Assembly: GCA_023512725.1 (NCBI GenBank)
Contig: JAILZB010000009.1
Coordinates: forward strand, 1-36,330
Direction: 5' to 3'
DNA length: 36,330 nt
Origin: Chloroflexota bacterium
Lineage (GTDB): Bacteria; Chloroflexota; Dehalococcoidia; SpSt-223
The position numbers and the translations under genes were made by a program. The notes beneath the pieces were generated by a model. It saw only the letters and a list, made by a program, of their open reading frames with translations, had not been told where the DNA came from and searched no databases. This document shows positions 1 through 36,330 of this stretch, one piece after another. The first letter of the stretch is position 1. Every line of letters starts with the position of its first letter.

Positions 1-1360
1 GACCCTCACCACCTTGCAGGCGCGGATCATCTTCGACTCGGGGGCGTTCCCCGCGGGGACCCCGGTCGGCGCGACCATGATGATCGGGGCCTACTACCGC
101 TTCCAGCACCTGGATGTCGAAGGGCTGGAGGTGCTGACGAACAAATGCAGCGCAGGGGCCTACCGTGCGCCGGGCATGCCCGAGGTGACGTTCGCCATTG
201 AACAGCTGGTCGATGAAGTCTGCCGCCAGGGTGGGTTCGACCCGATCGCGCTGCGCAAGCAGAATGTGTGCCAGGAAGGCGACCCGATGCCGAACGGTCG
301 CCCCTGGCCGAAGATCGGCTTCTACGAATGCCTGGAAGCGCTGGAGCAGTCGGAGCTATGGCGGACCCGCCACCAGACGAAGAACGGCGGCAAGCCGCGC
401 GGGATCGGCGTGGCGATCGGCGGCTGGCCGGGTGGGGTGCAGCCCGCGAGCGCCATCGTCAAAATGAACGAGAACGGCACCTTCACGGTGGTGGTAGGGT
501 CGAACGATATCAGCGGGGTCAACACCAGCTTCACCATGATCGCAGCAGAGGAGCTGGGGGTGCCGGTGACGATGGTGCGTACCGTCACCGGCGATACCGA
601 CACGGCACCCTACGCTGGGCTCGCTGCCGGCTCCAAGACGCTCTACACCGTCGGCAAGTCGGTCCAGGAAGCGGCGGCAGATGCGCGGCGCCAGATCCTG
701 CAGATCGCTGCCGAGGAGCTGGGTGTTTCCCCGGAGGAACTCCAGATTGAGGAGGGGGTCGTCTTCGTCCCCGGCACCGAGAAGCGGCTCACCTTCCAGC
801 GCATTGCTGGCCTTACCATGGGGTTTGGCAGCCGCTACGCTCCCGTGACCGGCCGCGGGGGGTCGGTGATCCGCAACCAGGCACCCGGGACGACGGCCCA
901 AGCCTTCGAGATCGAGCTGGACCCCGAGACGGGCAACCTCACCGTGCTCCGGGTGGCGGCGGTGCAGGATGTGGGCAAGGCGATCAATCGGCTGTCGGTC
1001 ATCGGGCAGCTAGAGGGCGGGGTCACCCAGAGCCTCGGGATGGCCCTCACGGAGGAGCTGGTCTACGACGAACGCGGTCACCTGCGCAACCCCGCATTCC
1101 TCGACTACCGTCTGCTGACCGCCCTCGATGTGCCGCGGATCGAAGCAATCCTGGTCGAGGTGCCCGCGCCGGAAGGGCCGTTCGGAGCCCGGATCGTCGG
1201 TGAGCCCTCGATCATCCCTGCTCCCGCGGGGGTCGCCAACGCCCTGCGCGATGCCACGGGGATCCGCTTCTTCGAAGCGCCAATGACCCCCGAGCGAGTG
1301 CTCCGCCGCCTGCGCGAGGCAGGGCTCGCGCGGGTGCCCACCCTGGCGGGGGTGCGCTGA
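1..1360 (+). CDS. Xanthine dehydrogenase/aldehyde oxidase-type molybdopterin-binding subunit (5' partial)
   Basis: This is the C-terminal part of the large molybdenum subunit of a xanthine dehydrogenase-family hydroxylase. The reading frame is open from base 2, so the true start lies left of the window. Visible family features include AGAYRAPGMPE near the start, the stretch beginning GSNDISGVN at about base 500, and VGEPSIIP at about bases 1196-1219. The Glu codon at 1202-1204 lies where the family has its catalytic base next to the cofactor. The usual C-terminal MTPERVL motif closes the protein. These enzymes hydroxylate purines, aldehydes, aromatics or CO with Mo-cofactor, FeS and FAD subunits. 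The partner subunits are not in the window, so the substrate cannot be assigned. The protein ends with TGA at 1358-1360. The family is clear; the specificity is unknown. Confidence 0.93.
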   Translation, partial: TLTTLQARIIFDSGAFPAGTPVGATMMIGAYYRFQHLDVEGLEVLTNKCSAGAYRAPGMPEVTFAIEQLVDEVCRQGGFDPIALRKQNVCQEGDPMPNGRPWPKIGFYECLEALEQSELWRTRHQTKNGGKPRGIGVAIGGWPGGVQPASAIVKMNENGTFTVVVGSNDISGVNTSFTMIAAEELGVPVTMVRTVTGDTDTAPYAGLAAGSKTLYTVGKSVQEAAADARRQILQIAAEELGVSPEELQIEEGVVFVPGTEKRLTFQRIAGLTMGFGSRYAPVTGRGGSVIRNQAPGTTAQAFEIELDPETGNLTVLRVAAVQDVGKAINRLSVIGQLEGGVTQSLGMALTEELVYDERGHLRNPAFLDYRLLTALDVPRIEAILVEVPAPEGPFGARIVGEPSIIPAPAGVANALRDATGIRFFEAPMTPERVLRRLREAGLARVPTLAGVR

Positions 1361-1415
1361 GGCGTTGCCTGCTCTCTTCCCGATCGGAGGGGGCAGGCCA
1401 TCCTGGCGGGGCTGC

Positions 1416-1814
1416 CTAGCCGGGGCGGAGAAAGGTGGCGTAGATCACGGCACCGAGCCCGAGCCCACCGAGGATCCCGCCGCACAGCCCGATGGCCATC
1501 CCGATCGTCACGGCCGTTGCAATCAGGGGGCCGCGGCCAGCCGGCCGGCTGACCACGACCACCGAATCGGCGGCGGGGGCGACCACGGCCGGCTCGGGAG
1601 GGGCTTCGCTCACGACCACCGTGGGCTCCGCCTTTGCCTCGCTCACGACCATGACTGGGGTGGGGCTTTCCCCGCTTGTCACCAGGGCGACCACGCCTTC
1701 CTGATTCTCGACCAGATAGCGCAGCCCACACTGCGGGCAGGTAAAGCTGAGGTCGTGCTCATCGAAGAGCAGAGGCGTCCGACAGCTGAAGCAAGGGATC
1801 CGCACTCGTGGCAT
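1416..1814 (-). CDS. Small zinc-ribbon protein with C-terminal membrane anchor
   Basis: This is a 132-residue protein. The N-terminus has two knuckles, CFSC at residues 8-11 and CPQC about 20 residues later, which form a single zinc ribbon. A Val/Ala/Pro/Glu-rich linker follows (about residues 45-95), then one long Gly-rich hydrophobic segment near the C-terminus (about residues 101-127). It therefore looks like a zinc-ribbon head tethered to the membrane, an architecture common in uncharacterised bacterial proteins. The ATG at 1814 is chosen because GGAGGA lies at 1824-1819, four bases upstream; an in-frame upstream start lacks such a site. It is transcribed away from the membrane protein at 1992 and converges on the molybdoenzyme gene. 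The function is not known. Confidence 0.75.
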   Translation of the reverse strand: MPRVRIPCFSCRTPLLFDEHDLSFTCPQCGLRYLVENQEGVVALVTSGESPTPVMVVSEAKAEPTVVVSEAPPEPAVVAPAADSVVVVSRPAGRGPLIATAVTIGMAIGLCGGILGGLGLGAVIYATFLRPG

Positions 1815-1874
1815 GCGCTCCTCCGCGCTAACTGTACTGCATCCCATGCCTGCCTGCTGCTCGCGCGGAACTGC

Positions 1875-1889
1875 CCGCTACAATAGCGG
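1875..1889. promoter_or_regulatory. Inverted repeat containing a -10-like TACAAT in a divergent intergenic region
   Basis: CCGCTA-CAA-TAGCGG is a perfect 6-bp inverted repeat with a 3-bp centre. It contains TACAAT (1879-1884), a plausible plus-strand -10 element for the gene starting at 1992. No good -35 is visible 16-18 bp upstream. It could be an operator overlapping a promoter, or chance. Confidence 0.3.
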
Positions 1890-1991
1890 CCGGGTCACTG
1901 GCAGGGGCCACCGCCAGCCAGCAGGTGCTTGCGGTGGGCGGGCCGCTGGCAGGCGGGTGGGAGGGTGCCCTGCCAAGCAGGAGGCCCAGGT

Positions 1992-2669
1992 GTGCACAGA
2001 GGACAGGCGGTGGATGAGCCGCAGCTGACGAGCGAAGAAATCCGGCTCCTCCGCCAGCTCCGACGCTACCTGGCCCTGGGCGACCCCCTGGGGCCGCGGG
2101 CCACCCTGCCGGCCATCGTCCGCTATCTCACGCTGCTGGAAGCGAGCGAGGCTGCTCAGCACGCCGGGGACGCTCGTGCCGCCCTTGCCTACCGGCTGCA
2201 GGCTGCAGGGCTGCGTCGGCAGGGAGTGGTCAGCCGACTGGTCACGCTGGGGATGGTCCTGCTCCTGCTGCTGCTTGCACTGGGTGAACTGCGCAGTGCC
2301 AGCAACGACTACCAGCGGATCGGCCCTGCTCTCCAGGGGACATTCCAGGCGCTCGCGACCCCGGACTTCTCGCGGCTGGACAGCGCTTTCCTCCTCCCCG
2401 ACCCACTGCGGGGCCGGTTCACGCCCGACCCGCAGGCGGCCTTTGCCCCCGTACTCGCTGACTACCGCCAGCGAACGGAGGCGAGCCTCCGCGAGGCCCA
2501 GGGAGGGTTCCAGGAGGCAGTGGCCCACGCCCGGAACGCAGCGGTCCTTGCCCTGGCAGCCCTCCTCTGGCTCGTCCTGCAGCCGCAGGAAGTGGGGCGT
2601 CGCTGGCTGGCACCCCTGGTGGGGAAGCTGCTCACACGAGAACCGCCCCCTCACCGGAGGGGGCGGTAA
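1992..2669 (+). CDS. Uncharacterised two-helix membrane protein
   Basis: This is a 225-residue protein that I do not recognise. GTG at 1992 is preferred over an upstream in-frame TTG (1929) because AGGAGG sits at 1979-1984, seven bases upstream. The N-terminal third is a charged, probably helical region rich in Leu, Arg and Ala. It is followed by a strongly hydrophobic segment (about residues 85-103), a roughly 85-residue soluble loop with many Gln, Arg and Glu, and a second hydrophobic segment (about residues 185-200). The C-terminus is basic. The topology suggests both ends are inside with the loop outside, or the reverse. The stop codon overlaps a strong hairpin shared with the converging sigma factor gene. 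No function is assigned. Confidence 0.65.
   Translation: MHRGQAVDEPQLTSEEIRLLRQLRRYLALGDPLGPRATLPAIVRYLTLLEASEAAQHAGDARAALAYRLQAAGLRRQGVVSRLVTLGMVLLLLLLALGELRSASNDYQRIGPALQGTFQALATPDFSRLDSAFLLPDPLRGRFTPDPQAAFAPVLADYRQRTEASLREAQGGFQEAVAHARNAAVLALAALLWLVLQPQEVGRRWLAPLVGKLLTREPPPHRRGR
2642..2667. terminator. Bidirectional hairpin terminator overlapping a stop codon
   Basis: The arms ACCGCCCCCTC (2642-2652) and GAGGGGGCGGT (2657-2667) pair perfectly over 11 bp around the loop ACCG. The right arm runs into the TAA stop of the gene at 1992. The sigma factor gene on the other strand stops at 2688. No U-tract follows on either strand, so termination efficiency is uncertain, but the position between converging genes fits. 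Confidence 0.65.
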
Positions 2670-2687
2670 TGCCGGACCCAGCGGAAC

Positions 2688-3836
2688 TCATTCGAGGTAA
2701 TCGCGGAGCTTCGCCCAGACCCGCGGCTGGCGCAGCTTGTTGAACGCCTCCGCCTCGATCTGGCGAACCCGCTCGCGGCTGAGGTTGAGCTCGCTGCCGA
2801 TCTCCTCGAGGGTGCGCGCTCGCCCATCGACCAGGCCGAAGCGGAGCTTGATCACCGCCTGCTGCCGCTCGGTGAGCTCGGAGAGGACCTCCTCGATCTC
2901 CTCGCGCAGCGAGTTCTCAGCCACCACCACGGCAGGCTCCTGGCTGACCTTGTCCGGCACCAGGTCGCCCAGCGTCAGCTCGTCCTCGTCGCCCAGGGGC
3001 GTTTCGAGGGAGACGGGCTGGCGTGCAGCGCGGATGATGTTCTCCACCCGGTCCGGGGTCGAGCCCATCGCCTCCGCTACCTCATCGACCGTCGGGTCGC
3101 GCCCGAGGTCCTGATGGAGCGCATGCGCCGTCCGGTAGTACTGACCGATCTGCTCGATCATGTGGACCGGGATGCGGATCGTGCGCGCCTGGTCGGCGAC
3201 CGCCCGGCTGACCGACTGGCGGATCCACCAGGTGGCGTAGGTGCTGAAGCGGAAGCCCCGGCGGTAGTCGAACTTCTCGACCGCCCGCTGGAGGCCGAGG
3301 TTCCCCTCCTGGATCAGGTCCAGCAGGGGAAGGCCGCGGCCAAGGTACCGCTTCGCCACTGAGACCACCAGGCGCAGGTTTGCCTCCGTCAGGTGGCGGC
3401 GGGCCGCCTCCCCGCGGCGGATGATCTCCTCCAGTTCCTCGCGGTTGCCCACGCCTTCGGCCAGCTGCCGCTTGGCGATCTCCCCGGCCTCGATCGCCTT
3501 GGCCAGTTCAATCTCCTCGTGTGGCTTCAGGAGCGGTACCCGGTCGATCTCGCGCAGGTAGATCGCGATCGGCTCCTCGGCGCCAGCCAGGTCACCGTCG
3601 AACTCCTCCTCGAGGTCCTCACTGGTCGCCTGCCGGCTCCGACGCAACACCTCACCGGTGCGGGCGGCGTCGAACTGGCCGTCCGGTCCGCCCAGGTCGT
3701 CGCTCCCCAGGAACTCGCGCACGAGCTCCGGGTCGATCGGCGCAGCTGCCCCGCCAAAGCCTGGCTCATCCAGATGCATCGTCCCGCTCTGCTCGCGGGT
3801 CAGTTCTCGCTCGCGTTCAATCAATCGGTTCATCAT
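2688..3836 (-). CDS. rpoD: Primary-type RNA polymerase sigma factor (sigma-70/SigA family)
   Basis: This 382-residue sigma-70 family protein directs RNA polymerase to promoters. Region 1.2 is visible ([14 protein letters not shown], about residues 90-104). Region 2 contains [22 protein letters not shown] and the -10-reading stretch [17 protein letters not shown] region 3 follows, and region 4.2 carries the helix-turn-helix [19 protein letters not shown] near the C-terminus. The core matches primary sigma factors closely. The N-terminus is short and acidic, with no long region 1.1, as in many SigA/HrdB-like proteins outside Proteobacteria. GGAGG upstream of the tandem ATGs at 3836/3833 supports the start; which ATG is used cannot be decided. 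It is divergent from the GT-C gene at 3911. It could be one of several SigA-like paralogues. Confidence 0.93.
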
Positions 3837-3870
3837 CGCTCATCCCCTCCACACCGTCGGGTTGTGGCTC

Positions 3871-3904
3871 GGGAGGTCCGTGGCCTCCCTGGCTGTGCTA
3901 CCAT
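3871..3904 (+). promoter_or_regulatory. Extended -10 promoter with upstream dyad; possible leaderless start at 3911
   Basis: TG-C-TACCAT (3896-3904) is an extended -10 element. Its last base is seven positions before the GTG at 3911, so transcription would begin at or next to the start codon. No purine-rich ribosome site precedes the GTG. An imperfect dyad, GGGAGG (3871-3876) with CCTCCC (3884-3889), covers the -35 area and could be an operator for either divergent gene. No -35 consensus is present. Confidence 0.4.
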
Positions 3905-3910
3905 CCCGGG

Positions 3911-6673
3911 GTGACTGCCCGGCTTGCTTCTCGCCCAGCCGTTCGGCCCGCGGTCACCAGCGCCCCAGCCCTCCTTGCGGTGCGTGGCCCGCTCCTTGCC
4001 GCGCTGCTCTACCTTCTCCTGACCCTCCTCCTCACCTGGCCGCTCGCGCAGCACTGGGCCGACCACGTTGTTGGCCGTGATGTCGACGAGGGGATCTTTC
4101 TCTGGAACCTCTGGTGGGTTCGTTTCTCCCTCCTCGACCGACATCAGTCGCCGTTCTTCACGGACTTTATCTTCTTTCCGGTTGGCGTGAGCCTGGTGTA
4201 CTACACCCTGACCCTCGTCAACGGGCTGCTCGCGCTTCCCTGGCAGCCCCTCCTCGGGCTCATCGGCACCGCCAATCTCCTCTTTGTGCTCAACGTGGCT
4301 GGCAACGGCTTCGCTGCCTTTCTCCTCTGCCGCTCCCTGCTGGAGGCTGCGGGTGTCCCGCGCCCCGACTGGGCAGCGTTTCTCGGTGGTGCCGCTTTCG
4401 CCTTTGCCGCCTCCCGTTGGGTGTATGCCTCCTTTGGCTCCGCCAATCTGACCACGCTCTGGCCGCTTCCGCTCTTGCTCCTTGCCCTGTTAGGTCTCCT
4501 CAACGGACGACCTTTCTCGGCTGCTGGGCAAGGAGCCCCCTCCGCGGGGGATGCCAAACGGACGGCGTGGGGGCAAGCTGCCCTCGTCGTCCTCTGGTTC
4601 GCCCTCGCGTTCTACACCGAGTTAACGCTGGCGGCCTTCGCGTTGTTCCTTGCCCTCCCCGTTGTGGTCATCCGCCTTGGCAGCGCCCTCCGCCAGCGCC
4701 AGCCCTTGCTTCCCCTGCTGGGGCCGCTGGCCGTGGCGGGAAGTGGCTGCTTTGCCGTCGCCGCGCCCCTGCTTTTCCTGATGTGGCAGGAGGATCGCCT
4801 CGAAGGCTCCTACCTGGTCGATCGCTGGGGCTACGCCGATGGCTTCTCGGCTGACCTCCTCTCGTTTTTCCTTCCGACCCGCCTCCATCCCCTCTTCGGA
4901 GAGCTGGCTGCTCCGTGGACCAGTCAGTTCACCGATGTGCCGATCGTCTATCTCGGCTACGGGGTATTACTATTTACGTTGCTCGGGCGCTGGCGGTTTC
5001 CTCACCCCACCCGGGTCTGGGGGTGGTTGGCGCTCGCCTTTGCGGTGCTCTGTCTCGGCCCGGTGCTCCACATCCTCGGACGCTCCCGCTGGAACTTTGA
5101 CGGCCTCGAGACAAACATCCCGCTCCCCTATATCTTCTTCCACTATCTCCCCCTGATTAGCGCCAACCGATTCCCGAATCGTTTCAGTATTCCCCTCACG
5201 CTCTGCCTAGCCGTGCTGGTCGCCTTTGGGGTGGCAGCGCTGCTGCGGGCGTTTCCCCGCCGGGCGACGCCACTCGTCGCCAGCCTGGCCCTGGTCGTCC
5301 TCCTCTTCGACCAGATTGCGGTACCTCTGCCCCTGAATGAGGTACGCGCCCCCGACCTCTACACGATCATTGCGGCCGAGCCTGGCGACTTCAGCATCGC
5401 CCAGCTGCCGCTCGGCTGGCGGAATAGCTACGGGGTCCTGGGGAAGGAGCGGACGACGGTCCAGGCCTACCAGGCATTCCACCAGAAGCGGATGCTTGGT
5501 GGGAACATCTCACGGAATCCTCCCTTCAAGTTCACCTACTTCGCTGACCTTCCCCTCTTCGGCACCCTTGCCCAGTTGGAGCAGGGGGTCCTCCCCGATG
5601 CCGCGACGGAAGCCGCCGACCGTGCTGCCGCGCCTGCCCTGATCGCGCTCTACGACCTGCGTTTTCTGGTCGTCCACCGCCGCTACGACGTGGCCGCGGC
5701 CGAGGAGTATGCCCGGCGGGTGCTCCCTCTTGAACTGGTGCGCGATGACGGCCGCGACGCCCTCTACCGGGTCCGCCCCGTTCCCCCACCGACTGCCCTC
5801 AGCCTGGCCTTCGGCGACCCTACCAGCCGTCCCTACCGCGGCGATGGCTGGAGCGGCGAAGAGCAGTACCTCGGTGAGGCGGTGCGCTGGTCTCTCCGTT
5901 CCCGCGCCCGCATCTTCCTGCCGCGTTTCGCTAGCGAGGCGGTGCTCCACCTCCGGGCTGCGCCGCTCGGCTACCCCGGTCGACCGGACACCACTCTGCG
6001 CCTCCTCCTCAACGACGAGCTGCTAGGGGAGTTCTCGCTTCGCGAGGGGTTGGCCGACTATCAGGTGGTGGTGCCAGCGACGAGCTGGCGGACGGGTGCC
6101 AACGCCCTCGACGTGGTGGTTGACCGGCTCGCGCGGCCGGCCGAGGTGCTTCCGCCCGAGCGAAGCATTGGCACGACGGGCACTCGCGCTCCCGTTGACC
6201 TCCGCGTCCAGTCCGCGGGCTTGCTGAGCGGGAATGTTGCCCGCATCCTCGTCAATGGGCAGCAGGTCGCGCGCGACCGGCGCGGCTACAACCTTGTCGC
6301 CCTCGACCCGACGAGTGGCCGGGTCCTCCTCTCGGTGGCGTTCGATACGTTCGCCGACCCCACCGCTGCCACCCGGTTAGCCGAGACAATCCGCCAACTG
6401 CCAGCCGGGACGATCGTCGCGCTGGCGGCGAAAGATGATGCCGCGACCCTGCTCACTGAGGAGGCGGTCGCGGCGCTGCGAACGGCCGGGATGATGACCG
6501 ACCTGCGGGGGGCGTTTCGCGCCAGTCACGCAGCGATCGGTGTGGTCGGGGCACCGCCTGGCAGTGCCCTCGAAGCGAGCGGACCGGAGGCCGTCCAGCT
6601 GGCACTTGGGCGCTCGCCCGATGAACGAATGCTGGGGCTCGCCGTTGCGCGGGTGGAGATCCGCCAGCGATGA
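3911..6673 (+). CDS. GT-C-type polytopic membrane protein with C-terminal ILEI-like domain
   Basis: This 920-residue protein has a polytopic N-terminal half with many hydrophobic helices. An Asp/Glu pair (GRDVDEGIFLWNLWW, about residues 55-70) lies in the first outer loop, where GT-C glycosyltransferases keep their metal-binding acidic residues. The C-terminal half is soluble. A beta-rich, jelly-roll-like region spans about residues 610-760. A domain resembling the ILEI/FAM3 fold follows (about 762-905), with GYNLVALDP, AFDTF, PAGTIVALAAKDDA and HAAIGVVG in the right order. I infer transfer of a lipid-linked sugar to an extracytoplasmic acceptor, with the C-terminus recognising glycan. GTG at 3911 is chosen from the promoter geometry; the frame is open further upstream, but that part overlaps rpoD and looks non-coding. 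It overlaps the next gene by four bases. Confidence 0.8.
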   Translation: MTARLASRPAVRPAVTSAPALLAVRGPLLAALLYLLLTLLLTWPLAQHWADHVVGRDVDEGIFLWNLWWVRFSLLDRHQSPFFTDFIFFPVGVSLVYYTLTLVNGLLALPWQPLLGLIGTANLLFVLNVAGNGFAAFLLCRSLLEAAGVPRPDWAAFLGGAAFAFAASRWVYASFGSANLTTLWPLPLLLLALLGLLNGRPFSAAGQGAPSAGDAKRTAWGQAALVVLWFALAFYTELTLAAFALFLALPVVVIRLGSALRQRQPLLPLLGPLAVAGSGCFAVAAPLLFLMWQEDRLEGSYLVDRWGYADGFSADLLSFFLPTRLHPLFGELAAPWTSQFTDVPIVYLGYGVLLFTLLGRWRFPHPTRVWGWLALAFAVLCLGPVLHILGRSRWNFDGLETNIPLPYIFFHYLPLISANRFPNRFSIPLTLCLAVLVAFGVAALLRAFPRRATPLVASLALVVLLFDQIAVPLPLNEVRAPDLYTIIAAEPGDFSIAQLPLGWRNSYGVLGKERTTVQAYQAFHQKRMLGGNISRNPPFKFTYFADLPLFGTLAQLEQGVLPDAATEAADRAAAPALIALYDLRFLVVHRRYDVAAAEEYARRVLPLELVRDDGRDALYRVRPVPPPTALSLAFGDPTSRPYRGDGWSGEEQYLGEAVRWSLRSRARIFLPRFASEAVLHLRAAPLGYPGRPDTTLRLLLNDELLGEFSLREGLADYQVVVPATSWRTGANALDVVVDRLARPAEVLPPERSIGTTGTRAPVDLRVQSAGLLSGNVARILVNGQQVARDRRGYNLVALDPTSGRVLLSVAFDTFADPTAATRLAETIRQLPAGTIVALAAKDDAATLLTEEAVAALRTAGMMTDLRGAFRASHAAIGVVGAPPGSALEASGPEAVQLALGRSPDERMLGLAVARVEIRQR

Positions 6674-8988
6674 GCGTTGCGAGCGCCCGGCGAGCAGGTC
6701 TGCTGGATGGGCAGTCGTTGCTGCAGGCAGCCAGCGCAGGGGGAGCAGTGCCCCGCCTCGCGCGGGCAGACCTCCTGCTGGCCCTCACGGTGGGGGGCAG
6801 CGCCCTGCTGCTCTACTTGCGTACCCTGGCGCCGACAGTCCTCGCCTTCGATAGCGGTGAGTTCCAGTTTGCCGGTCCCACCCTTGGCCTGGCCCACCCG
6901 ACTGGCTATCCGCTCTACCTGCTCCTCGCCTGGCTGGTCCACTGGCTCCCCGTGGGGGATGTCGCCTACCGGGTGAACCTGCTCTCGGCCCTGGCAGCGA
7001 GCGGAGCGGTGGTGATCACCGTGTTCCTTGGGGTCTCGCTCCTGCCCGGTTCCCCTCTGGCCCGACGGAGCGGGGCGAGCGCAGCGGCTGCGCTCCTTGC
7101 CGTCGCCTCCGAGTTCTGGTCGCAGGCCGTGATCGCCGAGGTCTACGCCCTCCAGCTGCTGCTGCTCGCCCTGCTCAGCCTCGCGGTGGTGCGGCGCTGG
7201 CCGCTACCCGTAGTGGGGGGGCTGGTTGGGATGTCGCTGGCCCATCACCGGGCCGCCCTGCTCACCCTGCCCGTGCTGGGGCTGTACCTCCTGCTGGACC
7301 AGCGCCCGGGCTGGCCGGGGTTGCGCGTGGTCGGGTTGAGCGTGCTGACTACCCTCCTCCCGCTCGCGCTCTATCTCTACATCCCCCTCCGTGCTGAGCA
7401 TTCGCCCTATCTGCGCCAGGTCACGGGTGGCGGGCGCGCGATCGTCGTCTTCCAGAACGACCTCAACGGGTTTCTCGATGCCGTAACCGGGCGCGTCTTT
7501 GCCGACAAGCTGGGGCCTGCCCACTTCGAGGAGCGGCTCGCCCTCTTCGTTCAGCTGCTCGGTCGCCAGTGGAACCTCGCCGTGCTACTGGTCGCCCTTG
7601 TTGGAGAGGTGCTTGTGCTGGTGCGGCGACCGGTCGTGGGCGGGCTCCTCGCCGGAGTTTTCGGGGTGACAGTCGCCTTCGGGCTGGTCTATCAGATCGG
7701 CGATATCGAGGTGTACTTCATCCCTGCCTACTGGGCGGCGGCGCTGGCTGCTGGTGCCTTCGTAGCGACACTGGTCAACCGCTTCCGGACCCCGCGGATG
7801 GCGCTCAGCCTCGGTGCTGTCGCCACGCTCGCCCTGGCCCTACCGCCGCTGTTCCAGCACTTCCCGGCCCTCGATCGCAGCAACGACTGGCAGGTGCGCG
7901 CCCGCTGGGAGGAGATCCTGGGCGAGCCGCTCGAGCGCGGAGCTATCCTGACGAGCGACGATCGCGACGACCTGACCCCCCTGTGGTACTTCACCCTCGT
8001 CGAACGGCGCCGCCCGGACCTGGTTGGCGCCTTCCCCGGGATGGTCAATGCCCCTGAGTACGCTGATCTTGGGCGGCTGATCGACACGCTTGCCGGGCCA
8101 GATGAGCGGATTTACCTCATCAAACCGATGCCGGGCTTGGAGGTGAAATATCGCCTGGAAGCGCAGGGCAGCCTCTGGCGGGTCGTCGGGCCAGCGGTCG
8201 ACCGGGATCCACCCCGGCGGCTGGAGGTGCGGGTCGGCGAGGAACTGCTGCTGGAAGGGGCCGAACTGCCTGCCCTCGTGGCGGGCGAGCAGCTGACGGT
8301 GACTCTCTGGTGGGACGTCCAGCAGCCGCCCGGGCGCAACCTCACCACCTTCGTCCACCTGCTCGACCATCAGGGGCGGCTGGTGGCCCAGAGCGACGCG
8401 CCGCCGGGCGGCCTCTTCTACCCCACCAGCCGCTGGCGCGCTGGGGAGCGACTGCTCGACCGCCACCTGCTGCGGTTGCCGTCCGACCTGCCGGCTGGCC
8501 GCTACTCGGTACGAGCGGGGGTGTATGACGAACGGCTGCGTCGCTTGCCCACCGCCCAGGGCGACACCGTCGACCTCGGGGCGGTGCGGGTGCTGCGGCC
8601 GTTGAGCGAGCAGCCGGCCCAGCGGGTGGAGCGTGAGGTCATTGGTATCGGTCAACTGGAGGGGTTCACCCTCGCTGGCAGCCGCCTGCGCCTGTTCTGG
8701 ACGGCGGCCGGGCCCACCCTGACCCCCTTGACCGTTTTCCTGCACCTGGTAGACGCGAGTGGCCGCCTGGTGGCCCAGGCCGACGGCCCCCCAGCGGGCG
8801 GCAGGCTCCCGACGACCAGTTGGCTGGCCGGGGAGCGCGTGCTCGACGAGCGTCAGCTCCCGCTCGGCCAGCTGGCGCCAGGGCGCTACCGGCTCGTGAC
8901 AGGGTGGTACGACCCCCAGACGGGTGCCCGTGCCCCACTCGCCGGGGGCGGGGATACGATCGACCTGGGCGAGCTGACCGTCCCCTGA
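6670..8988 (+). CDS. DUF2723-type GT-C membrane protein with two C-terminal sandwich repeats
   Basis: This is a 772-residue protein. The ATG overlaps the TGA of the preceding gene (ATGA, 6670-6673), which indicates translational coupling. The N-terminal half is polytopic and carries the DUF2723/protein O-mannosyltransferase-like signature DSGEFQFAGPTLGLAHPTGY (about residues 58-77), including the Asp and Glu of GT-C enzymes. The C-terminal 270 residues hold two copies of a beta-sandwich-like unit. The shared pattern is LTVTLWW / LRLFWT, FVHLLD / FLHLVD, GRLVAQ-D, W-AGER-LD, LPAGRYSVRAGVYD / LAPGRYRLVTGWYD, ending GDTVDLG / GDTIDLG. The pair probably handles cell-envelope glycans or protein O-glycosylation; no experimental substrate is known to me. 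No terminator is obvious after the stop. Confidence 0.82.
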   Translation: MSVASARRAGLLDGQSLLQAASAGGAVPRLARADLLLALTVGGSALLLYLRTLAPTVLAFDSGEFQFAGPTLGLAHPTGYPLYLLLAWLVHWLPVGDVAYRVNLLSALAASGAVVITVFLGVSLLPGSPLARRSGASAAAALLAVASEFWSQAVIAEVYALQLLLLALLSLAVVRRWPLPVVGGLVGMSLAHHRAALLTLPVLGLYLLLDQRPGWPGLRVVGLSVLTTLLPLALYLYIPLRAEHSPYLRQVTGGGRAIVVFQNDLNGFLDAVTGRVFADKLGPAHFEERLALFVQLLGRQWNLAVLLVALVGEVLVLVRRPVVGGLLAGVFGVTVAFGLVYQIGDIEVYFIPAYWAAALAAGAFVATLVNRFRTPRMALSLGAVATLALALPPLFQHFPALDRSNDWQVRARWEEILGEPLERGAILTSDDRDDLTPLWYFTLVERRRPDLVGAFPGMVNAPEYADLGRLIDTLAGPDERIYLIKPMPGLEVKYRLEAQGSLWRVVGPAVDRDPPRRLEVRVGEELLLEGAELPALVAGEQLTVTLWWDVQQPPGRNLTTFVHLLDHQGRLVAQSDAPPGGLFYPTSRWRAGERLLDRHLLRLPSDLPAGRYSVRAGVYDERLRRLPTAQGDTVDLGAVRVLRPLSEQPAQRVEREVIGIGQLEGFTLAGSRLRLFWTAAGPTLTPLTVFLHLVDASGRLVAQADGPPAGGRLPTTSWLAGERVLDERQLPLGQLAPGRYRLVTGWYDPQTGARAPLAGGGDTIDLGELTVP

Positions 8989-9035
8989 GCCGATCTGGCC
9001 AGGAAGCGGCCTCGGCAGGGAGACCCAGGAGACAG

Positions 9036-9188
9036 ATGCACCCCGTACGACCACACTCCACCCGTCGTCGCGGGGGAAGAAAAGACCAGCGCCTGACCCC
9101 ACGCTCCGGCAGGACCGCATCCTGGCAGCGTCTCAAGCAGCAGCTCGCACAGGCTGCCGCCAGTTGGTTCCTCCCGGAGGCCCGCTGA
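9036..9188 (+). CDS. Possible small basic protein (50 aa)
   Basis: ATG at 9036 is preceded by AGGAG (9027-9031) at a four-base spacing. The 50 codons encode a strongly basic N-terminal half, rich in Arg, Lys, His and Ser, and a helical Gln/Ala-rich tail ending WFLPEAR. It lies 47 bases after the DUF2723 gene, so it could be the last gene of that unit. There is no recognised family, and random ORFs this long are common at this GC content. The ribosome site is the only positive evidence. Confidence 0.3.
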   Translation: MHPVRPHSTRRRGGRKDQRLTPRSGRTASWQRLKQQLAQAAASWFLPEAR

Positions 9189-9408
9189 ACCGTCCTGGCC
9201 CACTTCCCGGCTACTCGCCGCTGCCCGCTAGGCCCGGCCCTCGCTCGCTGGAAGCAACGCCAGGCGAAACGAACAGGGGGGAGCCGCCAAACGCGTGCAG
9301 ATCATCCAGCGCCGGGAGCTCGTGGTGCCGGTGCTCCCGGGGTAGCATCGTCTTCCCTGCTCGCCCAGCGCCAGAGCGCGAAGAGCGGTTGCGGACCATC
9401 CCTCGGGC

Positions 9409-9436
9409 TTGACACGCCCGGGAGTGCCCATACACT
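9409..9436 (+). promoter_or_regulatory. Sigma-70 promoter, TTGACA-16-TACACT
   Basis: A perfect -35 TTGACA (9409-9414) is followed after 16 bp by TACACT (9431-9436). The expected transcription start is near 9443. The first ribosome site and ATG downstream belong to the small ORF at 9478. The solute-binding protein gene begins about 250 bases further on, so this promoter would give it a long leader unless a nearer promoter is used. Confidence 0.5.
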
Positions 9437-9477
9437 CTTCATGTCAGTACTGGCATATGCGCGACACGGAGAAGCCG

Positions 9478-9603
9478 ATGCTCACCTTCCTTCCTCCTGC
9501 ACTTGAGTTGGTATTGCTCAAGCGCGAACACGACCAGCGGCTGGGTTTGCCGCCTTGCCGGCCGGGGCGTGCACCGGGAATGGGGCGGCACCAGCTGCGC
9601 TAG
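9478..9603 (+). CDS. Possible small protein (41 aa) behind a consensus-like promoter
   Basis: ATG at 9478 follows GGAGAA (9468-9473) with four bases between, about 35 bases after the predicted transcription start of the TTGACA/TACACT promoter. The 41-residue product begins MLTFLPPALELVLLKREH, which could form an amphipathic helix, and has a Pro/Gly/Arg-rich tail ending at TAG 9601-9603. I do not recognise a family. It could be a real small protein, a leader peptide for the gene at 9695, or chance. Confidence 0.35.
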   Translation: MLTFLPPALELVLLKREHDQRLGLPPCRPGRAPGMGRHQLR

Positions 9604-9658
9604 CGGGCGGCCGAGGCAGGCGGCGGCCCTGCTGTTCTTCCTCGAAAGCTGCTGGGTA

Positions 9659-9664
9659 TACAAT
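9659..9664 (+). promoter_or_regulatory. Candidate -10 element of the solute-binding protein gene
   Basis: TACAAT within TATACAAT lies 30 bases before the ATG at 9695. It would give a short leader carrying the GGAGGGA ribosome site at 9684-9690. The -35 region (TTCTTC at an 18-bp spacing) is poor. Confidence 0.3.
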
Positions 9665-9694
9665 ACGCACGTTAGCATTCTCTGGAGGGAGAAG

Positions 9695-11296
9695 ATGCAC
9701 CAGCCGTCGGCCCCGGATCCCACCGCTCGTTCTCGCTTTTCCTGGCAGCTTGGTGCCGTGCTCGCATTGCTAGTGGCCTGTGCGCCAGAGGGTGCGGTGC
9801 CAGCAGCGCGGAACCCAGCCGGCGAGATCCCTGCCGAGGTGCCGGTTCTCCGGGTGGGCGCACAAGGTATTGCTGCTGACCTGGTCCCGCGCGATACGGC
9901 TATCCCCTGGTACCAGTTCTGGCCGATGTACGACAGTCTCACTCAGTTGGGGAAGGACTACCGGGTCGAGCCCTCGCTCGCCGAACGCTGGGAACTTGCG
10001 CCGGATGGCCTGAGCTGGACCTTCACCCTGCGGCGGGATGTTCGCTGGCCGGACGGCAGCCCGCTTACCGCCCAGGACGTCAAATTCACGATCGAGAGCC
10101 TAATCGAGCAGAACACCTCGATCCGCGCGCGGATCCCCGCGGTGATAGGCGCTCGCCTGCTTGACGACGACCGCGTTGAGTTATCCACCTCGCGGGTCGA
10201 TGTGAGCGTGCCCAACAATGGCGCGGTGCTCTGGATCTTCCCCCGCCAGGCGATCGAGCGGATTGGCTGGGGTGCCTTCACTGCCCAGCCCTTTGGCTCG
10301 GGACCCTACGAGCTGGTCGAGTACCGCAGCGCCGACCTGCTGCGCTACCGCAAGAAGAGCACCCCCCATCCCTTCCGCTCGCCGGTAGCGAACGAGCTGG
10401 TGATCCGCGCTATTCCAGAGCCTGCCCAGCTGATCGCTGGGCTGCGGAGCGGCGAGCTAGACCTGGTGCCGGCAGCCAACTTCTCCGTCGAGCAGATTGG
10501 TCAGCTCAAGAATGCTGGCTTTCAGATCGAGGCGCCGCTGGCGAGCAGCGTCTACCTGGTGATGATGTACGGGGCTGCCCAGACCCGCCGGACGCCGCTC
10601 CGCGACCGTCGCGTGCGCTACGCCATCAACTACGCAGTCGACCGCTTCACCATGGCACGCCAGTTCTACGGCGCTTATGCCCAGCCGACTGGTCAGCAGG
10701 CTGTCCCGGGCAGCCTCTACTTCGACCCCGACGCGCTTCCCTGGCCGTTCGATCCCCAACGCGCCAAGCAACTCCTGGCCGAGGCGGGCTACCCGAACGG
10801 CTTTCGGCTGGAGATCGGGATCGTCTTCACCCCCTTACGCTCGCCGGCCGAGGTGATGCTCGCCGTCAAGCAGTACCTGGCCGACGTTGGGATCGATACC
10901 CCAGTCCTGCAGACGGAGGTGGGTGTCTGGACGGACTACGCCTTCGGCCGCAATAACACGCCCCAGCCAGACTTCCTCGCGACCTTCTCACTGGAGAGCG
11001 ATGGCTTCTACACCAACTGGCGGGCTGTTGCTGGTTGCGACCGCGGAGGAAGCATCGAGAAGGCCTGGACCTGTACCCCGGAGTGGGACCGTACCTTCGA
11101 TGCTGCGCTCAGCGAGCCAGACCCGACGCGGCGCAGCCAGGTGCTCCGCCAAGCCAATCGGGTCTTCCGAGAGGACGCACCGGTGCTGTTCCTCGTCAAT
11201 GGGCCGCAGTTCTTCGTTTCCAGCCCGAAGCTGCGTGGCCTCACTCTTCCCACGCCCCAGTTCTACAACCTGGACTCGGTCTACCTTGTGCGCTGA
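9695..11296 (+). CDS. ABC transporter family 5 solute-binding lipoprotein (peptide/nickel type)
   Basis: This is a 533-residue extracytoplasmic binding protein of the oligopeptide/dipeptide/nickel family (SBP family 5). ATG at 9695 follows GGAGGGA by four bases. The N-terminus is a lipoprotein signal with lipobox LVAC (Cys29). Family landmarks are LAERWELAPDGLSWTFTLR, DVRWPDGSPLTAQDVKFTIES, GSGPYELVEY, and RRVRYAINYAVDR with the FDPQRAKQLLAEAGYPNGF region after it. The C-terminus contains the typical RQANRVFREDAPVLFLVNGP stretch. It would deliver a peptide or similar solute to an ABC permease, but no permease or ATPase genes are adjacent. A decayed fragment of a similar protein lies at about 29.9-30.3 kb. 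The ligand is unknown. Confidence 0.92.
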   Translation: MHQPSAPDPTARSRFSWQLGAVLALLVACAPEGAVPAARNPAGEIPAEVPVLRVGAQGIAADLVPRDTAIPWYQFWPMYDSLTQLGKDYRVEPSLAERWELAPDGLSWTFTLRRDVRWPDGSPLTAQDVKFTIESLIEQNTSIRARIPAVIGARLLDDDRVELSTSRVDVSVPNNGAVLWIFPRQAIERIGWGAFTAQPFGSGPYELVEYRSADLLRYRKKSTPHPFRSPVANELVIRAIPEPAQLIAGLRSGELDLVPAANFSVEQIGQLKNAGFQIEAPLASSVYLVMMYGAAQTRRTPLRDRRVRYAINYAVDRFTMARQFYGAYAQPTGQQAVPGSLYFDPDALPWPFDPQRAKQLLAEAGYPNGFRLEIGIVFTPLRSPAEVMLAVKQYLADVGIDTPVLQTEVGVWTDYAFGRNNTPQPDFLATFSLESDGFYTNWRAVAGCDRGGSIEKAWTCTPEWDRTFDAALSEPDPTRRSQVLRQANRVFREDAPVLFLVNGPQFFVSSPKLRGLTLPTPQFYNLDSVYLVR

Positions 11297-11320
11297 GGCA
11301 CCGTTGGCTAGGGCGGTGCC
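11297..11320. terminator. Hairpin between converging genes, with the minus-strand stop codon in its loop
   Basis: GGCACCG (11297-11303) and CGGTGCC (11314-11320) form a perfect 7-bp stem with a 10-base loop. The stem starts directly after the stop of the solute-binding protein gene. The stop of the opposite glycosidase-like gene (11310-11308) lies in the loop. No U-tract is present. Confidence 0.5.
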
Positions 11321-13395
11321 GCCCGCCAGGTGATGGGGATAGCGAGGCGCTGGGTCCCATCGACCACCAGCCAGAGGTCAAAGGAAGAGATGGTACCGCT
11401 ACAGCGCCCCTCTGGCCAGCGGCAGCGGAGGAGCGGTGGTGGAGCTGTCGCCGCGGCCTCGCTTGCGTGCAAGCGCAAGGCGGGGAGGCTGCTGCTGAGA
11501 GCAAGTTGGGAGAGCAGGCTGCCCGCGTCGAGCGTGAGCGTGAGCGGTCGGGTAGGATAGCATGGGCGGTCACGGTCCTGGCAACTGAGGGCGAGCGCGC
11601 CGAGCGGGGCGATTGTGCCGCCATCAGCGACTGCCGCGCTCACACGCGTCCCCACGGGGAGCGCGCCCGCCGGGACCTCCAGGCGGAGCGCAGGCCCGCT
11701 TGGAGCACGATAAGCCCCTGGCAGCACGGGTGGAGGCGCGAGTTCCAGGGTGCCGCCCGCGCCGTCCAGCACGAGCTGGTGCTCGGGGGCAAGCTCCAGG
11801 AAGAGCGCCCGATGGGTGACCCGGAAGAACGCCCAGCCGTTCTCGACCCGCCAGGGGGTAAGCACGGTGCCGGTGTCGGTCGTGGCGCGGAGCAAGCGGC
11901 TCAGCGGCACACCCGCCTCGCGTTCGACCGGCTGCGGCACGAGCACCCCCGCGACCAGCTGGTAGCGGTAGGCGTGGGGCTCGTCATGGTAGCCAGAGTC
12001 CACCCAGAGGACGTGCTTCTCGCGGGCGCCAGTCCGGTCCTGGAAGACGAGCCACTGGAGCGTGTTACAGCGCCGCACTGGCCCCCCGCGGGAGGGGAGG
12101 CACGGGTCGCTGCCTCCGGGCGCAGCACCGGCAGCGAGCACGGTCGGCTCGCCGAGGTCGGCAAGAAAGCGTGTCCTCTCCAGCTCCGCGACGCTGAACT
12201 GGAAGGCACGGTACGCCGCGCTGAGCACGCCGCTCTGGATCAGTCCCCATTCTCCCACGGTGCTCGTCGGGTCGCTGCGGAGCATGAACCAGATGACCGC
12301 TACCAGCGGCATGGTGGGATGACGCGCTGCCTGCAGGCTCCAGGCGAGGGTTGGTGCCACCAGCAGGGCGACGTCATCGGCCGTGCGGTCGACGCAGGCG
12401 AGGTTGGCTGGGTCATGGCAGGGCCGCGTGCCTGCTCCGTAGGTCAGCCCCGTCTCACTCACGATGATCGGCTTGGCCAGGCCGAAGGCGGCCATCACCT
12501 GCCGAAAGCGCTCGATCTTGCCCAGGAAGCCTTTGGCAGTTGGCGTCTCGTGGGCCTGGCGATGGAAGAGGTACCAGTTGAACGAGGCGATATCGAACAG
12601 TGCCCCAGCGTTGCCGATCGCAGGGTCGATCACCTGGGCGAAGAACTGGCAGTTGAAGGTGAGGTAGGTGCTCTCATCCAGCGGGGTGCCCGTGCGGTCG
12701 TAGCAGGTATCGGCAGCGAGGGCGGCGAAGACGATCCTCGCGGCGGGGTCAGCTGCCTGCTTGGCATTCCCGGCACGTCGGAGCAGCTCGGCGTAGAGGC
12801 GTGGGCCCCAGAAGGGCGAGGCGCTCCCGTACGGGTCACGGGTGTTGCCGAGGCAGCCACCCCCAAGGGCATTCGGCGCTCCGTCGGGCGCAGTCAGGTC
12901 TTTGAGGTAGAAGTCCGCCTCGTTCAAGATCTGCCAGAACATGACCGCACCGCGGAGCGAGGGGTCGCCAGCCTGGCTGCCGTAGCGACGCATCGCGCTG
13001 GCAAGGAACTGCTCGAAGGCGGCCAGCCCGCGCTCGGTGAGGGGGCCACAGCGGGCTGCGCCTGGCGTGTAGCTTCCCGGGAAGGGCGCATTCGCGACGA
13101 CCACCAGCGGGACCAGCCCCGCCTCGCGGAGGGCGCGGAAACGGGCGTCGTAGCTCTCCCAGCGGTACTGGCCTGGCACACCTTCGACCTCGTCCCAGTT
13201 GAGGGCGGTACGCACGTAGCGAGCACCGAGCGCTTGCAACGCCCCCATCGCCGCGCTGCCAGGCTCGGGCGCGCGGTCCCACACGCCAAAGATGGTTTCC
13301 GGGGGCGGGGCAGCCCGGGCCACCGGTGCTGTGGGGATCCCGCTGAGGAGCAGGACCAACAGGGCGAGGCCGCACCCGCGCCAGCGCAATGCCAC
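11308..13395 (-). CDS. Secreted glycoside hydrolase-like (clan GH-A type) protein
   Basis: This is a 695-residue secreted protein. GTG at 13395 is chosen because GGAGG (13406-13402) sits six bases upstream and the product then begins with a clean signal peptide (hydrophobic LALLVLLLSG core, cleavage near ARA). Residues about 30-350 look like a (beta/alpha)8 barrel. WQILNEAD at about 153-160 holds the candidate acid/base Glu159, and IIVSETG at about 310-316 holds the candidate nucleophile Glu314. Both follow strand ends as in clan GH-A glycosidases. RYVRTALNWDEVEG near the N-terminus fits the first strands. The C-terminal half looks beta-rich with PGAYRAPSG-like spacers. It follows the metallopeptidase gene in the same direction. 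The substrate is unknown, and a non-catalytic relative cannot be excluded. Confidence 0.72.
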   Translation of the reverse strand: MALRWRGCGLALLVLLLSGIPTAPVARAAPPPETIFGVWDRAPEPGSAAMGALQALGARYVRTALNWDEVEGVPGQYRWESYDARFRALREAGLVPLVVVANAPFPGSYTPGAARCGPLTERGLAAFEQFLASAMRRYGSQAGDPSLRGAVMFWQILNEADFYLKDLTAPDGAPNALGGGCLGNTRDPYGSASPFWGPRLYAELLRRAGNAKQAADPAARIVFAALAADTCYDRTGTPLDESTYLTFNCQFFAQVIDPAIGNAGALFDIASFNWYLFHRQAHETPTAKGFLGKIERFRQVMAAFGLAKPIIVSETGLTYGAGTRPCHDPANLACVDRTADDVALLVAPTLAWSLQAARHPTMPLVAVIWFMLRSDPTSTVGEWGLIQSGVLSAAYRAFQFSVAELERTRFLADLGEPTVLAAGAAPGGSDPCLPSRGGPVRRCNTLQWLVFQDRTGAREKHVLWVDSGYHDEPHAYRYQLVAGVLVPQPVEREAGVPLSRLLRATTDTGTVLTPWRVENGWAFFRVTHRALFLELAPEHQLVLDGAGGTLELAPPPVLPGAYRAPSGPALRLEVPAGALPVGTRVSAAVADGGTIAPLGALALSCQDRDRPCYPTRPLTLTLDAGSLLSQLALSSSLPALRLHASEAAATAPPPLLRCRWPEGRCSGTISSFDLWLVVDGTQRLAIPITWRAAPP

Positions 13396-13425
13396 GCCTT
13401 CCTCCTCGCGCTTGACAGACCAACT

Positions 13426-13447
13426 GCCGCATGGTGCCGGCTGCGGC
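13426..13447 (-). terminator. Possible hairpin between metallopeptidase and glycosidase genes
   Basis: GCCGCA (13426-13431) and TGCGGC (13442-13447) pair perfectly over 6 bp with a 10-base loop. It lies in the 110-bp gap between the two minus-strand genes and could end the PNP-metallopeptidase transcript or attenuate read-through. No U-tract is present. Confidence 0.3.
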
Positions 13448-13505
13448 AACGGAAGGGTAGCCGATGGCCCCGCGAGCTGCCCAGCGTGTCCGCGGTTGCT
13501 GCTGG

Positions 13506-15383
13506 CTAGCGCCGCTCGGCTGGCTCGATGAGGAGGCGGAAGGCGCCTTCGCGACTGGTCTCAGCCGTCAGGCCGCTGACGATCAACACCGCGCGCTGGA
13601 CGTCCTGGCCGACCCCGCGGAGCGTGAGGCTGCCACGGTTCTGGGCATCCAGCACCAGATCCTCGACGGTGACCGTGGGGCCGAAGCGAACGAGCTGGAC
13701 CGCGAAGCGCTGGGGGAACCGGCCAGCCGTCCGCACGAACCCGACGGCGGTCCACCCTCGGTACTCCTCTGCATCGTCAGCCCAGCCGATCTCCGGGATG
13801 CGCAGGTTGTCGAGGGCGAGCCCTTCGAGGTTGATGGCGTCGTCCGTCACCACTTCGAAGCGCAGCAGGATGCGTTGCCCGGCGTAGGCGCTCAGGTCGA
13901 CCCGTTCTGGGACCCAGCTCGGCTGCGACCCTCCCGAGCTACCCGTCCACCCCGGGCCGAAGGCGCTATCGACCGCGCTGGTCGAGGTGGTTGCCGGCAG
14001 GACCTGCCAGCTCGTGCCGCCATCGACGGAGACCGCCACGTAGGCGAAGTCCCAGTTCCGCTCCAGGTCATGCCAGAGCGAGAACTCCAGGGTAGCGCGC
14101 TCCACCCCCCGCAGGTCGACCTCGCGCGTCAGCGTGGCATCCATCCCATCGCCCCGAGTGCTCCACCAGAACTGGTGCCCAGGACGCGGTTCGGCGCCGA
14201 GCAGGGCCACCGTGGGCTCCCCCTCGAAGCGAATGGTCGCATCGGCGGGCAGGTGCAGCTCATAGTACTGGGCCCCGAACTGCTGGACACTCCCACTCAC
14301 GCTGCCGAACTGGCTGATGGTCGTGCGTGGGGCGACCCGTGCGTTCAGGCCGTCGTGGCGGTAGCGTGGCTGGGTGGGGTCATTGAGCAGGTTCGCGACC
14401 GTCCAGTCCTTGAACACCGTCTCGAAGCTCGGCCCACCGTGGCGGGCCAGCCAGGCGGCAACTCCCGCCACCCCCTGGCGGGGCTCGCGGACGAGGTCCG
14501 GCAACGTATCACTCCCGAACCGCTGGGCCAAGTAGCGGAAGAACAGATAGGCAGCGCCGTAGTGTGGACCAGCGGCAGCAGGGCTCGCCGCCCAACCAGT
14601 GAGCGAGGTGTTCGGGTTCGCCAGAAAGGCATTCAGGAAGCTCGCTCCCGCCCCGCACCGTTCGGCTGCGAGCTCAGCCAGCCCTTCGTTGACCCAGGTC
14701 GCTTCGGTCGGGTCGTTCGCCCACTGCACCATGTGGAAGAACTCGTGCGCCAGCGTGCTCAGGAACTGGTTCGAACCCAGGCGGAGGGCGCCAGCATTCA
14801 GGTAGAACATCTTGCGCTGGTTGCTGAACGGGTTGACGGCGGTCGGATATTCGTCGGCGCTGCTGTAGTAGCCCGCGACACCGGGGAAGTTGCCCACGAG
14901 CACCGCGAGACGGGCGGTCGCATCCTCCCCGGCTGGCAGCTCGCTGCCGAACTGCTGACGCACACAGGGGAGGACCGCCGTCTCGAACGCCTCCGCCGAG
15001 CGCCGCAGGTCGTCTTCCGCGGGTTGCAGGCCGCGCTGCACGTAGAGCGCCAGCCGCGGCGTGGCGGCACGCAGCACCGCCTCCACCTGGTAGTGGCTAC
15101 CCGTGCTCACCTCCGTCACCCAGAAGGTCCGCACGTCACCGAGCTGCTCGGGAAGGACTTCCAGCTGGCGGGGGACCGGCCTCCCACCTGTCCGGAGCCG
15201 CTCGGCCAAGGCGTAGAGGTCGCGCGGCGGAGGCTCGGGCAGTGCACGCGTGATCGGCACGTCCTCGCGGACGACTACTGCCGTTGGCGCTGATGGTGCT
15301 CCAGCAAGCCAACTGGCGCTGACCACTGCCCCCGTCGCACTGGCGAGCAGGAGGGCCAACAGCCCGAGCAGGAGGCGCTTCAC
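13506..15383 (-). CDS. Secreted metallopeptidase, immune inhibitor A-like (HEXXH)
   Basis: This is a 625-residue secreted zinc peptidase. GTG at 15383 overlaps the TGA of the phosphorylase gene (GTGA) and follows AGGAG by four bases. A hydrophobic signal segment (KRLLLGLLALLLAS) begins at residue 2. The zinc motif HEFFH has His213, Glu214 and His217. VNEGLAELAAE follows about 15 residues later, with Glu233 or Glu237 as the third-ligand candidate, so this is a gluzincin-like active site. The C-terminal half resembles the tail of immune inhibitor A (M6) peptidases: a MAM-like sandwich with ATLEFSLWHDLE, YVAVSVDGGTSW, VDLSAYAGQRILLRFEV and LDNLRIPE. It probably degrades extracellular protein. 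Coupling to a nucleoside phosphorylase gene is odd. Confidence 0.83.
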   Translation of the reverse strand: MKRLLLGLLALLLASATGAVVSASWLAGAPSAPTAVVVREDVPITRALPEPPPRDLYALAERLRTGGRPVPRQLEVLPEQLGDVRTFWVTEVSTGSHYQVEAVLRAATPRLALYVQRGLQPAEDDLRRSAEAFETAVLPCVRQQFGSELPAGEDATARLAVLVGNFPGVAGYYSSADEYPTAVNPFSNQRKMFYLNAGALRLGSNQFLSTLAHEFFHMVQWANDPTEATWVNEGLAELAAERCGAGASFLNAFLANPNTSLTGWAASPAAAGPHYGAAYLFFRYLAQRFGSDTLPDLVREPRQGVAGVAAWLARHGGPSFETVFKDWTVANLLNDPTQPRYRHDGLNARVAPRTTISQFGSVSGSVQQFGAQYYELHLPADATIRFEGEPTVALLGAEPRPGHQFWWSTRGDGMDATLTREVDLRGVERATLEFSLWHDLERNWDFAYVAVSVDGGTSWQVLPATTSTSAVDSAFGPGWTGSSGGSQPSWVPERVDLSAYAGQRILLRFEVVTDDAINLEGLALDNLRIPEIGWADDAEEYRGWTAVGFVRTAGRFPQRFAVQLVRFGPTVTVEDLVLDAQNRGSLTLRGVGQDVQRAVLIVSGLTAETSREGAFRLLIEPAERR

Positions 15384-16201
15384 GCTGCTCCTGCCCGCTG
15401 AACCAGACTCCCGAGCGCAACGGCCAGGCGAGGGAGGGCTGCCTGGCAAGCCGCGAGCACCTCCTGGTGGGAGAGCTGGTTCCCGTCGCCGCAGCGGTTC
15501 GTTACCAGCGAAAGCGCGCAGATGCGGAGCCCCTGCTGCCGCGCCACGATCACCTCCGGTACCGTGCTCATCCCGACGACATCGGCGCCGATCCGGCGCA
15601 GGAAGTGGCACTCAGCCGGCGTCTCGTAGGAAGGCCCGACGACCATGGCGTAAACGCCCTCGCGGGCGCGGAGGCCAGCTGCTCGGCAGGCCTCTTGGGC
15701 GGCCGCCCGCAGCGCACCATCGTAGGCGTCGTGGAGGGCGAGGAAGCGCTCGCCCAGCGTGCCGACCAGCGGGTTCGCCCCCGCGAAGCCTGGCAGGTTG
15801 AGGTGGTCGCGCAGGACGACGACATCGCCTGCCTGCAGGTCCTCGGCGAGGGCACCCGCCGCGTTCGTGAGCACAACGGTGGTCACGCCCGCCTGGGCGA
15901 GAACCCGCATGGGAAAGGCCACCTCGCGTGCAGAATAGCCCTCGTAGAGATGGGCCCGGCCAGCCAGCACGAGCACCGGGCTCCCAGCGAGCCGGCCGAT
16001 CACCAGCTGCCCCGCATGGCCAGCGACCGTCGGCCGGGGGAATCCCGGGAGGGCAGCATACGAGCAGGACACCGCCTCCTTCAGGGTTGCGACCAGCGGG
16101 CTGAAACCGGAGCCCAGCTGGAGCGCGACCCGCGGGACGGGGTGTCCGAGCGCTGCAATCGCGTGCGCCGCCGCTTGCGCGGGATCGTCCGGGGGTGTCA
16201 C
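15380..16201 (-). CDS. punA: Purine nucleoside phosphorylase (trimeric, PunA type)
   Basis: This 273-residue enzyme splits purine (deoxy)nucleosides with phosphate into base and sugar 1-phosphate for purine salvage in the cytoplasm. Recognisable elements are LGSGFSPL (phosphate-binding loop, about residues 28-35), GRAHLYEGYS, TNAAGAL, GPSYETPAE, VGMSTVPEVIVARQ and SLVTNRCGD. The last is close to the usual SLVTN-xxG purine-site segment but carries Arg-Cys where many homologues have small residues. GTG at 16201 is supported by AAGGAG five bases upstream. TAGAAT (16218-16213) is a possible -10 very near the start, which would give a leader of only a few bases. It is divergent from the methyltransferase and coupled by a 4-bp overlap to the metallopeptidase. 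5'-methylthioadenosine phosphorylase is an alternative; the motifs favour PNP. Confidence 0.88.
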   Translation of the reverse strand: MTPPDDPAQAAAHAIAALGHPVPRVALQLGSGFSPLVATLKEAVSCSYAALPGFPRPTVAGHAGQLVIGRLAGSPVLVLAGRAHLYEGYSAREVAFPMRVLAQAGVTTVVLTNAAGALAEDLQAGDVVVLRDHLNLPGFAGANPLVGTLGERFLALHDAYDGALRAAAQEACRAAGLRAREGVYAMVVGPSYETPAECHFLRRIGADVVGMSTVPEVIVARQQGLRICALSLVTNRCGDGNQLSHQEVLAACQAALPRLAVALGSLVQRAGAA

Positions 16202-16285
16202 CGTACTCCTTCATTCTAGGGATGCAGCTGGTGCCCCGCCAGCCACCGAAGGGTGCACCCCTTCTCGGTTGCAGTCGCTCTCCCT

Positions 16286-16294
16286 TGCTACAAT
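16286..16294 (+). promoter_or_regulatory. Extended -10 promoter for the methyltransferase
   Basis: TG-C-TACAAT (16286-16294) lies 37 bases before the ATG at 16332, giving a leader of about 30 bases that carries the GGAGAGGAGG ribosome site. The -35 region is poor (TTGCAG is present but only 14 bp away), which fits reliance on the extended -10. Confidence 0.45.
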
Positions 16295-16331
16295 AGACTG
16301 AAGGTAAGACGCTGGAGAGGAGGCGAGAACG

Positions 16332-17234
16332 ATGGTGCTCGCACTGGCCCCCCACGAGCCACAACCCGTCCCGATCACGCGCGAGAACATCTTCGATACC
16401 CCGATGACCCCCTTCGAGGAGTGGTTGTTCTCGCTGGCGCGTCAAAACCCTGCCCGCTTCCGTCAGCTCGTGACCGAGTGGGTCGACATGTGCCCGGCGT
16501 TCGACGGCCCGGAAGATGGCGCTGACGTGGTGCCCCCAGGGTGCCTGACGCCAATCCCGATCCCGGAGTACTGGAAGATCCCCGTCCACCTCGAGCCGGG
16601 TGGATTTGGCAACCCCAAAGTCGTGCGCTTGAGCCAGGTCTCCAAGGCCCAGTGGACCTTCACCCGCGAGGAGAACGTCCGCGAGTGGCTCAGCCGCCTC
16701 TACGGGGATGCACCCCCGCGCCGCTTCCTCGATATCGGCACCGGCACCGGAACGACCGCTATCGTCTGCGCCGAGCTGTTCCCCGAGACGGAAGTGATCG
16801 GGATCGATCTCTCGGCCCCCTACATCCGCTTTGCGCGCGAATGGGCGAAGCGGCGAGGGCTGACGAACGTGCAGTTCTACCAGCAGAACGCTCAGCAGAC
16901 CGTCTTCCCCGACGCCAGCTTCGACGCCGTGCACTTCACCTACGTGCTCCACGAGATGCCGGTGGAAGACGCCCGGAAGATCTTGCGTGAGCTGTACCGG
17001 CTCACTACCCCAGGCGGCCGGCTGTCGATGTTCGACGGCCTCTACCCAGATACCGAAGAAGAGCGCCAGCGGAAGGCGCAGTTCAGTAAGATCACCGGCA
17101 TCGAGCCGTACCTCGGCGAGTACATGAAGCTGAACGTCGAGAAGGCGATCGCCGAGACCGGCTTCACCGAGGTGACTCGCCACTTCGCCGTTCCGGACGG
17201 AATGGTCGTCTCGGCCCGCAAGCCCGCAGCCTGA
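16332..17234 (+). CDS. Class I SAM-dependent methyltransferase
   Basis: This is a 300-residue cytoplasmic methyltransferase. Residues about 1-125 form an N-terminal extension with an FDTPMTPFEEWLFSLAR helix that may cap the active site. The Rossmann core follows. Motif I is FLDIGTGTGTTAI (about 132-144). An acidic residue follows the second strand in VIGIDLS. NAQQTVFPDASFDAV is motif II/III, then HEMPVEDARKILREL and LTTPGGRLSMFDG. These place it with methyltransferase domains 11/25, typical of small-molecule, quinone or lipid methylation. The start is backed by GAGGAGG upstream. It stands alone between a divergent phosphorylase and the C39-like gene. The substrate cannot be told from the sequence. 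Confidence 0.88.
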   Translation: MVLALAPHEPQPVPITRENIFDTPMTPFEEWLFSLARQNPARFRQLVTEWVDMCPAFDGPEDGADVVPPGCLTPIPIPEYWKIPVHLEPGGFGNPKVVRLSQVSKAQWTFTREENVREWLSRLYGDAPPRRFLDIGTGTGTTAIVCAELFPETEVIGIDLSAPYIRFAREWAKRRGLTNVQFYQQNAQQTVFPDASFDAVHFTYVLHEMPVEDARKILRELYRLTTPGGRLSMFDGLYPDTEEERQRKAQFSKITGIEPYLGEYMKLNVEKAIAETGFTEVTRHFAVPDGMVVSARKPAA

Positions 17235-17254
17235 GAAAATTCCCCCCGATCTCG

Positions 17255-17283
17255 CTGAAGCAGGCAGCCAGCCTTGCTACACT
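17255..17283 (+). promoter_or_regulatory. Promoter with extended -10 placed directly before a GTG start (leaderless candidate)
   Basis: CTGAAG (17255-17260), 17 bp, then TG-C-TACACT (-10 at 17278-17283). Seven bases separate the -10 from GTG 17291, so the transcript would begin at or beside the start codon. No Shine-Dalgarno sequence is present. Confidence 0.45.
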
Positions 17284-17290
17284 GACTGGC

Positions 17291-18634
17291 GTGCCAGCGC
17301 CGCATCGTCCGTTTCTGCTGCTCAGCTACCGGGAGCAGCCGCCAGCCCCCGCCGGGCGGCCGCTCCCTCCACTGCCGCTTCCTCCACCCCCGCTCCCTGC
17401 TCGTGGGCCGAGGGGGCGTCCGCTTCGGCGGCGGCGCGCCTGGCGGCCACCGCGGGCGATGGTGCTGTTGCTCCTCGGCCTGCTGCTGGCGGGGGCGGGG
17501 CTCAACCTCTGGGAAGTCCCTGCTGCCGGTGCGGCTGAGGTGACGGTGCCATACGAGTGGTACCGCTACCAGGGTGAGTCAGACTCCGGCCCAGCGGCGC
17601 CGCTGAACTGTGAGGTCACCACTACGGCCATGGCGATCCAGTTTGCGCGGGGTGGGCTCCGCGTCCCGATCAAGGATGTCCGCACGGTGATCGGCCATAC
17701 TGGGCCAACGAGCAGTGCGGATGCCAAGAAGGCGCTGCGCTACTGGGGCGTGCCGACCAACGATATCGACACCATCGACCAGGTCATCGCGGCAGTCCGA
17801 CGGGGGCGTATCGTGATTGTCGGGCTGATGCTGGGGGCTATCACCCTCGGCAGCGATGCCGGCCAGGCCCGCTCACCGGTGAGCGCGCGCACGGGGCGCT
17901 ACTCGACCTACGCTGGCGCCCATTCGATCGTGGTGAAAGGGGTCTCGGCCGATGGGCAATGGCTGACCGTCTACGACCCCAACCACTGGGAGGGAAACCC
18001 CACCTACCTGTATGCCGACGGCACCCCTAAGGGGAAAGACCGCCGCTACCGGACCAGCGAGGTGGCCGCGGGCATGCGTGACCTGGTGGACTTCCCCCGG
18101 GCGATCGAGATCCTGGGGGGGAACGGCGTGCTGACGAACGGCGGGCAACCACCCGCGATCGCTTCCCCCACCCCCGCTTCGGCGGCTGCGCCGAGCGGTG
18201 GCAGAGGGGAGCCGCGGCAGAGCAGCGACCTGGTGGTGCTGACAGCAGGCAGCGGAGAGGGCTGGGCGAGCGCAGTGGTGACCTTCGGCGTGCGGAATGT
18301 GGGGACGGCTCCCCTCACTCTCGATGCCATTGGCGTCCGGGGGACACGGCCGGATGGTAAGCCGGTCGAGCAGTTCCAGCGCGGAGTGGTGCTCACCCCG
18401 GGAGCGGAGCGGACCGTCTCGCTCATCCTCGAGACGCCCCTGGCGGGGGAGTGGAAGCTGAACCGCCTGCTCTATCAGCAGCAGGGGGCCTGGGAGGAGC
18501 TTGCCGCCGACGGCCACCTGAACCAGGCGACCTTCCGGGTGGGGAGCGCCACCGGCGTGAGCGCACCCCCGCCGGGCGGTCGCGGCCTCAAGCCGAGCGG
18601 CCCGGTGCTGCCAGGGCCTGAGCCTGGGCGCTAG
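17291..18634 (+). CDS. Membrane-anchored peptidase C39-like protein
   Basis: This is a 447-residue protein. A cytoplasmic Pro/Arg-rich stretch (about residues 16-56) precedes one hydrophobic segment (about 57-75). The extracytoplasmic part then carries a papain-like C39-type domain. Candidate active-site residues are Cys107 (in PLNCEVTTTAMAI), His211 (in GAHSIVVKG) and Asp229 (in TVYDPNHWEG), in family order. A linker rich in Pro/Ala/Ser leads to a C-terminal beta-sandwich-like domain (about 315-420). GTG at 17291 is favoured by promoter geometry. ATG 17459 would give a plain signal peptide but has no ribosome site, so the Pro-rich leader is not certain. C39-like proteins cleave or bind peptides at the cell surface; no ABC exporter is nearby. 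Its stop shares bases with the stop of the opposite gene. Confidence 0.75.
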   Translation: MPAPHRPFLLLSYREQPPAPAGRPLPPLPLPPPPLPARGPRGRPLRRRRAWRPPRAMVLLLLGLLLAGAGLNLWEVPAAGAAEVTVPYEWYRYQGESDSGPAAPLNCEVTTTAMAIQFARGGLRVPIKDVRTVIGHTGPTSSADAKKALRYWGVPTNDIDTIDQVIAAVRRGRIVIVGLMLGAITLGSDAGQARSPVSARTGRYSTYAGAHSIVVKGVSADGQWLTVYDPNHWEGNPTYLYADGTPKGKDRRYRTSEVAAGMRDLVDFPRAIEILGGNGVLTNGGQPPAIASPTPASAAAPSGGRGEPRQSSDLVVLTAGSGEGWASAVVTFGVRNVGTAPLTLDAIGVRGTRPDGKPVEQFQRGVVLTPGAERTVSLILETPLAGEWKLNRLLYQQQGAWEELAADGHLNQATFRVGSATGVSAPPPGGRGLKPSGPVLPGPEPGR

Positions 18635-20136
18635 CCCGCGCGGTAGAATGCCGCCGTCGCCCCCGTGATGTCCATCACCACCCCTTTGACCTCGGTGTAG
18701 GCCAGCAACGTGTCTTCCCCGACGCCGCTGCGCTTGTAGGCACCCGTCGGGATGCCGCCGCCCGCCGCGTACGTATTCACCCAGATCAGGCCAGTGCGGA
18801 TGGCACGCACAACCCGCATTGCCCGGTTCAGGTCGCGGGTCCACAGTCCGCCCGCGAGCCCAAAATCGCTGTCGTTCGCGATCCGGACTGCTTCTTCCTC
18901 GTCGGTGAAGGGGATGGTGCAGAGCACCGGGCCGAAGATCTCCTCACGGGCCACCCGCATCTCGTTGCGGACGTTCGCCAGCACCGTCGGCTGGTAAAAG
19001 TTGCCCTCCTCCAGCCCGGGAGGCTGGCGGCCGCCGGTCACGATCGTGGCGCCCTCCTGCTGCGCACTCTCGACGTAGAACTGGACACGCCGCAGCTGGT
19101 CCCGCGAGATCAGCGACCCGAGCTGGGTCTGGGGGGCGAAGGGGTCACCGATGCGCAGCTGGGCCGCCTTTTCCGCCACGGCGGCCACGACGCGGTCGTA
19201 GATGCTCCGCTGGACGAGCAGGCGAGAGCCGGAGAAGCAGCGCTGGCCGCAGTTGCGGAAGATGCCGGTCAACGCGCCCTCAATGGCGAGTTCCAGGTCG
19301 GCATCGGCGAAGATGATATTCGCCGACTTGCCACCCAGCTCGAGGAGCGTCTTTTTGATCCCGCGAGCGGCGAGCTCCAGCATCTTCTCGCCCGCGGCCA
19401 CCGAGCCGATCAGGGTGATCATGTCGACCCCGGGGTGGCCAGCCAAGGCGACGGCAGTCTCGGCGCCACCGCATACCACCGAGAGTGCACCGGGCGGCAG
19501 GCCAGCCTCCCGCCCCAGTTCGGCCAGGCGCAGCGTAATGAGCGAGGAGTATGGCGAGGGCTTGAGCACGATGGTGTTCCCAGCTGCCAGGGCCGGGGCA
19601 GCTTTCCCAGCGGCGAACACCATCGGGGCGTTGAAGGCGATCACTCCGGCCACAACCCCAACCGGTTCCCGCAGCGAGAAGCGGACCAGGTTCGGGTCGA
19701 ACGGTGCTGTCTCCCCGCGCAGCACGATCTCCGCCTGGGCCGCCATCGCCCGGAAGGCCTGGGCACCCATCTGGATGTCGATCTCGCTCTCGCGCAGTGT
19801 CTTTCCGTTGTCCAGGGTGTTCAGCCGGACCAATTCCTCGCGGTGAGCCTCGATTAGGTCGGCCAGGCGGTTGAGCACGCGGGCACGGTCGCTGGGAGAG
19901 AGGCGCGGCCACCGTCCCGCGTCGAACTCGCGGCGGGCGGCCCGGACGGCGCGGTCAACGTCCTCCGGAGCGGCTTCGGCAATCTCAGTGAGCAGTTCGT
20001 TGGTGGGGGGATACACTGTAGGAAAGCGGCGGCCGCTCGTGGATTCGGCGTATGCTCCGTCGATGAAGAGCCGCGAATCGAAGGTCGGCCGGTCGGGGAG
20101 CTCCGCCAGCCGCCGCACGCCTGAGACCGAGACCAT
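18631..20136 (-). CDS. NAD(P)-dependent aldehyde dehydrogenase
   Basis: This is a 501-residue member of the aldehyde dehydrogenase superfamily, which oxidises an aldehyde to its acid with NAD(P). The catalytic Cys300 is in NCGQRCFSGSR and the general base Glu266 in LLELGGKSANI. KPSPYSS is the cofactor-binding stretch, IGSVAAGEKM holds the glycine-rich turn, and EEIFGPVLCTIPF follows near the C-terminus. FNAPM stands where many members have WNFP. Overall it resembles betaine-, 4-hydroxybenzaldehyde- or vanillin-type enzymes. The start follows GGAGGA. The divergent LysR gene is the obvious candidate regulator. The substrate is undefined. Confidence 0.93.
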   Translation of the reverse strand: MVSVSGVRRLAELPDRPTFDSRLFIDGAYAESTSGRRFPTVYPPTNELLTEIAEAAPEDVDRAVRAARREFDAGRWPRLSPSDRARVLNRLADLIEAHREELVRLNTLDNGKTLRESEIDIQMGAQAFRAMAAQAEIVLRGETAPFDPNLVRFSLREPVGVVAGVIAFNAPMVFAAGKAAPALAAGNTIVLKPSPYSSLITLRLAELGREAGLPPGALSVVCGGAETAVALAGHPGVDMITLIGSVAAGEKMLELAARGIKKTLLELGGKSANIIFADADLELAIEGALTGIFRNCGQRCFSGSRLLVQRSIYDRVVAAVAEKAAQLRIGDPFAPQTQLGSLISRDQLRRVQFYVESAQQEGATIVTGGRQPPGLEEGNFYQPTVLANVRNEMRVAREEIFGPVLCTIPFTDEEEAVRIANDSDFGLAGGLWTRDLNRAMRVVRAIRTGLIWVNTYAAGGGIPTGAYKRSGVGEDTLLAYTEVKGVVMDITGATAAFYRAG

Positions 20137-20189
20137 CGCGCTTCCTCCACACCAGGGATCCGGCCGTGCCGGTGGGGAGAAGGATAGCG

Positions 20190-20238
20190 CCTCGCGCGAG
20201 GAATGCGGCGGCAGGCCCGGCGTCTAGCCCGAACGGGC
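20190..20238. promoter_or_regulatory. Two palindromes in the aldehyde dehydrogenase/lysR divergent region
   Basis: CCTCGCGCGAGG (20190-20201) is a perfect 12-bp palindrome. GCCCG-AA-CGGGC (20227-20238) is a second inverted repeat. Both lie between the aldehyde dehydrogenase start (20136) and the lysR -35 (20275), where LysR-type regulators usually bind. GC-rich DNA yields such dyads by chance, so support is modest. Confidence 0.3.
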
Positions 20239-20274
20239 CCCCCCAAACGGCAAGTGGCTTGGCCTAGCGCGGCG

Positions 20275-20303
20275 TTTACATGGCTGCCTGCCAGGCCTAT
20301 ACT
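20275..20303 (+). promoter_or_regulatory. Sigma-70 promoter of the lysR gene, TTTACA-17-TATACT
   Basis: TTTACA (20275-20280) and TATACT (20298-20303) are separated by the ideal 17 bp and each differs from consensus at one base. The start is expected near 20310, leaving a leader of about 20 bases before the ATG at 20331. Confidence 0.6.
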
Positions 20304-20330
20304 GCACCCTCACGATCCTCGGGGGATGCC

Positions 20331-21248
20331 ATGCCCGACCCGAACCTCCACCAGCTGCGCATCTTTGAGACGGTGGCGCGTCTGGGCAACTTCTCGCGGG
20401 CAGCTCGGGAACTCTCGATCACCCAGCCGGCGGTCTCGATGCAGGTGCAGGAGCTGGAGCGTGCGTTCGGCACCCCGCTCCTCCAGCGGCTCGGGCGGCG
20501 GATCGTGCCGACGGAGGCGGGGCTGCTCGTCCTGCGCTACGCTCGTGAGATCTTCGCCCTGGTGGAGGCGCTCAACGTTGGGGTAGCGGAGTTGCGCGGC
20601 CTCCAGCGAGGGACGGTGCGGGTCGGGGCGACGGCGACCTTCGTCGATTACATCCTGCCCCCGCTACTGGCGCGTTTCCGCGAGACCTATCCTGGCCTGG
20701 CGGTCCACCTCACGGTCCTGGAGCCCGAGACGCTCATTCAGCAGGTGCTGAGCGGGGAAGTTGGCCTCGGCTTTGCGGCTGAGCCGCGGCCGGACCCGCA
20801 GGTGGTCGCGCATCCGTTCGGCCAGGAGGAGCTCGTGGTCATTGCCCCTCCCGGCCACCGCTACGAGCGCCGGCGCGCCATCCCGGTCGTCTCGTTGCGG
20901 AGCGACCCGTGGATCCTGCGCGAGGTGGGCTCCGAGCCGCGGCTCATGGTCGAGCGTCTGACCAGCCAGCGCGGGCTCGGGATCACCCCCAGTTTCGAGT
21001 TCTCCAGCAACGAAGCCGTCAAGCGCGCCGTGATCGCCGGGCTTGGGATCGCGCTCGTCTCGGCCCTAAGCATCGCCTATGAGCTGGCGGCAGGGGCGAT
21101 CTGTGTCCTCGATGTGCCTGACCTGGCCATCAAACGGACGCTCGCGGTCATCCATCATCGGCAGCGGCGGCTGAACAAGGCCGAGCAGAGTATGCTCCAG
21201 CTCGCCCGCGAGTGGAGCCCGCCCGCCTTCCAACCGCGCACCGCCTGA
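20331..21248 (+). CDS. LysR-family transcriptional regulator
   Basis: This is a 305-residue regulator. The N-terminal winged helix-turn-helix spans about residues 5-63 (LHQLRIFETVARLGNFSRAA, then ITQPAVSMQVQELE and GTPLLQRLGRR). The rest is the periplasmic-binding-protein-like effector domain, with VRVGATATFVDYILPPLL opening the first lobe. ATG at 20331 is used because the HTH begins immediately and the promoter lies just upstream. A CbbR/CysB-like subclass is suggested by overall look only. It is divergent from the aldehyde dehydrogenase gene and converges on modB. By the usual LysR habit it should control its divergent neighbour; control of the molybdate genes is less likely from the layout. 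Confidence 0.93.
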   Translation: MPDPNLHQLRIFETVARLGNFSRAARELSITQPAVSMQVQELERAFGTPLLQRLGRRIVPTEAGLLVLRYAREIFALVEALNVGVAELRGLQRGTVRVGATATFVDYILPPLLARFRETYPGLAVHLTVLEPETLIQQVLSGEVGLGFAAEPRPDPQVVAHPFGQEELVVIAPPGHRYERRRAIPVVSLRSDPWILREVGSEPRLMVERLTSQRGLGITPSFEFSSNEAVKRAVIAGLGIALVSALSIAYELAAGAICVLDVPDLAIKRTLAVIHHRQRRLNKAEQSMLQLAREWSPPAFQPRTA

Positions 21249-21265
21249 CCAGCGGGGCGGTCTTT
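21240..21265 (+). terminator. Hairpin at the lysR 3' end with the stop codon in the loop
   Basis: ACCGCC (21240-21245) pairs with GGCGGT (21256-21261) and is followed by CTTT. The lysR TGA (21246-21248) is in the 10-base loop. The short T-run follows in the plus direction, so it fits lysR better than the converging modB. Confidence 0.4.
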
Positions 21266-21271
21266 CCGGGG

Positions 21272-22114
21272 CTAGCGCAACGGTTCCACCCAGTGGCCGG
21301 TCGTGAGGCGGAAGGTTAGCAGGACAGCGAAGGAGACCAGCACCAGGATGCTGCTGATCACGAGGGCAGCGTTCAGGTCGGTCTCGAGCGCCTGGTAGAT
21401 CGCGAGCGGCAGGGTCTGGGTTCGCCCGAGGAATGAGCCTGCGAACAGGATCGTGGCGCCGAACTCGCCGATCGCCTTCGCCCAGGCGAGCACGACGCCC
21501 CCCGCCAGCGCGGGAAAGGCGAGCGGGACGGTGATCAGGCGGAAGACGGTCAACGGCCCGGCACCAAAGACCATGGCCGCCTCCTCCGCCTCCCGCTCGA
21601 CGGCGGCGAAGCCCGCGCGGGCGGTCCGAATGTAAAAGGGGGCGGCCACAAAGCACTGGGCGAGCACCACGGCGGTCAGGGTGAACGCAACCTCAATGCC
21701 GAGGGCGTTGAGCAGCGGTCCGAAGAGGCCCCGCCGGCCGAATGTGAACAGCAGCGCCACTCCGGCCACTGCGGGCGGCAGTACGATTGGCAGGTCGAGC
21801 AGGGTCTCGACGATGCTCTTGCCGGTAAACTCAGCGCGAGCGAGGAGATAGGCGGTGGGAGTGCCCAGCAGAACGATCAGGGCAAGGGCAAGGAGCGAGC
21901 TGACCAGGCTCAGGCGGAGCGCTTCGGCCACGATCGGCCGGGTGAGGTACTCCACCACCAGGCCACCCGGTACGGTGCGGGCGAGGACCGTCGCTACCGG
22001 CACGCTCAGATAGAGCAGGACGATCAGGGTCGCTGCTGGGGGGAGCCACCGCACGGTGAGTGCCGGCGCTGGGGGAGCTGGCAGCGGCCGGACGGTTGCG
22101 TCGCGGGTGGTCAT
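21272..22114 (-). CDS. modB: Molybdate ABC transporter permease ModB
   Basis: This 280-residue inner-membrane permease has about six hydrophobic helices, the first at about residues 25-48. It starts with an ATG that overlaps the modA stop (ATGA), so the two are co-translated. LLDLPIVLPPAVAGVALL precedes the family's cytoplasmic coupling region. AAMVFGAGPLTVFRLITVPLAFPAL is the EAA-type loop that contacts the ATPase. GEFGATILFAG is a typical ModB segment. It would carry molybdate (possibly tungstate) released by ModA into the cytoplasm. No modC follows: the next gene downstream is the converging lysR. The ATPase must therefore be encoded elsewhere. Confidence 0.92.
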   Translation of the reverse strand: MTTRDATVRPLPAPPAPALTVRWLPPAATLIVLLYLSVPVATVLARTVPGGLVVEYLTRPIVAEALRLSLVSSLLALALIVLLGTPTAYLLARAEFTGKSIVETLLDLPIVLPPAVAGVALLFTFGRRGLFGPLLNALGIEVAFTLTAVVLAQCFVAAPFYIRTARAGFAAVEREAEEAAMVFGAGPLTVFRLITVPLAFPALAGGVVLAWAKAIGEFGATILFAGSFLGRTQTLPLAIYQALETDLNAALVISSILVLVSFAVLLTFRLTTGHWVEPLR

Positions 22115-22977
22115 GGCGGCGGCAGGAAGCCGTACTTCTTCAGCGTCGCCTGTCCTTCGGAAGCGAGGACGGCGTTGATAAAGGCCTCCGCGGCCTCCCG
22201 GTTGCGCGCTCCCTGCACCACCGCGATCGGGTACAGCGCCACCACGTTGAACTGGTCTGGGATGGGCAGCACCTGGACGATGTTCGCCGTCTGAGCGGTG
22301 ACATCTGTCGCGTAGACGATGGCGGCATCGGCCTCGCCCAGCTGGACCTTCGCCAGGACCTGCCGCACGTTCGGTTCCTCAGAGACCACGTTGCGCAGCG
22401 TCCCGTCGGCAAAGACGGCCCCGTAGGCGGGGTCAGCGCTCAGCTTCTGGAAGATCTCGCGGGCGTAAGCTCCTGCCGGCACGTCACGCTGGGCGAGCAC
22501 CAGCTTCAGCCCAGGGCGAGCAAGGTCGCCCACGCTCTGGATCCGGCCTGGGTTCTCACGCGGCACAACGACTACCAGTTTATTGCTCGCGAACAGCCGT
22601 GGCGTGCCACTGATCACTCCGTTACGGACGGCAAGCTCCATCTGCTCAATGTTCGCCGAGGCGAAGAGATCCGCCCGCGCGCCTTGCTCGATCTGGGTCC
22701 GGAGCTGGGGCGAGCCAGCAAAGTTGAAGGTGACGCGCAGCCCCGGGGCGCTCGCTTCCAGGCGCTGTCCGATCTCGGTGAACGCTTCGCTCAGCGAGGC
22801 AGCGGCAAAAACGACCAGTTCACCGCTCAGGGCCGGGCGCGCTGGCTGGGCGGGCGGTGTGGCCACGGAGGGGCCGCTGCTCGTGGGGCTGGGAGCGCCG
22901 GTAGGAGCGGGCTGACAGGCGCTGAGGCCAAGCACAAGAAAGACGGCGCGGGCGAGCTGGAGGAGGAAACGGTCCAT
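22111..22977 (-). CDS. modA: Molybdate-binding lipoprotein ModA
   Basis: This is a 288-residue periplasmic/extracytoplasmic molybdate-binding protein. The N-terminus is a lipoprotein signal with lipobox LSAC (Cys21), followed by a Pro/Ser/Thr-rich spacer. LVVFAAASLSEAFTEIG starts the binding domain, with the anion-binding Ser pair. Then come FNFAGSPQLRTQIEQGA, ADLFASAN, NKLVVVVP, AGAYAREI and EADAAIVYATDV, all in ModA order. ATG at 22977 is preferred over an upstream TTG. It lies seven bases after a -10-like GAGAAT and has only a poor ribosome site, so the mRNA may be leaderless. It is co-translated with modB. Supply of molybdenum fits the molybdoenzyme and the MoaB-like domain elsewhere in the window. 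Confidence 0.93.
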   Translation of the reverse strand: MDRFLLQLARAVFLVLGLSACQPAPTGAPSPTSSGPSVATPPAQPARPALSGELVVFAAASLSEAFTEIGQRLEASAPGLRVTFNFAGSPQLRTQIEQGARADLFASANIEQMELAVRNGVISGTPRLFASNKLVVVVPRENPGRIQSVGDLARPGLKLVLAQRDVPAGAYAREIFQKLSADPAYGAVFADGTLRNVVSEEPNVRQVLAKVQLGEADAAIVYATDVTAQTANIVQVLPIPDQFNVVALYPIAVVQGARNREAAEAFINAVLASEGQATLKKYGFLPPP

Positions 22978-22984
22978 GTCGCCT

Positions 22985-23014
22985 ATTCTCAACAAGATCA
23001 ACAGTTTGTGTCAA
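22985..23014 (-). promoter_or_regulatory. modA promoter, TTGACA-18-GAGAAT, next to the start codon
   Basis: On the minus strand a perfect TTGACA (23014-23009) is followed after 18 bp by GAGAAT (22990-22985). Seven bases then separate it from ATG 22977. No ModE-type operator was recognised. Confidence 0.5.
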
Positions 23015-23110
23015 GTGATGTTAGAGTATTGCATCATGGCGTGGCACGGCGACCGGGCGAAGCAGGCCCGACAGGTGGCGAGCAGGCCACGCCAGCAGAG
23101 GGGAGCGCTC

Positions 23111-23464
23111 ATGTACCTTTCACGCTTATCGTTCTCGGTCCTCCCTGGCAAGGGACGTGAGGCTGCCGAGGCGCTCAAGACCCTCGCAGCCTTGGTGGCG
23201 GCGCACGGCGGTGGCCCAACCCGGATCCTGCAGGCGCACTTTGCTTCACCGGAGGCGGCCGACCTTCAGTTCGAGCAGGAGGTGGCGAGCGTCGCGGAGC
23301 TGGAGGCACAGGTGCGCCAGATCGCCGCGCTGCCGGAGTTCCAGCAATGGAGCGCATCCTTCTCGTTGCTGCTCAGCCGGACGCCAAAGCGGGAAGTGTT
23401 TACGGTCGTTGCCGAGGAGGGTGGGGGGCACCCCGGCCCGGCAGCTGCAGCGAGCGCGGGGTAA
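23111..23464 (+). CDS. Small NIPSNAP/ABM-like (dimeric alpha-beta barrel) protein
   Basis: This is a 117-residue soluble protein. ATG at 23111 follows GAGGGGA by a few bases. The order MYLSRLSFSVLPGKGREAAEALKTL (strand, helix), then RILQAHFA, then LEAQVRQIAALPEFQQW (helix) and FSLLLSRTPKREVFTV (strand) fits a single ferredoxin-like half of a dimeric alpha-beta barrel. NIPSNAP and antibiotic monooxygenase-like proteins share this fold. The last 15 residues are Gly/Ala/Pro-rich and probably disordered. It is divergent from modA and converges on prephenate dehydratase. No catalytic residues can be named; assignment is by fold pattern only. Confidence 0.65.
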   Translation: MYLSRLSFSVLPGKGREAAEALKTLAALVAAHGGGPTRILQAHFASPEAADLQFEQEVASVAELEAQVRQIAALPEFQQWSASFSLLLSRTPKREVFTVVAEEGGGHPGPAAAASAG

Positions 23465-23505
23465 GCAGCACCAGGTGCGACTGGCGGAAGCGAACGGTGC
23501 GGGAG

Positions 23506-24327
23506 CTAGTCGCCGCGCGGGTAGGAGCCCAGCACGCGCAGCAAGGTGGCCATCTCCGCGAGGTGGTCCAGGGCGCGCTTGCCTGGGCCCTCGGCGGCGT
23601 GGCCAGCGAAGTCCAGGTAGAAGACGTACTCCCAGGGACGCCCCTTGAGGGGGCGCGATTCGATCTTGGTCAGGTCGATGTCGCGCAACGCGAAGGCGGC
23701 CAGCGCCCGAAAGAGCGCGCCCGGCACGTTGGTCATCGAGAAGACGATCGAGGTCTTGACGGGCACCTCGGTGGGCGGTCGGGGCGCAGGCTCGCGGGCC
23801 AGGGCCAGAAAGCGGGTGTAGTTTTCCGGCTCATCCTCGATTCCTTCCTCCACTACCTCCAGGCCGTAGACCTCGGCAGCCCGGCGGCTGGCGATGGCCG
23901 CGGCATCGTTGCGCCCTTCCTCCGCCAGCGCCTTGACGGCGCCGGCGGTATCGTAGAACGGCGCCGTCGCGACCCCGAGGCGCGCCAGGTAGCGCTCGCA
24001 CTGGGCCAGGGCCTGCCAGTGGCTGTAGACCTTGCGGACATCCGCTTTGCGGACGCCCGGCAGGGCGATCAGGCAATGGCGGATCCGGAAGCTCAGCTCT
24101 CCGACGATATACAGCTGGTAGCGCAGGAGCAGGTCGTAGTTCTGGTGGACGCTCCCCGCCAGCGAATTCTCGATCGGTACCACCCCGCGCTCACAGTCGC
24201 CGGCCTCCACGCGTTGGAAGACGTCTTCGAAGGTTGCGCAGGGCACCGGCACGATCGCAGGCCCGAGCAGCGCGCTTGCCGCTGCCTCGCTGTAGGCGCC
24301 ACGCTCTCCTTGAAAAGCCACCCGCAT
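23506..24327 (-). CDS. pheA: Prephenate dehydratase
   Basis: This 273-residue enzyme converts prephenate to phenylpyruvate in phenylalanine synthesis. [15 protein letters not shown] opens the catalytic domain. [20 protein letters not shown] is the classic active-site segment, and NYTRFLAL carries the catalytic Thr. [10 protein letters not shown] and SHWQALAQC occupy positions where homologues often read STA-AV and SHPQAL-QC, so two positions differ from the common form. A C-terminal ACT domain ([18 protein letters not shown], then [14 protein letters not shown]) should bind Phe for feedback inhibition. ATG 24327 is chosen over 24348 because AGGGGGAA precedes it and a -10-like TACACT abuts the earlier ATG. 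It is a monofunctional enzyme without chorismate mutase. Confidence 0.93.
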
Positions 24328-24395
24328 CGTTCCCCCTTCGGCTGCCATAGTGTACTGGCTCGCCGGCTCTGGCTGACGGCAGGTGGAAGGGGCTA

Positions 24396-24411
24396 TCCGC
24401 CACCCGGCGGA
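24396..24411 (-). terminator. Short hairpin after the LysM/M23 gene
   Basis: TCCGCC (24396-24401) and GGCGGA (24406-24411) form a 6-bp stem with loop ACCC, seven bases beyond the M23 peptidase stop. It could separate that gene from pheA transcription. No U-tract is present. Confidence 0.3.
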
Positions 24412-24417
24412 GGACGG

Positions 24418-25521
24418 CTAGCGCAGGTAGGAAAGGGGGTTGACCCGCACGCCCCGGTAGAGCAGCTCGAAGTGGACGTGCGGTCCAGTGGTGATGCCCG
24501 TCAGCCCGACGGTGCCCAGGGGCTGGCCACGGGTAACCACCTCTCCCTTGCGGACGTAGAGCTGGTTCAGGTGGGCGTAGCGCGAGACGAAGCCGTTGCC
24601 ATGGTCGATGTCGACCACCGTGCCGTAGCCACTGTTCCAGCCGGTTGCCGCGACGACGACGGTCCCGCCATCGATGGCGAAGACGCCGTTGCCGAAGGGG
24701 GCGGCAATATCCAGCGCGGGGTGATAGCCAGAGTAGTACTGGGTGATCCGCCCTTCGGTGGGCCAGCCCAGGCGCAGCCCGCGCAGAGTGCTGGCAGCTG
24801 CATCGGCTGCCTCGCCGGCACTGCTGGCTGCGCTCGCGGCGGCGGCCACGACGGGTGGGGCAGGCGCGGGCGGTCGCGGCTTGACCCCGAGGGGGAACAG
24901 GATCAGCTGGCCGGCGATCAGCTGCTGGGGGTCCTCGATCCGGTTGAGGGGGTAGTTCAGCACTGCCTCGACCGAGACGCGATAGCGCTCGGCCAGCTGA
25001 GCCAGCGTCTCCCCGGCCTGGACGGTGTGGAGCACGCCCGTCACCGGGGGCACGCGCAGCACCTCCCCCGGCCGGATCAGGTTCGGGTCGCTCAGGTCGT
25101 TCGCCCAGATCACGGTTTCGGTCGAGACGCCCAGCCGGTTGGCGATCGCAGAGATGCTGTCGCCAGGTTGGACGACGTACTCGGTGATGGTCGTCCGTTC
25201 GGAGAGCCCCGGGCCGAGCATGGGGTGGGTTGCCAGAAAGCTCGGTGCCCCGCTCACCGGGAACGGCTCGAAGGTCCAGCCGCGCAGGTCGTTCCCGCGC
25301 TCGCTTTTACTGCCCGCGGCACCCACCACGGTAACCGTCAGCACAATGAGGCCGATCAGGGCGTGGGTGAGGTGGCGGGGCAGGAGGCTGAGGACGAGCG
25401 TGGGGCCAGCGGCAGTTGTCTCTCGACGCAGCAGCCCGCCGCTGGCAGCGAGCAGAGTAGCGCGCTCCCCCCCGCGCCGGACCTGTGCCGCACTGAAATG
25501 GACCGCCCGCGACCCCTGCAC
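24418..25521 (-). CDS. Membrane-anchored LysM-LysM-M23 peptidoglycan peptidase
   Basis: This 367-residue envelope protein has a basic N-terminal region, one membrane segment (ALIGLIVLTVTVVGAAG, about residues 54-70), then two LysM modules. The first begins YVVQPGDSISAIANRLGV and the second HTVQAGETLAQLAERYRV. An Ala/Pro-rich linker leads to a C-terminal M23 (LytM-type) domain. Zinc ligands are visible in YHPALDIAAPFG (His and Asp) and GPHVHFEL (the HxH pair). It should bind peptidoglycan through LysM and cut peptide cross-links, or act as an activator. GTG 25521 is proposed from a promoter with its -10 only six bases upstream; an in-frame ATG at 25548 has no ribosome site either. Confidence 0.85.
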   Translation of the reverse strand: MQGSRAVHFSAAQVRRGGERATLLAASGGLLRRETTAAGPTLVLSLLPRHLTHALIGLIVLTVTVVGAAGSKSERGNDLRGWTFEPFPVSGAPSFLATHPMLGPGLSERTTITEYVVQPGDSISAIANRLGVSTETVIWANDLSDPNLIRPGEVLRVPPVTGVLHTVQAGETLAQLAERYRVSVEAVLNYPLNRIEDPQQLIAGQLILFPLGVKPRPPAPAPPVVAAAASAASSAGEAADAAASTLRGLRLGWPTEGRITQYYSGYHPALDIAAPFGNGVFAIDGGTVVVAATGWNSGYGTVVDIDHGNGFVSRYAHLNQLYVRKGEVVTRGQPLGTVGLTGITTGPHVHFELLYRGVRVNPLSYLR

Positions 25522-25527
25522 GCCCGG

Positions 25528-25557
25528 ATTATGCAGGCAGGCAGCCATTGCAGGCAA
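25528..25557 (-). promoter_or_regulatory. Promoter TTGCCT-18-CATAAT before a GTG start (leaderless candidate)
   Basis: On the minus strand TTGCCT (25557-25552), 18 bp, then CATAAT (25533-25528). Six bases separate it from GTG 25521. It lies in the 60-bp gap after the GNAT-MoaB stop. The geometry matches the other leaderless candidates in the window. Confidence 0.4.
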
Positions 25558-25581
25558 GTCGGCAGTCGGCTGCGCTATCGG

Positions 25582-26706
25582 CTAGTGGTGGCTGACTTCC
25601 CAGACCAGGTGGCGCAGCTCCGGCAGGATCAGGCGGTCCAGCGCCAGCTCGACCGCTTGGGGCGAGCCCGGGAGGGCGAAGAGCAAGGTCTCGCTGATGA
25701 CCCCCGCCGTGGCCCGCGAGAGCATGGCCGCGGGGCCAATCTGCGCGAAGGAGAGCATCCGGAACAGCTCGCCGAAGCCGGGCAGCCGTTTCTCCAGCAG
25801 CCGCTCGACGGCATCGATGGTCGAGTCCCGTTTGGCGAGGCCGGTCCCGCCGTTGATGATCACCAGCTGACAGCCGGCAGCAGCCAGCTCCTGAACCAGG
25901 GTGGCGATGGTCGTCGGGTCGTCGGGCACGACCTCGTAGCGGACGACCAGGTGGCCCGCGGCCGTCAGCCGTTCGCGGATCAGCTGGCCCGAGCGGTCGG
26001 TGGCGGGCGTGCGCGTGTCGCTCGCGGTGATGATGCCGCAGCGAATGGCGGAGGTAGCCGCTTCGGCGCGCTGGCGGTGCTCTTCGACAGTCACCTCTCC
26101 TCTCTCCTGGGCCATGAACAGATGGTGGTGGCCGGATTCGACCAGGTCCACGCTGGCGAGGTCGAAGGCGCTGGCTGCCGCGGGCAAGGGAGCGGGGGCG
26201 GCGGTCGGGGTGAGGGAAAGGCGCCACACCTCTTGGACTGGCCGGAAGCCGAGCTTGCGGTAGAACGCGCGCGCCCGCTGATTGCGACGGGTGACATACA
26301 ACTGCAGCCGGTCAAAGCCCTGCTCGGCCGCCCACCGGCACGCTTCTGCTACCAGCCGCTCGCCCAACCCGCTTCCCCGCTGGTCGGGCGTCAGGTAGAT
26401 AGCGGCCAGCTCGGCCCAGCGGCGGTGGCGAAAGAGCGGGGAATCGAGGTGGGGTTCGACCAGCAGCAGACCGACCGGGCGCTCGCCCTCCCACGCCAGC
26501 AGCCAGAGGGCGCTGCCGCTCTGCTGTGTCTGCTCAAAGTGGCGGCGCAGCAGGTCGCACCAGCCATCGGCGAGGGCGAAGAGCGGGTCAAGGGTGGCGT
26601 TATGGGCATGGAGCGCGCCGAACAGCGTCGCCAGGGCAGGAAAGTCGCTGGCCGTGGCGGGCGCCAGGCGCAGCGCGCGGTCGGGGTGAAAGCGTGGAGT
26701 CGTCAT
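25582..26706 (-). CDS. Fusion of a GNAT acetyltransferase with a MoaB/MogA-type molybdopterin domain
   Basis: This is one uninterrupted 374-residue reading frame. Residues about 12-165 are a GNAT N-acetyltransferase: AAIYLTPDQRGSGLGERL is the acetyl-CoA pyrophosphate loop and RAFYRKLGF the C-terminal signature. A linker rich in Ala/Pro follows. Residues about 222-374 match MoaB: GIITASDTRTPATDRSG, VIINGGTGLAKRDSTIDAVE, ELFRMLSFAQIGPAAMLSRA and FALPGSPQAVELALD, all in order. MoaB/MogA proteins adenylylate molybdopterin before metal insertion. The acceptor for the acetyl group is unknown. ATG 26706 has a poor ribosome site. ModAB 3 kb away and a molybdoenzyme make a cofactor role for the C-terminal part likely. 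Confidence 0.85.
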   Translation of the reverse strand: MTTPRFHPDRALRLAPATASDFPALATLFGALHAHNATLDPLFALADGWCDLLRRHFEQTQQSGSALWLLAWEGERPVGLLLVEPHLDSPLFRHRRWAELAAIYLTPDQRGSGLGERLVAEACRWAAEQGFDRLQLYVTRRNQRARAFYRKLGFRPVQEVWRLSLTPTAAPAPLPAAASAFDLASVDLVESGHHHLFMAQERGEVTVEEHRQRAEAATSAIRCGIITASDTRTPATDRSGQLIRERLTAAGHLVVRYEVVPDDPTTIATLVQELAAAGCQLVIINGGTGLAKRDSTIDAVERLLEKRLPGFGELFRMLSFAQIGPAAMLSRATAGVISETLLFALPGSPQAVELALDRLILPELRHLVWEVSHH

Positions 26707-26778
26707 AATGGCGGTCTCGTGCGGTGGCTGCTCTCACGATACGCGCTGGGTGGCGGTGCTGTCCAGCCGGTTGGCCAC

Positions 26779-26818
26779 TTGATCGCAGCGCGGCAGTCGC
26801 GCACAATCGCTTGCGCGA
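26779..26818 (+). promoter_or_regulatory. tetR promoter overlapped by a perfect inverted repeat (candidate TetR operator)
   Basis: TTGATC (26779-26784), 17 bp, then CACAAT (26802-26807). TCGCGCA (26797-26803) and TGCGCGA (26812-26818) form a perfect 7-8-7 inverted repeat over the -10 and expected start site. A repressor bound there would block its own promoter, the usual TetR autoregulation. A second, wider repeat, GCACAA (26801-26806) with TTGTGC (26823-26828), overlaps it. Confidence 0.5.
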
Positions 26819-26894
26819 ACACTTGTGCCGGATACGCTGCTCGCCGTGTGCGGGAGAGGGGGGGCCAGCGTGCCGACTGTGGGAAGGAGGCGAG

Positions 26895-27515
26895 GTGCCA
26901 CGGCGCTATGTGATGGTTCGCCGCGCGCAGCTCACCCGGGAGACACGCCGTCGCATCATCGGGGCGGTGCTTGATCTTGTCCTCGAGCGGGGGCCGGAAG
27001 ATTTTTCGGTCGAGGAGATCTGTGAGCGCGCCAAAGTGTCGCTGCGGACTGTGTACTACCACTTTCCCTCGCGGGCCGCGCTTCTCTCCGCTGCACTGGT
27101 GGAACTCGCGCGCGAGATGGGTGCAGCCGCCCTCCGGGCCTGGCGCGATGACCAGGCGGACCCCTGCGAGGCGCTGCTCGGCTATGTCGCGGGGATCTAC
27201 CAAGTCTACGAGGAAGAAGCACCCCGTTTCGAAGCGATCCTGAGTGTGCGCCGGAACCCGGAGCTCGAGGCGACGGTCGGCCGGTTGCGGGCCGCTGCGC
27301 GCGACCACATGACGGTCCTCCTCGAAGCGGCCCGGCCGCAGCTCCGCCTGCCGCTCACCGATGCGATCGCGCTGGCCTACATGCAGACGCTCTACCCCGT
27401 CTGGCGTTCCTACCGCGTCGACCTGGGGTGGTCAACGGCGGAGGCGATCGCCTTTGTCACGCGCTTCCTCCGCGAGACGCTCTTCCAGCCAAATGCACCG
27501 CCGACTGCGGGCTGA
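26895..27515 (+). CDS. TetR-family transcriptional regulator
   Basis: This is a 206-residue regulator. GTG 26895 is chosen because AAGGAGG (26884-26890) precedes it by four bases; the GTG/ATG at 26910-26915 lack correct spacing. The N-terminal helix-turn-helix covers about residues 15-60 (TRRRIIGAVLDLVLERG, FSVEEICERAKVSLRTVYYHFPSRAALL). The remaining all-helical C-terminal domain is not typed to a ligand. It lies 80 bases upstream of the oxidase operon on the same strand and is divergent from the GNAT-MoaB gene. Either could be its target besides itself. A stem-loop right after its stop suggests partial separation from the oxidase genes. Confidence 0.92.
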   Translation: MPRRYVMVRRAQLTRETRRRIIGAVLDLVLERGPEDFSVEEICERAKVSLRTVYYHFPSRAALLSAALVELAREMGAAALRAWRDDQADPCEALLGYVAGIYQVYEEEAPRFEAILSVRRNPELEATVGRLRAAARDHMTVLLEAARPQLRLPLTDAIALAYMQTLYPVWRSYRVDLGWSTAEAIAFVTRFLRETLFQPNAPPTAG

Positions 27516-27517
27516 AC

Positions 27518-27535
27518 GGCGCACAGGGCTGCGCC
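27518..27535 (+). terminator. Hairpin after tetR
   Basis: GGCGCA (27518-27523) and TGCGCC (27530-27535) form a perfect 6-bp stem with loop CAGGGC, two bases after the tetR stop. No U-tract follows. It could be a weak terminator or an RNA processing point before the oxidase operon. Confidence 0.4.
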
Positions 27536-27596
27536 AGATGGCCCATCCCTCCTGCTGCTCACCTGCGCGATCCTTGGTGGCAGAGGAGGAAGCACG

Positions 27597-27719
27597 ATGG
27601 ATGAGCACGAGCCACCACGGGGCGCCCTGCTGATCACCGTTGGGTACCTGGTGCTCCTGGCCGCGCTCTGGGCGGCGGTCTTTCTCCAGGGACTGCGCCA
27701 GGGCATGGGAGGACACTGA
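27597..27719 (+). CDS. cbaD: Cytochrome ba3 oxidase subunit IIa (40 aa)
   Basis: This tiny membrane protein has 40 residues. ATG 27597 follows GAGGAGGA. It has a short polar N-terminus (MDEHEPPRGAL), one transmembrane helix (LLITVGYLVLLAALWAAVFLQ, about residues 11-31) and a short Gly-rich tail. Its TGA overlaps the ATG of subunit II (TGATG, 27717-27721), so the two are co-translated. In Thermus ba3 oxidase a 34-residue subunit IIa with the same layout (charged start with a KGAL-like motif, single helix) supplies the helix missing from the short subunit II. Size, topology and gene order support the assignment. Such genes are easily missed because of their length. Confidence 0.82.
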   Translation: MDEHEPPRGALLITVGYLVLLAALWAAVFLQGLRQGMGGH

Positions 27720-28231
27720 TGGAGCGCAGCCGGCCCTTCCTGCTCTACCTCTACGAGTTGGTCTGGATCCTGCCGAGTGTGGCAATCCCGGTGGGGATGC
27801 TGGTCGCGATTGTGCTGAGTGCCTTCGCGATGGGCATCGGCGTGCCAGGCGAGGCCGGCCGGGTCGACCCGAACCGCCTCAGTGAGACCCCACCCTTCAA
27901 CCAACCCGGCCTTCGTCAGCTCGGCCCGAACCGCTACGAGCTGGTGATCGTGGGGCAGGTCTGGCGGTTTGTAACGGCCAGCCCGGACGACCTCTCGCGT
28001 CGGGTCGAGGTGCGCATTCCGCGTGGGGCGGAGGTGACCTTCGTGGCCACCTCGAAAGATGTGGTCCATGGCCTCCACATCGAGGGGACCACCGTCAATC
28101 TGATGCTCATTCCGGGCCAGGTGAGCCGGGCGACCGCCCGCTTTGACGAGCCGGGAGAGTACCTGTTCGTTTGCCACGAGTACTGTGGGACGGGCCACCA
28201 CACCATGTACGGCCTGATCCGGGTCGAGTGA
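27719..28231 (+). CDS. cbaB: Cytochrome ba3-type oxidase subunit II (CuA protein)
   Basis: This 170-residue subunit takes electrons from cytochrome c through a binuclear CuA centre outside the membrane. One transmembrane helix (about residues 13-38) is followed by a cupredoxin domain. The CuA ligands are His117 (VVHGLH), Cys152, Glu154, Cys156, His160 and Met163 (VCHEYCGTGHHTMYG). Each is three positions after the corresponding Thermus ba3 ligand (114, 149, 151, 153, 157, 160), from memory of that structure. The single helix rather than two is the ba3 hallmark and explains the need for subunit IIa. It overlaps cbaD by one base and is ten bases upstream of subunit I. Confidence 0.95.
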   Translation: MERSRPFLLYLYELVWILPSVAIPVGMLVAIVLSAFAMGIGVPGEAGRVDPNRLSETPPFNQPGLRQLGPNRYELVIVGQVWRFVTASPDDLSRRVEVRIPRGAEVTFVATSKDVVHGLHIEGTTVNLMLIPGQVSRATARFDEPGEYLFVCHEYCGTGHHTMYGLIRVE

Positions 28232-28241
28232 GGTGACAGCG

Positions 28242-29918
28242 ATGACAACGGAATCGCTCGCATCCCCACCCTTCTTGGCAGAACGCCGACTGACGATCGC
28301 CTACCTGGTTGTTGCCTTGGTGGCGCTGGCGGTGGGTGGCCTGATGGGACTGTTCCAGGCGACCACCTACGCTGGCTTCGACCGCTGGATCGGCTTCAAC
28401 CCCTATCTGGACTTACCCTGGATCGCCTCCTACTACCAGGGGTTGACGATCCATGGGGTCTTGCTCATCCTGGTCTGGACGACCTTCTTCATCTGTGGCT
28501 TTCTCACCCTCGTCCTGGTCCAGGTGCTCCGCCAGCCGCTCGCGTCGCTCCGGCTGGGCTGGGTAGCCTTTGGCATCATGCTGTTTGGGCTGGTGCTGGC
28601 GCTCCTGCCGATCCTCGCTAATGACGCGACGGTCCTCTTCACGTTCTACCCCCCGCTCAAGGCGAACTCGCTCTACTACCTGGGGCTGACGTTGCTCGTG
28701 GTCGGCACCTGGGTAGTGTTGCTGACGTTCGTCCGGACCTATCGAGCCTGGCGGCGTGAGCATCCGACGGAACGGACACCGCTGGCGGCCTTCATGGCCC
28801 TGGTGACGATGACGATGTGGACGATCGCCAGCCTGGGAATTGCCGCTGAAATGCTGTTCCTGGTGCTCCCCTGGTCGCTCGGCCTGTTCGGGGGGGTCGA
28901 CCCCCTCCTGGCGCGGACGCTGTTCTGGTTCACTGGCCATCCGATCGTCTACTTCTGGCTGCTGCCCGCCTATCTCTCGTGGTACACGATGGTCCCCCAG
29001 CAGGCGGGTGGCCGGCTCTTCAGCGACCCGATGGCGCGCGTCTCCTTTCTGCTCTTTCTGCTGCTCTCGATCCCGGTCGGGATCCACCACCAGTACGCCG
29101 ACCCCGGGATCCACCAGGGGATGAAGCTGCTCCAGGGCATTTTCACCTTCGGGGTCTTCTTCCCCAGCCTACTGACGTTCTTCAACGTGGTCGCCTCGCT
29201 CGAGCTGGCCGGGCGCGCTCGGGGCGGCCGGGGCTGGCTCGGTTGGATTCCGCGCTTGCCCTGGAACGACCCCGTCGTGACGGCCCAGGTGCTCGCGATG
29301 ATCTTGTTCGCCTTCGGGGGGATCGGCGGGCTGGTGAATGCCTCCTACAACGTCAACCTGGTGGTCCACAACACGTCCTTCGTGGTCGGGCACTTTCATC
29401 TGACGGTTGGCACGGCGGTCACGCTCACTTTCATGGGGATCCTCTACTGGCTGGTGCCCTATCTCTCGGGGCGGGCCTTGGTTGGCCGGCGCTGGGCGCT
29501 GGCTCAGGCCTGGCTGTGGTTCATTGGGATGGCGCTCTTCTCGCTCGCGCTCCATCGCCTCGGCCTGCTGGGCATGCCCCGCCGCTCGAACATTGGCGAT
29601 GCCCCCTACCTCCCGCTTCAGCCGGAGTGGCAGAGCTGGCTGTCGCTGGTGGGCATCGGCGGGGTGATGATGACGCTGAGCGGTCTCCTCTTCTTCGCCA
29701 TCCTACTCCTCACCCTCCTGCGCTCGCGCCAGCCAGCCCAGGTTGCCTTCCCGGAAGCCGCGGCCCTCTCGGGGCCTGCCGATACCCCTGCCCTGCTCGA
29801 TCGCTGGCGGCCGTGGCTGGTGCTCGCAGCCGTGCTGATCGTGGTGGCCTACGGGCCGCCGCTGGCCACCCAATTCGCAACCCTCGCGCTCACCTCGCCT
29901 GGCCTGCGGCCCTGGTGA
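28242..29918 (+). CDS. cbaA: Cytochrome ba3-type oxidase subunit I
   Basis: This is the catalytic haem-copper subunit that reduces O2 and pumps protons: 558 residues, polytopic. ATG 28242 is preferred over GTG 28233 because GAGGTGA lies five bases upstream. Metal ligands are all present. His71 (GLTIHGVLL) and His386 bind the low-spin haem. His233, His282 and His283 bind CuB (GHPIVYFWLLPAY, with the His-Tyr cross-link partner Tyr237, and GIHHQYADPG). His384 binds the oxygen-reactive haem (VGHFHLTVG). These numbers equal those of Thermus ba3 oxidase apart from the first. The class is the B-type, high-affinity oxygen reductase. No haem-synthesis or assembly gene is adjacent. A decayed gene follows. 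Confidence 0.96.
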   Translation: MTTESLASPPFLAERRLTIAYLVVALVALAVGGLMGLFQATTYAGFDRWIGFNPYLDLPWIASYYQGLTIHGVLLILVWTTFFICGFLTLVLVQVLRQPLASLRLGWVAFGIMLFGLVLALLPILANDATVLFTFYPPLKANSLYYLGLTLLVVGTWVVLLTFVRTYRAWRREHPTERTPLAAFMALVTMTMWTIASLGIAAEMLFLVLPWSLGLFGGVDPLLARTLFWFTGHPIVYFWLLPAYLSWYTMVPQQAGGRLFSDPMARVSFLLFLLLSIPVGIHHQYADPGIHQGMKLLQGIFTFGVFFPSLLTFFNVVASLELAGRARGGRGWLGWIPRLPWNDPVVTAQVLAMILFAFGGIGGLVNASYNVNLVVHNTSFVVGHFHLTVGTAVTLTFMGILYWLVPYLSGRALVGRRWALAQAWLWFIGMALFSLALHRLGLLGMPRRSNIGDAPYLPLQPEWQSWLSLVGIGGVMMTLSGLLFFAILLLTLLRSRQPAQVAFPEAAALSGPADTPALLDRWRPWLVLAAVLIVVAYGPPLATQFATLALTSPGLRPW

Positions 29919-29944
29919 ATTCGCCGCGGCGCGGGCGCCTCCCC

Positions 29945-30330
29945 GCTTGGTGTGCTCGGCGTTCGCGGTAGACCGGCTCAGAGGGGTAGTACGACAGGGT
30001 GGTCCGCTCCAGCCCGGTGATCGTGGGAGCAGTGAGGACGAAGCTTGCGGCCCGACGAGAAAGACCATTGGCACCTCGTCCGACCACACCTTCATTGCCT
30101 CCCGTAGGAGCAACCAACGGCGGTTCGCGTCGGGCTGGCGTAGGCCTGACTGATCAGGGCGTCCATCGCCTGGACGCCCCCGAGGACTACCTGAGGCGGC
30201 TGGTCGCACTTGAGGAACTGCCAGCTGCAGGAGAAGCTGCCGTTCGGGTTCGAGCCAGCGGCCGCGATCAGCTCATTGCGTGGCGCCTGCCCGAGCGCGA
30301 CGGCGACATCCTGGCCAACCGCGAGTGGGC
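29945..30330 (-). pseudogene. Frameshifted C-terminal remnant of a family 5 solute-binding protein
   Basis: Reading the minus strand in three successive frames gives a coherent solute-binding protein C-terminus. Frame one, from about 30320, carries NELIAAAGSNPNGSFSC and ALISQAYASPTRT. Frame two, from 30119, carries RWLLLREAMKVWSDEVPMVFLVGPQ. Frame three, from 30033, carries TAPTITGLERTTLSYYPSEPVYRE. The middle part aligns by eye with RQANRVFREDAPVLFLVNGP of the intact gene at 9695. Both shifts equal loss of one base (or gain of two). The N-terminal four fifths is absent. The family is inferred from this alignment only. Confidence 0.55.
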
Positions 30331-30438
30331 TAGCTGGGAGTTCACCCCACTCGCGCGGCGGTGGCGTCGGTCGCCCGCTGCGATGCGACCACCAGGCTTG
30401 CATCCTGGCAGGAGGGAGCGTTCCACGGCAGAGAGCAT

Positions 30439-30465
30439 CCCCGCGCTTGCCGACGCTGCGCGGGG
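30439..30465 (-). terminator. GC-rich hairpin after the tricorn protease gene
   Basis: CCCCGCGC (30439-30446) and GCGCGGGG (30458-30465) pair perfectly over 8 bp with an 11-base loop, five bases beyond the tricorn stop codon (30473-30471). There is no U-tract, as with the other hairpins here. It also separates that gene from the pseudogene. Confidence 0.55.
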
Positions 30466-30470
30466 TGAGA

Positions 30471-33400
30471 TCAGTCCACGGTGGTAGCCAGCTGGGGGCG
30501 CGGCGGGAGCGGTGGGCGCGTCAGCCGCGGGCGCGCCGTGGGCTGGGGCGTGTGTGCAGGCCGTTGGGCGAGCAGCTCCAACGCTACCGCCACGGCACGT
30601 TCCAGCTGGTGGTCACGCCCGGCGACATAGTCCTGGGGCGTGTTGTCCACCTCGATATCTGGGTCCACGCCGTAATTCTCGACGTTCCACCCCAGGTCAT
30701 CGAACCAGAAGGAGAATTCGGGTTGGGTCGTAATGGTGCCATCTGCGAGCTGATGGCGCGGCCAGATCCCGATCACACCGCCCCAGGTACGCTTGCCCAC
30801 CAGCGGTCCCAGGCCGAGCCGCTTAAAGGCGTGGCTAAAGATATCGCCATCGGAACCGGCCTGCTCGTCGGTGAGGGCGACCACCGGGCCGCGGGGCGCC
30901 TGGTAGGGGTATGGCTCGGGGGCAGCCCAGCGCGGAAAGCCGTAGCCGATCCGCCTGCGCGCCAGCTTCTCCAGGAGCAGGGCGGAGACCGAGCCGCCAC
31001 CATTGCCGCGCACGTCCACCACCAGGGCCTCGCGGTCGTACTCGGCCAGGTAGCTCCGGTGGAACTCGGCGTAGCCCTCCGGGCCCATGTCGGGGATGTG
31101 GAGGTAGCCGACACGACCGCCGCTCTGCTCGTGGACGAACCGGCGCTTCTCTTCCACCCAGTCGCGGTAGCGGGCGCGCCGCTCGCTCTCCAGCGCTTTG
31201 ACGGTCACCAGGAACGGTGGGTCCTCGCCGCGGCGGACGGACAGCTGCACGTCGTTGCCTGCCTGGTTGACGAGCAGTTCATCCGGGGTGCGTCCAGCGA
31301 GTGGCTGCCCGTTGATGGCAAGCACGACATCCCCCACCGTCACGTTCACGCCGGGTGCGGTGAGGGGGGAGGTGGTAGCGGGGTCCCACGGGTCCCCCTG
31401 CAGGAGACGGGTGATCTGGTATCCCTCGCCGGCTGGCGCCCACTCTGCCCCGAGGAAGCCCTGGGCGTACTGTGGCCCCTGGCGGTACTCCCCTCCTAGC
31501 TCGTAGGCATGGGAGGTACCGAGCTCCCCTTGAAGTTCCCAGATCAGGTCGGAAAGCTCCGAGCGGGTACTCACGCGCTCCACCAGCGGCCGGTACTGCT
31601 GGTAGATCGCGTCCCAGTCGAGGCCGCCCAGGTCCTCCATCCAGAAATGCTCACGCTGGAGCCGCCAGGCCTCGCGGAACATCTGGCGCCATTCGAGGTC
31701 AGGGCGGACAGAGACCTTCACCCGCTCCAGGTCCACCCAGCCGCTCGCCCGGCCGGGCTTCTCACTGTTCTCCCGCCGCTCGGGAGGCTTCTCGCCCGCC
31801 TTGATCACCCGCAGCCGTTCACTGCTCCGATAGAGCAGGGTGGAGGCATCGCGGCTCACCGAGAACTCGGAGACCCCTTCCACCAGCGTCTCGAACTTCT
31901 GGGTCGCAAAGTCGTAGCAGCGGATCGTCCCGCGCGGCTGCTCCGGGCGGTCCCAACGCTCGTTGCGGGTGCCAAGGACGGGGACTTCCAGCACCAGCAC
32001 CTTGCCCTTGCAGCCCGCGATCGCGCGGTAGCGTCCCTCGGGCACGGGAAAGGCTAGTACCCGGCGGGTGATCCCGTCGAGGTCGATCGCCAGCGGTGGG
32101 TGCTCGGCGGGGGGCTTCTCCTGTTGGCGCTCCTCGACGGCAGCGGCGGCCTTCGCCTCAGGGGAAGCAGCATCAGCCGGCTGGGCCGCGAGCGGCCTCG
32201 GCTGGGGTAGGAAAGGCGAGAGCAGGTCGCGCCGGAGGGTGAGGAGATAGGGACGCCAGCCTTTGGGGAAGGCCAACTCGAAGAAGTGCTCATCGGCGAC
32301 CGGGTCGAACTCACGACGGCCGAGAAAGTAGAGGTAACGGCCTTCGGGGTCCCAAGCCGGGAAGGCATCGACCGTGATCGGCTCAGTGGCAAAGAACGTT
32401 GCGCCATCCTCGACGCGGGCCAACTTGATCGCAGCCGTCTCGCGGCTAGTACCGAAGCCATAGGCGATCCAGCGGCCATCGGGCGCCCACGCTATCCCCA
32501 GCAGGGGATGGAACTCGCTGTGGTCGAGCAGGGTGGCGCTGGCCGTCTCGCCCTCGAGGGTGACCAGCCAGAGTTCATTGCGGTGGTTGGCGAGCGCGAG
32601 CTGGTCGCGAGTAGGCGAAACGGCGAGCTGCAAGGTACGACCGAGGTCAAGCTGGTCGAAGCGCTGCTCGGGGACGGTGCCGTTGGCGTGGAGCAGCACC
32701 AGCACCTCGCGCTCGCCCTCGTCGCTGGCCAGGGCGACCAGTCGCTGCTTGTCGTTCAGGAAGCTGAGCAAGCGGTAGCGGACGCCATCGGGCGCCCCGA
32801 GCTGGACAACCGGCCCCTCCCAATTCGCGAACGTAAACGCCTTCCCCCGGCTCGTGATGGCGAGGGCTTCGCCGGTCGGCGAGAGCTCGGCACTGTGGAG
32901 GAAGCGCCCAGCGGGCACGAAGCGGCGGTTACACTGGCTGCGCGAGCTACCCAGGTGGATTTCCAGCCGTCGGGGAGCGTCCTCCTGGGGGTCGAGTAGG
33001 TAGATCTCGGCGGCACACTGGTAGACCAGACGCTGGCCATCGGTGCTCAGGTGGCGAGCGTAGAACTGCTCGTGGTCGGAGTGGCGCCGCAGGTCGGACC
33101 CATCAGGCAGGCAGGAATAGACATTCCCGACCCCCTCGTGGTCGGAGAGGAAGAACAGCCGCTCCCCGACCCAGCAGGGGCTGGCGAGGTTGGCCTCCGG
33201 GAGTGGCAGCCGACGGAAGGTGCCCGTACCATCGGTGTCCACCCAGATCTGGCCGGCAGTGCCACCGCGGTAGCGCTTCCAGCGCGCGGGGTCGGCGGTG
33301 TAACGCCCGAGGGCAACCCGCCCGGCTGGACCGAAGGCGATGGTGCTGGCTGGCCCGAATGGCAACTGGCGCGGCAGCCCACCCTTCGGCGATACCGCCC

Positions 33401-33746
33401 AGAGCCAGAAGTCGCGCGGGAGGGGGCGGGTGGCGGTGCTCGCGTAGAGGATCTCACCCGTGGGCGACCAGGTTACCGTTTCGCAGGGGGAGGCCTGGTA
33501 GGTGAGCCGTCGCGCTGTGCCGCCTGCGGTCGCGATCACATAGATGTCGGGCGGCCCCTCTTCCCGCCCGACGAAAGCGACGAGCTGCCCGTCGGGCGAA
33601 AGGCGCGGCCGGCTTGCTTCGCCCACTCCCGCCGTCAGGCGGTAGGCGCGGCCGCCCTGGGCCGGGACGAGCCAGAGGTCGTCTTCGGCGACGAAGGCGA
33701 TCCAATCGTCAGCGATAGTCGGAAATCGCAGGTAGCCCTCACTCAT
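30471..33746 (-). CDS. Tricorn protease homologue (S41 family)
   Basis: This 1091-residue cytosolic peptidase is thought to trim peptides left by larger proteases. The N-terminal two thirds are beta-propeller repeats: [38 protein letters not shown] and [21 protein letters not shown] are typical blades. A region rich in Ala/Glu/Pro (about residues 515-550) follows. Then come a helical C1 domain, a PDZ domain ([19 protein letters not shown], about 796-814) and the S41 catalytic domain. The tetrad is intact: Ser745 and His746 (in [10 protein letters not shown]), Ser965 (in [14 protein letters not shown]) and Glu1023 (in WNVENYG). These equal the numbers I recall for Thermoplasma tricorn. GGAGG precedes ATG 33746. 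A Pro-rich tail of about 25 residues ends the protein. Confidence 0.93.
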
Positions 33747-33929
33747 CTGCTGCCTCCGGGGAATAGGAAAAGTCTAGCCGAGAGTGCGAGGAAGTGCTGG
33801 CCCGGAGCGTGGAGCAGGCGGGGGCGAAGCGCAGTCGAAGGCGAAGGACAGTTCGCGGCGTTCGGCTGGCTGCGGCGTAGAGCACCCAGGGGCGAGGTGC
33901 GGCCGCCGCGAGTGAGGACGGACTGGCGC

Positions 33930-34835
33930 TTATGGGCCCAGCTCACCCAGGAACTGGCGGAGAGGTGCAGGTGGCGACGGTTCGATCGACTCGAGGTAGC
34001 GGCGGAGCCCGTTGACGATCCCGCTCGCTACCCGGTTTGGCTGGCGGAAGAGGAACTCGCGGTCCTGGGCGTTGGTGAGGAAGGCCATTTCGATGATGGC
34101 ATGCGGCACGCCGGGCGCGATGGCGTGCTGGTAGCGGCGGGCGTTGAAGGCGTAGTAGCCCGTCATCCGGTTGGAGACCTGGTTCGGCTGCGGGGTCAGC
34201 CCGGTGGCGGCGCCGTACTCTTCCCAGAGTGCCGTGCAGAGCGCTTGGTCCGCCTCGGGGGTGGCCGAGAAGCGGGAGCTGGCTACCTTATACCCCCGCA
34301 GGGTGCCGGTCACATCGCCATCGGCATGGACGGAGAGGAACACGTGGGCGCGGTAGCGAATGGGCACCGTGCCATCGAGCAGGTCGACGACGTAGCCCAG
34401 TTCCTCCAGCCGCGCCACCACCCGCTCGCAGACATCCAGGTTGACTTCCCACTCCGCCTTGCCGCCGCCAGAGGTGCCGGGGTTCAGGCGATTGTTTTTC
34501 AGCTCATCCGGCGATTGGTCGTAGCGCCAGTGGCCGGCCTGAATGCCGACCCGCTGCGGTCCGGGCGGGTTCCAGACCGGTACCCGCGGGAACGGCCGCC
34601 GGAACTCGGCGAAGCTCTCGGGGTTCCCGGGGATGAGTGGCGGCGGGTTTCCATCCGGGATCGGGAGAATGACTGTATCGATGTAGTGGGCGAGTGCCTC
34701 CCATTCGCCGCAATGGTTTGGGCGAAGGTGACACGGTAGCTCGTCTGCCTCGCCACGGCGGAGGGGTACGCTCGCGCCAAGTGCGACCAGACCAGCTGCT
34801 AGGCGGAGAAGATCGCGGCGCGAGAGACCGGTCAC
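33930..34835 (-). CDS. Tat-exported N-acetylmuramoyl-L-alanine amidase (Amidase_3)
   Basis: This 301-residue zinc amidase should cut the bond between MurNAc and the stem peptide of peptidoglycan. The N-terminus is a twin-arginine signal: SRRDLLRLAAGL (residues 5-16) then LVALGASVPL. Family zinc ligands appear in IQAGHW (His), GKAEWEVNLD (Glu) and FLSVHADG (His). IIEMAFLTNAQD holds the catalytic Glu. A region of about 60 residues between signal and domain is Pro-rich with PIPDGNPPPLIPGNP. GGAGGAG precedes the ATG. It lies between thrS and the tricorn gene on the same strand, with gaps of 89 and 183 bp, and has its own promoter candidate. Confidence 0.9.
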   Translation of the reverse strand: MTGLSRRDLLRLAAGLVALGASVPLRRGEADELPCHLRPNHCGEWEALAHYIDTVILPIPDGNPPPLIPGNPESFAEFRRPFPRVPVWNPPGPQRVGIQAGHWRYDQSPDELKNNRLNPGTSGGGKAEWEVNLDVCERVVARLEELGYVVDLLDGTVPIRYRAHVFLSVHADGDVTGTLRGYKVASSRFSATPEADQALCTALWEEYGAATGLTPQPNQVSNRMTGYYAFNARRYQHAIAPGVPHAIIEMAFLTNAQDREFLFRQPNRVASGIVNGLRRYLESIEPSPPAPLRQFLGELGP

Positions 34836-34866
34836 GGCGGCTCCTCCGGTACGGCAGTTCGCCTTC

Positions 34867-34896
34867 AGCCTAGGGGGAGCGTGCCTGGCCGGTCAA
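34867..34896 (-). promoter_or_regulatory. Amidase promoter, TTGACC-18-TAGGCT
   Basis: On the minus strand TTGACC (34896-34891), 18 bp, then TAGGCT (34872-34867). The start is expected near 34860, about 25 bases before the amidase ATG, with the ribosome site between. The -10 is weak. Confidence 0.4.
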
Positions 34897-34924
34897 GGTT
34901 TTTTGCGGCGGGCACACGATCGGG

Positions 34925-36330
<1,406 letters not shown>

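Follow-up and report, generated by a model that had tools for sequence, protein, structure and literature searches.

The window analyzed here, a stretch of 36,330 nucleotides from a Chloroflexota bacterium of the class Dehalococcoidia (contig JAILZB010000009.1), contains a single open reading frame that joins a GNAT acetyltransferase domain to a MoaB-type molybdopterin domain. We consider it probable (at roughly 0.75) that this frame arose in one lineage when an existing operon pair, consisting of moaB and the gene for a GNAT acetyltransferase, was fused in frame, with the MoaB half acting as the only molybdopterin (MPT) adenylyltransferase of the cell and the GNAT half having a separate substrate. 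Since the two closest relatives possess two touching genes instead, the frame appears to be a small, probably genuine local fusion and not a new enzyme system.

Domain content of the fused reading frame

The fused frame and its parts are the following:

25582 to 26706, minus strand: fused GNAT-MoaB reading frame (P0002), 374 aa, starting with the ATG at 26706 and ending with the stop at 25582, assigned with Pfam and NCBIfam
26113 to 26706, minus strand: GNAT half, residues 1-198, with a tail (...SVDLVESGHHHLFM) common to the relatives
26083 to 26115, minus strand: bracket of the junction, residues 198-208 (MAQERGEVTVE), the sole stretch that cannot be aligned to the sister species
26094 to 26108, minus strand: probable surviving Shine-Dalgarno stretch, the purine-rich AGGAGAGAGGAGAG upstream of the internal GTG
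26091 to 26094, minus strand: probable ancestral MoaB start, GTGA, in which the GTG overlaps a TGA of the neighboring frame; the related genomes G001 and G002 have separate start and stop signals at the same place
25582 to 26094, minus strand: MoaB half, which comprises 170 aa when counted from the internal GTG, with D262, GGTG 286-289, D294 and S330 conserved

A preliminary description of this DNA had placed the frame correctly at 25582-26706 and had seen in it all the main GNAT motifs followed by a complete MoaB domain. This is borne out by Pfam and by 374 codons that contain no internal stop; the strand, which had not been given, is the minus strand. Acetyltransf_1 covers residues 54-154 with 68.5 bits against a cut-off of 20.7 (E 8e-19), and MoCF_biosynth (PF00994) covers residues 224-366 with 114 bits against a cut-off of 26.6 (E 5e-33), spanning positions 1-144 of the 144 positions of the profile. 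Both matches are far beyond chance and essentially complete. The frame does not belong to the fused Mo insertases of the gephyrin/Cnx1 type, since Pfam detects no MoeA (E) domain in it. Neither is it a bifunctional MoaC/MoaB protein (NF002947), because it reaches only 128 bits against a cut-off of 285, and this with the MoaB part only, while MoaC would have to precede MoaB. An open frame of 1188 codons on the plus strand (23347-26913), which runs antisense to three conserved genes, was rejected as a probable by-product of the high G+C content; all the conserved domains lie on the minus strand.

The junction and the probable origin of the fusion

Two other genomes of the order could be compared (G001 and G002), both from the same genus as the window, and in both of them GNAT and MoaB are encoded by separate neighboring genes. 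The fused protein is 60-63% identical to these relatives in the GNAT half and 68-70% identical in the MoaB half. Around the junction, the three sequences align almost gapless; they are conserved as far as GHHHLxM and then again from the start of MoaB, with an unconserved linker of approximately ten codons. In G002, GNAT ends with ...GHHHLFMDDRR and is followed by TAA, a single G and the ATG of MoaB, so that the separate genes have a gap of 1 nt and lie in different frames. In G001, GNAT ends with ...GHHHLGMDDHD, and ATGACTGA comprises the end of GNAT together with the overlapping ATG of MoaB; here the genes overlap by 8 nt and again lie in different frames. Judged by this layout, the unfused pair consists in both genomes of adjacent, translationally coupled genes. 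Compared with both G001 and G002, the window carries 2 additional bases at the junction, and these make the GNAT and MoaB genes fall into one frame. The earlier statement that there is no sign of a frameshift is therefore correct inside the window but not in comparison with the two genomes of the same genus, where the halves are found in different frames.

In the simplest history, the ancestor would have been a coupled pair resembling that of G001 and G002. A small indel in the unconserved tail or leader of ten codons would have taken the GNAT stop out of the reading frame, and the ribosome would then run on from GNAT into MoaB. The fusion thereby offers an example of a coupled gene pair becoming one gene, in which the sister species represent the state before the event and the junction appears to retain the old start signals.

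The same arrangement would result from an assembly or sequencing error of 1-2 bases in the purine-rich junction ggagagaggagagg, which would join genes that the cell itself carries separately. Such an artefact would agree with the separate genes in both sister species, with the GTGA start/stop overlap at the right place in the neighboring frame and with the fragmented state of the assembly (461 contigs, 90.7% complete, 7.55% contamination), which is the one genome from which the fusion is known. We nevertheless regard it as unlikely. Portions of 675 kb from the window assembly and 819 kb from G001 were searched for frame jumps by protein-against-DNA comparison both ways, a survey of about 3% of the genome, and in the 109 kb that could be aligned (approximately 110 homologous genes) the GNAT/MoaB junction is the sole frame jump in either direction. 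Random indel errors are thus rare in the window assembly, generally occurring indel errors can be rejected as an explanation, and an error within exactly these 30 bases is improbable. Moreover, the junction contains no long homopolymer, and a natural indel is to be expected in a linker whose sequence and length differ among all three species. The preliminary description had anticipated that the fusion might be explained away by relatives with two separate genes and a sequencing error joining them here; the closest relatives indeed have two genes, but the sole frame jump in 109 kb lends no support to the sequencing error. Another explanation accepts the fused frame and concerns its products: free MoaB, translated from a candidate start at the internal GTG at 26094, might be the main functional product and the fused form a by-product. 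This GTG is located where the start of MoaB is expected (GTG ACT GTC GAA GAG CAC, M-T-V-E-E-H) and has an AGGAG 4-10 nt upstream, a property shared by just one of the 146 further internal ATG/GTG codons compared from genes close by. Its Shine-Dalgarno sequence is also stronger than that of the GNAT start (-7.2 versus -3.0 kcal/mol). However, the duplex energy of -7.2 kcal/mol is ordinary, as 15 of the 146 internal codons are equally good, and we consider free MoaB as the main product possible but rather doubtful. In the operon-pair fusion that we prefer, some free MoaB might still be made from this surviving GTG in addition to the fused protein.

Distribution of the fusion

Our analysis of the distribution revealed that GNAT-MoaB is not a general architecture. 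The fused query matched 246 of 294 genomes of the class, and among the matches listed the GNAT domain itself is covered only in the three genomes of the genus. When the GNAT half alone was searched for, 29 of 400 genomes of the phylum matched. A pattern scan of genome contigs returned three loci, all of them with MoaB only, and none of the plasmid records covers 80% of the fused query. A second GNAT-MoaB fusion was found neither in the 294 genomes of the class, nor in the plasmid records, nor in 82 genomes of the order to which G426, a genome from another class, belongs. GNAT and MoaB are both common in these 82 genomes (about 50-66% identical to those of the window), and apart from G426 they are located on different contigs or far apart. 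Since the genes are separate in both congeners and no second fusion occurs in the genomes and plasmids searched, the fusion does not form a conserved family present in more than one species, as far as pattern, class, phylum, order and plasmid searches can tell, which together are narrower than a full domain-architecture search. The literature searched, which left out most subscription papers, contained no description of a GNAT-MoaB fusion either, in line with the preliminary description, which knew of none.

Neighboring genes

The genes downstream of the fused frame are the following:

24418 to 25557, minus strand: LysM/M23 peptidase gene, next downstream of the fused frame and the same neighbor in G001 and G002
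23506 to 24348, minus strand: prephenate dehydratase gene, next downstream of the LysM/M23 gene, in an order conserved in G001 and G002
21272 to 23001, minus strand: genes for the molybdate ABC transporter components ModA and ModB (identified with NCBIfam), approximately 2.6 kb downstream of the fused frame

The window starts inside a gene, and positions 14-1360 encode part of a molybdopterin-binding oxidoreductase. MoaA is also encoded in the window genome. Neither a Moco riboswitch nor any other Rfam RNA was detected in the window at the gathering thresholds. In G002, a gene for a molybdopterin enzyme of the sulfite oxidase type (Oxidored_molyb; locus L067, 8213-9577) immediately precedes GNAT and moaB, a position that it does not occupy in the window or in G001.

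Elsewhere in the window, positions 3521-6673 encode a protein of 1050 aa that carries an ILEI domain (interleukin-like EMT inducer) close to the C-terminus, and this gene adjoins one for a TMEM260-like membrane protein (6670-8988). A suspected broken gene at 13506-17183 turned out to be an ordinary gene for an InhA-like secreted protein (MAM domain) that is preceded by a spurious open frame.

Properties of the MoaB half

The MoaB half scores 121 bits with TIGR00177 (molyb_syn, NCBIfam; cut-off 85), and its best solved relative is MoaB from B. cereus (1y5e, E 9e-45, residues 207-371). GGTG 286-289, D262 and D294, the motifs typical of MoaB/MogA proteins, are present in the alignment of the relatives; the MogA numbering was assigned by motif. 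MoaB from P. furiosus (catalytic Asp56) and Cnx1G (catalytic Asp515) have in their active site the GGTG motif and a Mg-binding aspartate, both of them essential (PMC3896444), and Asp49 and Asp82 of MogA are required for activity (PMC9458074). The NCBIfam equivalog moaB_proteo (TIGR02667) is not reached (150 bits against a cut-off of 222). By its name, this is a model for proteobacterial MoaB, and the result denies the MoaB half only a subfamily name.

MoaB from E. coli is inactive in MPT adenylylation though it is homologous (PMC3896444), which demonstrates that membership in the family alone does not prove activity. It is the conservation of the catalytic residues, together with the finding that this is the sole MoaB/MogA protein found in the assembly, which suggests that the MoaB half is most likely the molybdopterin adenylyltransferase of the cell. 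No second protein of the MoaB/MogA type was found among the PF00994 proteins of the window assembly (91% complete); the others comprise two proteins that are MoeA-like and one that is CinA-like, judged by sequence and length, and one match near a contig end. One of the two MoeA-like proteins (L080, 946-2715) consists of 589 aa compared to 420 aa for the other and perhaps carries an additional C-terminal domain.

The GNAT half and its genomic context

The GNAT half possesses the acetyl-CoA loop QRGSG (109-113) and the motif GHHHL (192-196), and its Acetyltransf_1 match above the curated cut-off identifies it as a GNAT. None of the NCBIfam equivalogs reaches its cut-off, the best being rimI with 40 bits against 86, and so no named GNAT subfamily can be assigned. 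The closest solved structures are PDB 2fe7 and 12jc (E about 4e-7). Within the corresponding family, whose phylum Chloroflexota was taken from two named Dehalococcoidia relatives of the MoaB half, roughly one in two of the members sampled has a GHHH-type tail at its end, and most of the others retain one histidine at this place.

The most conspicuous feature of this family is its neighborhood. A gene for a COG0523 (CobW-type) GTPase is located at a distance of at most 1.5 kb in 13 of the 19 loci sampled outside the window genus, and L090 becomes the fourteenth such GNAT locus when the view is widened. As there are only 7-8 PF02492 matches per genome in the three genomes checked (4.5-14 Mb), the adjacency of GNAT and COG0523 genes is far above chance, with the qualification that the sampled loci are mutually related. 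The wider loci (L046-L064 and L083-L090) contain several COG0523 genes as well as genes for a WD40 protein, ZnuA and an ABC-3 permease (ZnuABC), Fur-family regulators and a zinc ribbon; going by this gene content, they are zinc-homeostasis or zinc-uptake clusters. In the window genus, no COG0523 gene was found beyond weak G3E similarity. We know of no description of a link between GNAT and COG0523 proteins, and few targets of COG0523 proteins are known. This by-product of our analysis may matter more than the fusion itself and would offer a testable partner for COG0523 proteins.

At one locus of G426 (L065, 1900-7829), the gene for a short COG0523 protein stands between those for GNAT and MoaB, and this row is accompanied by a WD40 gene and two more genes of COG0523; the genome has another gene of the MogA type at a different place (L076). 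In the MoaB tree, G426 and the window genus are united in a single clade (UFBoot 99, SH-aLRT 87). In the GNAT tree, the position of G426 is unresolved and it is not placed with the window genus. It is possible, that a GNAT-COG0523-MoaB row first lost the COG0523 gene and was then fused in one species, a history of which the data come close to showing the last step only.

Proposed function of the fused protein

As a fused operon pair, the two halves would form one chain of 40 kDa, the MoaB part of which may assemble into a trimer or hexamer with the GNAT domains on the N-termini, tethered via a tail and linker of roughly 40 residues. The MoaB half would adenylylate molybdopterin (MPT + ATP -> MPT-AMP) for MoeA, and the GNAT half would retain an acetylation substrate of its own that is not part of a step in cofactor synthesis. 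Since the overlap already couples the translation of the unfused genes, the fusion adds little beyond a fixed stoichiometry. Of the two meanings considered in the preliminary description, co-expression by fusion fits better for this same reason. A link of acetylation to Mo-cofactor synthesis can point to operon adjacency only; the fusion exists in one genome, and the GNAT family occurs elsewhere with zinc-homeostasis genes.

In a functional fusion, GNAT would acetylate some component of the Moco pathway, either a small molecule or a protein such as MoeA, a Mo-enzyme or MoaB itself, and would have been fused in order to deliver this activity. The adjacency of GNAT and MoaB throughout the genus (three genomes), the nearby genes for a Moco enzyme and for molybdate transport, and the row in G426 with its MoaB as sister to that of the window genus would be in agreement with this. 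However, there is no MoaB near GNAT in 18 of the 19 loci sampled outside the genus, the sampled Chloroflexia-like genomes that possess the two genes have them at a large distance or on separate contigs, and the grouping of G426 with the window genus is not reproduced by GNAT. The frequent COG0523 neighbors together with ZnuABC, Fur-type regulators and zinc ribbons rather point to metal homeostasis, so that we consider a functional fusion of this kind very unlikely. The usual zinc-cluster context argues for a GNAT role that is separate or metal-related. One could also assume that a histidine-tailed metal-homeostasis GNAT was recruited to the MPT adenylyltransferase by the operon and later by the fusion, with acetylation or metal binding regulating Moco synthesis, but we attribute hardly any probability to this scenario.

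Comparison with known systems

With the thialysine/diamine acetyltransferase-like GNATs (2fe7, 12jc), the GNAT half has the acetyl-CoA loop and the overall domain in common, although the resemblance is distant; the Chloroflexota members differ by their conserved GHHHL tail and by adjoining COG0523 genes. The zinc-homeostasis clusters described for COG0523 (PMC2770081) are comparable to the 13 of 19 sampled loci with a COG0523 gene close to GNAT and to the zinc-uptake genes in the wider views, whereas in the window genus no COG0523 gene was found beyond weak G3E similarity; that description nowhere uses the term "acetyltransferase". The MoaB half shares the full MoCF_biosynth domain, the GGTG motif, the catalytic aspartates and the SR motif with the MoaB/MogA proteins (1y5e from B. 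cereus, MoaB from P. furiosus, Cnx1G and the G domain of gephyrin). In relatives MoaB is free-standing, whereas an N-terminal GNAT domain is present here. The combination of a MoaB/MogA domain with another catalytic domain is likewise found in the fused Mo insertases gephyrin, Cnx1 and NIT-9 and in the bifunctional MoaC/MoaB proteins (NF002947). In all of these the partner is an enzyme of the Moco pathway, either MoeA or MoaC, whereas the partner in the window is a GNAT and the fusion is limited to one genome.
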